64,000 nucleotides of DNA from Cellulophaga omnivescoria (lineage in GTDB: Bacteria; Bacteroidota; Bacteroidia; Flavobacteriales; Flavobacteriaceae), in the NCBI RefSeq assembly GCF_001999725.1, contig NZ_MDDP01000002.1:62001-126000 (forward strand), given 5' to 3'. The position numbers were made by a program, and so were the translations under genes. The number at the start of each line of letters is the position of its first letter. Position 1 is the stretch's first letter. Below the pieces are notes generated by a model. That model saw nothing but the letters and a program-made list of their open reading frames with translations. It was not told the origin of the DNA and did no database searches. This document shows positions 1 to 64,000 of the stretch, one piece after another.

Positions 1-379
1 TGATACATTAATTTTTAATGCAGAAGCTGTTACTTTAGAAAGCGGAAAAAGAATAACCAAACAAATTACCGCAATGGACCATAAACCCGATGCCATTTTT
101 GCTATTACTGATAATGCAGCAATTGGAGCCATACAAACCTTAAAAGAGCACAATATTAAAATTCCTGATGAAATTGCTGTTGTTGGTTTTAGCAACTCTA
201 CTAAAGCAACAATTATTACCCCTAGCCTTACAAGTGTTAACCAACCAGGAAGTAAAATAGGGGCAACTGCTGTTAACTATTTACTACATGAGGTTTTAAA
301 CCCTAAGGAAGCTATGATAACTAAAACCATAGAGGTAAAAACAAATTTAGTTGTTAGAGAATCTACCTTTACTGGGTAA
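1..379 (+). CDS. LacI/GalR-family transcriptional regulator, C-terminal part (partial, 5' end outside window)
   Basis: The reading frame is open from the first bases of the window to the stop at 377-379, so only the last ~125 residues are present. They match the C-terminal lobe of the periplasmic-binding-protein-like effector domain of LacI-family regulators: a segment reading PDAIFAITDNAAIGAI, then IPDEIAVVGF, then TPSLTSVNQP, and a closing LVVRES-type strand. These regulators bind operators through an N-terminal helix-turn-helix (not in the window) and respond to sugars. The gene converges on der with a 39-base gap. The effector and target genes cannot be inferred from this fragment. Confidence 0.88.
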   Translation, partial: DTLIFNAEAVTLESGKRITKQITAMDHKPDAIFAITDNAAIGAIQTLKEHNIKIPDEIAVVGFSNSTKATIITPSLTSVNQPGSKIGATAVNYLLHEVLNPKEAMITKTIEVKTNLVVRESTFTG

Positions 380-418
380 AACGCTAACAACTAAATTTAA
401 ATATACTTGTGTTTTTAT

Positions 419-1723
419 TTATTTTTTACGCATAAATACAGAAATTGGAACTCCTTCAAAATTAAAGTTCTCTCTTAATTTATTTTCCAAAAAGCGCTTA
501 TACGGGTCTCTTACATATTGTGGCAAGTTACAAAAGAATGCAAATTGCGGATAAGGAGTTGGTAATTGCGTACAAAACTTAATTTTAACAAATTTACCTT
601 TGTATGCTGGCGGAGGATTATTTTCTATAATAGGCAACATAACATCATTAAACTTACGTGTTTGTATTTTTCTTGCTCTATTATTGTACACCTCTACAGC
701 AGTTTCTATAGCCTTAAAAATACGTTGCTTAGTAAGTACAGATATAAAAATTATAGGCACATCTGTAAAAGGTGCTATGGCTTGCTTAATACGTGTAGTG
801 TATTCTTTTATGGTATTAGTTTCTTTGTCCTCTACCAAATCCCACTTATTAACTAATATAACAATACCTTTATTATTACGCTGTGCTAACCAAAAAATGT
901 TTTCTACCTGACCATCAAAACCACGAGTGGCGTCTAACATTAAAATACAAACATCTGCGTGCTCTATTGCTCTAACAGAACGCATTACAGAGTAAAATTC
1001 TAAATCTTCTTTTACTTTGGCTTTTCTACGTATACCTGCAGTATCTACCAAGTTAAACTCAAAACCAAATCTGTTGTATTTTGTATCTATACTGTCTCTG
1101 GTAGTACCTGCTACATCTGTAACAATATACCTCTCTTCACCAATTAAGGCGTTTATAAAAGAAGACTTACCGGCATTTGGTCTACCAACTACAGCAAACC
1201 TTGGCAAATCGTCGTTTTCTTTTTCTTTTTCTGGAAGTACTTTTACAACAGCATCTAACAAATCTCCGGTACCACTACCGTTAATACTTGCAATTGTAAA
1301 ATAATCTCCTAAACCTAGCGAATAAAATTCTACGGCATCCTCTGCTCTTTTAGCATTATCTACCTTATTAACCACTAAAAATGTTGGCTTATCTACTCTG
1401 CGCAATAATTTAGCAACATCTTCATCCATACCAGTTACGCCAGACTCTACATCTACCATAAATATAATAGCATCTGCCTCATCTATAGCTAACTCTACTT
1501 GCTTGTCAATTTCTGCTTCAAAAACGTCCTCACTTCCTAATACGTACCCACCAGTGTCTATTAGAGAAAACTCAACCCCATTCCAATCACTTTTACCGTA
1601 GTGACGATCTCTTGTAACACCACTTACGGCATCTACAATTGCTTCTCTACGTTGAATTAATCTATTAAAAAAAGTGGACTTCCCTACATTTGGTCTTCCT
1701 ACGATGGCAACAATAGCACTCAT
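419..1723 (-). CDS. der: Ribosome biogenesis GTPase Der (EngA)
   Basis: Der is a tandem GTPase needed for maturation of the 50S subunit. Two G domains are visible: P-loops GRPNVGKS (residues 9-16) and GRPNAGKS (180-187), with NKVD near 119 and NKWD near 290 as base-specificity motifs and DTGGY/DTAGI switch-II sequences. A C-terminal KH-like domain follows. Length 434 residues is normal for the family. The ATG at 1723 is preceded by a TACTTTTG -7 box at 1741-1748, giving a leader of about ten bases. It is transcribed divergently from the small membrane protein at 1802 and stands alone. Confidence 0.98.
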
Positions 1724-1740
1724 TCTCTTTTATTTTTTTG

Positions 1741-1748
1741 CAAAAGTA
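1741..1748 (-). promoter_or_regulatory. Bacteroidota -7 promoter box for der
   Basis: Read on the minus strand this is TACTTTTG, matching the TANNTTTG -7 consensus of the Bacteroidota primary sigma factor. It lies 18 bases upstream of the der start codon. No clear -33 TTTG is seen. Confidence 0.6.
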
Positions 1749-1801
1749 CTATTAATATCTGAAGAAAAACAGTATCTTTTTGTTTACTATCTGTTTACAT
1801 C

Positions 1802-2302
1802 ATGAAAACATTACCTAACAACATTGTTTTACGACCAAGATTTGTTTTAAAATTAAACTTATCTAGCTCTTCAATTTTAAATGAATTTGAAAAAACAGCT
1901 AGCAACCATATTACTTGCAACCGATTAGATGAACACCTCTTTTTAAAAATTAAACCCAATAACATTCACTTTTGGTCTCCACAACTTCATTTAGAAATAC
2001 TTAGTACAAGTAAGGAGAGCTGTAAAGTTTATGGTGTTTTTGGTCCCAACCCATCTTTATGGACCTTTTTTATGTTTATACATTTTGCCTTAGCAATTGC
2101 TATTTTAGTTTTTGCCGTTTGGGGATACACAAACTGGTCTTTGCACAAACCTTATTTTTTACAACTTAGCAGTATTGTTTTTATGAGTTTTACTTGGGTG
2201 TCTTTGTACTTTTTTGGTCGTATAGGAAAACAAAAAGGACAACCACAAATGACTGAACTTTATACTTTTATGCAACAAACTATTGCCAAATGTACTTTAT
2301 AA
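1802..2302 (+). CDS. Small two-helix membrane protein of unknown function
   Basis: I do not recognise a characterised family. The 166-residue protein has a soluble N-terminal ~80 residues and two hydrophobic segments at about 87-108 and 118-138, separated by a short loop. It ends in a polar, basic tail (GRIGKQKGQ onward). There is no signal peptide, so the N-terminus is probably cytoplasmic. It is divergent from der and convergent with the lipoprotein gene at 2364, so it forms a single-gene unit. The start ATG follows the AT-rich der intergenic region. Codon use resembles its neighbours, so it is likely a native lineage-specific gene. Confidence 0.75.
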   Translation: MKTLPNNIVLRPRFVLKLNLSSSSILNEFEKTASNHITCNRLDEHLFLKIKPNNIHFWSPQLHLEILSTSKESCKVYGVFGPNPSLWTFFMFIHFALAIAILVFAVWGYTNWSLHKPYFLQLSSIVFMSFTWVSLYFFGRIGKQKGQPQMTELYTFMQQTIAKCTL

Positions 2303-2363
2303 AAAAAAACTTAACAACTACTAAGCGTAGCCACTAAGGTTTTTTTAGAATATAAATTACAAC

Positions 2364-3881
2364 TTATTTTACTTCGTAAATTGAAACAGTGTTAGAAACC
2401 TCATTGGTAACTATTACTAGGTTTTCTCCAGACGGACTATCTTCTGCAGAAACTGTAATTAAACCTTCTGGAGCAACATCACTACCGTTAAAAATCCAAT
2501 GTACATATTCTGGAGCTGCAGGATTGCTAATATCATAAACCAACACACCACCTGTACGCTCCAAACCAACAAATAACAAGGTAGTATCTTCAATTTTTAA
2601 TGTAGCCACCGCTTCTGGTTCGGCTCCTTTGTCATCACTTCTGCCATCTGCCTCGCCTTCATCTGCATTAAAATAAGCAGGATTAACTTCTAATGTTTTT
2701 TTGCCAATAGCATCTCCACTATCGTAAACTAAAGTACCATCTGTGTTCCATATAGAAAATGATCTTCCACCGTAAGAATACAGCTCATCAAAATCTCCAT
2801 CATTGTCTATATCACCATTTGCCGTAGTAATTTTAAGCCTACCTAAATTTTCATCTAATTGAAGGTCTGCCGCATTAAGAAAAATTGTTGGATCTAAGGT
2901 TATATCTTTAACACGTTCTTCTTCAGAATACCCATCATAATCCCTAGAATCTCCTTCATTAGCAGAAATAATATAACCAGCTCCGTTTACAGATGCGTAC
3001 GTTATAGCATCTGGCATAAAAAAACCTTTTACTGGCCAGTTTTTAAAATTACCAACAATATCATCTTTATTACTAGCATCTAACATATTTTCTGCCAACA
3101 TATGGTCTTTTACACCCAAACCAAAAACCTGAGTTATACTTTTAGAGCTTAAGTTTACTACAGCTATACCATTATTTTCTTGTAAAGAAACATAAGCATA
3201 TTTACTATCGTTAGAAACCGCTACATACTCTGGCTCTATATCTTGCGCAACAGTTGCACCCGGGCCAAATACTCTAAAATTATTACCTATGTTTTGATTG
3301 TTAAAACCAGCAAAACCCAACTGTGCTACCTCATTATTTTTTAAATCTACAACAGTAATAGAACCCTCTGGATCTACCGTATAGTCATCATTTGGTTCGC
3401 CTTCATTAGCAGATATAATATAATTACCATCTGGACTAAAAGTTACCATATCTGGCAAAGCACCCGTAGTATAGGTGTTTTCTAAAACCTGAGTATTTGT
3501 ATTGTAAGTTACAATTTGCCCATTTGCTTGTTTGTTTGCATTTTCTACAGCAACCGCTAACACACCATTATAAGTAGCTACGCTATTAGGTGTACCGTTT
3601 AAAGCAATAGGAGTTAGTTTAGATGGTGATTCTGGTGAAGATAAATCCCAAACCGAAACTTCGTTATTATTAGGATTTACTACAAATAGTTTTTTAGAAA
3701 CCTTGTCATAAGCACTAATTTCTGCAAAACCTTCATCTCCGGCACCATTGGTAAAACCTCCTATTTTATTAAACGTTAAGGCAGAAGTATCTATAGGAGT
3801 TTCACCGCCACTGTTATCGTCTTTATCACAAGAAATAAACAGCGCTACAAATAATGCAGCACTTAATACATATTTTTTCAT
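2364..3881 (-). CDS. Choice-of-anchor I family lipoprotein (beta-propeller-like)
   Basis: The 505-residue product starts with a lipoprotein signal peptide: KKYVLSAALFVALFISC, with the lipobox cysteine at about residue 19 followed by a D-rich tether. The body consists of beta-propeller-like repeats: a segment with ANEGEPNDDYTV, a second one reading ISANEGDSRDYDG, and EPEYVAVSNDSKYAYVSLQ. These are the hallmark of the choice-of-anchor I family, secreted or surface proteins that some annotations call alkaline-phosphatase-like. Acidic motifs such as DIDNDGDFDE suggest calcium binding. It is probably an outer-membrane-anchored extracellular protein; the substrate is unknown. It lies downstream of era with an 84-base gap and may share its transcript. 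Confidence 0.88.
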   Translation of the reverse strand: MKKYVLSAALFVALFISCDKDDNSGGETPIDTSALTFNKIGGFTNGAGDEGFAEISAYDKVSKKLFVVNPNNNEVSVWDLSSPESPSKLTPIALNGTPNSVATYNGVLAVAVENANKQANGQIVTYNTNTQVLENTYTTGALPDMVTFSPDGNYIISANEGEPNDDYTVDPEGSITVVDLKNNEVAQLGFAGFNNQNIGNNFRVFGPGATVAQDIEPEYVAVSNDSKYAYVSLQENNGIAVVNLSSKSITQVFGLGVKDHMLAENMLDASNKDDIVGNFKNWPVKGFFMPDAITYASVNGAGYIISANEGDSRDYDGYSEEERVKDITLDPTIFLNAADLQLDENLGRLKITTANGDIDNDGDFDELYSYGGRSFSIWNTDGTLVYDSGDAIGKKTLEVNPAYFNADEGEADGRSDDKGAEPEAVATLKIEDTTLLFVGLERTGGVLVYDISNPAAPEYVHWIFNGSDVAPEGLITVSAEDSPSGENLVIVTNEVSNTVSIYEVK

Positions 3882-3965
3882 TTTCAGGTTGATTATATAG
3901 TTCTCCCAAAAATGATAATGTAATATAACTTTATTGTAAACTTAAAAACAAAGAAAGGTTAGCTT

Positions 3966-4850
3966 TTAGCCTTTATTGTAACCAAAACGTTTTAACTGGT
4001 TTGCATTGCTACGCCAATTTTTATTTACTTTAACGTAAAGCTCTAAGTGTACTTGCTTGTCAAAAAACTTTTCTAAGTCTTTACGTGCCTCTACACCTAC
4101 TCTTTTTAAAGCAGAACCTTTGTGACCAATAATAATACCTTTTTGCGAATCTCTTTCTACCATAATTACGGCACGCATTCTAATAATATCTTTGTCTTCA
4201 AAAAATTCTTCTGTATCTATTTCTACAGCGTAAGGAACTTCTTTTTTATAAAATTGAAGTATTTTTTCTCTAATAGTTTCGTTTACAAAAAAACGTTCTG
4301 GCTTATCTGTTAACTGGTCTTTAGGGTAGTACGCAGGAGACAGTGGCAACAACTCTATAATTCTAAGAAAAATCTCTTTTATATTAAAGTTCATTAAGGC
4401 AGAAATTGGGTGTATTTCTGCTGTTGGCAATTGCTCTTGCCAATATTGTACTTGCTCCTCTAGTTTTTCTTGCTCAGAGGCATCAATTTTATTTAATAAT
4501 AATAGTACCGGTATTTTACTATTTTTCAACTTATTAAAAAACGCTTCATCTTTTAATGCTTTTTCTCCTATTTCTACCATATAAATAAGAATATCAGCAT
4601 CTTCAAAAGCAGTTTTTACAAAATCCATCATAGAACTTTGCAATTCATAAGCTGGTTTTATAATTCCTGGTGTATCAGAAAGTATTACCTGAAAATCATC
4701 ACCATTAACAATACCCAAAATACGATGTCTTGTAGTTTGCGCTTTAGAGGTAATAATAGACAGTTTTTCGCCCACAAAGGCATTCATTAAAGTAGATTTA
4801 CCCACATTTGGGTTTCCTATAATATTTACAAATCCGGCTTTATGAGTCAT
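3966..4850 (-). CDS. era: GTPase Era
   Basis: Era binds the 3' end of 16S rRNA and assists 30S assembly. The N-terminal G domain carries GNPNVGKS (residues 12-19), a DTPG switch II and NKID. The C-terminal KH domain is visible as the IGHKGSALKRVGVEARKDLE region followed by a VKVNKNWR tail. Length 294 residues is typical. The ATG at 4850 follows a -7 box at 4875-4882. Confidence 0.98.
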   Translation of the reverse strand: MTHKAGFVNIIGNPNVGKSTLMNAFVGEKLSIITSKAQTTRHRILGIVNGDDFQVILSDTPGIIKPAYELQSSMMDFVKTAFEDADILIYMVEIGEKALKDEAFFNKLKNSKIPVLLLLNKIDASEQEKLEEQVQYWQEQLPTAEIHPISALMNFNIKEIFLRIIELLPLSPAYYPKDQLTDKPERFFVNETIREKILQFYKKEVPYAVEIDTEEFFEDKDIIRMRAVIMVERDSQKGIIIGHKGSALKRVGVEARKDLEKFFDKQVHLELYVKVNKNWRSNANQLKRFGYNKG

Positions 4851-4874
4851 TTTACTATTTTATCATTTAAAATG

Positions 4875-4906
4875 CAAAGGTACACTATTGTACGGCTTTA
4901 CTACAA
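4875..4906 (-). promoter_or_regulatory. Promoter of era
   Basis: On the minus strand the sequence contains TACCTTTG (4882 down to 4875), a TANNTTTG -7 box, with a TTG element at 4904-4906 about 21 bases upstream. The -33 element touches the stop codon region of the upstream antiporter gene, so era has its own promoter even though both genes are on the same strand. Confidence 0.6.
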
Positions 4907-6379
4907 TGCAAACCCTAAAATTAAGTATAATATAATGGTTGCAATACCACCAATTAAGGCATAAGGCAACTGTGTATTTACGTGATCTATATGGTCACTA
5001 GCAGAAGACATAGACGATATTATTGAGGTGTCTGATATAGGTGAACAATGATCGCCAAAAATACCACCACCTAAAGTTGCTGCAATTACTAACGTTATTG
5101 GCGCTTGGTGTACCTCTGCCATTGGTATTGCTATAGCCATCATTATTGCAAATGTACCCCATGATGTACCTGTAGAAAATGCTATAAAAGAACTAATTAC
5201 AAAAATTATGGCTGGTAAAAACTCTGGCGACAACCAGTCTTTAGACCATTCTGCTACAAATTTACCTGTACCCAACTCGTTACAAGCATCGCCAATTGCA
5301 AATGCTAATAACATTAATAGTGCTAATGGCATAAGCTCACTAATACCTTTTAAAACCAAATCTATCATTTCTTTGGTTTTCATTATTTTTTGAGACCTGT
5401 ACAACACCATTGCTACCAAAATAGCAGTTAATACTGCGTATAATACAGAAGAAGATCCAGATCCTTGACCAATTGCTTTAAATATATGGTCTGATGTTGA
5501 TACTGCATCTGTAACATTACCCCAACCTGTGTACACCAAGTTTATAGGCATCATAAACACCATTGTAACCAAAGGAATAATCATATTATACGCCTTTGCT
5601 TTTATACCTTCTTTTGGTGCTAACGAAGTAACCTCACTAGACAACATAGGTTTAGAATTGTCGTTTAAAAGCTTACCTGTTTCTCGGGTTCTTTTTTCTG
5701 CTTTGGCCATAGGACCAATATCTTTTTTAGACACAATTACAATTACTACTATTGCAATAGCTAAAATTGGATAAAAGTTATATGCTATGGATGACAGCAT
5801 TAACCCAAACGGATTTTCTAAACCTTGTGTAACCAACAAGCCCATAATAAAAGCTCCCCACGCATTAAAAGGAATTAGTATAGATGATGGCGCAGAACTA
5901 GAATCTGCTATGTACGCTAATTTTTCTCTTGGTATTTTTAACTTATCAAAAACGGGTCTGTACAACGTACCTACTGTTAAAGAGCTTATACTGGTTTCTA
6001 CAAACAATAAAATACCTGTTAATAATGCCAGCAATTGTACAATTACTCTGCTGTAGCCTGTTTGTTTTTTTTCAAAATACGCAATTACTTTGTTAAGCTG
6101 ATTGATAAAACCCTCTACACCTTTAGAGTATTGTATAAATAAAAGTAAAGCACCCACCAAGGCACTAAACATAATGGTTCTTGTATTGCCCTCTGACTTA
6201 AATACATTTACCATACCTTCTATGGCACTTAAAGTACCAGTTAAAAAGTTCCAATCGTTTATAATAATCCACGAAAACCATATGCCAAAAAGCAAAGCTA
6301 TGTATACTTGTTTGGTACGTAATGCTAGTACAATTGCAATTATTGGAGGTAGTATTGATAGCCAGCCGTAATTATCCAT
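4901..6379 (-). CDS. NhaC-family Na+/H+ antiporter
   Basis: A 492-residue polytopic inner-membrane protein with roughly a dozen hydrophobic segments. Conserved features of the NhaC family are present: the FVETSISSLTVGTL and ADSSSAPSSILIPFNAWG segments, the FSTGTSWGTFAIMMAIAIP stretch and GGGIFGDHCSPISDT near the C-terminus. These proteins exchange cytoplasmic Na+ for H+, or in related groups carry amino or organic acids. Sodium extrusion would fit a marine bacterium. The gene is followed by era 50 bases downstream. The exact substrate cannot be read from sequence alone. Confidence 0.9.
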   Translation of the reverse strand: MDNYGWLSILPPIIAIVLALRTKQVYIALLFGIWFSWIIINDWNFLTGTLSAIEGMVNVFKSEGNTRTIMFSALVGALLLFIQYSKGVEGFINQLNKVIAYFEKKQTGYSRVIVQLLALLTGILLFVETSISSLTVGTLYRPVFDKLKIPREKLAYIADSSSAPSSILIPFNAWGAFIMGLLVTQGLENPFGLMLSSIAYNFYPILAIAIVVIVIVSKKDIGPMAKAEKRTRETGKLLNDNSKPMLSSEVTSLAPKEGIKAKAYNMIIPLVTMVFMMPINLVYTGWGNVTDAVSTSDHIFKAIGQGSGSSSVLYAVLTAILVAMVLYRSQKIMKTKEMIDLVLKGISELMPLALLMLLAFAIGDACNELGTGKFVAEWSKDWLSPEFLPAIIFVISSFIAFSTGTSWGTFAIMMAIAIPMAEVHQAPITLVIAATLGGGIFGDHCSPISDTSIISSMSSASDHIDHVNTQLPYALIGGIATIILYLILGFAL

Positions 6380-6516
6380 AAAAAATAGATTTAGTAAAGG
6401 TTTTATAAAACGTTACAAAATAGTAAGATTTTATAGAATACTAGCTGTTTTAAGCGTCAAAAAAACAGACTAAAAAGTGCTAAGTAAATATTTTTTAGAA
6501 TTATTTTGATTTTGGC

Positions 6517-6546
6517 TTGCTGGATAGAAAAAAGGTTGTATATTTG
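6517..6546 (+). promoter_or_regulatory. Promoter upstream of initiator tRNA
   Basis: TATATTTG at 6539-6546 is a perfect TANNTTTG -7 box, with TTG at 6517-6519 placed 19 bases upstream, the canonical Bacteroidota spacing. Transcription would start near 6553, giving a precursor leader of about 68 bases before the tRNA. Confidence 0.75.
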
Positions 6547-6620
6547 CAGTCCGAAATATAACGGTCAGCAGTTATGATCTGAGAGTTAAAAGCTAAGATG
6601 TTTATTTTGGAAACGCAAAT

Positions 6621-6693
<73 letters not shown>

Positions 6694-6701
6694 CAAAGTT
6701 T

Positions 6702-6732
6702 AAAAGCTTCACAGAAATGTGAAGCTTTTTTT
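6702..6732 (+). terminator. Rho-independent terminator after tRNA-fMet
   Basis: A 12-bp perfect stem (6702-6713 with 6718-6729) closes on a GAAA tetraloop and runs into a T tract. It lies nine bases after the tRNA. Confidence 0.9.
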
Positions 6733-7023
6733 ATGCGCTAAATTTAAATAGGCACTTCTACTCTATTATGCTGTTTTACTCATATTTTCTATTTACACTT
6801 AAAATAGAAAAGTTACCTACAACTAATTTTATACCATTTATAAATAAATTATACCCAATTACACATTTCCGTAATTGAACCAAAAAAAATAGGTTTACAT
6901 TGTGTTGAAATTGAGCAACTAAACTGCAATGTTTGCGCTTGTGCAATCATATTAGAAGAATAAACGTGAGTAATTGTAGTTGACAATTGGTCTAAACAAA
7001 TACAAAAATAACAAACTAACCAA

Positions 7024-8448
7024 ATGGAAACAGGGTTAATAATCGCGATTTTAGTTTTAGGAATTACTCTTTTGATTTCAATGAATCAACACAAAAAAGT
7101 TAAAACCAAATTAACTTCTGAAATAAAAAACAAGAGTGCGGAATTATCTAGCAAAATAGACGAAAATGGTAAGCTAAATTCTGATTTGAAGAGATTTAGC
7201 GGAATCATATCTATTGAGAGCGAGATTAAATCAAAAAACAAGGAATTTTCAGAAATTCAGGCAAACACAGCAGAATTAAACGATAAGTATATTAATGCAA
7301 AGTCAATTTATAAAGAATTAGAAAGAGACATTAAACTTTACAGAAATGATCTCGAATTTGTTGAACTTGGAATTTACGAACCAATATTTGATTATGAAAC
7401 TTCTGAAAAATATAAAGAACAATTAGTAAACATTAAAACTAAGCAAAAACAACTTATAAGAAATGAAAATGCTTGTATTTGTAATACCAATTGGCACGTA
7501 GGAAACAGCAGAAAGCAGGGTGAAATTATGACAAAGCGTTATATAAACCTTACTCTAAGAGCGTTTAATGGAGAGTGCGACACTCTAATTTCTAAAGTAA
7601 GATGGAATAATGTAAAACGGTTTGAGGAAAGGATTATAAAAGCATTTAATGCAATTAATAAACTTGGTAAATCAAATGATGTTCTCATAACAGATGAGTA
7701 CTTAAGATTAAAGTTAGATGAACTTCATTTAGCTTATGAACTTGAATTCAAAAAACAGCAAGAAAAAGAAGAACAGAGAGCTATAAGAGACGAACAAAGA
7801 GAAGAAGAAAGAGCACAAAGAGAATTTATAAAAGCAAAAAAAGAAGCCGAATTGGAAGAAAAAAGATTCCAAAAGGCTCTAGAAAAAGCACAAAAAGAAC
7901 TTGGATTAGTAAGTGGCGAAGAACTTGAAAAATTAAATACTCAAATATCAGAACTACAAAAAAACCTTCAAGAAGCTCACGAAGCAAAGGAAAGAGCAAT
8001 TTCAAGAGCACAAGAAACAAAATCAGGACACGTATACATTATATCAAATATTGGTTCTTTTGGCGAGAATATATATAAAATTGGAATGACAAGAAGACTT
8101 GAACCAATGGATAGAGTTAAAGAATTAGGAGATGCGTCCGTTCCTTTTAAATTTGACCTACACGCTCTTATTTTTACCGAAAATGCGCCAGAGTTAGAGA
8201 ATTTACTACAAAGAGAGTTTGACGATCGAAGAATAAACAAAGTAAACTACCGAAAAGAATATTTTAGAGTTACACTTGATGAGATTGAAGAAGTTATCCG
8301 CAAAAAATACCATAAAGATGTAAAGTTTATTAAAGTTCCTGAAGCGCAAGAATACAGAGAAACAAAATCAATAATAAAACAATTAGAGTTAGCTAAACAA
8401 GAGCAAATTGAAAACGAAATTGAAAAATATCCAGACAGTTTACTTTAA
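7024..8448 (+). CDS. DUF4041 / T5orf172 (GIY-YIG-like) domain protein, membrane-anchored coiled coil
   Basis: A 474-residue protein with three parts. Residues ~5-20 form a single N-terminal membrane helix. Residues ~20-110 and ~230-335 are highly charged coiled coil (runs of EEQRAIRDEQREEERAQRE type), bracketing a DUF4041-like core. From about residue 335 there is a T5orf172/MUG113 domain of the GIY-YIG superfamily, with GHVYIISN and then YKIGMTRR. This architecture is common on phages and mobile elements and is suspected of nuclease or DNA-linked roles; no function is proven. It sits in the accessory stretch immediately after tRNA-fMet, about 290 bases past the terminator. The next gene is 155 bases downstream. 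Confidence 0.85.
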   Translation: METGLIIAILVLGITLLISMNQHKKVKTKLTSEIKNKSAELSSKIDENGKLNSDLKRFSGIISIESEIKSKNKEFSEIQANTAELNDKYINAKSIYKELERDIKLYRNDLEFVELGIYEPIFDYETSEKYKEQLVNIKTKQKQLIRNENACICNTNWHVGNSRKQGEIMTKRYINLTLRAFNGECDTLISKVRWNNVKRFEERIIKAFNAINKLGKSNDVLITDEYLRLKLDELHLAYELEFKKQQEKEEQRAIRDEQREEERAQREFIKAKKEAELEEKRFQKALEKAQKELGLVSGEELEKLNTQISELQKNLQEAHEAKERAISRAQETKSGHVYIISNIGSFGENIYKIGMTRRLEPMDRVKELGDASVPFKFDLHALIFTENAPELENLLQREFDDRRINKVNYRKEYFRVTLDEIEEVIRKKYHKDVKFIKVPEAQEYRETKSIIKQLELAKQEQIENEIEKYPDSLL

Positions 8449-8603
8449 AGGGTACTTTCTATAAAAATAGCCATAAGTAATTGCTTGTTCTCAACAACTT
8501 CTGAAGACCTTCACTGGTTTTTCAATTTGAGAAGTACTTGTTAAACCACGCAACAAAATATATACAAACAATTTGGTAACCATTACTAATCAAACTCTAA
8601 AAA

Positions 8604-9104
8604 ATGAAAAAAACTTTAGAATATAAGATACTTAAATATTTATCAGAAAACAATAATGGCACTTGTATAGATGTTTCTGCAATTGAAAATAATTCCGACT
8701 TTTTAAAAAGTGTAATAAAAGATTTAAAAGAGAGAAACTTTATAGAAACACTAGAATATCCAGGTAAACCTATGGAAAAATTTGTTGGTATTATTCCATC
8801 TGACAAACCAGCAAAATGTAAAATTAAATTATCAGGAATTGAATATTTAGAATCATTAAAACCACAACCTATTCCTAAATACCAAAAAATATATTTACCT
8901 CTTTTTATTGTTTTTGGAATTTCAACAATGACTTTTGCTTATTTAAACTACAGTTCAAACAATAAGAATGAAATTCTAAAATTCGAAGTTGACTCTCTAA
9001 AGAATGTCTCTCGGATTTACAAAGACTCTGTTGGATTACTAAAATTGCAAGTAAAATTATATAAACATCAGTCCTTAATTGACACATTAGAAAACAAAAA
9101 TTAA
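8604..9104 (+). CDS. Unknown protein: winged-helix-like N-terminus, one membrane helix, C-terminal coiled coil
   Basis: The family is not recognised. The first ~75 residues resemble a small winged-helix module: helices KTLEYKILKYLSENN and SDFLKSVIKDLKERNFI, then a beta-rich stretch and a LSGIEYLESL helix. One membrane helix spans about 99-116, followed by a short charged helix (~120-160) likely to oligomerise. It could be a membrane-tethered sensor or an accessory of the preceding DUF4041 gene; that is inference from adjacency and the shared single-helix layout. Its 3' end, including the stop codon, is part of a 49-bp tandem duplication. Confidence 0.7.
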   Translation: MKKTLEYKILKYLSENNNGTCIDVSAIENNSDFLKSVIKDLKERNFIETLEYPGKPMEKFVGIIPSDKPAKCKIKLSGIEYLESLKPQPIPKYQKIYLPLFIVFGISTMTFAYLNYSSNNKNEILKFEVDSLKNVSRIYKDSVGLLKLQVKLYKHQSLIDTLENKN

Positions 9105-9183
9105 CCCGAGTTATATAATGTACGGATTTAAAAAATTAGAAAACAAAAATTAACCCGAGTTATATAATGTACGGATTTAAAAA
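9086..9183. repeat. 49-bp perfect tandem direct duplication
   Basis: Two adjacent copies with period 49 (9086-9134 and 9135-9183) are identical apart from the length of the closing A run. The first copy includes the last codons and stop of the gene at 8604; the second lies entirely downstream. The identity points to a recent slippage or recombination event. Confidence 0.93.
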
Positions 9184-9400
9184 AACTGTACTCAACAAAC
9201 AACTAACCTAAAAACAAATTCTTCGTTATTTAAAGACTTTATTATAGTAAGCACATAAACTTTAAAACAAGTTCTATGAGCTTTTTTATGCACTAGTGTT
9301 ATAAGTGGTGACCAATACTTCCTTTTTTAATATGATTTATGTTCTTTTTCCGCTTAAAAAATAAGAGTAACTTTAGTTTGCATTACTTAAGCTAACATTA

Positions 9401-10465
9401 ATGAAAAGCAACTCTGAGCATAAAATATACGACTGTATTATTATTGGTGGTGGACAAGCAGGTTTATCTGTTGGTTATTTTTTTAGAAGAACTAAATTAG
9501 AGTATCTTATTTTAGATGAACAAGATACCGTTGGTGGTGCTTGGTTAAAAACTTGGGACAGTTTAAAACTATTTTCGCCTGCTGCATACAGTTCTTTATC
9601 TGGTTGGCAAATGCCTAATACAGATGAAGAATACCCAACAAAAAGTGAATTTATTAATTACATTACTGCTTATAAAAAAAGATACAATTTTCCTGTAAAC
9701 TATAGTACAACTGTGCAACAGGTTGTTAAAGAACATAATTTATATAAAACAACTACAAACAAAGGTATTTTTTATAGCAAAACACTAGTAAGTGCTACGG
9801 GTACTGCTAAAAATCCTTTTATTCCAACATATCTAAAAGCAGACATTTTTAAAGGAGAGCAAATACATTCTGTAAATTATAAAAATGCTAGTAGTTTAAA
9901 AGATAAAAATGTTATTGTTGTTGGCGGCGGTAACTCTGGTGCTCAAATTTTAGCAGAGGTATCTAAAGTTGCTAAAACAAAATGGGTTACCTTAAAAGAA
10001 CCTATTTTTTTACCAAAGGAGATAGATGGTCGTTATTTGTTTAAACAGGCTACAGAAAGCTATGTTAATAACGACACTAAAAGCTATACCAAGAAAGTTT
10101 CATTAAGTGATATTGTACAAATTAAAACCGTACAAGAAGCCTTAAAAAGAGGTGTTTTTAAAGATTACAGGCCTTTTACATCCTTTTATGAAGATGGTGT
10201 TATTTGGGAAGACAACACGAAAGAACCTGTAGATGTAATTATTTGGTGTACTGGCTTTAAAGCTAATTTAGAACATTTGTCTGCATTGCAAATTACCAAA
10301 AACAGCAAAATAAACACAACAGGCACAAAAGCTACAGATATAAATGGCTTGTGGTTGGTTGGCTATGGCAATTGGACGGGTTTTGCCTCTGCTACTATTT
10401 ATGGCGTTGGAAAAACTGCTAAACAAACTGTAAAGGAGATTGTTGCTTATATTGGCGGTTTGTAA
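9401..10465 (+). CDS. Flavin-containing NAD(P)H-dependent monooxygenase, ArsO-like
   Basis: A 354-residue two-dinucleotide-binding flavoprotein. The FAD Rossmann motif GGGQAG is at about 16-21, followed by GGAWLKTWDSLKLFSP. The NAD(P)H motif GGGNSGAQ is near 175. The C-terminal segment LWLVGYGNWTGFASATIYGVG is typical of the short ArsO/CzcO-like monooxygenases. ArsO members sit in arsenic operons, but no ars genes are nearby, so the substrate is open. It stands alone with a strong terminator downstream. It could also be a generic Baeyer-Villiger-like or N-hydroxylating enzyme. Confidence 0.85.
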   Translation: MKSNSEHKIYDCIIIGGGQAGLSVGYFFRRTKLEYLILDEQDTVGGAWLKTWDSLKLFSPAAYSSLSGWQMPNTDEEYPTKSEFINYITAYKKRYNFPVNYSTTVQQVVKEHNLYKTTTNKGIFYSKTLVSATGTAKNPFIPTYLKADIFKGEQIHSVNYKNASSLKDKNVIVVGGGNSGAQILAEVSKVAKTKWVTLKEPIFLPKEIDGRYLFKQATESYVNNDTKSYTKKVSLSDIVQIKTVQEALKRGVFKDYRPFTSFYEDGVIWEDNTKEPVDVIIWCTGFKANLEHLSALQITKNSKINTTGTKATDINGLWLVGYGNWTGFASATIYGVGKTAKQTVKEIVAYIGGL

Positions 10466-10495
10466 GGATACTTTATTAAAATTACAAACGATATA

Positions 10496-10532
10496 AAAAG
10501 CCACAAGTTTATAAATAAACTTGTGGCTTTTT
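10496..10532 (+). terminator. Rho-independent terminator after the flavoprotein gene
   Basis: A 16-bp perfect stem (10496-10511 with 10516-10531) with loop TAAA, followed by further Ts. It isolates the flavoprotein gene from the propeller gene at 10654. Confidence 0.88.
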
Positions 10533-10653
10533 ACTTTTTATGACACGAATATATACTGATACAGGGCGAAAAAAAACTGAGTATTTCATCACTCTTAAAA
10601 ATTACATTACTTAGCATATATAACTACAATACAGAATTAAATTTTACATAAAA

Positions 10654-11907
10654 ATGAAAAATAGATATTTACTAACAACAATATGTACATTACTTATTAG
10701 TGCTTTTGCATTAGGGCAAACAATAAGCCTTGGTAGTGATGAGCCCGAAACAAACCAGTATAGTAATGACAAAATTGCTACATCTATTAAAGAGATCTTA
10801 AATACTACAAATAACAAGGATATTTTAGGTAATGAAAAAGTAGAAAAAGACCTTATTATTGTTTTAAAAAACGATGGAGAAATAACGTCTTATGATTTAG
10901 AAAGTTTGGACCAAAAATGGAATATTAAGTTTACAGATAGCTCTTACAATAAAATGAGGAATCAGTTTAAAATTGAAAACTCTATTTTATATGCTACAAG
11001 CACACAAAAAGAAATTATTGCTGCTAATGTAAATGATGGCAGTCTGTATTGGAAAACAGAAATTGGTATGCACTCTGGCGTAGATAAAAGGTATGAAATT
11101 AGTGGTCAGCATTTACCAATACAAGGAAATTTAATTTTTTTAGCATCTAACAACAAACAACTATACGCTTTTAACAAATATACAGGAGACAAAGTATGGA
11201 ACTACAAGCTACAGTTTCCGTATAATAACTATACGCCTGTTTTAAACAAAGATAACCTTGTAATATCTAACGCGCCTTATGTGTACTCTTTTAAATCGCA
11301 AACAGGACAAGCAATTTGGCAAAGAGGTTTTGGTAAAACCCCTATGTATTCTTTAATGCAGATTGATGATAAAAAAGCTTACGTAGCTAACGAATATAAT
11401 AAAGTATATGCTTTAAATATTGATGATCTAGCATCTATAGCTTGGGAATACGAAACCGAACATACATATGCAAATATAGACAGCAACACTATACTAGACG
11501 AAGGAACTTATTATTTTGCATCTGAAACAGATAATGATACCTTAGATGTTATTGCTTTAAATAGTGATAACGGAGAATTACTATGGAAAACTAGTTTAAA
11601 CATTGATGGTGATGATGTTAGGTACTTTAGCAAATACAACAATTATATTTATGGTTTTACAAAGGCTGATACTAATGCATTTTTTATGCTAAACGCTGCA
11701 GATGGTAAGCAGTTAAAAATTAGTCAGCCTAAGGAGAAGATTTTATCTAATATTTTTATTTCTAATGGCGAACTAACGTTTTTAACAAAAAACTATTTTG
11801 TAACCTACAACCTTAAAACAAAAAAGTACGCTTACAAAGACATTAAACTAGAATATGAGGTTAATGATGCTTTTAATTTATATTTTGAAATAGTAAAAGC
11901 AAACTAG
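10654..11907 (+). CDS. Secreted PQQ-like beta-propeller repeat protein
   Basis: The 417-residue product has a Sec signal peptide (hydrophobic ~7-20, ending in ALGQ). The body consists of repeated blades of the PQQ/outer-membrane-assembly type, seen as YDLESLDQKWNIKF, NDGSLYWKTEIG, YTGDKVWNYKL, QTGQAIWQRGF and NGELLWKTSL. Each carries the G-x-x-x-W signature. No cofactor or catalytic residues are evident, so it is probably a periplasmic scaffold or binding protein rather than a dehydrogenase. A 79-residue membrane protein follows 28 bases later and is probably co-transcribed. Confidence 0.85.
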   Translation: MKNRYLLTTICTLLISAFALGQTISLGSDEPETNQYSNDKIATSIKEILNTTNNKDILGNEKVEKDLIIVLKNDGEITSYDLESLDQKWNIKFTDSSYNKMRNQFKIENSILYATSTQKEIIAANVNDGSLYWKTEIGMHSGVDKRYEISGQHLPIQGNLIFLASNNKQLYAFNKYTGDKVWNYKLQFPYNNYTPVLNKDNLVISNAPYVYSFKSQTGQAIWQRGFGKTPMYSLMQIDDKKAYVANEYNKVYALNIDDLASIAWEYETEHTYANIDSNTILDEGTYYFASETDNDTLDVIALNSDNGELLWKTSLNIDGDDVRYFSKYNNYIYGFTKADTNAFFMLNAADGKQLKISQPKEKILSNIFISNGELTFLTKNYFVTYNLKTKKYAYKDIKLEYEVNDAFNLYFEIVKAN

Positions 11908-11935
11908 CCGTTATACTACATAAGTATATATAAAA

Positions 11936-12175
11936 ATGAAAAAAGCCTATAAAGTATTTTTAGTATTAAGTTTACTCTTATTAATACCATTTCTTATCTC
12001 TTTTTTTCCTTCATCACCAACAGCTAGTACTTATACTCACAGAGATCCGTCTGGTTTTGGTAGTGGGTATGAATCTGCTATAATTGATTTTATTAAGGAT
12101 GTTGTAAGAGTTGTATTTGGCTTATTTGCTACTATAACAGTAATGTTAAAACTAGCCTTATCTCCAGATAAATAA
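11936..12175 (+). CDS. Small membrane protein of unknown function
   Basis: A 79-residue protein with a hydrophobic N-terminal segment (~4-26) and a second one near the C-terminus (~50-72), separated by a polar Ser/Gly-rich loop (SPTASTYTHRDPSGFGSG). It may be a two-helix inner-membrane protein or have a cleaved signal sequence. It follows the propeller gene closely on the same strand; nothing else indicates a function. The ATG follows an A-rich tract typical of this genome's starts. Confidence 0.65.
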   Translation: MKKAYKVFLVLSLLLLIPFLISFFPSSPTASTYTHRDPSGFGSGYESAIIDFIKDVVRVVFGLFATITVMLKLALSPDK

Positions 12176-12272
12176 TCTTTTATATTAGAGTTTTAAATGT
12201 AAGCAAGTTTTAAAAGATAATACTAGTAGTAACAGTGACTTATTTTGTCTTTATCTATTTTATAAAGACCCG

Positions 12273-13040
12273 TTAATCCTTTGCATTAAAACAAGACTTA
12301 AGCATCTGGTATAAATCTGGATGCTTTTTTTTCATTATTTCTGGTTTTTCAAAAAAATATTCTGAAGCTACTGCTAAAAACTCAGCTTCATTTGTACCAC
12401 CATAATTTCTAATATCTGATTTGTTATCATTAATATCTTCCATCTTTTTATGTATGGTTTTTAACCAAGGAATTACATAAGGCTCCTTAAGCAAACGTTC
12501 TGGTATACCGTCTATTACACCGTCTTGCTTATCTATTAAATGTATAAATTCATGTATTCCTGTATTGTGAATGCGAGACTTATTTTTAAACCCATTGTGT
12601 AGTGCTTTTCTAGATAAAAGCATCTGATTTTTAAACTGTCCGTTACCCACCATACCTGCAATATTCCTGTCCTTATCTTTTTTAGCAAAACTTAGGTCTT
12701 CATTAAAATGCTCTGGATATACAAGTACTGTACTTAAATGTTTGTAATGCCACTCACTAAAATTAAATACCGGAATTACTGCACTAGATGCAATTAAAAC
12801 TTTATCTATATCCTCTAGGTTAAAACCAACACTTTCTATATGCACTTCGCTTAAAAATAGCATTATTCGTTTTTGAAATCTTTGTTGCTCTGCTACAGAA
12901 AGCTTTTTATAAAACCTTACATTAGAAACCAACAACGTGTGCCATTTAGGAGGAAAAATTTCTACTTTTTTATTTCTAGTAATTACAAATGCATAAATAG
13001 CAAAAGCTATTAAAAGGGTAAATCCTATGGTATAAAACAT
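12273..13040 (-). CDS. mtfA: MtfA-type zinc-dependent peptidase (M90)
   Basis: A 255-residue protein with one N-terminal membrane helix (~4-22) and a zincin core. The metal motif HEFIH lies at residues 163-167, within GIHEFIHLIDKQDG, and the third ligand region is NEAEFLAVASEYFFEKP further on. This matches MtfA of Escherichia coli, which binds the glucose repressor Mlc, except that the membrane anchor is characteristic of Bacteroidota homologues. The natural substrate here is unknown. A terminator at 13097-13121 separates it from the SDR gene upstream. Confidence 0.88.
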   Translation of the reverse strand: MFYTIGFTLLIAFAIYAFVITRNKKVEIFPPKWHTLLVSNVRFYKKLSVAEQQRFQKRIMLFLSEVHIESVGFNLEDIDKVLIASSAVIPVFNFSEWHYKHLSTVLVYPEHFNEDLSFAKKDKDRNIAGMVGNGQFKNQMLLSRKALHNGFKNKSRIHNTGIHEFIHLIDKQDGVIDGIPERLLKEPYVIPWLKTIHKKMEDINDNKSDIRNYGGTNEAEFLAVASEYFFEKPEIMKKKHPDLYQMLKSCFNAKD

Positions 13041-13096
13041 ATAGTGGCAATCTAAAAATTAAAACGGGATCTAAACTAAAAAATAGCTAAAAAGAA

Positions 13097-13121
13097 AAAC
13101 CCCGTTTAAGTTACGGGGTTT
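13097..13121 (-). terminator. Rho-independent terminator after the SDR gene
   Basis: A 9-bp GC-rich stem (AAACCCCGT at 13097-13105 with its complement at 13113-13121) and 7-base loop. An A run to its left becomes the U tract on the minus strand. Confidence 0.82.
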
Positions 13122-13149
13122 AAATTTAAAAAAGTTTTTTACATAAAAA

Positions 13150-13863
13150 TTATTTTTTTGCAGAAGGCGGAACAGCTGGTCTTACTTCAACTTTACTTGG
13201 TAAAGTTCTTGGATTCATTTGTATTAAATCTACTACCATTTGCCCTATATCTTCTGGCTGTATTTTCCAAGCATCTGCATCTGTAGGTGTGTGTCCGTTA
13301 AAATACGTGGCTACAGAGCCTGGCATAATAGTAGTTACTTTGATATCATACGGTCTTAGGTCTAACATAATAGCTTGTGAAAAACCTACCACAGCAAATT
13401 TACTAGCGTTATAAGCTGCTCCTTTTTCAAAATAATTAGTACCAGCCAAACTAGCTATAGTAATAATGTAACCTTTGGACTTTTTAAGGGCAGGTATTGC
13501 AGACTTTACGGTATTAAAAACTCCTGTTACATTTATATCTATAACGGCATTCCAATCCTCTGCACTCATTTCATCAACAGGAGAAAATCTTCCTACGCCT
13601 GCGTTAGCCACGCAATAATCTAATTGTCCCCACTTGTCTACAACTTGTTGTATAGCATTTTCTTCGTCTGCTAGGTTTCTTACATCAGATTTAATTACTA
13701 AAACCTCTGCATCCCCAATAGTTTTTAAGTGTTTTTCTGCCTCATCTAAATCGTTCTGTGTTCTTGCAGTTATAGCTACATTAACTCCTTGTTTTAGCAA
13801 TGCCTCTGCTATTCCTAATCCTATTCCCTTAGATCCGCCTGTTATGTATGCAGTTTTTTTCAT
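13150..13863 (-). CDS. Short-chain dehydrogenase/reductase (SDR)
   Basis: A 237-residue classical SDR. The NAD(P)-binding motif TGGSKGIG is at 8-15, NAG at about 88-90, and the catalytic Ser and YNASK motif lie near 140-157. A short C-terminal extension, rich in Pro and Lys, reads RPAVPPSAKK. Family members reduce or oxidise carbonyls and alcohols; the substrate cannot be assigned. It is followed by a good terminator and preceded by the propeller-Dabb gene, 46 bases upstream on the same strand, so it may be the last gene of that unit. Confidence 0.92.
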   Translation of the reverse strand: MKKTAYITGGSKGIGLGIAEALLKQGVNVAITARTQNDLDEAEKHLKTIGDAEVLVIKSDVRNLADEENAIQQVVDKWGQLDYCVANAGVGRFSPVDEMSAEDWNAVIDINVTGVFNTVKSAIPALKKSKGYIITIASLAGTNYFEKGAAYNASKFAVVGFSQAIMLDLRPYDIKVTTIMPGSVATYFNGHTPTDADAWKIQPEDIGQMVVDLIQMNPRTLPSKVEVRPAVPPSAKK

Positions 13864-13909
13864 TTTATATTATTTATAATTATTTCTAAAATTAATAAGA
13901 AATTCTGTT

Positions 13910-15436
13910 TTATTCTGTGGTATAATAATCCATAACAAAAACATCATCTATTAGCGAACCTATATTTTTTATAAGTGCTAAATGTTCTTTGTGAACTAAA
14001 TATACCTCTAGTGCTTTTTCATCTTTAAAAGTAAGCATAAAACTATGAGTAAACCCTTTACTTTTTCCTTCTTTACTATTGTTAATTCCCCATTCAAAAT
14101 CTATAATCTCAGGAATTTTATTTTTTAACGCTATAAAATCTTCTACTGCCCTATTCACCTCTTTTGGTGTAGCCGCATCTTTGTATTTTAAATTTACAAC
14201 GTGCCTAAGCTTTTTGTTATTTTTTGGATTAAAATTTACTTTATAGGCAAACATCTTTTTTACTTTTGGATCTACAGAACCAGATAGAAAAAAGAAATTC
14301 TCTTTAATTTTTATTGATGTTAAACCGTAATAAATAGGGTAGTTAGTATTTAACACGCCAGAAGGTTTTAATACGCCATTTGCGTTTAATTTACATAATT
14401 GTATGCTATTATCATCTCGTGTACCTATTGCTACTAATGCTTCAGAATCATCATTTTTTAATATTTCAATACGTGTTTGTCCTGCTAATTTTGTGGCAGC
14501 ATTGTTAACTAAAACAGAATGAGGAATAAGTTCTCCTGCCTCATTAACCTTAAAAACGCTTACACCATCGCCATGAAAAACAAAATCTTTCTTTTTAATA
14601 AAATTACTTCTTTTATAGTATTTATGATGTCTATGCCCTACAACAATATAATGGTTACCTCCTAAAGTAACTCCGTTTACAGGGTATGCACCTGTTAAGT
14701 AACGGTTGGTGGTATTGTCTGCAATGTTATTTATATTTTTAAATGTGCCATTATTAAAAACCTCAAAACTACTAATGCCATTGTCTTGAAAACCACCTGT
14801 AATAAGATACGTTTTGCCATTTATTTTATGCGAATACATACCAATTATACCGTCTGTATGTATAAGATCATCATCTACAAGCGATTGTATATGACTAAGT
14901 TTTCCGTTGTTATGTATTTTAAAACAACTTAAACCAGGTGTGCTCTCTAGCCCACCAACAAAAAGGTAAAAATTGTTTTTTATAGGAATAACTTTAAGGG
15001 TAATAACTGTACCTAAATATGTTTCTGGTGTATCGTTTAATACAAATACTCTTTGTAAACTTCCAGTATCCTCTATACTATAAACCTCTACACTATTGCC
15101 TCCTTTGTTACCTACAAATAAATAATCTGTTCCTTTAATGTTATAGGCTACCAAACCTCTTGCTGGTCCTTTTTTGTTCTGCAACTCATAAGCACCAACT
15201 GGTGTTAATTCTCCGGTAGCGTTTAGTTTAAATACATTTATAAATGCACCATCTCCTCCAGAGAACACGTAATTAACCCCGTTTTTCTTATAAGTAGTGG
15301 CTGTTACTGTGTTGTACTTAGTTGTTTTATAATCTGTTTGTTCTAAAATGGCTTGGTTATTATTTACTAGTTGTGCGTTACTTAAAAAAAAGCAGCAACT
15401 AACTATAAGACAAAATATACTTTTAATCCAATTCAT
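13910..15436 (-). CDS. Secreted beta-propeller protein with C-terminal Dabb domain
   Basis: A 508-residue protein with a Sec signal peptide (cleavage near SNAQ, ~22). Residues ~30-395 form a propeller of lactonase/YncE type, with repeated blades such as GGDGAFINVFKLNATGELTPVG and KGGNSVEVYSIEDTGSLQRV. The last ~105 residues are a Dabb (stress-responsive dimeric alpha/beta barrel) domain: LRHVVNLKYKDAATPKEV, then the GFTHSFMLTFKDEKALEVYLVH core. Dabb domains are usually cytoplasmic single-domain proteins, so fusion to a secreted propeller is unusual. The start is one base after the stop of the HbpS-like gene, implying co-translation and joint function outside the cytoplasm. Confidence 0.82.
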   Translation of the reverse strand: MNWIKSIFCLIVSCCFFLSNAQLVNNNQAILEQTDYKTTKYNTVTATTYKKNGVNYVFSGGDGAFINVFKLNATGELTPVGAYELQNKKGPARGLVAYNIKGTDYLFVGNKGGNSVEVYSIEDTGSLQRVFVLNDTPETYLGTVITLKVIPIKNNFYLFVGGLESTPGLSCFKIHNNGKLSHIQSLVDDDLIHTDGIIGMYSHKINGKTYLITGGFQDNGISSFEVFNNGTFKNINNIADNTTNRYLTGAYPVNGVTLGGNHYIVVGHRHHKYYKRSNFIKKKDFVFHGDGVSVFKVNEAGELIPHSVLVNNAATKLAGQTRIEILKNDDSEALVAIGTRDDNSIQLCKLNANGVLKPSGVLNTNYPIYYGLTSIKIKENFFFLSGSVDPKVKKMFAYKVNFNPKNNKKLRHVVNLKYKDAATPKEVNRAVEDFIALKNKIPEIIDFEWGINNSKEGKSKGFTHSFMLTFKDEKALEVYLVHKEHLALIKNIGSLIDDVFVMDYYTTE

Positions 15437-15437
15437 T

Positions 15438-15968
15438 TTATTTTCTTTTTTTCTCTGTTAATATAGATTTTGCTCCGTAAGTCGCTATTTTGTGGTCTTC
15501 TTCTATTGTACCACCACTTACTCCTATGGCTCCTATTATTTTTCCTTCATTGTTTTTTATAGGGACTCCTCCTGGAAAACTTACTAACCCATTATTAGAG
15601 AGTTCTATATTGTAAATAATACCACCTGGCTGGGTAAGCTTACCTAAATCTCCTGTAGCAATATTAAAATAACGAGAAGTTTTTGCCTTTTTTATAGCTA
15701 CATCTATACTACCCAAAAAGGAATCGTCCATACGTATAAAAGCTTTTAAATTTGCTCCTGCATCTACCACAGCAATATTTACCAAAACTCCCATACTTTC
15801 TGCTTTATTTTTTGAAGCTAAAACAGCACTTAAAGCATCTTTATCTGTTATGTTTTGCGCTACTAAAACAGTTGAACTAAAAATTAGGAGTACTAATAAA
15901 AGTCTACTGTGTTTTAAAGTTTTTCCTTTTGGTTTAGAGGCAATTTTATGGTTATAAAAATTCATCAT
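15438..15968 (-). CDS. Exported HbpS/GlcG-family protein
   Basis: A 176-residue product with a signal peptide (basic N-terminus, hydrophobic LLLVLLIFSSTVLVAQ). The mature part is the HbpS/GlcG fold: ALSAVLASKNKAESMGVLV, then VVDAGANLKAFIRMDDSFLGSIDVA, then FPGGVPIKN and a glycine-rich IGAIGVSGGTIEED. HbpS-like proteins bind haem or small ligands; related domains act as corrinoid or adenosyl-transfer modules. Its stop is one base before the propeller-Dabb start. The first two codons are both ATG; either could be used. Confidence 0.88.
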   Translation of the reverse strand: MMNFYNHKIASKPKGKTLKHSRLLLVLLIFSSTVLVAQNITDKDALSAVLASKNKAESMGVLVNIAVVDAGANLKAFIRMDDSFLGSIDVAIKKAKTSRYFNIATGDLGKLTQPGGIIYNIELSNNGLVSFPGGVPIKNNEGKIIGAIGVSGGTIEEDHKIATYGAKSILTEKKRK

Positions 15969-16049
15969 TACTGGTTATTACATTTACATTACATGCAAAT
16001 CTCCAAAATGAAATTGAAAAAAAAGTTGAACAAGTTCAACTATAAAATA

Positions 16050-16628
16050 CTATTTTTTATTTTTTTTAATCTTACTTAAAAACTCGTGTCTAATACCAAG
16101 GTAACCTGCTATTTGTTTATCTGTTAGTTTTAAAGAAATATTTGGATATGTATTTATAAAATACAAATATCTTTCTTTAGCTGTTAGGGAATGGTTGCGT
16201 ATTAACCTTCTTTGCCATGATACAATTGCTTTTTGAAACATTATTTTAAAAAGCTTTTCTACAATTGGGAGTGAGCTGCACAATGCCTGCTTGTCTTCTC
16301 TACTAATTAACAACACCTTACTATCTTCTAAAGCTTGTATATTTAATTCTGATGGGGATTGATTCATAAAACTATCTATATCCATTAACCACCAGTCTTT
16401 TGCTGCAAAATACAACGTATTATCATTGCCATTTTTATCTAATGAAAACACTCTAAAGCAACCTTGTACTACAAAACCTTCAAACTTACAAATGCTACCC
16501 TGAGTTAATAAAAACTCTTTTTTCTTTATTTCTTTAGTTGTAAAGTAAGAGCATATTTGTTCTAGCTCTTTACTAGAAAGGTCTAAGTTTCGTTTTAAAT
16601 TATCTTTTAATAATTGGTAAGGCATCAT
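16050..16628 (-). CDS. Crp/Fnr-family transcriptional regulator
   Basis: A 192-residue regulator. A cyclic-nucleotide-binding-like beta roll occupies ~25-115 (KEFLLTQGSICKFEGFVVQGCFRVF), with a long dimerisation helix after it. A C-terminal HTH region includes LTDKQIAGYLGIRHEFLSKIKK. It lacks the full cAMP-binding arginine/serine signature, as is usual for the Bacteroidota subgroup. It starts 13 bases after the photolyase-related gene at 16642 and is probably the last gene of the light-related operon. The ligand is unknown. Start is one of two adjacent ATGs. Confidence 0.9.
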   Translation of the reverse strand: MMPYQLLKDNLKRNLDLSSKELEQICSYFTTKEIKKKEFLLTQGSICKFEGFVVQGCFRVFSLDKNGNDNTLYFAAKDWWLMDIDSFMNQSPSELNIQALEDSKVLLISREDKQALCSSLPIVEKLFKIMFQKAIVSWQRRLIRNHSLTAKERYLYFINTYPNISLKLTDKQIAGYLGIRHEFLSKIKKNKK

Positions 16629-16641
16629 TTTAAAAAATAAG

Positions 16642-18126
16642 TTAATCTAATGTAGCTAAATACTCTTCTGCATTAGTTAAGTGAGTTTGTTGCTTTTCTT
16701 TATCCATTTTATCGTACATACGCACTAACATTCCTAACCTTGGGTTAGACAAGAAAAAATCTCTTTGTGTATGCATAAACCTCCAAAAGAGTCCGTCCCA
16801 AACGTCTTGCCACTCTCCTTTTTTGTAATTACTCATTTTCATTAAATAATTACTACCACTTATGTAGGGTTTAGTTGCCATTAAACCGCCATCTGCAAAC
16901 TGACTCATACCATACACATTGGGTACCATTACCCAGTCATAAGAATCTATAAACAATTCCATAAACCATTGGTATACCTCATCCGGATGAAACTCGCATA
17001 ACAACATAAAATTACTTAGCACCATTAAACGTTCTATATGGTGGCAATAACCGGTTTGCAATAATTTTTTTATAGTTTGGTCTATTGGTGGTATACCTGT
17101 TGTTCCGTTATAAAAAGATGCCGGTATTTTACGTTTAAACCTCCAATAGTTAGTAGTGCGCTCCTCTGTTCCTTTAGCAATATACATACCTCTAATAAAC
17201 TCTCGCCAACCTATAATTTGGCGTACAAAACCTTCTGTAGAGTTTATGGGTACATTATTAGTTTTAGCATAGTCTAGTGCTTTGTCTATAATGTCTTTTG
17301 GTGTAATTAACCCCACATTTAACATTGGTGTTAATACACTGTGGTTTAATATAGAGTTTTCTGCAACAATGGCATCTTCATACACACCAAACTCCATAAA
17401 TCGTTGGTCAAAAAATTGTTGCAACCAATCTTCAGTTTCTTTAAAACTTGTTGGATATAGACGCTGTTCTGTTAACTTTCCTAAGTTGTCTGCAAAATTT
17501 TTATTTACATACTCTTCTGCTTCTTTATAATACTCATCTACATCTGGAAACTGAATTGCCGGTGGTGTTTTTTTAGCCGGATATTTTTTACGATTCTCCG
17601 AATCATATGTCCACTTACCACCTTCTGGCTCTCCGTTTTCATCAATAAGAACATCTAATTTTTTACGCTGCTCTTTGTAAAAAGTAGTTTGGTGGTATTT
17701 TTTTTTGTCTGCTGTAAAAAACGATTCTAAATCATCTTCTGTATTTATAAATAAAGGCGAAGTGTGTACTGTGGTTTTTATTCCTGCTTTTTCTGCACTT
17801 TCTTCAATTCGTTTTTTTAACCAATTATCTGTTGGATCTATATAATTTATATGCTCAACATTATTCTTTTTTAACGCTTGTATAAATATTCTAATATCAG
17901 ATTTTTTATCTGTTGATGCAATGTAATTAACTTCACTATTATGTTCATCAATTAAAAAATCGCTATACCTCATCATAGTTGCTCTATGAAAAGCAATTTT
18001 TTGCTTGTGAAAAGAGTACTGTTTAAAAAATAAATACTCTTCTATTAAATAAATGGTTTCCCCATTACCTAACATAGGAGATTTTTTAAATAATTGATGC
18101 GGAAAAACTATACTTATACTTTTCAT
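16642..18126 (-). CDS. Photolyase-related (PhrB/FeS-BCP-like) protein lacking the Fe-S cysteines
   Basis: A 494-residue member of the prokaryotic (6-4) photolyase/CryPro family (DPRP). N-terminal antenna-type domain at ~1-150 ([10 protein letters not shown]), then the helical FAD domain with [26 protein letters not shown] (~362-376), [11 protein letters not shown] and [14 protein letters not shown]. Experimentally studied members bind a [4Fe-4S] cluster through four cysteines, three of them after the ISG..Y..RMS motif. Here that segment (residues 433-445) has Lys, Gly, Glu and Trp instead. The whole protein contains only two Cys (361 and 377), so the cluster cannot form. DNA repair or signalling is possible. 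The ATG overlaps the stop of the DUF2256 gene. Confidence 0.9.
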
Positions 18127-18251
18127 TTATTTCTTTTACAACGTTGACTGCAATACTTAACCTCTTCCCAATTTTTCTCCCACTTTTTACGCCAAGTAAA
18201 TGGACGTTCACAAACAATACATATTTTTTGTGGCAGATGCTGCTTTTTCAT
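18123..18251 (-). CDS. DUF2256 small zinc-ribbon-like protein
   Basis: A 42-residue ORF read directly from the minus strand: start ATG at 18249-18251, stop TGA at 18123-18125. It contains [14 protein letters not shown] and, nearer the end, YCSQRC, so two CxxC/CxxxC pairs with conserved aromatic and basic residues, the DUF2256 signature. It is a candidate zinc-binding micro-protein. Its stop overlaps the next ATG (ATGA), and it begins five bases after the stop of the photolyase at 18257. DUF2256 genes are often found beside photolyase-family genes; a role in that pathway is inference. Confidence 0.9.
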
Positions 18252-18256
18252 TTTTA

Positions 18257-19723
18257 TTATTTTTTTCTGGGCTTTACGTGTGTATTTAATATACGATCTT
18301 TTTCATTCTCTACAGCAGGGTGCTTTTTATGTCCCCAAATTTTATCTCTGGCAGCCTTAGCACTTGTTTGTAAATCTACAATAGGCATCGGGTAATCTTC
18401 ACCTATAATTACACCACAAAATGTTTGCTCCATTAAACTCATTTTCCAGGGCTCGTGAATATAACTTACAGGTACGTTAGCTAATTCTGGAATCCACTTT
18501 TTTATAAACAATCCTTCTGGGTCGTGCTCCAGTGAGTTTTTTACTGGGTTGTACAAGCGTACTGTATTAACACCTGTTGTACCTGCTTGCATTTGAAACT
18601 GAGGATAATGTATACCAGGCTCATAATCTAAAAATAAACGCGCCAAATGGTATGTACCTTCACGCCAATCTTGATCTAGATTTAAAGTTAAAAATGAAAC
18701 TAACATAGCACGCATTCTAAAGTTTATCCACCCTGTTTCTGCAACTGCTCGCATACAAGCATCTACTAGAGGGTAGCCTGTAGTGCCAGTTTTCCAAGCC
18801 TTAATATGATCTTCATTTGTAGGATGCTCTAAAAGTTCATACCCTTTATTTACACAGTCAGTCTCATAAGTACATTCTACCTCAAACTTTTGAATAAAAT
18901 GGCAATGCCAATTTAGCCTTGTTAACATTGCAGAAAACGCATTACTATTTTTTGTGCCATTAGGGTGCGTCCCTATAAACTGAAAAGCTTGCTTTACACT
19001 AATATTACCCCACGCTAAATAAGGAGAAAGCCTACTACAAGACATTCTACTTTCTGTTGGTTTAGAAATGTGTTTTTGGTACTTAAACCCTCTTTTAGCG
19101 GCAAAAGATTTTAAATAACGCCAGGCATTAATTTCACCTGCTGGCTGGTACTGTTTTGGGTAATTTTTTAACTTATTTTTTAACTCTGTTGGCAGCAAAT
19201 ATTTATGATTTACAACCTCTACCTTCTCTGTACTATTATATGTGTTTTTAATTACAGGTTGGTGCATTGTTTTATGCCATTGGGTACTCCAATCTTGTCT
19301 GTTTTTAATGCCTCGTAAAATACCGTCTCTTTGGTACTCTTGCCAATTTATACTGTTGTTATTAAAAAATTGTTTTACCTTTTTATCTCTTTGCCAAGTA
19401 GCCAAAACTCCACTTTCTTGATAACTAAAAACATTTTTAATATCATAAGTATCACTCAAAAAATTAAATGCAGTAATAGCGTCTGCATAAAACACTGTAA
19501 CATTTTTGTTAAATGGTTCTAAAGTAGTATTTAGTACTTTTATAGAGTGATAAACAAACTGTAAATGCCTTAAACTAGTATCTGGATAATTGATGAATTT
19601 TGGCTCAAACAAATAAATAATTATATAAGGAACATTAGCCTGTTCTGCTTTTTGAAAAGGTCTATGATCCTGAGAACGGATGTCTCTTTTTAACCAAACT
19701 ATATTTATGGTTTGCTTTTTCAA
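18257..19723 (-). CDS. Cryptochrome/deoxyribodipyrimidine photolyase family protein
   Basis: A 488-residue protein with a complete family layout. The N-terminal alpha/beta antenna domain ([17 protein letters not shown] start) occupies ~1-135 and the helical FAD domain ~200-430. FAD-domain motifs include [54 protein letters not shown] and [15 protein letters not shown]. The start is TTG: TTGA overlaps the upstream TGA stop, and no in-frame ATG lies close enough to keep the first beta strand, so translational coupling is likely. It could be a CPD photolyase or a signalling cryptochrome; sequence alone does not decide. Confidence 0.93.
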
Positions 19724-20841
19724 AAAATAAGCTCTTTTTTACATTTTTTCCAGAATGAAAAAAAAGATGGATAGTAACCATTTACAGTAAACATCCAATC
19801 TCTTGCATCTTGCTTTCCTTGGTAATGTATTACCGTTGGGTGTTCTTTAAAATAGATTTTTTTTAACTGATGCTCAGCAACTAAATCTGAAAATTCTCCT
19901 ACATAAACCTGTATATTACTAATATTATCTTTTACTAATTTTAGCATAAAATCTATGCTTTTTTTAGATACCGGATACTTTTTAAAATGAGAAGGCTCTA
20001 ATAACAAAACTCTATTTACAATTTCTTCTTTTCTCCAATTAGGATCTAGATTGTAAAAATTATAAATACAGGTTGGCAATTCCTTATTTAGTTTTATTTG
20101 CAGAGGTTTAAGAAGTGTAGTTGTTAAATCTACACCTATGTTTTCTTCTAATTCTTTAGGTATTTTTAAAGAGTCAAAAGCACTATAAGGAACATCTAAA
20201 AAAGTATTATTTTGTTCTGTAAAACAATACTTATTAATATTTTCTTGGTTTGCATAATATTTTTTATTGGCATTAGCCCCAGCTACCCATTGCCAACTTA
20301 GCGCATTGCTTGCCCAATCTGCATCTAACAAATAATAATACATCCATTGGGCTGGTTGTAACCAATGGCTCTGGGCTATATTACAAGCCAAAGAGGCTAC
20401 ATACATACGCAAATGGTTGTGCATATAACCAGTACTTTCTAATTTACGTATTGCATCATCTACAGCAATTATTCCTGTACTTGCCGTTACAATTGACTTT
20501 GGCATTTGTGTGTTAGACACAGGTGTTTGTTTGTGTTTTAAATCGGTATTAATTTCTTCACCTTTTGTTATCCAAACCTGTTGCCAATAATCTCGCCACG
20601 CCAATTCTTGTATAAATTTTTCTATTTGCGCCGGTGTGTATCCTTTAGCCAAAACCTCTTTTAATACATATTTGGTAGAAATTACACCTCTAGAAATGTA
20701 GGGAGACAAATAAGTTACCGCTCCGTTTATGTAATTTCTTGTAGATGCATATTTTACAGGGTTAACGTGGTTTACACGTTGGTAAATTTCTTTTATAGCA
20801 GTAGGAAATTCACTTGGCGTGTTATCTTTAAATAAACTCAT
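19720..20841 (-). CDS. Photolyase-like FAD-binding protein, apparently circularly permuted
   Basis: A 373-residue protein that starts directly with the helical FAD-binding domain. Motifs are YLSPYISRGVIS, FIQELAWRDYWQQ (~76-88), TGYMHNHLRMYVASLACNI (137-155), and LDADWASNALSWQWVAG followed by NKKYYANQENINKY (~171-205). There is no antenna domain in front. Residues ~276-345 instead read VLLLEPSHFKKYPVSKKSIDF, then IQVYVGEF, then KIYFKEHPTVIHYQG, which resemble the alpha/beta domain of the neighbouring photolyase (its [10 protein letters not shown] stretch). The order of domains therefore looks inverted. Function is unknown. The stop overlaps the next gene's start. Confidence 0.82.
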   Translation of the reverse strand: MSLFKDNTPSEFPTAIKEIYQRVNHVNPVKYASTRNYINGAVTYLSPYISRGVISTKYVLKEVLAKGYTPAQIEKFIQELAWRDYWQQVWITKGEEINTDLKHKQTPVSNTQMPKSIVTASTGIIAVDDAIRKLESTGYMHNHLRMYVASLACNIAQSHWLQPAQWMYYYLLDADWASNALSWQWVAGANANKKYYANQENINKYCFTEQNNTFLDVPYSAFDSLKIPKELEENIGVDLTTTLLKPLQIKLNKELPTCIYNFYNLDPNWRKEEIVNRVLLLEPSHFKKYPVSKKSIDFMLKLVKDNISNIQVYVGEFSDLVAEHQLKKIYFKEHPTVIHYQGKQDARDWMFTVNGYYPSFFSFWKKCKKELIF

Positions 20842-20854
20842 AGATAGCCATTAT

Positions 20855-21256
20855 TTAAATCTTTTCCCAGATAAGCTCCACATTTAAGTAAAAACTACCT
20901 ATATAATTAAAGTTACATTCGTTAGGTTTTATAATGGATAAAAAAGTTTCGTTATTATCTCTTTTATATAAGTGGTAGGTTTGCCCTACAATAGGTTCAA
21001 AAGTAAACTTAGCATCAAAAATAAGTTTGTTATACTCGTATTGTTCTAGCATAGCATCATACTGTGCTTTAAGTTCTAAATACCTTGCCTCTAACTTGTG
21101 GTTTACTTTATTTATGCTTCTATTTTTCCAGGCTATATTATCTGTAGTGGTAATTACTGGTGCGCCAACAGATGTTGCGTATGGCTTAAGTGCCGCATCA
21201 TACTTCTGATTTTCTACATTAAAAACTATATTATCTGGTTTTTTACTCTCCTTCAT
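20855..21256 (-). CDS. DUF2452 family protein
   Basis: A 133-residue protein beginning KPDNIVFNVENQKYDAALKPYATSVGAPVI, the start of the DUF2452 family. A helical middle region is followed by a C-terminal beta part (VGQTYHLYKRDNNETFLSIIKPNE). It has no signal or membrane helix, so it should be cytoplasmic. It is the first gene of the photolyase operon, 13 bases upstream of the permuted photolyase. No biochemical function is known; the context suggests a role in flavin-protein or light-damage biology. The ATG at 21256 follows an AT-rich leader. Confidence 0.82.
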   Translation of the reverse strand: MKESKKPDNIVFNVENQKYDAALKPYATSVGAPVITTTDNIAWKNRSINKVNHKLEARYLELKAQYDAMLEQYEYNKLIFDAKFTFEPIVGQTYHLYKRDNNETFLSIIKPNECNFNYIGSFYLNVELIWEKI

Positions 21257-21371
21257 TTATAATAACTTGTTTATCAATAACTAAAAAAGAATTAAAAAAA
21301 GAAATCCTCTTTTACTTTATAAAGATAAGCATTGTATCATAATTTATGTACCTAAAAGTGAACTGACGTTC

Positions 21372-22808
21372 TTATAAAACCGTTAATTCTACACTTTTGT
21401 AATTAGATTTTGGAGCATCACAAACCGAGCATTTGTAATTTTCTGGCAAGTCTGTAAAAGCGGTATTTGGAGGGATATTAAAAGTAGTGTCTCCGTACTC
21501 TTCATCATAAACAGTAAAACAAGACATACATTGGTGTACTGCTTTTACAAGTTGTTCTGCTTTATTGTTATCTTCGGCTGTAATCACATCTGTACGCCCT
21601 AGTTGTTTAAAGTATTTTTTACTAAGTTCCATTAGCAAACCTGGTAGTTCTATTTTATCTACATCTAAAGCATAAGCCTTATAAATATGTGTATTGGGAT
21701 CAAAATTTTTAAAATGCAATACATTATACGTAGGCCTAATAACAAAATCTTTAGCTATTGTAGGTGCTGTATTTTTTTCTATAATTACAGATGCAAAATG
21801 AGATCTTTTACCAGATTCATTACTTAACCCAAATGTTAAACCGTAGGTACTAATATCATTTTGGTTTAAACTAAGCACCAAAAAGTTTTTTAAATCTAAG
21901 GCCTCTATGTCATCTACTGGCAAATGCCAATTCATTTCTAATTGAGAATGCCTTATGTTTATACCTCTTTGTCCTAAAAAGCGTTCTAAGCTAGGTCTAC
22001 TCTGCTTTTTTATGCCTTTTACAATAAAAGATTTCCAAGGAGTTATACAAATTTTACCTATACCGTTATCTAAACAAAAGCCGCAAAATTCTTTTAAAAA
22101 ATTTAAATCGTACTTATTATTTCTCCAATATAAACCAAGCCAATATTGGTCTAGTCCCATACGGTTCATACCCTCATAATAAGGAAAAGTAAGGTAAGGC
22201 ACCTCTAGTTTTTTTTCTATGGTTTTGTTATTGGTGTCTAGTTTTTTGCTAAGCATAAAAAATAATTCTTCAACGTTTTCTACGTCTTCATAAATATCTT
22301 CAATAGCTTTAGATATTATATTAATATCCCAACTGTATACCAATACTGGGTAATAATCTCCTTTTTCCCAATGTGGTAACTTAATATTTAAATACCAATA
22401 ATCTTCACTATCAGATGCTATAAAATTTAAATTACCACTAAAAATGGGTACTAGTCTTTGTTTAGGATCTGTTATATTTATTTTTAATTTAGGTAGGTAA
22501 TTAAATCGTTCTAAGATATATAAAAAGGTAGATCCTTTTAACCAAAAAGTCATATCAAAAATATCTGCACATACATAGGAAGATACTATGTTTTGATAAA
22601 CTCTTTTACCTATAATATCTGTATTATACTCAGATATACGCTCTAACTGCTCTTCTTTGGTATTCTCTAAAGGAAAAAGTAAATCTTGTCTAGAGCCAAA
22701 ATAAACTTCTTTAAGACCTGCAGCCTCTAACATTGTTATAATATCTTTTAACTCGCCAGGAGAAGTTACACCACCTTTTATTAAAATTCTATGTAAATCA
22801 TCATTCAT
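21372..22808 (-). CDS. Nitrite/sulfite-reductase-like protein with C-terminal rubredoxin domain
   Basis: A 478-residue protein with two parts. The N-terminal region (HRILIKGGVTSPGELKDIITML and GSRQDLLFP) resembles the ferredoxin-like half domain of nitrite/sulfite reductases. It lacks the C-x5-C...C-x3-C siroheme/4Fe-4S ligands, so it should not reduce nitrite. The last ~60 residues form a rubredoxin, with CMSC and later CSVCDAPKSNY providing four iron ligands. It starts 11 bases after the fused nitrate reductase and is best read as its dedicated electron-transfer partner. It replaces a classical ferredoxin or NasB partner; this is inference from context. Confidence 0.82.
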   Translation of the reverse strand: MNDDLHRILIKGGVTSPGELKDIITMLEAAGLKEVYFGSRQDLLFPLENTKEEQLERISEYNTDIIGKRVYQNIVSSYVCADIFDMTFWLKGSTFLYILERFNYLPKLKINITDPKQRLVPIFSGNLNFIASDSEDYWYLNIKLPHWEKGDYYPVLVYSWDINIISKAIEDIYEDVENVEELFFMLSKKLDTNNKTIEKKLEVPYLTFPYYEGMNRMGLDQYWLGLYWRNNKYDLNFLKEFCGFCLDNGIGKICITPWKSFIVKGIKKQSRPSLERFLGQRGINIRHSQLEMNWHLPVDDIEALDLKNFLVLSLNQNDISTYGLTFGLSNESGKRSHFASVIIEKNTAPTIAKDFVIRPTYNVLHFKNFDPNTHIYKAYALDVDKIELPGLLMELSKKYFKQLGRTDVITAEDNNKAEQLVKAVHQCMSCFTVYDEEYGDTTFNIPPNTAFTDLPENYKCSVCDAPKSNYKSVELTVL

Positions 22809-22819
22809 TATAAAAATTA

Positions 22820-25800
22820 TTAATTTGCTAGTAAAAGCTGACTATTAAGTATTTCCTTAATTTCTGGTTTACAACTACCACAACCCAAGCCTGCTCCTGT
22901 TTGCGAGCATAAGTTTGCAAAATTTGTACAACCATCTTTAATTGCGTCTGTAACATTACCTTCACCAACTTGGCTGCATGAACAAACTAATTTGCCTTTT
23001 AAAGGTGCTGTACTAGATGCTCCTCTTAGTAATTCATTTCGTTTTTCAGACAGTTCTATTTCCTCTTCAATTAAACGTTTAAATTCTGCAAATTCATTTT
23101 TATCACCCATTAAAATAGCTCCTTTTAATGTATCATTTTTAACTATGCATTTTTTATAAAAACGCTTACTAACATCCATTAAAATTATTTCTTCGTAACT
23201 ATTATCCTCTGCTGGCGAGTTTACCATTCCTATGCTACACAAGTCTAAATTTTCGAATTTTAAAATATTCATTAAAACTGAACCGTTATAAATACTACTG
23301 TAATCTCCTAAAATATAATTTGCTGCAATATCTGCCTGTTGTTCTGCTGCAGAGGTAATACCAAAAAGTGAGTTGTTAAACTCTGCTATTTCACCCAATG
23401 CAAATATAGATGGGTTACTTGTTTGCATATAAGAGTTTACTATAACACCACGCCTAGTTTTTAGTTTTGTTTGCTTTGCTAACTCTATATTTGGTCTAGT
23501 ACCTATGGCGTAAACTATAGCATTGCACTTTATGGTTTTTCCTGTTTTTAGATTTACCAAAATACTGTGACTTGTTGTTTTTTCATCAAAAACAGTACTT
23601 ACTTCATTATCAAAATATAAATTTATATCTCTTTCTAACACGTCTTGCGCTAATAACCTACTCGCAACATTGTCTAATTGACGCTCCATAAGTCTGGGCG
23701 CCCTTTGTATAATACTTATGTTTACATTAATTTTTTTTAAGGCCGCTGCTAGTTCTAATCCTAAGAGTCCGCCACCAACAATAACAACATGTTGTGCATT
23801 ATTAGGTAAACCTGTTTCTTGCAAGTAATGTTTTAACTTATCTGCATCCCCACGCTCTCTCATAGTAAACCTACCCGGTAAATTAATAGGCACATCACTA
23901 GGTACAAATGCTCTACTTCCGGTAGCCATTATTAACAAATTATAGCTATGTGTAACACCATTAGAATCTGTAACTTGTTGTTCTTTTTCATTTATGTTAA
24001 AAATTCCTATTCCTGCATGCAAAGTTATATTCAACTTTTTTAGCTCGCCCTTTTTTAGTTTTTCTAAAGATTGCCATGAGAGTTCATTACTCACATATTC
24101 TGGCAATAAAACTCTGTTGTAAAATGGATCTTTTTCTTTAGAGAAAACATGTAGCTCATCAACAGTATTTTTTTCTCTATAAGTTTGTATAAATCTATAT
24201 GCCGCAGCCCCTGCACCAATAACTATAATTTTTTGTTTGGGTTTACTATATTTTTCTACTTGTACGGCACAGTATTTAAAATCTGGTTCTTTAGATACAG
24301 GGTCTACAATATCATTAGTTAAATTATTAGCTCTACCAAAATCATTATTTAATATTTTACCCCAATGCATTGGTAAAAAAACTACTTGTTCTCTTATATC
24401 AAAATTTATAGTTACTTTAACCTGCACCTTGCCTCTTTTACTTTTTACTACAGCAATATCTCCTTCTTTTAGTTTTCTTAAAAAGGCATCTACTTTATTC
24501 ATTTCTAAATATGGCATAGGTATGTGTGTAAGTAAGCGTTTTACCTTACCTGTTTTTGTTCTGGTATGCCATTGGTCTCTTACCCTACCTGTATTTAAAA
24601 TTAGAGGATAGTCTACATTTGTTTCTTCAGATTGATTGTAAGTTTCTGAGGGAGCATTAAAATGTGCTTTTGTATCTGGAGTATTAAATACTAAATTATG
24701 AAATAAACGTGGCGTACCCGGATGGTTTTTGTGTGGCACAGGCCACTGAAAACTACCTTCCTCCTTTAGCCGTTTATAAGATAGGCCAGATATATCTATA
24801 CTTGTACCTTTAGTAAGCAAACAGTACTCATCGTAAACCTCGCTAGCATTAGTATAATTAAACCCAGAGTATCCCATTTCTTGCGCAAAACGCCATAATA
24901 TTTCTGCGTCTGGCAATGCTTCGCCTGGTGCATTTATAACTTTTGGTAGGTAACTAATTCGCCTTTCAGAATTTGTCATTGTACCTTCTTTCTCTAACCA
25001 ACCTGCAGCAGGTAAAAGTAGATCTGCAAATTTTGTGGTTTCAGAATTATGAGAAATATCTTGTACTACAACAAAGTTTGCTTTTTTTAATGCGCGTTCT
25101 ACTTTATTTACATTAGGCATACTTACCACAGGGTTTGTACAAATAATCCAAATTGCTTTTAATTTACCTTCATCTAAGGCATTAAACATTTCTATTGCGG
25201 TATAACCCGGCTTAGCCTGTATTTGTTTACCTCCCCAAAAATCTGACACTTCTTTTCTGTGTTCAGGATTATTCAAATCTTTATGTACCGCCAACAAATT
25301 TGCCATACCACCAACCTCACGACCTCCCATAGCATTGGGCTGTCCTGTTAACGAAAATGGGCCAGATCCTGGCTTGCCTATTTGCCCCGTTAGTAATGAT
25401 ATATTTAGTAATGCTACATTTTTAGAAACCCCAATTACACTTTGGTTAAGCCCCATTGTCCACATACTAATAAAGCCTTTTGCATTACCAATATATAGTG
25501 CTGCTTTTTTTATATCTTCTGCCTTTATACCACATTTTTTAGCCGCAGTAGTTAAGGTTAATTGAAAAGCACTTGCTTTACATGCTTCAAAATTTACGGT
25601 GTGCTTTTTAATAAAGTTTTTATCTGTTTTTTTCTTTTCTATAAGTACCCTAGCTATAGCATTAAAGAGAATTACATCTGTACCCGGTAAAATCTGTAAA
25701 TGTAAATCTGCAGAAGCACAAGTTTGTGTTTTTCTAGGGTCTACAACTATTATTTTTACATTAGGGTTTTCTTCTTTATGCTTTTCTAAACGCCTAAATA

Positions 25801-26350
25801 ATATTGGGTGACACCAAGCCGGGTTAGCTCCTGCAATTAAAAAGCAATCTGCCAATTCTATATCTGCATACGCAATTGGCACAGAATCTTCTCCCACTGT
25901 TTTTTTATAACCAACCACCGCAGAACTCATACACAAGCGTGAGTTGGTATCTATATTATTACTCCCAATAAACCCTTTTAGTAATTTATTAGCTAAATAA
26001 TATTCTTCTGTTAAGCACTGGCCAGAAACGTAAAAACCCACACTATCTGGTCCGTGTTTATCTATAATAGTTTTAAAAACAGCAGCCGCTCTTTTAAATG
26101 CATTATCCCATGTAACTTTTTGTAAAGGATGATTTTTACTCCATCGCATTTCTGGATACAAAATACGGTCTGTGGTATCTTGCGCAACATAATTAAGGTT
26201 TTTGCCTTTAGAACACAACATACCTTTGTTAACCGGATAATTTTCATTACCGGACACTGTTAATACACCTTTGGTATCTTTCTCTACTACTACTCCGCAA
26301 CCTACTCCGCAATAACTGCAAATAGTTTTATGTTTTGTATTTTTTTGCAT
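22820..26350 (-). CDS. nasA: Assimilatory nitrate reductase fused to FAD/NAD(P) reductase and BFD [2Fe-2S] domain
   Basis: A 1176-residue fusion. Residues ~8-50 hold the [4Fe-4S] motif C-x2-C-x3-C (CSYCGVGCG) and a fourth Cys in GMLCSKGKN. The molybdopterin catalytic and dinucleotide-binding domains follow to ~690 (LTGQPNAMGGREVGGMANLL, HWGKILNNDFGRANN). A two-Rossmann flavoprotein part (~700-1095) has IVIGAGAAAYRF and VVIVGGGLLGLELA. A C-terminal BFD domain has CSC and CGSC pairs. It reduces nitrate to nitrite in the cytoplasm. An in-frame ATG exists at 26380, but the promoter-like box at 26393-26400 would leave only ~6 bases of leader, so the ATG at 26350 is preferred. Confidence 0.93.
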   Translation of the reverse strand: MQKNTKHKTICSYCGVGCGVVVEKDTKGVLTVSGNENYPVNKGMLCSKGKNLNYVAQDTTDRILYPEMRWSKNHPLQKVTWDNAFKRAAAVFKTIIDKHGPDSVGFYVSGQCLTEEYYLANKLLKGFIGSNNIDTNSRLCMSSAVVGYKKTVGEDSVPIAYADIELADCFLIAGANPAWCHPILFRRLEKHKEENPNVKIIVVDPRKTQTCASADLHLQILPGTDVILFNAIARVLIEKKKTDKNFIKKHTVNFEACKASAFQLTLTTAAKKCGIKAEDIKKAALYIGNAKGFISMWTMGLNQSVIGVSKNVALLNISLLTGQIGKPGSGPFSLTGQPNAMGGREVGGMANLLAVHKDLNNPEHRKEVSDFWGGKQIQAKPGYTAIEMFNALDEGKLKAIWIICTNPVVSMPNVNKVERALKKANFVVVQDISHNSETTKFADLLLPAAGWLEKEGTMTNSERRISYLPKVINAPGEALPDAEILWRFAQEMGYSGFNYTNASEVYDEYCLLTKGTSIDISGLSYKRLKEEGSFQWPVPHKNHPGTPRLFHNLVFNTPDTKAHFNAPSETYNQSEETNVDYPLILNTGRVRDQWHTRTKTGKVKRLLTHIPMPYLEMNKVDAFLRKLKEGDIAVVKSKRGKVQVKVTINFDIREQVVFLPMHWGKILNNDFGRANNLTNDIVDPVSKEPDFKYCAVQVEKYSKPKQKIIVIGAGAAAYRFIQTYREKNTVDELHVFSKEKDPFYNRVLLPEYVSNELSWQSLEKLKKGELKKLNITLHAGIGIFNINEKEQQVTDSNGVTHSYNLLIMATGSRAFVPSDVPINLPGRFTMRERGDADKLKHYLQETGLPNNAQHVVIVGGGLLGLELAAALKKINVNISIIQRAPRLMERQLDNVASRLLAQDVLERDINLYFDNEVSTVFDEKTTSHSILVNLKTGKTIKCNAIVYAIGTRPNIELAKQTKLKTRRGVIVNSYMQTSNPSIFALGEIAEFNNSLFGITSAAEQQADIAANYILGDYSSIYNGSVLMNILKFENLDLCSIGMVNSPAEDNSYEEIILMDVSKRFYKKCIVKNDTLKGAILMGDKNEFAEFKRLIEEEIELSEKRNELLRGASSTAPLKGKLVCSCSQVGEGNVTDAIKDGCTNFANLCSQTGAGLGCGSCKPEIKEILNSQLLLAN

Positions 26351-26406
26351 AGCTCTAAATAACAGATGTAAAAACATCATTCTTTAACTATGGAAAGATA
26401 CAGAAT

Positions 26407-26422
26407 TACGTATTAATACGTA
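26407..26422 (-). promoter_or_regulatory. Candidate NarL-like operator at the nitrate reductase promoter
   Basis: A perfect 16-bp palindrome, TACGTATTAATACGTA, which is two TACGTAT heptamers in a 7-2-7 arrangement. On the minus strand a TATCTTTC box (26400-26393), one base off the TANNTTTG consensus, follows directly, placing the palindrome where a -33 element would be. The same element recurs at other nitrate-gene promoters in the window. Confidence 0.7.
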
Positions 26423-26533
26423 GTAGTGATTTAATAATAATATAGGGATGAAATTATTTATTCTATAAATAAACCTCTAAAAAATAAGAAGTTATATAGT
26501 TTACCCAAAACTACACTTAAAAAAGAGTATATT

Positions 26534-27205
26534 TTAAACCAAATTATACTGTTGTGCTTTTTTAGATAAATCTATTAAATTTTTTACTTCCATTTTACGC
26601 ATTAAATTAAACCTATGTGTTTCTACCGTACGTTTACTATTTTGTAGTTTTTCTGAAATTTGCTTGTTAGTTAAACCTGTTAACACAAGCTCCAATACCT
26701 GTAATTCTTTACTTGTAAGATCAAAAGGATTACTATTATTTTTAGAAGTTTTTACTGTTTCAGATACTGTTTTATTACCATTTAGCAAATTATTTACAAG
26801 TACATTAGAAATGTCTCCGCTAAAATATTTACCTCCTTGCTGCACAGTGCGTATTGCTTTTATAAACTCTACTTTACCTGTATCTTTTAGCAAATAACCA
26901 TTTGCTCCTGCTTTTACAGATTTAAGAATATATTCTTCCGAATCATGCATAGATAGTATTATGGCTTTTGTAGTGGTACCTTGTTTATTAAGTATTTCTA
27001 CGGCATCTATGCCATTCATTATTGGCATTCTAATATCTATAATTAAAAGATCTGGATTTTTTTCTTCTACAATCTCAATTGCTTCTTTACCGTTAGACAC
27101 CTCTGCAACCACAACCAAATCTTTTTCTTCTTCAAGCAAAGAACGTATTCCGTCTCTAACTAAAGAATGATCATCTGCCAATACAATACTTATAGTGCTA
27201 CTCAT
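26534..27205 (-). CDS. NarL/FixJ-type response regulator
   Basis: A 223-residue response regulator. Receiver domain ~1-120 has the acidic pair DD near 11-12, phospho-acceptor Asp57 (LLIIDIRMP), a Ser/Thr-type switch and Lys in LLKDTGK. The C-terminal LuxR-type HTH (~155-218) reads LTSKELQVLELVLTGLTNKQISEKLQNSKRTVETHRFNLMRKM. A TTG codon lies just upstream in frame, but the ATG at 27205 is the better start. It is flanked by nitrate genes and has its own promoter and operator. It is the likely partner of the NarX-like kinase at 38327. Confidence 0.93.
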   Translation of the reverse strand: MSSTISIVLADDHSLVRDGIRSLLEEEKDLVVVAEVSNGKEAIEIVEEKNPDLLIIDIRMPIMNGIDAVEILNKQGTTTKAIILSMHDSEEYILKSVKAGANGYLLKDTGKVEFIKAIRTVQQGGKYFSGDISNVLVNNLLNGNKTVSETVKTSKNNSNPFDLTSKELQVLELVLTGLTNKQISEKLQNSKRTVETHRFNLMRKMEVKNLIDLSKKAQQYNLV

Positions 27206-27222
27206 CAATCAAAATATTTTTA

Positions 27223-27257
27223 CAAATATAATTTAAAAATACGTAGTGACATACGTA
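27223..27257 (-). promoter_or_regulatory. Promoter and paired TACGTA element of the NarL-like regulator gene
   Basis: On the minus strand TATATTTG at 27230-27223 is a perfect -7 box. Two TACGTA half sites lie just upstream at 27240-27245 and 27252-27257, six bases apart, centred near -32. No -33 element is present, so activation by a bound regulator, possibly autoregulation, is plausible. Confidence 0.65.
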
Positions 27258-27284
27258 ATATACTTAGGCTATATTATAAAAAAA

Positions 27285-27308
27285 GTCGCCACATAATACT
27301 GTAGCGAC
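27285..27308 (-). terminator. Probable terminator of the nrt-porin operon
   Basis: A GTCGC/GCGAC stem with three more inner pairs around one mismatch. Seven As on the left side form a U tract on the minus strand. It lies between the porin stop and the regulator's promoter. Confidence 0.55.
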
Positions 27309-27333
27309 CAGGGAACAGTTATTTAATTGATGA

Positions 27334-28617
27334 TTATTTTGTTGTGTTTAAAAATTTAGGTTTAATAGTTAACATTGCCCAAGCCCAATTTTGACTTCCT
27401 GCAGATGCATCTTTGGTAGTTCCTTTTAACTCATACATACCATCGTTAGCAAACATTTGAGAATAACCAACTGCCAAACCATACCCTTTAAACTTTTTAG
27501 AAAAAACAAGGTCTAGCTCTGTGCCCAAAGATTTATCGCCACTTGCTAACTCTTGTTCTCCACTAAAATTTAACGCTTTTATCATAAGACTAGAGGTGTC
27601 ATTTAGTTTAAAATTAGCGCTAATATGTACATCTAATAAACCTACAGAATTAGCGTGGTTACCCACATAAAAATAATCCATAAAACCATTAAATTTATGG
27701 TTGGTTCCGTAAAGAGGAAAAAAAGCTCCTGTTTCACCAGCATCTGCGTCATTACCACTAATTAACTCAAAACCGGCACCTAGAGTAACCTTGTTAGATG
27801 TTTTATAATTTAAATCTAAACTTGCCAAATAAGCTCCTTTTACATCAATTTCTCCTTGTCTTTTTCCGGTTTGTAAAAACAAATTACTACTTACGCCTAG
27901 CTTCCCTTTTTTGTATGCTAAATGTGTACCAATGGTAACTAAACTACTTGTACCATCTGGAGTTGTAGCATCATCTTCATACTCCTGAAAACCATTATTT
28001 AACACTAACAAACTACCAGAAAAAGTGTCCCAACTTTGTTTAGCATATAAATACTGCATTGTTTTATAAGAGAAAAAGCCTGTGGTACTATATTCCGTTC
28101 CTACAGATGAAAAACCAGATAAATTTGCCTTATCTTGATTAAATGCGAGACCTACATCTAATAAAAAATTATCTTTTTTATACTTTAACAATGCAGCATC
28201 ATGATTACGTGCTTGTTGAGCCCAACCTACAGAACCTAATATTCTTTGATCGTCATAATCTATTGTTTGTCTTCCTATTTTTGTAGTAAACCCTTTTCCT
28301 AAATTTAACTCTCCCCAAGCTTCAAAAACAGCAAAAGAGTTATTGGCATCTGCAGGTAATAATTGTCTATTTTCTCCCCAAGTTAAAACATCTTGTAAAC
28401 TTAAGTAAAACTTGTAATTTTCTGTATTATATCCAAAATTTAAACGAGCCCTTGTTGCAACACCAAATCCAGCATCTGTATCTTCTGCAATAGGACTGCC
28501 AAACCCATGTCTGTACTCTGTTCTTGGTCTAAATTCACCATCTAATGTAAACTGTGCGAATGTATAATTAGCAATAAATAAAAAAAGGCATAGTATTAGG
28601 TATTGATATTTTTTCAT
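27334..28617 (-). CDS. Alginate-export-family outer-membrane porin, likely nitrate channel
   Basis: A 427-residue product with a signal peptide (YLILCLFLFIANYTFAQ). The mature protein alternates hydrophobic and polar residues as in a beta-barrel: FTLDGEFRPRTEYRHGF, LNFGYNTENYKFYLSLQDVLTWGE, and a C-terminal aromatic strand (NWAWAMLTIKPKF). This matches the alginate_export family, many of which are general anion porins. It is the last gene of the nrtABCD operon, 31 bases after nrtD, so its most likely role is letting nitrate or nitrite cross the outer membrane. That role is inferred. Confidence 0.85.
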   Translation of the reverse strand: MKKYQYLILCLFLFIANYTFAQFTLDGEFRPRTEYRHGFGSPIAEDTDAGFGVATRARLNFGYNTENYKFYLSLQDVLTWGENRQLLPADANNSFAVFEAWGELNLGKGFTTKIGRQTIDYDDQRILGSVGWAQQARNHDAALLKYKKDNFLLDVGLAFNQDKANLSGFSSVGTEYSTTGFFSYKTMQYLYAKQSWDTFSGSLLVLNNGFQEYEDDATTPDGTSSLVTIGTHLAYKKGKLGVSSNLFLQTGKRQGEIDVKGAYLASLDLNYKTSNKVTLGAGFELISGNDADAGETGAFFPLYGTNHKFNGFMDYFYVGNHANSVGLLDVHISANFKLNDTSSLMIKALNFSGEQELASGDKSLGTELDLVFSKKFKGYGLAVGYSQMFANDGMYELKGTTKDASAGSQNWAWAMLTIKPKFLNTTK

Positions 28618-28648
28618 AATCTATTTTTTATAGTGTTTTATATTAATT

Positions 28649-29476
28649 TTAGTGTTCTAAAAAATCTATTAAATGCTTTCTGCAAGCGTAGTAATCTTTG
28701 TGTTCTAAAACAGATTTTCTTGTTCTAGGTCTTTCAAAATCTACAGTTAGTACGTCTCCAATTTTTGCCCTTGGGCCACTAGTCATCATCACTACTCTGT
28801 CTGCTAAAAAAATAGCTTCATCTACATCATGAGTAATCATTACTGCTGTAATTTTCTCTTTGTTCCATATTTCTATTAAAATATCCTGAAGCTCTCCTCT
28901 TGTTAACGAATCTAACATTCCAAAAGGCTCATCTAACAACAATACTTTGGGCTTAATAGCAAATGCCCTTGCAATACCAACTCTTTGTTGCATACCTTGA
29001 GATAGCTCTGTTGCTTTTTTATTAAAAGCCCCATCTAAACCTACTTTGTGTAAATAATATTTGGCTATATCTACACGTTGTTTTTTAGGAATGTGAGGAA
29101 AAACTTGGTTTACACCTAATAAAACATTTTGCAAGGCTGTCATCCAAGGCATTAAACTTGGTGATTGAAAAATTACGCCTCTATCTGGACCAGGTCCTTT
29201 TACAGGGTTACCCAAAACAGATATGTTTCCGCCAGAAATAGAGTTTAAGCCAGCTATCATAGAAAGCATTGTTGTTTTTCCACAACCAGAATGCCCTATA
29301 ATTGTAACAAACTCCTCTTTCATTATTTGTAAATTTAAATTCTCTAATACCACGTAGTCTCCTTTTGGTGTTGGGTAAACCTTTTTTAAATTAATAAGGT
29401 CTAACATTACTTTAGAAGGGTAGTAAATTCCGTTTTCAAAGTTGGTATTGTCTGTTTTTGTAATAGTTGCACTCAT
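28649..29476 (-). CDS. nrtD: Nitrate ABC transporter ATP-binding protein NrtD-like
   Basis: A 275-residue ABC ATPase of the nitrate/taurine (NitT/TauT) class. Walker A is GHSGCGKTT (~58-66), the signature ELSQGMQQRVGIARA, Walker B KVLLLDEPFGMLD, and the H-loop THDVDEA. It lacks the C-terminal NrtA-like domain that cyanobacterial NrtC carries. It pairs with the ATPase at 29489, 12 bases upstream, as a heterodimer energising NrtB uptake of nitrate. Confidence 0.9.
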   Translation of the reverse strand: MSATITKTDNTNFENGIYYPSKVMLDLINLKKVYPTPKGDYVVLENLNLQIMKEEFVTIIGHSGCGKTTMLSMIAGLNSISGGNISVLGNPVKGPGPDRGVIFQSPSLMPWMTALQNVLLGVNQVFPHIPKKQRVDIAKYYLHKVGLDGAFNKKATELSQGMQQRVGIARAFAIKPKVLLLDEPFGMLDSLTRGELQDILIEIWNKEKITAVMITHDVDEAIFLADRVVMMTSGPRAKIGDVLTVDFERPRTRKSVLEHKDYYACRKHLIDFLEH

Positions 29477-29488
29477 TTTTCTATTTTT

Positions 29489-30334
29489 TTAAAATTGACC
29501 AACAAAACTTTTTGGCGTAGCATCTGGCAAGACATACTCTGTATTAGAAACGGACTTTCTGCTTTCTCCTATAGCCATTAAATAGGCAATAATTTTATTT
29601 CTAGTCTCTATATAGTTTATATTATCATTTAATTTTGTCTTGTCTCTTGGGCGCTCTATATCTATAATAAACTCTGGTCCCAATGTTGCTTTTGGCCCTG
29701 GTTTTAAAGGAATAATTCTATCTGCCATATAAATACCTTCATCAACATCATTTGTAATTAGCAAAGCAGTTCTTTTGTCTTTACTCCAAATATTTAATAT
29801 TTCATCTTGTAAATTGCCTCTGGTTAACGCATCTAAAGCCCCTAAAGGTTCATCCATAATTATCATTTCTGGTTTCATAGCCAATGCTCTAGCCACAGAG
29901 ACTCTCTGCCTCATTCCGCCAGACAATTCTTTTGGCCTTTTATCAATTGCGTGTGATAGGCCTACCATCTTTATAAAACTAACAACCCTTTCTTTAATTT
30001 CTGTTTTACTTTCTTTTGGAAAAGCCTCCTTAACAGCCATTGCAACATTCTGATACACTGTTAACCAAGGAAGTAGTGAGTAATTTTGAAAAATAACTCC
30101 ACGTTTGTGACTTGTGCCAACTACAGGTTCTCCCTTAAAAAGCACCTCTCCACTGGTTGGTTTTATTAAGCCATTAATTAAATTTACTAGTGTAGTTTTT
30201 CCGCTTCCAGTAAAACCTACAATAGCAACAAACTCCCCTTCTTCTATTTTTAAATTGATGTTAGAAAGTACCTCTGTACTATTATTTCCTTGACCGTATG
30301 TTTTACACACATTTTTTAATTCTAAATACGCCAT
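29489..30334 (-). CDS. nrtC: Nitrate ABC transporter ATP-binding protein NrtC-like
   Basis: A 281-residue ABC ATPase. Walker A GFTGSGKTT lies near 40-48, the signature is ELSGGMRQRVSVARA, and Walker B is EMIIMDEPLGALD. The H-loop region reads LLITNDVDEGI, with Asn in place of the usual switch His (ITND rather than ITHD), so one of the two ATP sites may be weakened and the partner at 28649, which keeps ITHD, may carry hydrolysis. About 25 C-terminal residues extend past the ATPase core without forming an NrtA-like domain. Eighteen bases separate it from nrtB. Confidence 0.9.
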   Translation of the reverse strand: MAYLELKNVCKTYGQGNNSTEVLSNINLKIEEGEFVAIVGFTGSGKTTLVNLINGLIKPTSGEVLFKGEPVVGTSHKRGVIFQNYSLLPWLTVYQNVAMAVKEAFPKESKTEIKERVVSFIKMVGLSHAIDKRPKELSGGMRQRVSVARALAMKPEMIIMDEPLGALDALTRGNLQDEILNIWSKDKRTALLITNDVDEGIYMADRIIPLKPGPKATLGPEFIIDIERPRDKTKLNDNINYIETRNKIIAYLMAIGESRKSVSNTEYVLPDATPKSFVGQF

Positions 30335-30352
30335 AGTGCTTGATTTTATAAA

Positions 30353-31453
30353 TTAAATGCCCTCGTTTTTATTAAAAGACACCATTTGTTGAATGGTTAG
30401 CATTAACCTATCTAACAAAAAGCCTATAATGCCAATAACAAACATTGCCACTATAATTTTAGCGTTAGAATCGTTTGCTCCGTTTTGAAATTCTTCCCAA
30501 ACAAACAAACCTAAACCTGGACTTTGAGCCAGTAACTCTATAGCAATTAGAACCATCCAGGCAACTGATAGTGTAATTCTAAGTCCAGTAAATATTAACG
30601 GTAATGAAGAAGGTAAAATAACTTTAAATACTTTTTGAAAAGTTCCTAGCTTTAAAACTTTAGCTACATTTATATAGTCTTTATCTACAGAAGAAACACC
30701 CATTGCGGTGTTAACTAAAGTTGCCCACATTGCGCACAAACCAACACTAACAAAAGAAATTACAAATGCATTATCTGAGCTGGCTCCTATATATAATGTT
30801 TTTACAATCATAAAAACTAACAAATACCAAACTACTGGAGACACAGGTTTAAATATTTGAATAAACCAATTAAATGCACTTCTAAGAGACGGACTTAATC
30901 CTATAATAACACCTATAGGAACTGCTATAATAAGTGCAAGCAAAAATCCTGCAAAAACAGTTTTTATACTAGTTAAAACAATATCTATAAAGGAGGCTCT
31001 ACCGGTATAAACTATTGCCTTTTTACCTTGTGCAATTAACTTAGCATTAGTAGACTCCATTTTTAAATTAAAGGCATCTTTTTTTGCTTGAATTAAATGA
31101 TGATCTGCAATTAAAGACATAAATGAAGCCCATACCTGAGTTGGTGATGGTAAAGTATTTGGCTGACACCTACTTTCTCCTGAAGCAATACAAGCCCTTT
31201 CTGCATCCGCAGCAGCCGGACCTTGTTCTTCCAATGCCTTTTCAATTCTATAGGCAGCTTCTTTATTGTACAATGCCTTAGAACCAAGATGCCACAGCCC
31301 CAAAAACAAAAGGATAGAAACAATAGTTATTGCTGTTTTTTTTAATGATTTTGATACCGCATCTTTTTCAAACTTAGATTTAACAATTGAAGCTATTTGC
31401 TTAAAAAAAGCAAAACCAGAGTGCTGTTTCTTTAATGTAATTTCTTGTTTCAT
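30353..31453 (-). CDS. nrtB: Nitrate ABC transporter permease NrtB-like
   Basis: A 366-residue inner-membrane permease of the NitT/TauT class. An N-terminal membrane helix is at ~44-62, followed by a ~100-residue periplasmic insert that is longer than in most family members and includes NTLPSPTQVW. Five or more further helices carry the BPD_transp_1 core, with the EAA-like segment around FKVILPSSLPLIFTGLRITLS. The last helices end in LDRLMLTIQQMVSFNK. It forms the channel for nitrate delivered by NrtA. Translation starts at the ATG at 31453, 30 bases after nrtA. Confidence 0.93.
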   Translation of the reverse strand: MKQEITLKKQHSGFAFFKQIASIVKSKFEKDAVSKSLKKTAITIVSILLFLGLWHLGSKALYNKEAAYRIEKALEEQGPAAADAERACIASGESRCQPNTLPSPTQVWASFMSLIADHHLIQAKKDAFNLKMESTNAKLIAQGKKAIVYTGRASFIDIVLTSIKTVFAGFLLALIIAVPIGVIIGLSPSLRSAFNWFIQIFKPVSPVVWYLLVFMIVKTLYIGASSDNAFVISFVSVGLCAMWATLVNTAMGVSSVDKDYINVAKVLKLGTFQKVFKVILPSSLPLIFTGLRITLSVAWMVLIAIELLAQSPGLGLFVWEEFQNGANDSNAKIIVAMFVIGIIGFLLDRLMLTIQQMVSFNKNEGI

Positions 31454-31483
31454 CGTATATTCTTTTTTGGGTTGTAGTGGTAG

Positions 31484-32854
31484 TTAATCTTTATTACCTA
31501 TGGCAAAACTGTTTATATAACCAATAGGATCTTTTGCATCATAAAGAGTACCGTCTATAAAATCTGTTGTTGCTGGCTTATAACCATCTGTTTCTGGTAT
31601 ATCTTCCTTTGGTATTTTGCCTTCGGCAACCAATAAGTCTGCAGCTTTTCTCCAAACATCTGGGCGGTAAATTTCTTTTATTGTTTCCTTGTACCAAGCG
31701 GCAGGTTTTGCTTCTGAAATTTGTCCCCATCGTCTCATTTGTGTTAAAAACCAAATTCCGTCAGAATAAAAAGGATATGTAGCATTGTATTTGTAAAACA
31801 CATTAAAATCTGGCATAGAACGTTTGTCTCCTTTTTCAAACTCAAAAGTACCCGTCATAGAATTTGCTAATACTTCTTCTGGAGCACCTACATATTGTGA
31901 CATAGATAATATTTTAACGGCCTCTTTTCTGTTGTTAGGATTATCTAACCACTTACCAGCTCTTATTAAAGCTTTTGTAACCGCTACTGCAGTATTAGGG
32001 TTTTCTTCTACAAACTTTTTTGTCATTACAAATACTTTTTCTGGGTTATTTTTCCATATGTCATAATTTGTAACAACTGGTACACCTATACCTTTAAAAA
32101 CTGCTTGTTGGTTCCAAGGTTCGCCCACACAATAGCCATAAATTGTTCCAGATTCTAAAGTAGCCGGCATTTGTGGCGGTGGTGTTACAGATAGTAAAAC
32201 TTCAGCATCAATTTGTCCCTGCACATTATCTGCCGTATACATACCTGGGTGTATACCCGCTGCAGCCAACCAATACCTTATTTCGTAATTGTGAGTAGAT
32301 ACAGGAAAAACCATCCCCATTTTAAATGGTTTTCCGCTGTTTTTATACTCAGCTACTACTGGTTTTAAAGCATCTGCCTTAATTGGATGTATTGTTTTTC
32401 CGTTATCATCTAAAGGCACATTGGGTTTCATTTTTGCCCAAACATCATTAGATACTGTTATTCCGTTTCCATTTAAATCCATAGAAAACGGAGTAACCAA
32501 TTTTGCACGCCTACCAAAGCCTACTCCTGCTGCTATTGGTTGTCCTGCTAGCATATGAGAACCATCTAACTGGCCATCTATAACACGGTCTAAAACATTT
32601 TTCCAGTTAGACTGTGCCTCAACAGAAACAAAAAGTCCTTCCTCCTCAAAAAAGCCTTTTTCTTTAGCTATAGCTAAAGGAGCCATATCTGTTAATTTTA
32701 TAAATCCAAAAGTTAATTGTGGTTTTTCAATTTCAAATGCCGATGCTGCTACATCTTCTGTAGTAGTTTTTTCTTTTTTTTCTTTACTGCCACAAGACCA
32801 AAGAAAAACTAGAGCCATTAAATAAAGAGGTACATTTTTTACTGTATTTTTCAT
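31484..32854 (-). CDS. nrtA: Nitrate-binding lipoprotein NrtA-like
   Basis: A 456-residue periplasmic solute-binding protein. The N-terminus has a lipoprotein signal ending LVFLWSCGS (Cys at ~21) and a Lys/Glu/Thr-rich tether. The fold is NrtA/Cmp[57 protein letters not shown], and [10 protein letters not shown] near the C-terminus. It captures nitrate or nitrite for NrtBCD. It is the first gene of the operon and is preceded by two palindromic TACGTA-type elements. Bicarbonate binding, as in CmpA, is less likely given the context. Confidence 0.92.
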
Positions 32855-32875
32855 AGTTAATTATTTAGAGTGTTC

Positions 32876-32891
32876 TACGTATTAATACTTA
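32876..32891 (-). promoter_or_regulatory. Degenerate copy of the nitrate-regulon palindrome near nrtA
   Basis: TACGTATTAATACTTA matches the 16-bp palindrome at the nitrate reductase promoter at 15 of 16 positions. It lies just downstream of the predicted nrtA transcription start, 22 bases before the start codon, a position compatible with repression or wrapping. Confidence 0.6.
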
Positions 32892-32897
32892 TTAAAA

Positions 32898-32916
32898 CAA
32901 AAGTATACGTATACTT
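32898..32916 (-). promoter_or_regulatory. nrtA promoter box overlapping a 16-bp palindrome
   Basis: On the minus strand TACTTTTG (32905-32898) fits the -7 consensus. It overlaps the perfect palindrome AAGTATACGTATACTT (32901-32916), which contains a central TACGTA. Confidence 0.65.
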
Positions 32917-33031
32917 TCTAAAATTTTATGAAATAAAACAGAACAAAACATTCTTTTACACCATTAAAAAACCTGTATTAACGCATAAAAAAGAGATAAA
33001 AGCCTAATAACAAACCAGTTACAAATAAAAA

Positions 33032-33055
33032 AAGTTGCGTATATATACGCAACTT
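33032..33055 (-). terminator. Terminator after the FNR-like regulator gene
   Basis: A 24-bp perfect palindrome (AAGTTGCGTATA and its mirror complement). A run of As to the left acts as the U tract on the minus strand. Confidence 0.8.
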
Positions 33056-33079
33056 ACTACTTAATACTACCTATTTATT

Positions 33080-33805
33080 TTATAAATCTAAATAGTAATT
33101 ATGCTCAGAAATTTCTTTTTTAAGTAAAGCAATGTTAGTTATTCCTATTTTTTTTCCCTTCGTAAAAATTAAACTTTCTTTTTTTAGGGCAGAAAAAACT
33201 CTTATTACTTGTTCTTCTGTAGTACCAGCATAATCTGCATATTCTCGTCTACTTAGTTGCAAGTTTAAAAAACCATTATAATCTTTAAATTTTCTATGTA
33301 TGTAAAGCAAGCTGTCTACAACACGTTCTCTAACTGTCATTTGTGAAATGGTTTTTAGTTTTGCCTCACTCCTATTAAGTTCGTTTGCATAAAAAAGCAT
33401 CATATCATAAGTAAATGTTGCATTACTTTTTAATTTGGTCTGCAAACTATCTTTAGAATAATAACACAAAATACTATCCTCTAAAGCCATTGCTCCTATA
33501 GAGTAATACTCTTCTGTTCCAAAACCACGGTGACCTATTATTTCTCCTTCTTTAGCAAATCTCACAATTTGTTCTTTACCGTTTAATCCTGTTCTATACA
33601 CTTTTACTTTACCTTTTAAAATAAAAAAAAGACCATTAACCGGTGCTCCTTCTATTATAAACTGCTGTCCTTTTTTACAACTAATTTCTGTTTTTAAGAC
33701 AGAAAAAAAATCATCCCTTTCTGCTAATACACTTCTTTTAACCAAACAATCTGCATTCATACAACTTTTACAAGAAGTAGCTAAAAATGTATACTTATTA
33801 GGCAT
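33080..33805 (-). CDS. FNR-like Crp/Fnr regulator with a four-cysteine Fe-S signature
   Basis: A 241-residue regulator. The N-terminal motif SCKSCMNADC gives Cys12, Cys15 and Cys20, and a fourth Cys114 lies in the beta roll (SILCYY). Spacing and offset match the four [4Fe-4S] ligands of E. coli FNR (20, 23, 29, 122) almost exactly, so oxygen or NO sensing is plausible. A further Cys43 is also present. The C-terminal HTH reads LSRREYADYAGTTEEQVIRVFSALK. Its recognition helix keeps Glu and Arg but has Ile where FNR has Ser, so the half site may differ from TTGAT. It lies between nrtA and cobA with its own terminator. Confidence 0.9.
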   Translation of the reverse strand: MPNKYTFLATSCKSCMNADCLVKRSVLAERDDFFSVLKTEISCKKGQQFIIEGAPVNGLFFILKGKVKVYRTGLNGKEQIVRFAKEGEIIGHRGFGTEEYYSIGAMALEDSILCYYSKDSLQTKLKSNATFTYDMMLFYANELNRSEAKLKTISQMTVRERVVDSLLYIHRKFKDYNGFLNLQLSRREYADYAGTTEEQVIRVFSALKKESLIFTKGKKIGITNIALLKKEISEHNYYLDL

Positions 33806-33862
33806 AATAATTATTTTAGATTTAAAATTAGAGGCAAAAACTAGATATTTAATACACTTAGC

Positions 33863-34636
33863 TTAGAGGCTAGAATGAAGCACTCTTTGTAATTCTTCTT
33901 CAAAAAAAGAAGGATGCTCTGCTACTACATCACCAATAACTATTACACCAGGAAGGGCAATATTGATATTGTTTTTAACGGTATTACAACTAGACAAGGT
34001 GCCTGTTATGCAGGTTTCTTTACCTAAAGTACCGTTTTGTATTATAGCAAAAGGCGTTAACTTACTTCTATGTTTTGCAACTTCTTGAGCTATTTTAATA
34101 AACTTACGTACTCCCATAAGTATTACCAATGTTGCAGAAGATTTTGCAGCTAAAATTAAATCATTAGAAAATGATCCATCTTTTTTTGTGGCTGTCATTA
34201 CCCAAAAGCTACTGCTTACACCCCTACGAGTTACTGGTATACCTTGGCTGGCGGGCACTGCTATTGCACTACTTATCCCAGGAACAACAGTTACTGGTAT
34301 ACCAAAAGATTCTACGTATTCTATTTCTTCACTAGCCCTACCAAACACAAAAGGATCTCCTCCCTTTAAACGCACGGCGTGCCCGTATTTATATGCGCTT
34401 TCTACTATAAGTTTATTTATGTCACCTTGTAATAAAGAATGTTTTCCACAACGCTTACCTACGTATATTTTAGGTATAGAATTATCAATTTCACTAAGTA
34501 AATCTATGCTTACTAGTGCATCATATAAAATTACATCAGCTTGCTGCAAAACCTTAATTCCCCTAAGGGTAATAAGGTCTACACCGCCCGGCCCAGCACC
34601 TACTAAACTTACTTTAGGATTTTTTGACTGCATCAT
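33863..34636 (-). CDS. cobA: Uroporphyrinogen-III C-methyltransferase
   Basis: A 257-residue SUMT that methylates uroporphyrinogen III twice to precorrin-2, the first step to siroheme for NirB. Motifs: VSLVGAGPGGVDLITLRG at the N-terminus, YVGKRCGKHS, RLKGGDPFVFGR, and VPGISSAIAVPASQGIPVTRRG. No fused CysG oxidase/chelatase domain is present, so a separate precorrin-2 dehydrogenase/ferrochelatase is needed elsewhere. It is divergent from nirB across a shared operator region and is probably induced with it. Confidence 0.95.
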   Translation of the reverse strand: MMQSKNPKVSLVGAGPGGVDLITLRGIKVLQQADVILYDALVSIDLLSEIDNSIPKIYVGKRCGKHSLLQGDINKLIVESAYKYGHAVRLKGGDPFVFGRASEEIEYVESFGIPVTVVPGISSAIAVPASQGIPVTRRGVSSSFWVMTATKKDGSFSNDLILAAKSSATLVILMGVRKFIKIAQEVAKHRSKLTPFAIIQNGTLGKETCITGTLSSCNTVKNNINIALPGVIVIGDVVAEHPSFFEEELQRVLHSSL

Positions 34637-34676
34637 AATATATAATTATTAAGGTGAAAAATTATTAATACAACAA

Positions 34677-34688
34677 CAAAACTACGTA
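34677..34688 (-). promoter_or_regulatory. cobA promoter box with adjacent TACGTA element
   Basis: On the minus strand TAGTTTTG (34684-34677) fits the -7 consensus, and a TACGTA half site (34688-34683) overlaps its upstream edge. The same TACGTA-into-box arrangement occurs at nirB. Confidence 0.6.
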
Positions 34689-34715
34689 TTTATTTTGATA
34701 AAAACAGATAAAATA

Positions 34716-34737
34716 TACGTAATAATACGTATTTTTG
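34716..34737 (+). promoter_or_regulatory. nirB promoter with paired TACGTA operator
   Basis: Two TACGTA elements at 34716-34721 and 34726-34731 are separated by four bases, the same spacing as at the nitrate reductase promoter. The second overlaps a TATTTTTG -7 box (34730-34737). No -33 TTG is present. A further TACGTA touches the start codon (34760-34765). Confidence 0.7.
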
Positions 34738-34764
34738 TTATTGTAATCTCATAATCATGTACGT

Positions 34765-37278
34765 ATGAAAACCGTAATTGTAGTAGGAAATGGAATGGTA
34801 GGCTATAAGTTTTGCGAAAAATTTGTGGCCAAAGAAACAAATAAAGATTTTAAGCTTATTGTTTTTGGCGATGAGCCAAGACCCGCTTATGACCGTGTAC
34901 ATTTAAGTGAGTTTTTTGAAAATAAAGATGCAAAGGCATTAGAAATGGCTCCTGCAGAATGGTATATAAAAAATAACATTGAACTATACACCAACGAACG
35001 CATTGCAGATATTAACCGACAAGAGAAAACAATTACCACTGCTAAAAATAGAGATTTCACCTATGATTATCTTGTTTTAGCCACAGGATCAGCTGCATTT
35101 GTACCTCCTATTAAAGGGGTTGAGAAAGAAGGTGTTTTTGTTTACCGAACAATTGAAGATTTAGAAGGGATGCTAGCGTATGCTGCTAAATTAAAATCTA
35201 CCAAATCTAATGCAAAAGCTGCGGTTTTAGGAGGCGGATTATTAGGTCTTGAGGCTGGAAAAGCTGTTATGGATATGGGCTTAGAACCTCATATAGTTGA
35301 GTTTGCTCCAAAATTAATGCCAAGACAATTAGATAGTAGAAGCAGCCAAGTACTACAATTAAAATTAGAATCTATTGGTTTACATATACACCTTGGCAAA
35401 GCTACCAACCAAATACTAGGAGATAAAGTTATTACCGGAATGGAGTTTGGAGAAGATGATGTTTTAGATGTAGATATGCTAATAATATCTGCTGGCATTA
35501 GACCAAGAGATGAGTTAGGAAAAGCTTGTGGATTAGAAATAGGGGTGCGTGGCGGCATAGTAGTTAACAACAAAATGCAAACTTCTGATGAAAACATATA
35601 TGCCATTGGAGAAATTGCCTTGTACAACCAAATGATATACGGCCTTGTTGCCCCTGGCTATGAGATGGCTACTGTTGCTGTAGACCAAATAATAGGTAAT
35701 ACTAACAATATTATGTCTAAAAGTATAGATATGTCTACCAAATTAAAATTAATTGGTGTAGATGTTGCCAGCTTTGGAGATCCGTTTATGCCTGCAACTA
35801 AAGGTCATTCTGTTATTTTTGAAAATAAAACACAACATTTATACAAAAGAATAAATGTAAGTCTTGATGGCAAAAAATTACTTGGCGGAATTTTAGTTGG
35901 CGACGCTACTGATTATAGTATGCTACATCAAATATATTTAAATGGTATGCCAATTCCTTCAGATCCTTCTCAATTAATATTACCTGCCGGAGATGGCACT
36001 GCCTCCTTTGGTAGCGCTATGGATTTGCCAGATACTGCGGTTGTTTGTTCTTGTGAAGCCGTAACTAAAGGTCAAGTTTGTTGCTCTGTAAAAGATGATG
36101 GAAATGAAACTGTAAAAGATGTTGCCAAAGCTACCAAAGCAACAACTGGTTGTGGCGGTTGTAAACCTATGGTAACAGATTTAGTAAATGAAACTTTAAA
36201 ATCTTTAGGCAAAGTTGTAAAAGAACGTATTTGTGAGCATTTTGATTACTCTAGGCAGGAGTTATATGATATTGTAAAGATGAAAAATATTAAAGATTAT
36301 GATGAGCTTTTAGATACTCACGGAAAAGGCAATGGTTGCGAAGTTTGTAAGCCTTTAGCGGCGTCATTATTTGCAAGTATATTTAATGAAACAGCTAACA
36401 AACAAGATACAATACAGGACTCTAATGACAGGTATTTAGCTAACATACAGCGTAACGGAACCTACTCTGTTGTGCCACGTGTTGCTGGCGGAGAAATATC
36501 TCCAAAACAAATGATTGCTATGGGCAGAATTGCTCAAAAATATGATTTATACACCAAAATTACAGGCGGACAACGTATAGATATGTTTGGAGCAAAACTA
36601 CATGAACTTCCACTTATTTGGGAAGAGTTAATTGCAGAAGGCTTTGAAACCGGACAAGCTTATGGTAAATCTTTACGTACCGTAAAAAGCTGTGTAGGAT
36701 CTACTTGGTGCAGATATGGCATGGATGAAAGTGTAAGTTTTGCCATTGAAATAGAAAACAGATATAAAGGCATACGTTCTCCTCATAAATTTAAAGGTGG
36801 CGTATCTGGTTGTATTAGAGAATGTGCAGAAGCACGCGGTAAAGATTTTGGTTTTATTGCTGTAGAGGGCGGCTGGAATATTTACATATGCGGTAACGGT
36901 GGCGCAACTCCTAAGCACGCTGTTTTATTGGCAGAAAAAGTAGATAAAAAAACGGCTATTACGTATGTAGACAGGTTTTTAATGTACTATATACAAACTG
37001 CACAACCATTAATGCGTACTGCGGCTTGGCTAGACAAGTTAGAAGGTGGTATAGATTACGTAAAGGACGTAGTTATTAATGATTGCCTTGGCATTGTAGA
37101 TCAGTTAGACAAGGATATGCAACATTTGGTAGACACATACAAATGCGAATGGAAAGAGGCTGTAGAAACTCCTGAAATTAGAGCCAAGTACACACATTTT
37201 GTAAATTCTACAGAAGAAGATGAAAATATAGAGTTTGTAGCTCTTAGAGACCAAAAAATGCCAGCTCCTTGGGTGTAA
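34765..37278 (+). CDS. nirB: Nitrite reductase [NAD(P)H] large subunit NirB
   Basis: An 837-residue siroheme nitrite reductase, normal length. FAD and NAD(P) Rossmann motifs: VVGNGMVGYKFCEKF near residue 5 and AAVLGGGLLGLEAGKA near 152. A BFD [2Fe-2S] domain follows (VVCSCEAVTKGQ ... TGCGGCKP), then a second Cys cluster region (ERICEHF ... GCEVCKP). The siroheme/4Fe-4S region has KSCVGSTWCRYG and SGCIRECAEARGKD. It reduces nitrite to ammonium in the cytoplasm. nirD follows 29 bases later. Confidence 0.97.
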   Translation: MKTVIVVGNGMVGYKFCEKFVAKETNKDFKLIVFGDEPRPAYDRVHLSEFFENKDAKALEMAPAEWYIKNNIELYTNERIADINRQEKTITTAKNRDFTYDYLVLATGSAAFVPPIKGVEKEGVFVYRTIEDLEGMLAYAAKLKSTKSNAKAAVLGGGLLGLEAGKAVMDMGLEPHIVEFAPKLMPRQLDSRSSQVLQLKLESIGLHIHLGKATNQILGDKVITGMEFGEDDVLDVDMLIISAGIRPRDELGKACGLEIGVRGGIVVNNKMQTSDENIYAIGEIALYNQMIYGLVAPGYEMATVAVDQIIGNTNNIMSKSIDMSTKLKLIGVDVASFGDPFMPATKGHSVIFENKTQHLYKRINVSLDGKKLLGGILVGDATDYSMLHQIYLNGMPIPSDPSQLILPAGDGTASFGSAMDLPDTAVVCSCEAVTKGQVCCSVKDDGNETVKDVAKATKATTGCGGCKPMVTDLVNETLKSLGKVVKERICEHFDYSRQELYDIVKMKNIKDYDELLDTHGKGNGCEVCKPLAASLFASIFNETANKQDTIQDSNDRYLANIQRNGTYSVVPRVAGGEISPKQMIAMGRIAQKYDLYTKITGGQRIDMFGAKLHELPLIWEELIAEGFETGQAYGKSLRTVKSCVGSTWCRYGMDESVSFAIEIENRYKGIRSPHKFKGGVSGCIRECAEARGKDFGFIAVEGGWNIYICGNGGATPKHAVLLAEKVDKKTAITYVDRFLMYYIQTAQPLMRTAAWLDKLEGGIDYVKDVVINDCLGIVDQLDKDMQHLVDTYKCEWKEAVETPEIRAKYTHFVNSTEEDENIEFVALRDQKMPAPWV

Positions 37279-37307
37279 TCATAAAACAGAACTAAAAATA
37301 TATAAGG

Positions 37308-37688
37308 ATGATAACATCAATTTTAAAAGAATACTCGCCAACAGCTTTAAACCAAGTAACTACGTGGTTTAAAGCTGCCAAAACAAGTAAGTTCCCTAAA
37401 AATGGTGGTGCTTGCGTAAAATATAAAAACAAACAAATTGCCGTTTTTAATTTTACAAGAGAAGGCAAATGGTATGCCTGCCAAAACTTATGTCCGCATA
37501 AAATGGAAATGGTACTCTCTCGCGGAATGATTGGCGAAGATATGGGAACACCTAAAGTGGCTTGCCCATTACATAAAAACACATTTTCTCTAGAAACAGG
37601 AGAAAATTTAAACGGCACTTTAGATGCTATTGCAACATATCCTGTAAAAATTGAAGATGGTTTTGTGTATATTGGGTTTTCTGAATAG
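37308..37688 (+). CDS. nirD: Nitrite reductase small subunit NirD (Rieske)
   Basis: A 126-residue Rieske-like [2Fe-2S] protein. The ligands are CQNLCPHKME and CPLHKNTFSLETGE: the C-x-H-like pair reads CPHK, and the second pair CPLH is canonical. An N-terminal ~20-residue extension precedes the domain. It partners NirB. An AAGGATG sequence at the start codon is an unusually purine-rich ribosome-binding region for this genome. Confidence 0.95.
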   Translation: MITSILKEYSPTALNQVTTWFKAAKTSKFPKNGGACVKYKNKQIAVFNFTREGKWYACQNLCPHKMEMVLSRGMIGEDMGTPKVACPLHKNTFSLETGENLNGTLDAIATYPVKIEDGFVYIGFSE

Positions 37689-37712
37689 CTTTGAAAACAA
37701 ACCTAAGCAAAA

Positions 37713-38300
37713 ATGACAACAACTAACAAATTAGAGCAGGCTTTTTACCTTTTTGATAAAGCTAACGAGCAAGACCCAAACAAGGAAATATACAAGGGTA
37801 AAGAATATGCAAAAGAAGTGCTTTACGCTATGCGTATGACAGACAAATTAAATTCTTTTGCTCCTAATGCCTCAGAAACGTTACAACTAACAGCACGTTG
37901 CCAACATATTTGCAGATGGGAAATACCAAGAGATTCTTATGAAATAAACAGAACAGGTTATTTAAAATGGAGGCAAGATTTAAAAAAATATCACGCTAAA
38001 AAAGCAAGTGAAATTTTAACCGCTGTTGGATATGACCAAAACACCATTGAAAAAGTCGCTTTTTTACTTGAAAAAAAACAATTAAAAAAAAATGAAGAAA
38101 CACAAACATTAGAGGACGTTATTTGCTTGGTATTTTTAGAATTTTATTTTGAGCCTTTTGCAAAAAAATATTCCGAAGAAAAACTAATAGATATTTTACA
38201 AAAAACTTGGAGAAAAATGTCTGAAAAAGGACAAAATGCGGCATTAAAACTACCTCTATCAAAATCATCATTAGAGCTTGTAGGCAAAGCATTGTCTTAA
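37713..38300 (+). CDS. DUF4202 family protein in the nirBD operon
   Basis: A 195-residue soluble, mostly helical protein recognised as DUF4202: FYLFDKANEQDPN, the charged YAKEVLYAMRMTDKL helix, LTARCQHICRWEIPRDSY, and RTGYLKWRQDLKKYHAKKASEIL. The clustered His, Cys, Arg and Glu residues resemble an HD-like or metal site but no function is known. It starts 24 bases after nirD and precedes the sensor kinase, so it is part of the nitrate/nitrite operon. Confidence 0.85.
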   Translation: MTTTNKLEQAFYLFDKANEQDPNKEIYKGKEYAKEVLYAMRMTDKLNSFAPNASETLQLTARCQHICRWEIPRDSYEINRTGYLKWRQDLKKYHAKKASEILTAVGYDQNTIEKVAFLLEKKQLKKNEETQTLEDVICLVFLEFYFEPFAKKYSEEKLIDILQKTWRKMSEKGQNAALKLPLSKSSLELVGKALS

Positions 38301-38326
38301 TTAATTGCTTAATATAAGGCCATTTT

Positions 38327-40174
38327 ATGAGTCATAAAAAACTTGAAAAATCTTTAGATAATACTACATTTTTAAGAATTAGAAAATGGTATTTACTAGC
38401 GTTATTAGCTATTGCTTTTTCAATTGTGTTTTCTCAGGTGTTAATACAAATGCATTTAAATTCCCAATTAAACGACTCTAGAGTTATAAATGTAGCTGGC
38501 AGACAACGGGCATATAGCCAAAAATTAGTAAAAGATATTTTACTATTACAAAGAGCAACTCTAAAAAAAGAAAGAGATACAGTTCTAAAAAACACAAAAA
38601 AAACATTAGATGTATGGCGTATTTCTCATAAAGCCCTACAATTTGGTAATGACTCTATGGGTATACCAAAAGAAGACAACAAAGCCATTTTAGCGTTGCT
38701 GCAAAAAATTACACCACATCACAATGCAATGATTAAGGCTGCAGAACGCACTATTGTTTATAATACTACTGACGGATTTAAAGATTCTATTGGCTTAAAA
38801 GAAAATATAAATATCATTTTAAAAAATGAAAAAATATTTTTAAACCTAATGGATACTATTGTAAATAAGTATGATAGTATTAGTAAAACACAACTTGAAA
38901 AATTAAAGCAAAAAGAGCATTTATTAGTAGCCTTTTCTTTACTAATTCTTTTATTAGAGATCCTATTTATTTTTAGACCACTGTCTATACAAATTAGAAA
39001 CACCATAAGTAAACTATTAAAAAGTAAAATTGAATCTGAAGAAAACACTTTAAAAATAGAACAGCTTTACCAAGAAAAACAAAACTCCCTGCAAGAACTG
39101 CAAGAGCTTAACTTTGTTATAGACAATGCTGCACTGTTTGCTAGTATTAAAAATAATGAAAGTGTAGTTTTTATAAGTAAAAAATTTCAGGAGCTTTTGG
39201 GTTGTAGCACACAAGATTTAGCAAAACCATTATCTGAAATACTTACAACAAATGAAGGTCAACAACAGTATTTAAAAGAGGTTTTAAAAAGTAACAGAAA
39301 AAATATTAGAAACGAAGAAATAAAAATAAGAACAAAGAAAGAGCAAGACATTTGGTTAGATATGTCTATAATTCCGCTCCATAATTCTTCAAAAAAGCAA
39401 AATATTTTAATTCTATGTTCTGATATTACCGAGCGTATAGAAAATCAGCAAAAACTAGAACAACTAACCAAGCAAAGTTTTGAAGACAAAATTTTGCAGA
39501 GAAAACTACAAGCCAGTCTTATTGTTGAAGGGCAAGAAGAAGAGCGCAAACGTATAGCAAAAGATATACATGATGGTATTGGACAAATGCTAACAGCTCT
39601 TAAGTTTAATATTGAATCTATTAATTTAGAGAACAAAGATAAAACAAAGGAAAAAATAGCCTATTTAAAATCACTTTGCACAGACTTAATAAAGGGCGTA
39701 CGCACAGCTACATTTAACCTTACTCCACCGGAGCTTAAGGACCACGGTATTTTTCCTGCCTTGCAAAAAATGACTACAGAACTGTCTAAACTAACCGGGA
39801 AAAATATACTTTTTGAAAACAAAACAGAAAAAAACATTAGGTTTAGTTCCTTAGCAGAAACTAACATTTATAGGGTTGCACAAGAAGCAATAAACAATGC
39901 TATTAAATATGCTAACGCCAATTATATTTTATTAAGTATAAATTACAACCAAAATACACTAAGCGTTTTAATTGATGATGACGGTAATGGTTTTGATGAT
40001 TCCATTTTAAACAAAACACCTAAAAATAATAGCGAAGGTGGTATGGGATTATTTTATATGAAAGAACGTATAAGCTATATTAACGGCAGACTTTTTATTA
40101 ACTCCACACCTGGTAAAGGAACAAGAGTAACTATAAATTACAAACCCGAAAAAACTACTAAGCAACAACCATAA
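38327..40174 (+). CDS. NarX-like sensor histidine kinase with PilJ-type nitrate/nitrite sensing domain
   Basis: A 615-residue membrane kinase. TM1 is at ~21-42 and TM2 at ~198-220, enclosing a periplasmic PilJ/NarX-type helical domain. Its first helix carries VINVAGRQRAYSQKLVKD (Arg59, Arg61), which resembles the NarX P-box in which an Arg binds nitrate. A PAS domain follows at ~255-370, then a HisKA_3 dimerisation domain with phospho-His415 (RIAKDIHDGIGQ) and an HATPase_c domain (NAIKYA, DDDGNGFD, GGMGLFYMKER). It belongs to the NarX/NreB class and should phosphorylate a NarL-type partner, probably the one at 26534. Confidence 0.92.
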   Translation: MSHKKLEKSLDNTTFLRIRKWYLLALLAIAFSIVFSQVLIQMHLNSQLNDSRVINVAGRQRAYSQKLVKDILLLQRATLKKERDTVLKNTKKTLDVWRISHKALQFGNDSMGIPKEDNKAILALLQKITPHHNAMIKAAERTIVYNTTDGFKDSIGLKENINIILKNEKIFLNLMDTIVNKYDSISKTQLEKLKQKEHLLVAFSLLILLLEILFIFRPLSIQIRNTISKLLKSKIESEENTLKIEQLYQEKQNSLQELQELNFVIDNAALFASIKNNESVVFISKKFQELLGCSTQDLAKPLSEILTTNEGQQQYLKEVLKSNRKNIRNEEIKIRTKKEQDIWLDMSIIPLHNSSKKQNILILCSDITERIENQQKLEQLTKQSFEDKILQRKLQASLIVEGQEEERKRIAKDIHDGIGQMLTALKFNIESINLENKDKTKEKIAYLKSLCTDLIKGVRTATFNLTPPELKDHGIFPALQKMTTELSKLTGKNILFENKTEKNIRFSSLAETNIYRVAQEAINNAIKYANANYILLSINYNQNTLSVLIDDDGNGFDDSILNKTPKNNSEGGMGLFYMKERISYINGRLFINSTPGKGTRVTINYKPEKTTKQQP

Positions 40175-40184
40175 AACTGTAATT

Positions 40185-40547
40185 ATGAAAATACGAATTA
40201 GAGAAAACTCTGTTAGATATAGACTTACTAAAAGTGAAGTAGAAGCATTTTGTAAAAGAGGTTATTTTATACAACAAACCGAATTTAACACCTCCTTATT
40301 TTGTTATGAGATAAGAACCAAAGATGGCATAAGAAATTTAGAAACAGATTTTAAAAATAATACCATATCTATATACGTGCCCAACAGTTACACAACAGAT
40401 TGGCATACTAACTCTATTGTAGGTTTTAGTAATACGTATACAACCAAACAAGGCAAAGAGCTTTCTATTTTAGTAGAAAAAGATTTTGTTTGTATGGATG
40501 AAACTGTAGAAGACCAATCTGACAATTACCCTAACCCAAAGGCTTAA
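40185..40547 (+). CDS. DUF7009-like small protein
   Basis: A 120-residue soluble protein of beta-rich composition, starting KIRIRENSVRYRLTKSEVEAF and containing a central FCYEIRTKDGIRNLE strand pair. It ends in an acidic, proline-containing tail (VCMDETVEDQSDNYPNP). It resembles an uncharacterised Bacteroidota family (DUF7009). It starts ten bases after the sensor kinase stop and is the last gene of the nir operon. No function can be assigned; its neighbour suggests nitrogen assimilation. Confidence 0.75.
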   Translation: MKIRIRENSVRYRLTKSEVEAFCKRGYFIQQTEFNTSLFCYEIRTKDGIRNLETDFKNNTISIYVPNSYTTDWHTNSIVGFSNTYTTKQGKELSILVEKDFVCMDETVEDQSDNYPNPKA

Positions 40548-40623
40548 AATATTTATAAACGAAAAAAGAGCGCCTATAAGACACTCTTGTTTAACTAACC
40601 AACTAAAATACTTAATATAGTAA

Positions 40624-41508
40624 CTAATCTTCTTTATCTTCTTCAAACTCAGTTTCTGCAACACCAGTTTTAGCTGTGTTTAAATCTCTAAACTGTAAGC
40701 TTGGTTTTTTTCCGTCAAAATCAAAAACTAAAATCTCTTTAGACTGCATAAAGTCTAAACTTTTAAAACTATTAAATTTATTGTTTTGTAATTGTAATAC
40801 TTTAAGGTTAACCAATTGCCCAAATTCCTGAGGAATGTCTCCCATTAATTGGTTGTTAGCTATAACTAATTCTTTAAGCTCTACTAAATTACCTAATTCC
40901 CTTGGTACAAAGCCAACTAAAGTGTTTTCAAAAAGTCCTAAACTCTCTAATTTGGTTAAGCTTCCTAACTCATCTGGTATTATACCTGTTAATTTATTAC
41001 TTGAAACGTTAAACTCCTTTAGGTTTTTTAATTTCCCAATACTTTTAGGAATTTCTCCCTTTATAAGGTTGTTAAATAAAATTAGGTTTTCTAAATTAGT
41101 TAACTCACCTATTTTGGTAGGTAATTCACCCGTTAACATATTCATTTCTAAATGAAGCGTTTTTAACTCTTTTAATTTAGTAATTGTTTCTGGTATTACA
41201 CCGTTTATTTTATTAAAGGCTAAATTTAAGTCTTGTAAACTTTTTAATTTAGAAATTGTTTTTGGCAACGTACCCTCTAAGTTGTTTCTAAATAAATTTA
41301 TACCAACAACCCTATTATCTTTTACTGAAACACCTTTCCATGTAGAAACAGGTTTTTGTAAATCCCATTTAGTTGTCCATTCACTACCATTTGTAGCGTT
41401 GTACAAATCTATTAACACCGCTTTCTCTTTTAAAGAAATTTGTGCTGTAACCGCCTGCAACGTAATGGCTACAAAAGCCAAAATTGTGTAAGTAAAATTC
41501 TTTTTCAT
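40624..41508 (-). CDS. Secreted plant-type leucine-rich-repeat protein
   Basis: A 294-residue product counted from the ATG at 41508, which gives a proper signal peptide (KKNFTYTILAFVAITLQAVTAQ). An upstream in-frame ATG at 41562 would bury it. A capping region (KWDLQKPVSTWKGVSV) is followed by about eight 24-residue plant-type repeats of the LxxLxxLxLxxNxLxGxIPxxxGx type (for example NLEFNLA-like and KLTGIIPDELG). An acidic tail closes the protein. It is likely extracytoplasmic and adhesive or protein-binding. Confidence 0.87.
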   Translation of the reverse strand: MKKNFTYTILAFVAITLQAVTAQISLKEKAVLIDLYNATNGSEWTTKWDLQKPVSTWKGVSVKDNRVVGINLFRNNLEGTLPKTISKLKSLQDLNLAFNKINGVIPETITKLKELKTLHLEMNMLTGELPTKIGELTNLENLILFNNLIKGEIPKSIGKLKNLKEFNVSSNKLTGIIPDELGSLTKLESLGLFENTLVGFVPRELGNLVELKELVIANNQLMGDIPQEFGQLVNLKVLQLQNNKFNSFKSLDFMQSKEILVFDFDGKKPSLQFRDLNTAKTGVAETEFEEDKED

Positions 41509-41664
41509 TTGTATGCTAGTTTTGCTGGTATTGTGATACAAAGAGAAGCTAATTATAGACAACTGGCAAAATTATTAGATGAAATACAGGCACTTAGCTC
41601 ATTTTTGTTGTGAAATGCGCTTTTTTTGTGGTTTAGCAAATCTACTTACAAATACTTGTTTTTC

Positions 41665-43575
41665 TTACATATCTTCTAGGCTAAGAGTTAAATCTTCCCA
41701 AGTAGCCATAAGTTGTTTTAATTTTTTCTTTTTGGCTTCATATTTATCAAAAAAATCTGGTTCAGCTATGGTAGCTTCATACTCCAATAAAAGTTTTTCA
41801 TCTATCTTTTTAATAGCGCTTTCTAAAGTAGAAATTTCACTCTCTACATTACTAAGCTTATTTTTTAAAGACTTTATTTTTTTCTGATCTTTATAGTCTA
41901 CTTTTTTATTTTCCTCTTTTTTTACTTCTTGCTTTACCTTAGTTTTTTTCTCAATTGCCCTAAAGTTTTCTGCCTTACGTTGCTCTAAGTAGTAATCTAT
42001 ATCACCAAGGTACTCGCGTATTTTTTGATCTTTAAACTCATACACTTTGTTAGTTAAGCCCTGTAAAAAATCTCTATCATGGGATACAAGTATTAGCGTA
42101 CCTTCAAAATTTTGTAATGCTTGTTTTAATACATTTTTAGATTTTATATCTAAGTGGTTGGTAGGCTCATCCATTACAAGCACATTTAGTGGTTGCAATA
42201 ACATTTTAGCTAGCGCTAAACGGTTACGCTCACCACCAGACAAAACTCTTACATACTTGTCTACATCATCTCCTCTAAACAAAAAAGACCCTAAAATATC
42301 TCTAACTTTACTACGGTTAGTTTCATTAGCTGCATCTATCATAGTATCTAAAATGGTTTTGGTACCATCTAAATACTCCGCTTGGTTTTGAGCAAAATAT
42401 CCTATTTGTACATTATGCCCAAGTTTTAAATGACCATTATAGTCTAACTCACCCACCATAATTTTAGCCAAAGTAGACTTACCTTGACCATTTTGCCCTA
42501 CAAAGGCAGTTTTACTATCACGCTCAATTAATAAATCTATATTATTTAAAACTTGTTTATCTCCGTAGCTTTTAGATAAATTTTCAATCTCAGCAATAAT
42601 TTTTCCTGGAGTTATAGATACCGGAAAACGTAAATTCATAACGCTATTATCATCCTCATCAACCTCTATCCTATCAATCTTATCTAATTTTTTAATTAAA
42701 GATTGCGCCATAGTTGCCTTAGATGCTTTTGCTCTAAATTTTTCTATTAACTTTTCTGTTTGTTGTATTTGTTTTTCCTGATTTTTTTGTGCGCTTAATT
42801 GTTGTGTTTTAAGCTCATTACGCTGTATTAAATACTCTGAGTATGGTTTATTGTAGTCATAAATTCTACCCAAAGAAATTTCTATAGTTCTGTTGGTAAC
42901 GTTATCTAAAAACATTTTATCATGCGATACAATTACCACTGCTCCAGAATAGCCCTTTAAAAACTGCTCTAACCAAATAATAGATTCTATATCTAAATGG
43001 TTTGTAGGCTCATCTAAAAGCAACACATCATTGGTTTGTAATAGTAACTTTGCCAACTCTATACGCATACGCCATCCGCCAGAAAATGTTTCGGTTTTTT
43101 TATCAAAATCTTCTCTGTTAAAACCCAGACCTTGTAATACTTTTTCAGTTTCTCCTTGGTAGTTGTAACCTCCAAGAATTTCATAATGATGCGTTATATC
43201 ATTTAAGTCTACAATTAGTTGACTATAACTTTCACTTTCATAATCTGTACGTTCTGCTAGCTGATGATTAATTTCATCTAACTTTAGCTCTAATGCCTTT
43301 ATTTCTTCAAATGCTTGGTAAGATTCTTCTAGAACAGACCTACCTTCTACAAAATCTATATCTTGTTTTAAAAAACCAATTTTTACATCTTTATCTGCGG
43401 CTATTGTACCACTATCTATTGGCATTTCTTTAGACAGTAGTTTTAACAGTGTAGATTTACCTGCTCCATTTTTTCCTATTAACCCAACACGGTTTCCAGG
43501 ATTTAGTCTAAAAGAAATTTCTTCGAATAAAAACTCTCCTCCAAAAGAGACAGATAAATTGTGAATATTAAGCAT
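41665..43575 (-). CDS. ABC-F family ATPase (translation factor or resistance type)
   Basis: A 636-residue soluble protein with two ABC domains and no membrane segments. Walker A motifs GKNGAGKST (~34) and GQNGQGKST (~355) are present. Signatures are FSGGWRMRIELAKLL and LSGGERNRLALAKML, each followed by LLLDEPTNHLD-type Walker B. The inter-domain linker (about 250-310) is helical and charged, and a C-terminal coiled coil follows ~535. ABC-F proteins act on ribosomes, in translation or antibiotic protection; which applies here cannot be decided. Confidence 0.93.
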   Translation of the reverse strand: MLNIHNLSVSFGGEFLFEEISFRLNPGNRVGLIGKNGAGKSTLLKLLSKEMPIDSGTIAADKDVKIGFLKQDIDFVEGRSVLEESYQAFEEIKALELKLDEINHQLAERTDYESESYSQLIVDLNDITHHYEILGGYNYQGETEKVLQGLGFNREDFDKKTETFSGGWRMRIELAKLLLQTNDVLLLDEPTNHLDIESIIWLEQFLKGYSGAVVIVSHDKMFLDNVTNRTIEISLGRIYDYNKPYSEYLIQRNELKTQQLSAQKNQEKQIQQTEKLIEKFRAKASKATMAQSLIKKLDKIDRIEVDEDDNSVMNLRFPVSITPGKIIAEIENLSKSYGDKQVLNNIDLLIERDSKTAFVGQNGQGKSTLAKIMVGELDYNGHLKLGHNVQIGYFAQNQAEYLDGTKTILDTMIDAANETNRSKVRDILGSFLFRGDDVDKYVRVLSGGERNRLALAKMLLQPLNVLVMDEPTNHLDIKSKNVLKQALQNFEGTLILVSHDRDFLQGLTNKVYEFKDQKIREYLGDIDYYLEQRKAENFRAIEKKTKVKQEVKKEENKKVDYKDQKKIKSLKNKLSNVESEISTLESAIKKIDEKLLLEYEATIAEPDFFDKYEAKKKKLKQLMATWEDLTLSLEDM

Positions 43576-43616
43576 AAATTGTGACTAATGTTACAGATGA
43601 AAATTATAGAATATAG

Positions 43617-43624
43617 TATTTTTG
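43617..43624 (+). promoter_or_regulatory. -7 promoter box for the DUF983 gene
   Basis: TATTTTTG fits the TANNTTTG consensus. It predicts a start near 43631 and hence a ten-base leader before the ATG at 43641. This also argues against the in-frame TTG at 43635 being the start. Confidence 0.55.
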
Positions 43625-43640
43625 TAAAAACTTTTTGCAA

Positions 43641-44054
43641 ATGTTAAAAAAAGGAAACAAACTTGGCAGTATTTTAACAGGAACTTGTCCTAAATGTCAT
43701 TCTGAGAGTATGTATAAGGATAAAAATCCGTATCATTTGGCTAATGTTTACGATATGCACGAGCGTTGTTCTCATTGCAATACTAAATACCAAATGGAGC
43801 CTTCTTTTTTTTACGGAGCAATGTATGTTAGTTATGGTGTTGGTATTGCATTTGCTGTTGCTGCTTTTTTTATTTCGTATTTATTTATTAAAACAAGTCT
43901 TTTAGTAAGTTTTATTTGCATAGTTGGCACCTTAATTGGGTTTATGCCAATAATTATGAGGCTATCTCGTAATATTTGGATTAATATGTTTGTACATTAC
44001 GATAAAAATGCAATTGCTAATTTTAAGAAACAGAAGCAAAATACCTCTTTATAA
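43641..44054 (+). CDS. DUF983 membrane protein
   Basis: A 137-residue protein counted from the ATG at 43641. The N-terminus holds a zinc-ribbon-like pair, CPKC (about 17-20) and CSHC, separated by a short loop with YHLANVYDMHER. Two membrane helices follow (~62-82 and 88-108). This is the DUF983 layout, linked in some genomes to cytochrome oxidase assembly. Its 3' end overlaps the convergent FAD oxidoreductase gene by 32 bases. The function remains unknown. Confidence 0.88.
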   Translation: MLKKGNKLGSILTGTCPKCHSESMYKDKNPYHLANVYDMHERCSHCNTKYQMEPSFFYGAMYVSYGVGIAFAVAAFFISYLFIKTSLLVSFICIVGTLIGFMPIIMRLSRNIWINMFVHYDKNAIANFKKQKQNTSL

Positions 44055-45084
44055 AACGTTTACAGTCTATTTCGGGAGTAAGTGCTTGGTTATTTTCTAT
44101 AAAATTATATAATTGTTGTGCAGCATACGGCCCAGCCATTACTCCTCTAGAGCCAAAGCCATTTAATACAAAAATATTTTTATACTTAGGATGCTCCCCA
44201 ACAAGTGGTTTACGATCTGCAACCGTTGGCCTTACACCTGCCTTATGGTCTACCACCTCATAATTACACTTTAAAAAGGTAGTAAGTTTGGTTAGCAATT
44301 CTTCTTTTGCTGCTTTTGAGGTGTTATTAGTTTTATCATCTCTATTAAAAGTGGCGCCAACTCTGTACAAACTATTACCCATTGGAATAATAAATACCGA
44401 TGACTTAATAACGCTTTCTTCCTTTAAATCTGGTGCTTTTATAGTTAACAGCTCGCCTTTGGTTCCATTTAAAGGTAAATAATTAAAATATGGATTGTTT
44501 TTTAGCCCAAAACCAGTTGCAAAAATTATTTTTTCTGCTTTTATGCCTTTGTAGTTTATACAGTCATCTTCAATTGTTAGTGCATTAAAATTAAAGGTTT
44601 CTTGCAGCAAAGCATTTTTAGAAATTAGGTAATTTTTATAGGTAAATAAAAGCTCTTTAGTATCTATTCTACCTGTGTGCAAAACCTCTCCGTAGCCAAA
44701 ATTAGCATCTATATTAGCATTTTTATTTTGAATAATTTTAGGTGATAAAAAATAACTAAGACTAGGTTTGTCCATAGCTTCAAACCACATATTTTGTTCT
44801 TCTACAGATGCAAATCTACGTATTACAGGTATTTTATAATCTAGCTGTACTTGTAACTTTTTTTCTAATGCTTTGTAAAATGGCAAAGCAATATCTAATT
44901 GTTGTTTAGCATACCAAGCCAATGTAAAGCGTTTTAATATCACTGGATTGTATAAACCGCCAGCTACTACAGAAGATGTTTGTGAGTTGTCTGCAATTAC
45001 CTTAAACGTTTTATTGTTTTGTGCTAGTGTTTCACAAAAAGAGATACCTGCCAAACCAAGACCTACAACTAAATAATTTACCAT
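44023..45084 (-). CDS. FAD-dependent oxidoreductase, DAO family
   Basis: A 353-residue flavoprotein counted from the ATG at 45084. It starts NYLVVGLGLAGISFCE, the FAD Rossmann motif, and ends with VRPTVADRKPLVGEHPKYKNIFVLNGFGSRGVMAGP, the second FAD-contact region of glycine-oxidase/MnmC-C-like enzymes. The longer ORF from 45123 would add a hydrophobic stretch before the Rossmann strand, so it is rejected. A TACTTTTG box at 45089-45096 lies so close to the ATG that a leaderless transcript is likely. The substrate is unknown. Confidence 0.87.
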   Translation of the reverse strand: MVNYLVVGLGLAGISFCETLAQNNKTFKVIADNSQTSSVVAGGLYNPVILKRFTLAWYAKQQLDIALPFYKALEKKLQVQLDYKIPVIRRFASVEEQNMWFEAMDKPSLSYFLSPKIIQNKNANIDANFGYGEVLHTGRIDTKELLFTYKNYLISKNALLQETFNFNALTIEDDCINYKGIKAEKIIFATGFGLKNNPYFNYLPLNGTKGELLTIKAPDLKEESVIKSSVFIIPMGNSLYRVGATFNRDDKTNNTSKAAKEELLTKLTTFLKCNYEVVDHKAGVRPTVADRKPLVGEHPKYKNIFVLNGFGSRGVMAGPYAAQQLYNFIENNQALTPEIDCKRFIKRYFASVS

Positions 45085-45125
45085 AAAACAAAAGTAGATA
45101 AAGTAGCTTAATTTAAAGCACAAAA

Positions 45126-45157
45126 AAACTCCCTAGAATAAATATTCTAGGGAGTTT
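45126..45157 (-). terminator. Terminator of the gldKLMN operon
   Basis: A 15-bp perfect stem (45126-45140 with 45143-45157) and an A run on the left that becomes the U tract on the minus strand. A T-rich right side makes it potentially bidirectional. Confidence 0.9.
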
Positions 45158-45194
45158 GCTTATTTTTTTTGAATTGGAATTCTAAAGCAATTTA

Positions 45195-46097
45195 TTAATA
45201 GCTCCACATATCTTGCTCTCTGTCTCTAATAACCTCTTTAATTCTTTTGGCCTCTAGTAACTGGAACAATGCGTTGTCTGAAATATAATCTTTAATTTTA
45301 CGATCACCGTGTACATTTTCTTCTTTGTAAATTGTTGCGTGAAATCTTCTTGAATTTAGCAACATATCAAAAGAAATTGGACTAGCAGAATTACGTTGGT
45401 TAAAGACTTTTGCTTTATGTAATATTTCTCTGGCATCTGGGTACCAAACCCAAAATAAAGGAATTTTATTACCATCTATATCTACAGACTCATCATCTAT
45501 AAAGTTAACATCTGGTGCTACTGGTGCTATACCTAATAAACGGTATTTTAACTCACCTTGTCTTTTATCAAAATACCACATTCCTTTAATTAGGTACTCT
45601 TCTAAATCTGCAGCTACAAGATCTCTTTTATTAATGTATTCTTCAGATACTTCTTCACCAGCATTGTACTGGTCATAACCGTAATCTGTTGTATCTACTT
45701 TTTGCATAGAAGCTTTTAAATCTTCTAACTTTCTTTTTTCAGTAAAGTAAGAATCTGCATAAACTTCTAATTCTCCGCTTTTAATAGCTTTCATTAAAAC
45801 GTGGTATAAAGACCTTCTGTTCTTTCCTATATCAATTGTATCTATAGGATAGTATAATGGAAAGTTTACACGCTCATCTAAATCTATAACTTCCCATACA
45901 GTTGTAGACCATAAAACATCTCTGTCGTCTACGTAACCATATTTTAAAGGTCCGTCATTATCTTTTTTAATTTGTGCCTCAGTTTTTACACCTATTTCTT
46001 CTGGCTTTTTTGCATTCAATACGTTTGATTGCGCCATAGCAGATATTGAAGACACTGCTAAAAATCCTACTACTAAAATGTTTTTCCAATTCATCAT
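45195..46097 (-). CDS. gldN: Gliding motility / type IX secretion protein GldN
   Basis: A 300-residue periplasmic protein with a signal peptide (WKNILVVGFLAVSSISAMAQ). GldN forms a ring with GldK at the outer membrane end of the T9SS. Recognisable segments are GYVDDRDVLWSTTVWEVIDLDERVNFPLYYPID, the RSLYHVLMKAIKSGELEVYADSYFTEKR block, and the KEENVHGDRKIKDYI region. It is the last gene of gldKLMN. Two tandem ATGs open the frame. Confidence 0.96.
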   Translation of the reverse strand: MMNWKNILVVGFLAVSSISAMAQSNVLNAKKPEEIGVKTEAQIKKDNDGPLKYGYVDDRDVLWSTTVWEVIDLDERVNFPLYYPIDTIDIGKNRRSLYHVLMKAIKSGELEVYADSYFTEKRKLEDLKASMQKVDTTDYGYDQYNAGEEVSEEYINKRDLVAADLEEYLIKGMWYFDKRQGELKYRLLGIAPVAPDVNFIDDESVDIDGNKIPLFWVWYPDAREILHKAKVFNQRNSASPISFDMLLNSRRFHATIYKEENVHGDRKIKDYISDNALFQLLEAKRIKEVIRDREQDMWSY

Positions 46098-46172
46098 TTA
46101 AATAATTTTGTTTTGAAGCTATAAGTAAGTTGCCATTTTGCAATAGCAACTTACCAATTAGTTTCATTTATT

Positions 46173-47732
46173 CTAGTTTGTAATTTCTACAAGTACACTA
46201 GAAACTTTCTTTAATCTGTAACTCTTGTTATTTGTAATATAAGCTTGGATATTAAATATCTGAACCATATCACCTCTTTTTGCTCTTTTTAATGCAGACT
46301 TAGCTCTACTGTCTAATTTTCTACCATTAACTCTTATTGTTGGTTGTCCTGGAACTTTAAAGCTAAAGCCGCTTACACCAATATTTAAATCAAAATCAAA
46401 ATCTTCTAATATTGCACCAATTGTAGAAACTTCTAAGTTTTTACGAGGCATTTTAACGCTACCAGTTTCTCCTCTAATAGAACCTGTTGGGCTTGGTATA
46501 TCTTTAATTCTAAATTCTGAAGAAGAACTAACCGGTTTACCATCTGGTAATGTACCAGAAGCTTTAATTGTTACTGTTCTACCAGAACCAGGAGTCATAA
46601 CATACTTGCTACCACTTACAGACTTTAAACCAGGAGCAGAAGCTCTTACTTTATTGTTTGGTATACCAGGTATAGAAATTGTCATTGGGTTAGCAACACC
46701 ACGGTAAACAACGTTCATTTTATCAGCTGCAATTAATGCTGCGCTTGGCTTAGATATAGTTGCAAAAGAATTTTTAACTTCTACAGGAACCTCTTCACCA
46801 TCTTGCTTAAAGAAAAGTGTACCTGCTATTTCGTGATCACCTGGGTTACCAGCACCAATTAACATTTTTACACCTCCAGCCTCTAGCTGATAATCTGTAC
46901 CTTCTTTTAATTTTCTACCATCTAATGTTAATTCTGCTCTTACTGGAGTAGAAGAATCATCAGTTTTGCTAATTATAATTTTACCATCATACTTTTCACC
47001 TGCATAAAATGCCGATTTAGATCCAAAAAGTGATGTTTTAAATTTCTTTAAAGAAACTTGATCTGTTAAGTTACCTTCTAACATTGCTTTTAAAGCGTCT
47101 TCTTCAGTTGCTTTAATATCAGACTGTAAAGCTGTAATTTTAGTTAAAGAAGCTATTAAAGGAAAACCTTCATAGTGATAGTTAATCCAATCTTGCTTGG
47201 TTTTATCTTTCTTCTCTACTTTACCATTAGCATCACCAGTTTCAAATCTAGCTTGTACTGATCCTTTAATTTTATCTGGCACAAGGCTAGATACTTGCTC
47301 ACGGTAGTCTTTAATTCTTTTCATAAACTCTTTACCTCCTGGAGCTAAATTTTCTCCGCTAAAGAATTTTTGATCTAAATAATCAGACTTATCCATAACT
47401 TGGTAATCTGTAGGATCCTCAACGTTCTTAGTCATCTCTTTCTTAAGACCTTCTAAATAGTCGTAATACTCTTGAGATATTGCTTGTACTTTTTGTGCTT
47501 TTTTGTAATCTTCAGCATATTTTGCTGCATTTTCCTCAGCCTTTGTTCCAAGACCTTCTAAAAAAGCTACGTTATTTTCTGCTGTTTTTTTGTTAGAAGC
47601 TTCCATCTTTACATTCATTAAGCCGAATGCAGCTAGAACTTCTTTACTCATATTTAACGCCAGCATACAAATGAACACTAAGTACATTAAGTTTACCATT
47701 CTCTGACGTGGTGACTGTTTTCCTCCTGCCAT
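46173..47732 (-). CDS. gldM: Gliding motility / type IX secretion protein GldM
   Basis: A 519-residue protein with one N-terminal membrane helix (~11-31, NLMYLVFICMLALNMS). A long periplasmic part follows, with helical segments and beta-sandwich domains, matching the stacked periplasmic domains of GldM. The N-terminal motif GGKQSPRQRMVNLMYLVFICMLALN is highly conserved. GldM couples to GldL as the rotary proton-driven motor that powers secretion and gliding. It sits 51 bases after gldL. Confidence 0.96.
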   Translation of the reverse strand: MAGGKQSPRQRMVNLMYLVFICMLALNMSKEVLAAFGLMNVKMEASNKKTAENNVAFLEGLGTKAEENAAKYAEDYKKAQKVQAISQEYYDYLEGLKKEMTKNVEDPTDYQVMDKSDYLDQKFFSGENLAPGGKEFMKRIKDYREQVSSLVPDKIKGSVQARFETGDANGKVEKKDKTKQDWINYHYEGFPLIASLTKITALQSDIKATEEDALKAMLEGNLTDQVSLKKFKTSLFGSKSAFYAGEKYDGKIIISKTDDSSTPVRAELTLDGRKLKEGTDYQLEAGGVKMLIGAGNPGDHEIAGTLFFKQDGEEVPVEVKNSFATISKPSAALIAADKMNVVYRGVANPMTISIPGIPNNKVRASAPGLKSVSGSKYVMTPGSGRTVTIKASGTLPDGKPVSSSSEFRIKDIPSPTGSIRGETGSVKMPRKNLEVSTIGAILEDFDFDLNIGVSGFSFKVPGQPTIRVNGRKLDSRAKSALKRAKRGDMVQIFNIQAYITNNKSYRLKKVSSVLVEITN

Positions 47733-47783
47733 GTTTTCTACTAATTTTAGTTAATAATTGATTTGGGGTTAAGTATTAACTAA

Positions 47784-48437
47784 TTAGTTTTTACTCATTG
47801 CTGATAACATACCACCGTACACTCCGTTTAAAGAAGATAAGTTAGTAGCTAAAGATTCCATCTGATCTTTTAATGCTGAAGAGTTTTGTACTACTTCTTC
47901 ATTAATTGAAGCTTGTCTGCTAGCACTTTCTAATTGTACTTTATATAAGCTGTTTAAAGATTCCATTTGTGAAGCGGCTTGTACCATTTCTTCAGAATAT
48001 TTTCTAGTAGATTCCATTGCATCTACAGTAGGAGCAATTCCTTTAGCAGCACCTTCAAAGTTTTTAATGCTGTTACCAAGACTTCCCATTAATTCTGCAT
48101 CAACACCAGCTTCTTTTAACATTTCGTCTAATTTTTTAGATAAAGATGCTTCTGTTTCTTTTACTTCTAAAGTTTCGTTTTTCTTTCTTGCTGATCCTTC
48201 ACCACCTGCTAATTCTGGGTAAACTAAAGACCAATCTAATTCGTCTTCAATTGGCTCAAATGCACTAATGGCAAAAATAAGTGCCTCTGTAATAAGACCA
48301 ATTGCTAATAATACACCACCGTTTAATGGACCTAACTCCCAGTGAAGAATTTTAAACAATGCTCCTATAATTACTACAGATGCTCCAAGGCCATAGGCCA
48401 TATTAAATAATTTCTTTGTTGATTTTGACTGTGCCAT
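47784..48437 (-). CDS. gldL: Gliding motility / type IX secretion motor protein GldL
   Basis: A 217-residue inner-membrane protein with two membrane helices (~11-30 and ~40-60). The first helix holds MAYGLGASVVIIGALFKILHW and the second ends with a conserved Glu (LITEALIFAISAFEP), the residue linked to proton translocation. The cytoplasmic C-terminal part is helical. Together with GldM it forms the T9SS motor. Confidence 0.96.
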   Translation of the reverse strand: MAQSKSTKKLFNMAYGLGASVVIIGALFKILHWELGPLNGGVLLAIGLITEALIFAISAFEPIEDELDWSLVYPELAGGEGSARKKNETLEVKETEASLSKKLDEMLKEAGVDAELMGSLGNSIKNFEGAAKGIAPTVDAMESTRKYSEEMVQAASQMESLNSLYKVQLESASRQASINEEVVQNSSALKDQMESLATNLSSLNGVYGGMLSAMSKN

Positions 48438-48499
48438 AATTTCTAATTTTAATTTGGGTTTATTAATTATAAGTATTTAAGGTTAAATTTATTCGGTTA

Positions 48500-49858
48500 T
48501 TAATTGGTAGAATCTTCTTCTCCCATGTAATCTTGTACAGTTCTAAAGCCAATATAACTACGGGCAGAATCTCTGTATTCATAATCTCTTGTAGACACTT
48601 GTAAGAAGTATGCAACATCTTTCCAAGAACCACCACGTATTACTCTTCTTGCGTTTCCACTATCTCCTCCGTTAGGATTCATTGTAGAAACAAAATCATA
48701 AGTACTTGGGTCGTAGCTAGAGCTTGTCCATTCAGACACGTTACCAGCCATATTATACAAGTTAAAGTCGTTAGGCTCATAAGATTTAGCCTCTACTGTA
48801 TACAATGCTGCATCTGCAGCGTAATCTCCTCTTTGTGGCTTAAAGTTTGCCATGTAGCAACCTGTGTCACTAATTACATAAGGACCACCCCATGGGTACA
48901 TACCACCTTCAATACCACCTCTTGCAGCGTACTCCCACTCTGCTTCTGTAGGTAATCTAAATTTGTTAACTGGTTGTTTACCTCTACTTTTTTGGTCGTC
49001 GTTCTTTAATTTTGTTCTCCAGTTACAAAAAGCTGTTGCTTGGTCCCAAGTAACACCTACTACAGGATATTCGCTATATGCATCATGCCAAAAATAGTCG
49101 TTGTGCATTGGCTCGTTGTAAGAGTATTCAAAATCTTTAATCCATACAGTTGTATCTGGGTATATTGGTAACTCAGTCTGCTTTATAAAATCTTTTCTGC
49201 TTCCAGTTTTAGATCTTGCAGCTGCGTCAATATCCATCCAACTATACTTATATATAAGTTGTGTAACATCTATAGTACGTTGGCCGTTGTATGCTTCTTC
49301 TTCAGGTATGTATAATTTATCCATTACCTCTACATAGTACTCATCTGGAAATTCAGAAGTGTCCCAAATAAGTTTTTCGTCCTTATTTAAAGCTCTACCT
49401 TCATAACCTAATGGACCACCACCTCCGTAGTTATCCATCATATACTTATCGTACTCAGACATTTTAGTTGTATCTGCATCTTTAAATGCATAATCTCCAA
49501 TACCACCATCTTCTGGACTTAAGCCTAACTCATCTGCTAATATTGCCAATTTTGTTCTTGTAATAGAATCTTTAACCCATTCTACAAACTGACGATACTC
49601 ACTATTTGTTATTTCAGTATCATCCATATAAAAAGAAGTTACTGTAACAGTTTTAGTTGGCGCATTTAAAACCTGCGCTTGGTCTTCTTCTGTTTTACCC
49701 ATGATAAAAGATCCTCTTGGGATCAATTCCATACCATAAGGTTTCTCCGGATACCATTTTTTTCCTTGGGCTCCTACCAATTCTCCTTTTGTTCCTGACT
49801 TACCACAACTGCCAAGTAAAAGAACAAATCCCATGGACATTAACAATAGTTTCTTCAT
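48500..49858 (-). CDS. gldK: Gliding motility / type IX secretion lipoprotein GldK
   Basis: A 452-residue lipoprotein (lipobox Cys at ~18, LLGSCGK). The body is the formylglycine-generating-enzyme-like (SUMF1) fold used by GldK as a structural, not catalytic, domain: LIPRGSFIMGKTEEDQ, PVVGVTWDQATAFCNWR, RLPTEAEWEYAARGG, YNMAGNVSEWT and RRVIRGGSWKD. Insertions of about 100 residues between the first and second halves are typical. First gene of gldKLMN. Confidence 0.96.
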   Translation of the reverse strand: MKKLLLMSMGFVLLLGSCGKSGTKGELVGAQGKKWYPEKPYGMELIPRGSFIMGKTEEDQAQVLNAPTKTVTVTSFYMDDTEITNSEYRQFVEWVKDSITRTKLAILADELGLSPEDGGIGDYAFKDADTTKMSEYDKYMMDNYGGGGPLGYEGRALNKDEKLIWDTSEFPDEYYVEVMDKLYIPEEEAYNGQRTIDVTQLIYKYSWMDIDAAARSKTGSRKDFIKQTELPIYPDTTVWIKDFEYSYNEPMHNDYFWHDAYSEYPVVGVTWDQATAFCNWRTKLKNDDQKSRGKQPVNKFRLPTEAEWEYAARGGIEGGMYPWGGPYVISDTGCYMANFKPQRGDYAADAALYTVEAKSYEPNDFNLYNMAGNVSEWTSSSYDPSTYDFVSTMNPNGGDSGNARRVIRGGSWKDVAYFLQVSTRDYEYRDSARSYIGFRTVQDYMGEEDSTN

Positions 49859-49972
49859 AATTATAGGTTAAATTTCGATTTAAGATATTTAGTTCTTAAA
49901 CATATATATTCAAACATTAAAACAGCGTTTTAAACGAAATATTGTATTAAGACACGTTATTTTGTAATTTTT

Positions 49973-51130
49973 TTAATTGAGGCCTTTTTTAAATGCCTTA
50001 AACCACCTTTCTGGAATGTTTTGGTTGGTAGCCTCAACATAATCCGCCTTGGTGCAGGGTAATAACGCAGGCATTTCGTTTTTATTATATGAATTTAAAA
50101 TTGATGGTACTTCTACCCACCATCTTTCTGTTAAATTACTTTTATAAAAAACAAGTTCCTCTAAGTCTGATGGAACTATATACTTTGTAAATGCTTCTTT
50201 ATTTAAGTATGGCAACTCTTGTACTCTAAAGTTAAAACCCTCTATAAAATACCATATTATCTGGGCTACTAACTGAAAAGACTGATTAGAATTTTCACTT
50301 TCAAAAACCCCAAACACAGATAGTTTTTCACTTATACCTGCATATCTTGCAATGGCACAAATTTCTCTTCCTGTAAATCCGTTTGGAGAAAAATTATTTA
50401 ACATTCCCATTTCGCTTGCGCGCACAGCTCGTGCATCTAAACTAACAATATGTGCATTTCGCAGAATTGGCTCTACCAAGGTAATATCTGAAGTTACCTC
50501 CCCTAAACGATATGCATCAAAAAAAAGACGCTCCATTAAATCTATTTCTTCTTGAGAGTTAAAATAGCTTTGGTAGCCAATATTTGAAAAATTAAATAAG
50601 TTATTTGGCTTATCTGTTATAATTTTACTCATATAGGAATGAGAAGAGATAAGCTCTTCATGATCTCCAAAATCAAACCTACTATCTATATTTACTAGGT
50701 TAATCATATTCCGGAGTCCATCAAAAGCTCTGTAACAGGGGTATGTTAAGTCTTGTGTAGGGCCAATTACTATTGGCACAATGTTTTCTTCTATTAAACC
50801 AGCAACAACTTCTTTTACCACAAAATAAGTATCGCTTACCTTTTCTCCTGGTTCTACATCTCCAAGATCTATAATGGTAGCGTTCCAATTGCCTACCATT
50901 AGTTTGTAAAGTTCTAATCTAACACTAGATAAATCTAGTGCTTCTGCTTTTTTCTCAAAAGCATTTCTGGCTTCATTAACACCTATTATTGCTATAGATG
51001 CCATTGCCAAAACTGGCAATCCGTCTTTTTTTGTGTGTTTGTATATTTTTTTACCTAATGCTTGCGACGGTAATAGCTCACAATGAGCTATTACTTTATC
51101 TGCCACTGGAGTCAAAAAATCGAACGCCAT
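49973..51130 (-). CDS. Arginase/formimidoylglutamase-fold protein with degraded metal site
   Basis: A 385-residue ureohydrolase-fold protein. The three metal motifs are eroded: the GGDHS region reads PIVIGPTQDLTY (His lost), the DAHxD region reads NIDSRFDFG (His to Arg), and the second DxD region reads SLDARAVR (second Asp to Arg). About half of the six manganese ligands are gone, so amidino hydrolysis is unlikely. It lies six bases after topA and 114 bases before gldK; this order is common in gliding Flavobacteriia. A structural or T9SS-related role is inference. Confidence 0.87.
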   Translation of the reverse strand: MAFDFLTPVADKVIAHCELLPSQALGKKIYKHTKKDGLPVLAMASIAIIGVNEARNAFEKKAEALDLSSVRLELYKLMVGNWNATIIDLGDVEPGEKVSDTYFVVKEVVAGLIEENIVPIVIGPTQDLTYPCYRAFDGLRNMINLVNIDSRFDFGDHEELISSHSYMSKIITDKPNNLFNFSNIGYQSYFNSQEEIDLMERLFFDAYRLGEVTSDITLVEPILRNAHIVSLDARAVRASEMGMLNNFSPNGFTGREICAIARYAGISEKLSVFGVFESENSNQSFQLVAQIIWYFIEGFNFRVQELPYLNKEAFTKYIVPSDLEELVFYKSNLTERWWVEVPSILNSYNKNEMPALLPCTKADYVEATNQNIPERWFKAFKKGLN

Positions 51131-51136
51131 ATATTT

Positions 51137-53653
51137 TTACTTCTTAGTCTTTGGTTTTGCTTTTGCTTTTGCCTTAGGTTTTGCTTTTGCCTTGGTTTTT
51201 TTCTTTGGGGTTTTCTTTTCTATCATTGCTTTAGCTTCTTCTAAAGTAATTTTAGTAGCATCTACTGTTTTAGCCAATTCTACTTTTATTTTACCTTTAA
51301 GAACATTGTGTCTACCCCACCTTGCTTTTTCTATACGTATACCTTCTTCTGGCCATTCTTGTATTAGCTTATCTATTTCTTTTTGCTTTTTAGCTTCAAT
51401 AAGTTCTACAATATCCTCATAAGAAAGTGTATCAAAATCGTATTTTTTATTTACGTTAATAAACATCCCGTTCCACTTTATAAACGGACCAAAACGCCCT
51501 ACACCTTTAGTAACCTCCATATCTTCATAAGAAGCTATTGGTGCATCTGCCTTTTGTTTTTCTTTAATTAATTCTATTGCTCTTTCTTTGGTAATATCTA
51601 AAGCACTTTCTCCTTTTTCCATAGAGATAAACTTTTTACCAAATTTTACGTAAGGACCAAACCTACCAACGTTTGCAGATACTTCTTCTCCTTCATACGT
51701 ACCTAAATCTTTTGGCAGTTTAAAAAGCTCCATTGCTTCATCAAAAGTAATTGTACCTAAAGAGTGCTCTGGTAATAAACTAGCAAATTGTGGTTTTTCT
51801 TCTTCCTCTGCAGTACCTATTTGCACCATTGGTCCAAACCTACCTAAACGCACAGAAACTTGCCTACCTGTTTTTGGGTCTGTACCTAAAATACGTTCAC
51901 CACTTGCTCTATCTGCATTTTGCTCTACATCTTCTACCTTAGGATGAAAATCTTTGTAGAAGTCTTTCATTACTTTACCCCAGTCTTCATCTCCTGTTGC
52001 AATTTCATCAAAATCTTCTTCTACTTTAGCTGTAAAATTATAATCTAAAATGGTTTCAAAATGATTTACCAAAAAGTCGGTTACAATCATTCCTATATCT
52101 GTAGGCACCATTTTACCTTTATCAGATCCAACCGTTTCTGTTAAGTTCTTTTCTTGTACATTATTGGCCTCTAACACCAATTGTGTATACTTACGCTCTA
52201 CACCTTCTATAGTTCCTTTTTCTACATAGCCTCTGTTTTGTATTGTAGAAATTGTTGGGGCATAAGTAGACGGTCTTCCTATACCTAATTCTTCTAGTTT
52301 TTTAACTAAAGATGCTTCTGTAAATCTGTACGGCGCTCTAGAAAAACGTTCTGTTGCTGTAATGTAGTTGTTAAGTAATGTTTCTCCAACTTTCATTGCT
52401 GGTAACATACCTTCTTGCTCCTCTGTTTCTTCATCATCATGGCCCTCTAAATATACCTTTAAAAAACCATCAAACTTAATAACCTCTCCATTAGCAGTAA
52501 ATTCTTCTTTATGTTTATCTGCCTGTATTTTTACATTAGTTCTCTCTAATTGCGCATCACTCATTTGTGAAGCTAAAGTACGTTTCCAAATAAGCTCATA
52601 AAGTCTTGCTTGGTCTCTTTCTAATGAAGGAGATTGCCTTTTCATATCTGTTGGCCTAACCGCCTCATGCGCTTCTTGTGCACCTTTGGTTTTACCTACA
52701 TAATTACGAACCTCACTATATTCTTCACCGTAGTTTTCTATGATTGCTTCTTTTGCTGCATCTAAAGCTTCTTTAGATAGGTTTACGCTATCTGTTCTCA
52801 TATAGGTTATTAAACCTGCCTCATATAAACGTTGTGCAACTTGCATTGTTCTACCTACAGAAAAATACAATTTACGTGCAGCCTCTTGTTGTAAGGTTGA
52901 TGTTGTAAATGGCGCTGCAGGAGATTTTTTAGCTGGTTTTTTATCTAAGTTTGCTATAGAAAAATTAGCGCCAATATTTTTATTTAAAAAATCTTGTGCT
53001 GCCTTTTTACTAGAAAATGTTTTATTAATTTTTGCAGAAAAACTACTACCAGATTCTGTTTTAAACTCTGCAACTACTTTAAATGAAGCCTCTGGCGTAA
53101 AAGCTTCTATTGCTCTTTCTCTTTCTACAATTAACCTTACCGCTACAGACTGCACACGACCTGCAGAAAGTCCTGGTTTAATTTTTTTCCAAAGCACCGG
53201 AGATAATTCGTAACCAACCAACCTATCTAAAACTCTACGTGCCTGCTGTGCATTTACCAAGTTATAATTTATTTCTCTTGGGTTTTCTATTGCCTTTTGT
53301 ATTGCAGACTTAGTAATAGAGTTAAAAACAATTCTTCTTGTTTTATTTTTATCTAGTTTTAATTCTTCTGCCAAATGCCAAGAAATAGCTTCTCCCTCAC
53401 GATCCTCATCACTTGCAAGCCAAATAACTTCTGCTTTGTCTGCTAAATCTTTAAGTTTTTTTACAAGTTTTTTCTTTTCACTGTCTACAACATACTTAGG
53501 GGTAAAATCGTTTTCTACGTCTACTCCTAACTCTTTAGACGGTAAATCCGCAATGTGTCCAAAGCTAGACTCTACCTTGTAATCTTTTCCTAAAAATTTC
53601 TCTATTGTTTTTGCTTTTGCAGGTGACTCTACAATTACTAAATTCTTCGCCAT
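51137..53653 (-). CDS. topA: DNA topoisomerase I
   Basis: An 838-residue type IA topoisomerase counted from the ATG at 53653. The TOPRIM domain starts LVIVESPAKAKTIEKFLG, with DEDREGEAISWHLA. The catalytic Tyr is in the LITYMRTDSV segment. Several C-terminal repeat domains have the GRFGP(M/Y/F)V motif, and the end is a Lys/Ala-rich basic tail. The longer ORF (53686) starts upstream of a TACTTTTG promoter box (53673-53680) and is rejected. It relaxes negative supercoils. Confidence 0.97.
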   Translation of the reverse strand: MAKNLVIVESPAKAKTIEKFLGKDYKVESSFGHIADLPSKELGVDVENDFTPKYVVDSEKKKLVKKLKDLADKAEVIWLASDEDREGEAISWHLAEELKLDKNKTRRIVFNSITKSAIQKAIENPREINYNLVNAQQARRVLDRLVGYELSPVLWKKIKPGLSAGRVQSVAVRLIVERERAIEAFTPEASFKVVAEFKTESGSSFSAKINKTFSSKKAAQDFLNKNIGANFSIANLDKKPAKKSPAAPFTTSTLQQEAARKLYFSVGRTMQVAQRLYEAGLITYMRTDSVNLSKEALDAAKEAIIENYGEEYSEVRNYVGKTKGAQEAHEAVRPTDMKRQSPSLERDQARLYELIWKRTLASQMSDAQLERTNVKIQADKHKEEFTANGEVIKFDGFLKVYLEGHDDEETEEQEGMLPAMKVGETLLNNYITATERFSRAPYRFTEASLVKKLEELGIGRPSTYAPTISTIQNRGYVEKGTIEGVERKYTQLVLEANNVQEKNLTETVGSDKGKMVPTDIGMIVTDFLVNHFETILDYNFTAKVEEDFDEIATGDEDWGKVMKDFYKDFHPKVEDVEQNADRASGERILGTDPKTGRQVSVRLGRFGPMVQIGTAEEEEKPQFASLLPEHSLGTITFDEAMELFKLPKDLGTYEGEEVSANVGRFGPYVKFGKKFISMEKGESALDITKERAIELIKEKQKADAPIASYEDMEVTKGVGRFGPFIKWNGMFINVNKKYDFDTLSYEDIVELIEAKKQKEIDKLIQEWPEEGIRIEKARWGRHNVLKGKIKVELAKTVDATKITLEEAKAMIEKKTPKKKTKAKAKPKAKAKAKPKTKK

Positions 53654-53672
53654 TTTTTGGTTTTTGGTTGTA

Positions 53673-53680
53673 CAAAAGTA
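53673..53680 (-). promoter_or_regulatory. -7 promoter box of topA
   Basis: Minus-strand TACTTTTG fits the TANNTTTG consensus and places transcription near 53666, between the two candidate starts, which fixes the ATG at 53653. Confidence 0.55.
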
Positions 53681-53726
53681 TAGCAATTTTTTTATTTAAT
53701 ACGTTATAAGGTAGAAACCAACAAAA

Positions 53727-53752
53727 AAAGACCGCATAAATTAGCGATCTTT
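53727..53752 (-). terminator. Probable terminator after the LVIVD lipoprotein gene
   Basis: A 9-bp stem with one mismatch around an eight-base loop, with As to its left serving as a U tract on the minus strand. Confidence 0.5.
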
Positions 53753-53771
53753 TGTCTGTTTTTGTATTAAA

Positions 53772-55004
53772 TTAATCTAGATTTAAGCTACTTAACAAGC
53801 TTATATTATTTTTTAAATATTTGTATTGATACAGAATATTATCTCCTACCATTAACAAGTTATTTTCTTTAGGTATTACATCAAAAGCAACTATATCTTT
53901 AAAATGATTAATTTCTTTTAGCTTGTCTACATCTGTTTTATCATAAACTTTTAAACCAGACTCTCCATCGCATATAAATAAAGTATTACCTTTTATTCCC
54001 AACCCATAAGGGCCGTCTAAAGGGTATTGCTTTGTTAAAACCGGATCTGTAATAGTACTTATATCTACTATGTATAAACCACTTTCTGTTGCCCCGCAGG
54101 TATTACCACCGCGTAAAGTTACATATGCATAATCTCCGTCTACAACAACAGGATCACAAGCTGTACCGTGCTGAAATTCTGAGACAAACGTTGGTGTTTG
54201 TGGATTTGTAATATCATATATATACATACCACTTTTGCTTCCTAAAAATAAATGATTATCTCTATTAAAAATAGTTTCTATATCAAAACCAGCATATATA
54301 TCATCTAAGTCTAAAGGGTTTTCTAAATTTTGAATATTAAATACATTAATATTATGGTTATCTACTGCATATAAATAATCTTCTACAATTTTAAAACGTG
54401 CCAATGAACCTCCTTGACCCGTATTGCGAGCGTCTGCTGTGTTGTTTAATGCTACATCTTCAAACATTAATTGCACCTCTTCTTTTAACCTACGTTCTGT
54501 AACCACTTCCCAGCCTACTAACACCTCATCTTCTGTAGTTGCATTTTCCCACTCATAAATATCGGCCATAGGCCAAATAATATTGTCCTGCAGCACATTT
54601 TTTAACCTATTTACAAGTTTAATATTATCTTTATTAGCTATATTAAAAACCAGTAAATCTCTTAGACTATCGGCGTACAAATAGTTGTCTTTTACTGAAA
54701 TATCTACATTACCTGCTATTTTTATAAAGGCAATTTTTATAGGGTTTTCTGGATTTTTATTATCTATTACGTGTACACCTTTGTATTTATCGTTCACAAA
54801 AATATAGTTGTTATAGGCATATATTTTACCAGATTCTTCTATAGGTTTAGGGGCAATAATATCGCCGCTGTCTTCAAACTCAGACAAGCTAATTTTTAAT
54901 GGCTTAGCCACTAAAAAATTTGCATATTTACCATCATCTTCGTGATCTGTACAACTACAAAATACACTTACAAGGCTTAGTAATAAAAAGAAATGCTTTT
55001 TCAT
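53772..55004 (-). CDS. LVIVD-repeat lipoprotein
   Basis: A 410-residue product counted from the ATG at 55004, which gives a clean lipoprotein signal (KKHFFLLLSLVSVFCSC). The earlier ATG at 55052 would place extra residues before it. The body consists of LVIVD-type propeller blades: IFVNDKYKGVHVIDNKNPENPIKI, YAVDNHNINVFNIQNLENPL, and SGLYIVDISTITDPVL. It is predicted to be anchored in the outer membrane, facing outward or the periplasm. Its partner is unknown. It is followed by an imperfect terminator and preceded by a membrane protein gene. Confidence 0.86.
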   Translation of the reverse strand: MKKHFFLLLSLVSVFCSCTDHEDDGKYANFLVAKPLKISLSEFEDSGDIIAPKPIEESGKIYAYNNYIFVNDKYKGVHVIDNKNPENPIKIAFIKIAGNVDISVKDNYLYADSLRDLLVFNIANKDNIKLVNRLKNVLQDNIIWPMADIYEWENATTEDEVLVGWEVVTERRLKEEVQLMFEDVALNNTADARNTGQGGSLARFKIVEDYLYAVDNHNINVFNIQNLENPLDLDDIYAGFDIETIFNRDNHLFLGSKSGMYIYDITNPQTPTFVSEFQHGTACDPVVVDGDYAYVTLRGGNTCGATESGLYIVDISTITDPVLTKQYPLDGPYGLGIKGNTLFICDGESGLKVYDKTDVDKLKEINHFKDIVAFDVIPKENNLLMVGDNILYQYKYLKNNISLLSSLNLD

Positions 55005-55067
55005 TCTTATATCTTTTTTGGTTGTTACAAAATAGATACAGAACAAACGCAAAGGTTGCGCAATTAC

Positions 55068-55829
55068 TTACAAATTAGATGAAGCAAGCGCTTTTAACCT
55101 ATCTTCTGTTTCATCTGCAAAACCAACTCCATTTTTATATGCATAATAAATAGGAATTCTTGCTAGCATTGCCGTAAACAAAACTCCTACTACACACAGT
55201 ATTACACCAAGTTGTGCTATTAACCCCATTACAAAGGTAACTCCAAAAAGCACAAACCAATTTTTATTTCCTAAAGCAAAACTTGCCTTTACTATTTCTA
55301 GGGCAGACAATTCTTCTTCAAAAGCTAAAAAAACAGGAAATAAAGCCAATGGCACACCTAAATAAATTAAACCTACACCACAAGTAAGCATACCTACTAT
55401 AGCTAAACCAATAGTTATAGAAGCTAAAATAAAAGCTTTAATCATATAATGTTTTTTAAAGTAGTAAAAATGACCATCTGTGTTTAGTTGTACATCTTTA
55501 GCCCTGCATATTCTATAGAAGCCAGCCATTAATAACAGGTTAACAGCAAAAATACACATCATTATAATTGGCATTAAAACCATTGAAAAAAAAGTATAAA
55601 TAATAGGCGGCTCTTGTCTTTCAAATGCTTCTGCATTAAAAATACCAAGTGCTATTAAAGGCGTGTACATAACTAAAACAAGCAATAATGTTAGCAACGT
55701 AGTAAACAGTACCGTAACAAACCCCGGCAACCAAACCACTTTAAACAGTTCCATACTTTTATTAAAAATATCACCAAAATCTAATGCTGGTTTTGTAATA
55801 ATTTTCCCTTCTACGTCGTAAAAATTCAT
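55068..55829 (-). CDS. Polytopic membrane protein of unknown function
   Basis: A 253-residue protein with about six hydrophobic segments, beginning after a soluble KPALDFGDIFNKSMELFKVVW. The segments are rich in Leu, Val and Gly. Homologues are often misannotated as beta-carotene monooxygenase; nothing in this sequence supports that. A conserved-looking FALGNKNWFVLFG lies between the later helices. A TATTTTTG box at 55853-55860 supports its own promoter. It precedes the LVIVD lipoprotein on the same strand, 63 bases apart. Confidence 0.78.
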   Translation of the reverse strand: MNFYDVEGKIITKPALDFGDIFNKSMELFKVVWLPGFVTVLFTTLLTLLLVLVMYTPLIALGIFNAEAFERQEPPIIYTFFSMVLMPIIMMCIFAVNLLLMAGFYRICRAKDVQLNTDGHFYYFKKHYMIKAFILASITIGLAIVGMLTCGVGLIYLGVPLALFPVFLAFEEELSALEIVKASFALGNKNWFVLFGVTFVMGLIAQLGVILCVVGVLFTAMLARIPIYYAYKNGVGFADETEDRLKALASSNL

Positions 55830-55910
55830 CTCTTTAATTTGTATTATAAAAGCAAAAATAAACTTAACTGGGATTATAGCACTAAAAAACTATTAAATTT
55901 AACTGTCAAA

Positions 55911-55942
55911 TTGTCACTTTTTTATATTTAGTACTATCTTTG
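55911..55942 (+). promoter_or_regulatory. Promoter of miaB operon
   Basis: TATCTTTG at 55935-55942 fits the -7 consensus, with TTG at 55911-55913 about 21 bases upstream. The in-frame ATG at 55940 lies inside the box, so translation must start at 55973. Confidence 0.6.
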
Positions 55943-55972
55943 TGCTTTTACAAGCTAGTAGTAGATTTAGAT

Positions 55973-57415
55973 ATGGCAGAAGAGAAAGTAATAGACGAAA
56001 CAATACAGGGTAATTCTTTAACTCTAAAGAACAAAAAAGATAACACGCGCAAACTATACATAGAAAGTTATGGTTGCGCTATGAATTTTTCTGACAGTGA
56101 AATTGTTGCTTCTATTTTATCAAAAGAAGGCTTTAACACTACCAAGGTATTAGAAGATGCAGATCTTGTTTTAGTTAATACTTGCTCTATTAGAGAAAAA
56201 GCAGAACTAACCATACGCAAAAGGTTAGAGAAATTTAATGCCGTTAAAAGAACAAGACCACATTTAAAGGTTGGAGTTTTAGGCTGTATGGCAGAGCGCT
56301 TAAAAAGTCAATTTTTAGAACAAGAAAAAATTGTAGATATGGTTGTAGGTCCAGACGCCTATAAAGATTTACCTAACTTAATTAAGGAAGTAGACGAAGG
56401 CCGTAACGCAATAAACGTAATTTTATCTAAAGAAGAAACTTATGGTGATGTTGCTCCTGTACGTTTAAATACAAACGGAATTTCTGCTTACGTATCTATT
56501 ACTCGCGGTTGCGATAATATGTGCACGTTTTGTGTTGTACCTTTTACACGTGGTAGAGAACGCAGTAGAGAGCCACAATCTATTTTAGAAGAAGTAAATG
56601 ATCTTTGGAACAGAGGCTATAAAGAAATAACTCTGTTAGGACAAAATGTAGACAGTTACCTATGGTATGGTGGCGGATTAAAAAAAGATTTTAATCAAGC
56701 TACAGAAATGCAAAAAGCAACGGCTGTTAATTTTGCAAATTTATTAGAGATGACTGCAGTTGCACAGCCTAAAATGAGAATTCGTTTTTCTACATCTAAC
56801 CCACAAGACTTAACGTTAGACGTGGTTAAAACAATGGCCAAGTATAATAACATTTGCAAACACATTCATTTACCAGTACAAAGCGGAAGCGATAGAATTT
56901 TAAAAGCTATGAACCGTTTACACACCAGGGAAGAATATTTTACATTAATAGATAATATTAGACAAATTATTCCTGATTGTGCTATTTCACAAGATATGAT
57001 TGCCGGCTTCCCAACAGAAACTGAAGAAGACCATAAAGACACACTTTCTTTATTAGAATACGTAAAGTACGATTTTGGCTACATGTATTCTTATTCTGAA
57101 AGACCAGGTACAATGGCTGCACGTAAACTAGAAGATGATGTACCTGAAGCAGACAAAAAAAGAAGATTAGCAGAAATTATAGCACTGCAAAGACAACACT
57201 CTGGCTACAGACTACAACAACGTTTAGGTAAAATTGATGAAGTTTTAATTGAAGGAGAATCTAAAAGATCTACAGAACACTGGATGGGAAGAAACTCACA
57301 AAATGCTGTTGTTGTATTCCCTAAAGAAGAAGGTAGCCAAGTAGGAACGTTTGTAAATGTAAAAATTGAAGATTGCACAACAGGAACCCTTTTAGGTAGT
57401 ATTGTAAAAAATTAA
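55973..57415 (+). CDS. miaB: tRNA-2-methylthio-N6-dimethylallyladenosine synthase MiaB
   Basis: A 480-residue radical-SAM methylthiotransferase counted from the ATG at 55973. The N-terminal UPF0004 domain has three Cys (YGCAMN, NTCSIR, GCMAER) for one cluster. The radical-SAM motif [22 protein letters not shown] follows. A C-terminal TRAM-like domain ends the protein. It acts on A37 of tRNAs reading UNN codons. First gene of a transcript with the sigma-54 activator, lptE, a TPR-like gene and secG. Confidence 0.97.
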
Positions 57416-57420
57416 ATATC

Positions 57421-58701
57421 ATGGAATCTGTACAAGCAATAAAACAACGATTTGAAATTATTGGGAACGATGTACAACTTAATAGAGCTATAGAAAAAGC
57501 GATACAAGTTGCACCTACAGATATCTCTGTATTAGTTACTGGTGAAAGTGGTGTTGGTAAAGAGTCTATTCCTAAAATAATACACTCATTATCTCATAGA
57601 AAACACGCAAAATATATTGCTGTAAACTGTGGTGCAATTCCAGAGGGCACAATAGACAGTGAACTTTTTGGCCATGAAAAAGGAGCCTTTACAGGTGCTA
57701 CAACTACCCGTAAAGGATATTTTGAAGTTGCAGATGGCGGCACCATTTTTTTAGATGAAGTTGGAGAGTTGCCCTTAACAACACAAGTACGTTTGCTACG
57801 TGTATTAGAAAACGGGGAATTTTTAAAAGTTGGCTCTTCACAAACGCAAAAAACCAATGTACGTATTGTTGCTGCTACAAACGTAAATATGTTTGAAGCT
57901 ATTAAAAAAAATAGATTTAGAGAAGATTTGTACTATAGGTTAAGCACTGTAGAAATAAACCTTCCGCCTTTACGAGAGCGTTTAGAAGATATTCATTTAC
58001 TTTTTAGAAAATTTGCATCAGATTTTAGTCAGAAATACAAAATGCCAACAATACGTTTGTCTGATGATGCAGTGCAAATACTACAAAAATACCGCTGGGC
58101 TGGTAACATAAGACAATTACGAAATGTTGCAGAACAAGTTTCTGTTTTAGAATCAGATCGTAATATCTCTGCCACTACCCTACACTCTTACTTGCCAAAC
58201 GGAGGAAATACCAATTTACCTGCTGTTGTAAATCAAGAAAAAAAAGAGAGCGATTTTAGCAATGAAAGAGAAATTTTATACAAAGTTCTTTTTGATATGA
58301 AAGCAGATCTAAACGATCTAAAAAAATTAACACTAGAGTTAATGAAAAATAATGATAGTGAAAAAGTACAGGAAGAAAATGAACATTTAATACAAAAAAT
58401 ATACGGCGATCATGATGATGACGCTTTTGAAGAAGCAGAAAGCACACCATCAGAAATACTACACCTACCTAACCCAACTAGAGAAAGAGAGGAAGTTGTT
58501 TCTCCTATATTACCACAAGATGATAAATACCATTTTGCAGAAGAAATAGAAGAGGAAGAAACGCTATCTTTACAAGACAAAGAAATAGAGCTTATTAAAA
58601 AATCTTTAGAAAGAAACAGAGGGAAAAGAAAAGCCGCAGCTGCAGAATTAGGAATTTCTGAGCGTACTTTATATAGAAAAATAAAACAGTTTGATTTATA
58701 A
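57421..58701 (+). CDS. Sigma-54-dependent transcriptional activator without receiver domain
   Basis: A 426-residue bacterial enhancer-binding protein. It begins almost directly with the AAA+ domain (Walker A GESGVGKE near 40), the sigma-54 contact loop GAFTGAT (~91), Walker B GGTIFLDEVGE and the R-finger area REDLYYRLS. An acidic linker of about 120 residues, including coiled coil and Glu-rich parts, leads to a C-terminal Fis-type HTH (GKRKAAAAELGISERTLYRKI). There is no N-terminal regulatory domain, as in PspF-like activators. It starts five bases after miaB. Its target may include groES (see the -24/-12 element at 60860). Confidence 0.93.
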   Translation: MESVQAIKQRFEIIGNDVQLNRAIEKAIQVAPTDISVLVTGESGVGKESIPKIIHSLSHRKHAKYIAVNCGAIPEGTIDSELFGHEKGAFTGATTTRKGYFEVADGGTIFLDEVGELPLTTQVRLLRVLENGEFLKVGSSQTQKTNVRIVAATNVNMFEAIKKNRFREDLYYRLSTVEINLPPLRERLEDIHLLFRKFASDFSQKYKMPTIRLSDDAVQILQKYRWAGNIRQLRNVAEQVSVLESDRNISATTLHSYLPNGGNTNLPAVVNQEKKESDFSNEREILYKVLFDMKADLNDLKKLTLELMKNNDSEKVQEENEHLIQKIYGDHDDDAFEEAESTPSEILHLPNPTREREEVVSPILPQDDKYHFAEEIEEEETLSLQDKEIELIKKSLERNRGKRKAAAAELGISERTLYRKIKQFDL

Positions 58702-58705
58702 TTTG

Positions 58706-59236
58706 ATGAAAAACATAAAAAACATTTTTGCAATACTACTTATAGTTTGTACTGTACAAGCCTGCGGACTAAAAAGTGTTGGATACAATTTTACCGGTGG
58801 TAGCACTGGAGACGCAAAATCTTTTCAGGTAAACTTTTTTCAAAATTATGCTTCGCAAAGCCCAGGGTCTACAGTAGAACCAGGTTTAGACAGAGACTTT
58901 ACAAATGCCTTACAAGATTTATTAGGAAGTCAAACTAGCCTTAGTCTAACTCCATCTAACGGAGATTTAGTGTACGAAGGTGAAATTGTAGAATACCGTA
59001 TTTCTCCTATGACAGCTACAGCGGCACAAACTGCCGCACAAAACAGGCTAACAATGACGGTTAATGTACGTTTTTACAATAAAACAAAAGAAGACTCGGA
59101 TTTTGAACAGCGTTTTTCATTCTTTTACGATTATGATGCAAACTCTTTATTAGCATCTGTAAAATCTGAAGCACACGCAGAACTATTTGAGCGTATTACA
59201 CAAGATATTTTTAGCAAATCATTAGCAGACTGGTAG
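58706..59236 (+). CDS. lptE: LPS-assembly lipoprotein LptE
   Basis: A 176-residue lipoprotein counted from the ATG at 58706: hydrophobic IFAILLIVCTVQACG with the lipobox Cys at about residue 20. The start lies just after the sigma-54 activator stop; the ORF's earlier ATG (58691) overlaps that gene. The mature part (VGYNFTGGSTGDAKSFQVNFF, PGLDRDFTNALQDLL) matches the Bacteroidota LptE group, which plugs LptD in lipopolysaccharide export. Confidence 0.9.
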   Translation: MKNIKNIFAILLIVCTVQACGLKSVGYNFTGGSTGDAKSFQVNFFQNYASQSPGSTVEPGLDRDFTNALQDLLGSQTSLSLTPSNGDLVYEGEIVEYRISPMTATAAQTAAQNRLTMTVNVRFYNKTKEDSDFEQRFSFFYDYDANSLLASVKSEAHAELFERITQDIFSKSLADW

Positions 59237-59240
59237 TTTT

Positions 59241-60425
59241 ATGAAAGTAACAGATTTTACATATTTACTACAAAAACCAGAAAGTATTAGTTCTGTAGCA
59301 CAAATAAATCAGCTTGAAGAAATTATTACAGACTACCCATATTTTCAAGCCGCACGCGCTATACATTTAAAAGGACTAAAAAACACCAATAGTTTTAAAT
59401 ACAATAACGCACTAAAGGTTACTGCTGCACACACAGCAAACAGAGATGTTTTATTTGATTTTATTACATCACCAGAATTTTTAAATAATACAACTACTGT
59501 AAAGGAGATTAGAGAAAATGCTAATCTTAAAAAGTTGAATGTAATTTCTGAAGAAGTTGCCTCTCCTCCTAATATGTTAGAAGAAAGTGAAGATAATCCT
59601 TTACCACAAAACATAAATGACGCGGAAAAGATTTTAGATGATTCGCTTTTTGAAACTAAAGAAGTCACCAAAAAAGAAGAAACAAAAAAGGCTATTGAAA
59701 AATCACCTGAAGTTGAAATACAACAAGCAAACCCAGAAACAACTCAAAAAACAAGCACATCCATAACAGAAACTGAAGTAAAGGATGAATTAGAAATTTC
59801 TATTACTAATGAAGAGTTAGAGATTAAAAGCAAAGAAGATGCTTTTGAGAATATTACTGAGAAAAACACACTCGTTATACCAACAGAAAAGCTTGAAGAA
59901 GAAAAAACTGAAGCTGAAAAATTAAATATTGGTGCTCCTTTACACTTTACAAAAAACGAAAAATACTCTTTTGCACAATGGCTAGAACTCACAAACCCTA
60001 AACCAACAACAAAAGAGGAAGAAGTAAAAGAACAAGCCCAAGAAGAAAAAGAAATAGAGAAAGTTACGCCTTTAAACACTAAGGCAGACTTAAAACAAAA
60101 TAAAGCACCCAAAACTTCTTTAGAAAAAAAAGAACCAAAGCAAAAAAAAAATAAGAAGTTTGACTTAATAGATAAGTTTATAAAAACAAATCCTAAAATT
60201 ACTCCAGCAAAAAACATAGAAACCAAGGTAGATATTTCCAGTTCGGTAAAACTTAATAAAGACGAACTAATGACCGAGACACTTGCTAAGGTGTATTTAG
60301 AACAAAAAAAATACAAAAAAGCAATTCAAGCTTATAAGATTTTAAGTTTGAAATATCCAGAAAAAAGTAGTTTCTTTGCAAACCGAATAAAATCGGTAGA
60401 AAAAATTCAAAAAGAAAACATATAA
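59241..60425 (+). CDS. Tetratricopeptide-like protein of unknown function
   Basis: A 394-residue protein without signal peptide or membrane helix. The N-terminal ~100 residues have a helical repeat look (QINQLEEIITDYPYFQAARAIHLKGLKN). A very long acidic, Glu/Lys/Thr-rich and probably disordered middle follows (about 120-330). The last ~55 residues form one clear TPR (TETLAKVYLEQKKYKKAIQAYKILSLKYPEKS). It lies four bases after lptE and three before secG, and this placement is common in Bacteroidota. A scaffold role in envelope assembly is a guess. Confidence 0.8.
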   Translation: MKVTDFTYLLQKPESISSVAQINQLEEIITDYPYFQAARAIHLKGLKNTNSFKYNNALKVTAAHTANRDVLFDFITSPEFLNNTTTVKEIRENANLKKLNVISEEVASPPNMLEESEDNPLPQNINDAEKILDDSLFETKEVTKKEETKKAIEKSPEVEIQQANPETTQKTSTSITETEVKDELEISITNEELEIKSKEDAFENITEKNTLVIPTEKLEEEKTEAEKLNIGAPLHFTKNEKYSFAQWLELTNPKPTTKEEEVKEQAQEEKEIEKVTPLNTKADLKQNKAPKTSLEKKEPKQKKNKKFDLIDKFIKTNPKITPAKNIETKVDISSSVKLNKDELMTETLAKVYLEQKKYKKAIQAYKILSLKYPEKSSFFANRIKSVEKIQKENI

Positions 60426-60428
60426 CAG

Positions 60429-60776
60429 ATGAGTACGTTTACAATATTTTTAGTTCTTATTATTATAGTATCACTTTTACTAATGTTGGTAATTATGGTA
60501 CAAAACCCAAAAGGTGGTGGTTTATCTTCTTCTTTTGGTGGCGGTGGCAACCAAGTAGTTGGTGGAGTTAAAAAGACTGGGGATTTTTTAGATAAAAGTA
60601 CTTGGACTTTAGCTGCGTTACTAGTTGTATTAATTTTAATGTCTAATGTTGCATTACCAGGTAAAGGTGGCAACTCTGACTCTAAATTATTACAAGAAAA
60701 AAGTACAGAAGCTCCTGTAACAAACACACAAGCTCCTACAAGTACAGATACTAATTTAACAGATAGTATTAATTAA
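60429..60776 (+). CDS. secG: Preprotein translocase subunit SecG
   Basis: A 115-residue protein with two membrane helices (~4-24 and ~57-75). The conserved loop NPKGGGLSSSFGGGG between them is the SecG signature. A short polar Thr-rich tail follows the second helix, longer than in E. coli. SecG assists SecYE during protein export. Three bases separate it from the upstream gene, and a terminator follows. Confidence 0.95.
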   Translation: MSTFTIFLVLIIIVSLLLMLVIMVQNPKGGGLSSSFGGGGNQVVGGVKKTGDFLDKSTWTLAALLVVLILMSNVALPGKGGNSDSKLLQEKSTEAPVTNTQAPTSTDTNLTDSIN

Positions 60777-60800
60777 GAACGTACCGTTAAAACATATTAA

Positions 60801-60833
60801 AAATGCCAGCTTATGACAAGCTGGCATTTTTTG
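60801..60833 (+). terminator. Terminator of the miaB-secG operon
   Basis: A 12-bp perfect stem (60801-60812 with 60818-60829) and a 5-base loop followed by Ts. It isolates groES from the upstream operon. Confidence 0.9.
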
Positions 60834-60859
60834 TTTTACAACTTGTCAGTTTTACGCTA

Positions 60860-60874
60860 TGGCACAATTTCTGC
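60860..60874 (+). promoter_or_regulatory. Candidate sigma-54 -24/-12 promoter of groES
   Basis: TGGCACAATTTCTGC matches the sigma-54 consensus TGGCACG-N4-TTGC except at two positions, with GG (60861-62) and GC (60873-74) exactly 12 bases apart. Transcription would begin near 60886, 30 bases before groES. No TANNTTTG box is visible in this interval. A TGACAAG/CTTGTCA inverted pair (60814-60820 and 60843-60849) lies upstream and may be an activator site, though half of it is inside the terminator. Confidence 0.6.
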
Positions 60875-60915
60875 CTATGTAACTGCAGAAAAATTAATAT
60901 TAAAAATCATAAAAT

Positions 60916-61194
60916 ATGGCTAAAGTTAACATTAAACCATTGGCAGATAGAGTGCTAATTGAACCGATGGCAGCAGAAACTAAAACAGCTTCTGGATTAA
61001 TAATTCCAGACACTGCTAAAGAAAAACCTCAACAAGGTAAAGTAGTTGCTGTTGGCCCAGGAACAAAAGATGAAAAAATAACTGTAAAAATTGGCGACAC
61101 TGTACTTTACGGTAAGTATGCTGGTACAGAGTTAAAGTTAGAAGGTTCTGACTATTTAATGATGAGAGAAAGCGACATTTTAGCTATTATCTAA
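60916..61194 (+). CDS. groES: Co-chaperonin GroES
   Basis: A 92-residue Hsp10: [43 protein letters not shown], with the mobile loop at about 16-32. The C-terminal roof is [29 protein letters not shown]. It caps GroEL. It is preceded by a possible sigma-54 promoter, and groEL follows 107 bases later. Confidence 0.97.
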
Positions 61195-61295
61195 AAAACA
61201 GCTATTTGCTAATTGCCTAAGGCTTTTAGCTCTAAATTAATAATCAAACTTGTGTCTTTAGTTGCTTACTAAAGACTAAACTTAAAAACATATAA

Positions 61296-62933
<1,638 letters not shown>

Positions 62934-62955
62934 TCTTCAAAAGATAAGAATACTA

Positions 62956-62987
62956 AAAACGCTCCAATTTTCATTGGAGCGTTTTTT
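62956..62987. terminator. Terminator after groEL, possibly bidirectional
   Basis: A 13-bp perfect stem (62956-62968 with 62973-62985) with a TTTC loop and T tract on the right. The A run on the left could also terminate the minus-strand gene at 63004. Confidence 0.9.
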
Positions 62988-63003
62988 ATATAAAGTATTT
63001 AAA

Positions 63004-63357
63004 CTATTCTTTATGTTCTTCTTGCACATCTTTATTTCTGTAAAAACAACACGCGTGTAAACTGTTGTAAACTTCATCTGGAGCTTTTAGGTTTTTAGTA
63101 TCATGACCTACAGCCGCAACACTACTCTCTATAGTGTTTAAATTTGTTTTACGCTCATCATAAATTACTTTAAGCTCATGCGTTTTTACATTCCAAATAG
63201 CACTTTTAACACCCTTGGTTTTTACACAGGCTTTTTCTATGCGTTCTTTACACATTAAGCACACACCATTTACTTCTAAACTTGCCTTTGCATTTTTGTT
63301 TTGCCCAAAAGACACATAAGCAAACAACATCATTACAATAACAGCTATTTTTTTCAT
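63004..63357 (-). CDS. Exported heavy-metal-associated (HMA) domain protein
   Basis: A 117-residue protein with a signal peptide (KKIAVIVMMLFAYVSFGQ). The mature part is an HMA ferredoxin-like fold: ASLEVNGVCLMCKERIEKACVKTKGV with the metal pair CLMC, then IWNVKTHELKVIYD. A C-terminal His/Cys tail with a further CCFYRN may also bind metal. It starts 12 bases after the TonB-dependent receptor. It may be a periplasmic copper or other soft-metal carrier linked to that receptor. Confidence 0.88.
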   Translation of the reverse strand: MKKIAVIVMMLFAYVSFGQNKNAKASLEVNGVCLMCKERIEKACVKTKGVKSAIWNVKTHELKVIYDERKTNLNTIESSVAAVGHDTKNLKAPDEVYNSLHACCFYRNKDVQEEHKE

Positions 63358-63368
63358 AATTTTTATAT

Positions 63369-64000
63369 TTATTTTTTAAACTTATTTATTTTAAATCGCA
63401 ATCCTGCGTAATACATACTTCCAAAAACTGGCCCGTATACAAATGTAGTATCAAAATTAGAGCCAAAAGGATTATCTGCCCCTACAATTGGCATACTTTG
63501 CCTAACGTTAGTTATATTTTCTCCTCCTACATACACCTCAAACTTAGGAGAAAACACCTTAGTAATTTGCGCATTTAAAGTAGCTACTTCTGGAGAGTAT
63601 TCTGGCAACTGATATTGTTGCGGGTTACTTTCTGTAGATGAAAAACGCTGTGCACCTAGCCAGTTAAAAGTAGCGTCAAATTTCCATTTTTTAATAAAAC
63701 CGTGGCCTTTTGTTTGGTATGATGCGTTTGCAAAAAAACGATGCTTAGGTGTTAAAGATCTTTCTAATTTTGCAGATTTGTATTGTGTTTTAATGTCGTA
63801 CAACTTGTAAGCAACCCGTAAATCTAAATTACCAACAACATTGTAGTTTAATTCTGTCTGAAAACTATTAGCGTAACTATCTCCTTCTAAATTGTAAAAA
63901 TTAACCTCTTGCGGGTTTTCCCAATCTACCACTATCTGATTTTGAAAATCTGTTCTGTAAAAATCTACAGAGATATCTCCTTTTCTATCAAATAAATTAA
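63369..64000 (-). CDS. TonB-dependent receptor, C-terminal part (partial)
   Basis: The frame is open to the end of the window, so about 210 C-terminal residues are present; the apparent start at 63932 is an internal GTG. The sequence is beta-strand-rich: GDISVDFYRTDFQNQIVVDW, the LNYNVVGNLDLRVAYKLYD strand pair, FEVYVGGENITNVRQSMPI, and a C-terminal strand SMYYAGLRFKINKF ending in a basic residue. These are typical of an outer-membrane TonB receptor barrel. With the HMA protein downstream, a metal or metallophore substrate is possible. Confidence 0.88.
   Translation of the reverse strand, partial: NLFDRKGDISVDFYRTDFQNQIVVDWENPQEVNFYNLEGDSYANSFQTELNYNVVGNLDLRVAYKLYDIKTQYKSAKLERSLTPKHRFFANASYQTKGHGFIKKWKFDATFNWLGAQRFSSTESNPQQYQLPEYSPEVATLNAQITKVFSPKFEVYVGGENITNVRQSMPIVGADNPFGSNFDTTFVYGPVFGSMYYAGLRFKINKFKK

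Follow-up and report, generated by a model that had tools for sequence, protein, structure and literature searches.

Predicted NarRR operators with a 7-4-7 layout at nitrate gene promoters of Cellulophaga omnivescoria and its relatives

Introduction

Marine flavobacteria play an important part in the degradation of algal material, and no description of a transcriptional code for their use of nitrate was found in the literature searched. The window analysed here, 64,000 nucleotides of the C. omnivescoria genome, raises the question of which protein reads the pairs of TACGTA that recur in front of its nitrate genes, and in what arrangement. The original prediction had taken these pairs for a NarL-type regulon with the 7-2-7 geometry of enterobacteria, and had named both a NarL-like and an FNR-like regulator of the locus as possible binders. 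Comparison with relatives points to another layout, and with a probability of about three in four the boxes would be operators of the LuxR-type response regulator NarRR, whose partner would be NarHK, a nitrate sensor kinase of the PilJ type. The features of the locus are collected in Table 1.

Table 1. Predicted regulatory elements and genes of the nitrate locus, in window coordinates
Feature	Position	Strand	Basis or remark
nasA, target gene	22820..26380	-	
Weak -7-like element of nasA, TAATTCTG, TA shared with the site	26401..26408	-	read from sequence
Predicted NarRR site of nasA, TACGTATTAATACGTA	26407..26422	.	sequence, shuffle test, relatives
NarRR, LuxR-type response regulator, predicted binder	26534..27208	-	
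-7-like element of narL, TATATTTG	27223..27230	-	read from sequence; relatives
narL pair with 6-bp spacer, TACGTAGTGACATACGTA	27240..27257	.	unusual spacing
nrtA, target gene; permease and ATPase genes next	31484..32854	-	
Predicted NarRR site of nrtA, past the -7 element, at about +3 to +18 (predicted)	32876..32891	.	
-7-like element of nrtA, TACTTTTG	32898..32905	-	read from sequence
Half-site TACGTA immediately upstream of the nrtA -7 element	32906..32911	.	TACkTA in relatives' consensus
FNR-type palindrome of nrtA, here CTG-N8-CAT, start 36 bp before the -7 start, centre -41.5	32928..32941	-	
FNR-like regulator, CX2CX4C and further conserved cysteines	33080..33805	-	
cobA, target gene	33863..34636	-	
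cobA half-site, overlapping -7-like element TAGTTTTG (34677-34684, - strand)	34683..34688	.	sequence; relatives
Predicted NarRR site of nirB, TACGTAATAATACGTA	34716..34731	.	16/16 relatives
-7 element of nirB, TATTTTTG, TA shared with the site	34730..34737	+	read from sequence
nirB, target gene	34765..37278	+	
NarHK sensor kinase: PilJ, PAS, HisKA_3, HATPase_c; HAMP/GAF not matched	38327..40174	+	

Results

For the hexamer itself, 33 copies of TACGTA occur in the window against a mean of 12.0 in dinucleotide shuffles, and pairs with 2-8 bp spacing occur three times (26407, 27240 and 34716), all in nitrate-gene control regions, and not once in 100 shuffles, so that the pairing described in the original prediction is real. 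The entire 3.8 Mb genome holds four strict pairs, the fourth lying on another contig within an open frame. Two further elements described earlier, an imperfect copy at 32876 (TACGTATTAATACTTA) and a palindrome with the TACGTA at 32906 as its centre, were likewise confirmed, and cobA has a half-site of its own that was missing from that list. The broader true motif, TA[A/C]GTA-N4-TAC[G/T]TA, has six matches in the genome, three of them outside the cluster: two follow directly after open frames and one lies within another, and none is at an evident promoter. Open frames near these outside matches were named by eye as uvrB and maf.

The check that had been proposed, enrichment in orthologous promoters, is borne out by the relatives, in which the motif is kept upstream of nirB (16/16), nrtA (66/66) and cobA (13/13), and also stands upstream of the FNR-like gene in 49/77, nasA in 13/24 and narL in 13/24. 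Upstream of four other cluster genes (narX, nirD, nrtB and the porin) it was found in 0/181 cases, and the reversed pattern has no exact match in any upstream set (expected at most 0.035 per set). On the basis of this conservation, a single regulon spanning these nitrate promoters is strongly supported. A spacer of 4 bp accounts for 164 cases and every other length from 0 to 12 for 0-4 each; the 6-bp spacer noted earlier for the narL pair is correct and is rare in relatives (4 cases). The inner GTA...TAC of the sites is constant, with its spacing fixed at 4 bp. Two genomes beyond the family of the window (loci of 44 and 48% GC) have the sites together with a similar recognition helix, and the site is absent from the locus of a regulator that is linked to nirBD and has another helix. 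One exact match in relative L161 falls within nirB, and pairs about 40-65 bp past the FNR-like gene of relatives were rejected as operators, several of them sitting, by eye, in longer terminator-looking palindromes. Literature searches on the motif, the regulon and the comparison systems found no account of the motif in Bacteroidota.

With respect to the promoters, the distance from site to -7 element is 14 in 16/16 nirB relatives, in 40/41 promoters of the FNR-like gene in which a -7 box is present (49 have the site) and in 6/13 site-bearing nasA relatives. At narL the corresponding distance is 22-25, a difference of about one helical turn. At nrtA the site lies 13-18 bp past the -7 start in 65/66 relatives, and a separate check placed it downstream of the -7 element in 25/25. 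The earlier idea that boxes sit against or replace the -33 element does not fit these positions, as at nirB and cobA, and less clearly at nasA, the final TA of the box also belongs to a -7 element of TAnnTTTG type, and the main nrtA box is downstream of the -7 element. Because a test for the -33 TTG failed to separate these promoters (10/138) from other promoters in the loci (9/68), loss of the -33 element is not claimed. The TA common to site and -7 element could also account for part of the fixed spacing as a matter of economy.

The FNR-like regulator carries C12, C15 and C20 in 104/104 covered loci and C114 in 106/108 (loci, not species), giving the CX2CX4C arrangement and a fourth cysteine, C114, that we take to be the equivalent of FNR C122. 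The protein misses the NCBIfam Fnr cut-off (71.4 vs 228 bits). Upstream of nrtA, 53/65 relatives have ATG-N8-CAT at the -41.5 spacing of class II FNR sites, the candidate reader being the FNR-like protein, and a test over spacings of 26 to 49 gave 84 cases at 36 and no more than 8 at each of the others. The -41.5 centre is counted from predicted start sites and the placement of the -7 box at -12 to -5, as given in the part of PMC9723704 that deals with it. Six of 54 nrtA genomes have no FNR-like ortholog (E <= 1e-60), and all six (6/6) keep NarRR sites, for which the FNR-like gene is thus dispensable. In none of the six was ATG-N8-CAT found upstream of nrtA, and their nrtA NarRR site is not downstream of any recognisable -7 box. 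A divergent FNR-like protein is encoded in seven genomes, and in three of these (G127, G002 and G237) the 260 bp before nrtA contain no site.

Of the family genomes sampled, 55 contain nrtA or the FNR-like gene, and NarRR is present in all of them (55/55). Forty NarRR-positive genomes hold 283 sites vs 123 matches to the reversed pattern, and forty NarRR-negative genomes hold 94 vs 93, without overall excess, some of the latter being site-rich all the same (9 sites in G029 and G059, 8 in G028, 7 in G045). Among 38 loci coding for NarRR, a set that holds the window's own gene more than once, the helix occurs in 33 variants, and KRT, E, HRFN and M[KR]K are present in every one. Compared over its full length with solved structures, NarRR is closest to NarL; for the DNA-binding domain alone, the nearest PDB entries are EsrB, SsrB, 1yio (presumably StyR) and FixJ, with NarL lower. 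These results point to NarRR as the best candidate binder of the boxes; an unlinked regulator that constantly co-occurs with NarRR may be an alternative.

Discussion

Several other explanations of the boxes were weighed against the NarRR reading. Chance, AT-rich repeats or terminator hairpins could draw on the over-representation of TACGTA in the window and on the terminator-looking palindromes past the FNR-like gene, and are given a negligible probability in view of the empty shuffles and of conservation confined to particular promoters, with narX, nirD, nrtB and the porin bare. A true NarL-type site as in enterobacteria would suit a nitrate-linked response regulator whose top full-length PDB match is NarL, and TACGTAT-TA-ATACGTA can be read that way. 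The consensus heptamer is TACYYMT in a 7-2-7 inverted repeat, as far as the accounts in PMC4886647 and PMC7419079 go, and the sites depart from it: heptamer position 3 is A, not C, in 117/177 left and 84/177 right halves, and position 4 is G where C or T is wanted. NarRR also misses the NCBIfam equivalog cut-offs for NarL (148.5 vs 250 bits) and NarP (142.5 vs 343), and its recognition helix TVETHRF differs from the TVKVHVK of NarL. With the inner GTA...TAC constant at 4-bp spacing, the 7-2-7 assignment was rejected as very improbable; the resemblance comes from TACGTA being its own reverse complement. Binding by the FNR-like regulator, with the site before its own gene serving autoregulation, has in its favour the linkage of the gene, the site upstream of it in relatives and a palindrome of suitable dimer spacing, since the G of GTA-N4-TAC is 5 bp off the dyad and Crp/FNR sites have a G 5 bp from the dyad. 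On the strength of the six genomes that keep the sites without the ortholog, this protein was rejected as binder of the boxes, and a different palindrome, ATG-N8-CAT, occupies -41.5 and is missing upstream of nrtA in those six, so this reading is improbable too. Of the two binders first named, the NarL-like one is thus favoured.

In the proposed mechanism, NarHK would serve as the nitrate sensor partner of NarRR, and a NarRR dimer would read TA[A/C]GTA-N4-TAC[G/T]TA as an inverted repeat whose half-sites are centred at a distance of 10 bp, in a 7-4-7 layout whose TAC[G/T]TA halves face outward. The site has a fixed place at nirB, before the FNR-like gene in relatives and in some of the nasA promoters, where it covers the upstream border of the -7 element and would probably serve activation; at narL it is about one helical turn further up. 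At nrtA it lies just past the predicted start, possibly exerting restraint, and the FNR-type palindrome at -41.5, for which the linked FNR-like regulator is the best candidate reader, would provide a second input. The FNR-like gene would itself come under NarRR where relatives carry the upstream site.

The direction of control is less certain. A site placed downstream of the start, or between -33 and -7, is more typical of a repressor than of an activator, and NarRR might block RNA polymerase at the -7 element and the nrtA start until the signal releases it. Such a role would agree with sites that overlap the -7 element, as they do at nirB and before the FNR-like gene, and with the downstream, loosely placed site at nrtA. 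The offset of 14 held by all nirB and nearly all FNR-like-gene promoters suggests polymerase contact instead, the narL site is off by approximately one helical turn, and nitrate-stimulated repression of nitrate uptake would hardly be sensible; we regard repression as rather unlikely. A further reading, tentative and given as a whole somewhat less than even odds, makes NarRR an activator that acts at a place between -33 and -7 through a fixed contact with polymerase. In lineages with the linked FNR-like gene, nrtA would have been rewired, with FNR-like activation from -41.5 and the NarRR site past the start forming an AND-type gate for nitrate and oxygen, and lineages without that gene would keep NarRR alone upstream. 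The FNR-like gene under NarRR would complete a cascade of FixLJ-FixK shape built from nitrate-sensing parts.

The analysis yields an exact predicted operator with a named candidate binder, and a second regulator with a candidate operator of its own, and promoter layouts differ with the presence or absence of this FNR-like regulator. It also serves as a warning that NarL-type 7-2-7 sites should not be assigned by eye from self-complementary words.

Among the closest known systems is the nitrate-sensing two-component pair narHK/narRR of Bacteroidetes, in which a nitrate-sensor-type kinase with PAS and without HAMP/GAF adjoins nitrate genes; the relevant part of the review gives sensor architecture and gene order, a DNA site or regulon being absent from it (PMC8199190). 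The present locus agrees in its PilJ-hit kinase with PAS, HAMP/GAF unmatched, and in its nitrate-gene neighbourhood. Escherichia coli NarL/NarP shares the nitrate-linked LuxR-type response regulator, and the outward half-site TACTTAT fits TACYYMT, whereas here the layout is 7-4-7, not 7-2-7, the recognition helix is another and the promoters are of the Bacteroidota -7 type. The sites resemble the FixJ/SsrB class, with a TAMGTA half-site matching FixJ and 4-bp tail-to-tail spacing matching SsrB. SsrB binds 7-4-7 sites tail to tail, according to the portion of PMC2837388 on its sites, and has a related recognition helix (TVETHRMNMMRKL), but its consensus is ACmTTA vs TAC[G/T]TA here and its regulon is unrelated. 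For FixJ, the relevant section of PMC4999443 gives the SELEX class GTAMGTAG and a 16-bp site (TAAGTAATTTCCCTTA). The rhizobial FixLJ-FixK system has in common with this locus the TAMGTA half-site and the placing of a response regulator site before a gene of the Crp/FNR family. FixL is oxygen-sensing, whereas the sensor here is of the nitrate type and the target regulator has FNR-type cysteines.

Paired TACGTA sites in the nitrate assimilation cluster

The nitrate assimilation cluster of the window holds nasA, the LuxR-type response regulator gene narRR (narL in the promoter counts), genes for an outer-membrane porin and the nrt transporter, an FNR-like regulator gene, cobA, nirB, nirD and the gene of the PilJ-type sensor kinase NarHK. 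The sensor and regulator pair is already known as narHK/narRR (excerpt of PMC8199190), and our literature search found no printed operator or regulon for it; both are predicted here from sequence. NasA carries a C-terminal fusion to a NirB-like flavin reductase and a BFD [2Fe-2S] domain, and nasA is followed by a NIR_SIR_ferr protein with a rubredoxin domain at its C-terminus. The FNR-like protein has its best match in the genome scan in Cellulophaga baltica (79% identity), and in locus L007 of a relative its gene adjoins iron-sulfur, NrfD-like membrane and cytochrome-like genes (judged by eye), which suggests a dissimilatory link. The cluster is patchy, since no nrtA, FNR-like gene or NarRR passes the thresholds applied to the sole other searched genome of the genus (G203).

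As originally predicted, TACGTA pairs (2-8 bp apart) occur in the window only in control regions, those of nasA, narL and nirB; 100 shuffles give none, and the whole genome holds one further pair, located within an open frame. Single copies inside genes carry little weight because the word itself is over-represented: the window has about 2.8 times as many copies as the shuffled sequences. Another TACGTA runs into the start codon of nirB, and TACGT-ATG is also found in several relatives.

A search with the FNR-like protein gave 193 relatives; cluster genes were mapped in the loci of the best 80, and none of the 78 TACGTA pairs listed there lies within a mapped gene (unmapped open frames apart). 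Exact matches of TA[A/C]GTA-N4-TAC[G/T]TA were counted in 200 bp upstream of each gene with near-duplicates thinned (table), against a simulated chance expectation of at most 0.035 per set; the nirB and cobA counts overlap, one intergenic region being mostly common to both. The reversed pattern has no exact match in any set, and the motif itself none within 200 bp upstream of narX (0/28), nirD (0/24), nrtB (0/64) or the porin gene (0/65). Exact sites contain 195 TAAGTA and 141 TACGTA halves. When the remaining bases are kept constant, only A (117) and C (60) occur at left position 3, and only T (84) and G (93) at its counterpart on the right. The spacer is 4 bp in 164 cases and any other length from 0 to 12 in 0 to 4 each, the window narL pair (6 bp) being among these few. 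Five loci (L125, L127, L128, L129, L161) have three half-sites in series with 10-bp phasing, giving overlapping predicted NarRR sites. This conservation strongly supports the proposed regulon of five promoters (nasA, narL, nrtA, cobA, nirB), which is wider than five, because in relatives an MFS transporter gene that resembles narK (named by eye) also has a pair in front of it; no such gene lies in the window between cobA and the FNR-like gene.

Positions of features, exact motif counts in relatives and offsets from the -7 element
Feature	Position	Exact motif upstream	Start of site relative to -7 start
nirB site	window 34716	16/16	exactly 14 bp before, 16/16
nrtA site	window 32876	66/66	13-18 bp after, 65/66
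cobA		13/13	
FNR-like gene		49/77	14 bp before, 40/49 (box present in 41)
nasA site	window 26407	13/24	14 bp before, 6/13 (box present in 8)
narL site	window 27240	13/24	22-25 bp before, 11/13
narK-like MFS gene with own TACGTA pair	L006: pair 8451, gene 8525-9931		
narK-like MFS gene with own TACGTA pair	L015: pair 3231, gene 3297-4712		
CTG-N8-CAT at nrtA	window 32928-32941		
TACGTA at nirB start codon	window 34760-34765		
NasA	window 22820-26380		
Rubredoxin-domain protein	window 21372-22808		
FNR-like gene and neighbours	L007 7236-14480		
TACTTA direct repeats, nirB-cobA region	L160 14169-14190		

NarRR as the predicted binding protein

The original prediction left the binder as either a NarL-like or an FNR-like regulator, and the distribution of genes and sites points to the former, NarRR. 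All 55 sampled genomes that carry nrtA or the FNR-like gene have a strong NarRR match (E <= 1.3e-67); the homologs that follow begin at 9.5e-47. Of 54 genomes with nrtA, six have no FNR-like gene at a threshold of E <= 1e-60; all six retain the sites close to nrtA and nirB and, partly, those close to nasA or narL. Genome-wide counts, uncorrected for relatedness, give 283 sites versus 123 reversed-pattern matches in 40 NarRR-positive genomes and 94 versus 93 in 40 NarRR-negative ones, single members of which reach 9 sites. Four genomes (G028, G029, G045, G059) lack NarRR yet have 7-9 exact matches each; spacers in G059 mostly contain G+C, unlike those of nitrate promoters.

Although NarRR proteins can be as little as 51% identical to that of the window, the helix residues KRT, E, HRFN and M[KR]K are kept in 33/33 helix variants (38 loci). 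Two genomes that do not belong to the window's family (locus GC 44 and 48%) have both the helix and the sites. The nirBD-linked regulator of G537 has RTVDNHRANMM as its helix; in this single case there is no site, and TACTTA direct repeats stand in place of the palindrome in the nirB-cobA region (locus L160). Sites are also lacking at five further loci whose regulators are more distant and unlinked to nitrate genes, and L161 has one exact match inside nirB.

Promoter architecture and proposed regulation

The -7 element has been mapped at -12 to -5 in F. psychrophilum (excerpt of PMC9723704), and start sites in the present species are predicted from that position. The nitrate signal would pass from NarHK to NarRR, which would act as an activator where its position is fixed against the -7 element. 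Overlap of the site with this element is what a repressor would show, but the constant offset, together with the shift by one turn at narL, favours contact with polymerase, and repression by NarRR is the less likely reading. A -33 TTG test did not set these promoters (10 of 138) apart from others in the loci (9 of 68).

At nrtA, activation would come from the FNR-like regulator, and the NarRR site would act downstream of the start. In 53/65 promoters a second palindrome, ATG-N8-CAT, starts 36 bp ahead of the -7 element of nrtA, a predicted -41.5, and it occurs at this spacing 84 times over 80 loci versus at most 8 times at each other spacing from 26 to 49; 23 of the 84 lie away from nrtA, and the two inspected are upstream of the porin gene. 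The window has CTG-N8-CAT at unchanged spacing. In a second set of genomes with the FNR-like gene, the NarRR site at nrtA follows the -7 element in 25/25 and ATG-N8-CAT is present in 19/25. Neither was seen in the six genomes without the FNR-like gene, where the nrtA site lies upstream of the -7 element at offset 14 in three and 26 in one, the remaining two having no recognisable nrtA -7 box. Where the FNR-like protein is divergent (seven genomes), a NarRR site at nrtA is missing in three. Two loci from genomes with two FNR-like paralogs each (L131, L132) have a GTGAATTCAC-like or GTGAATATGCAC sequence upstream of nrtA and no NarRR site there.

Comparison with known systems

The nasA pair had been read in the geometry of NarL heptamers, which are TACYYMT in a 7-2-7 arrangement (excerpts of PMC4886647 and PMC7419079). 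That geometry is not supported: A often replaces the outer C, G occupies the fourth position and the inner GTA...TAC does not vary, so that the recognised element would face outward in a 7-4-7 layout. Full-length NarRR has NarL as its best solved match, and its DNA-binding domain has EsrB, SsrB, 1yio and FixJ as nearest solved relatives, with NarL lower. In the excerpts available, a 7-4-7 layout like that of the present sites is described for SsrB (PMC2837388), while for FixJ the SELEX class GTAMGTAG contains the TAMGTA half-site and the fixK site TAAGTAATTTCCCTTA has the same length of 16 bp (PMC4999443).
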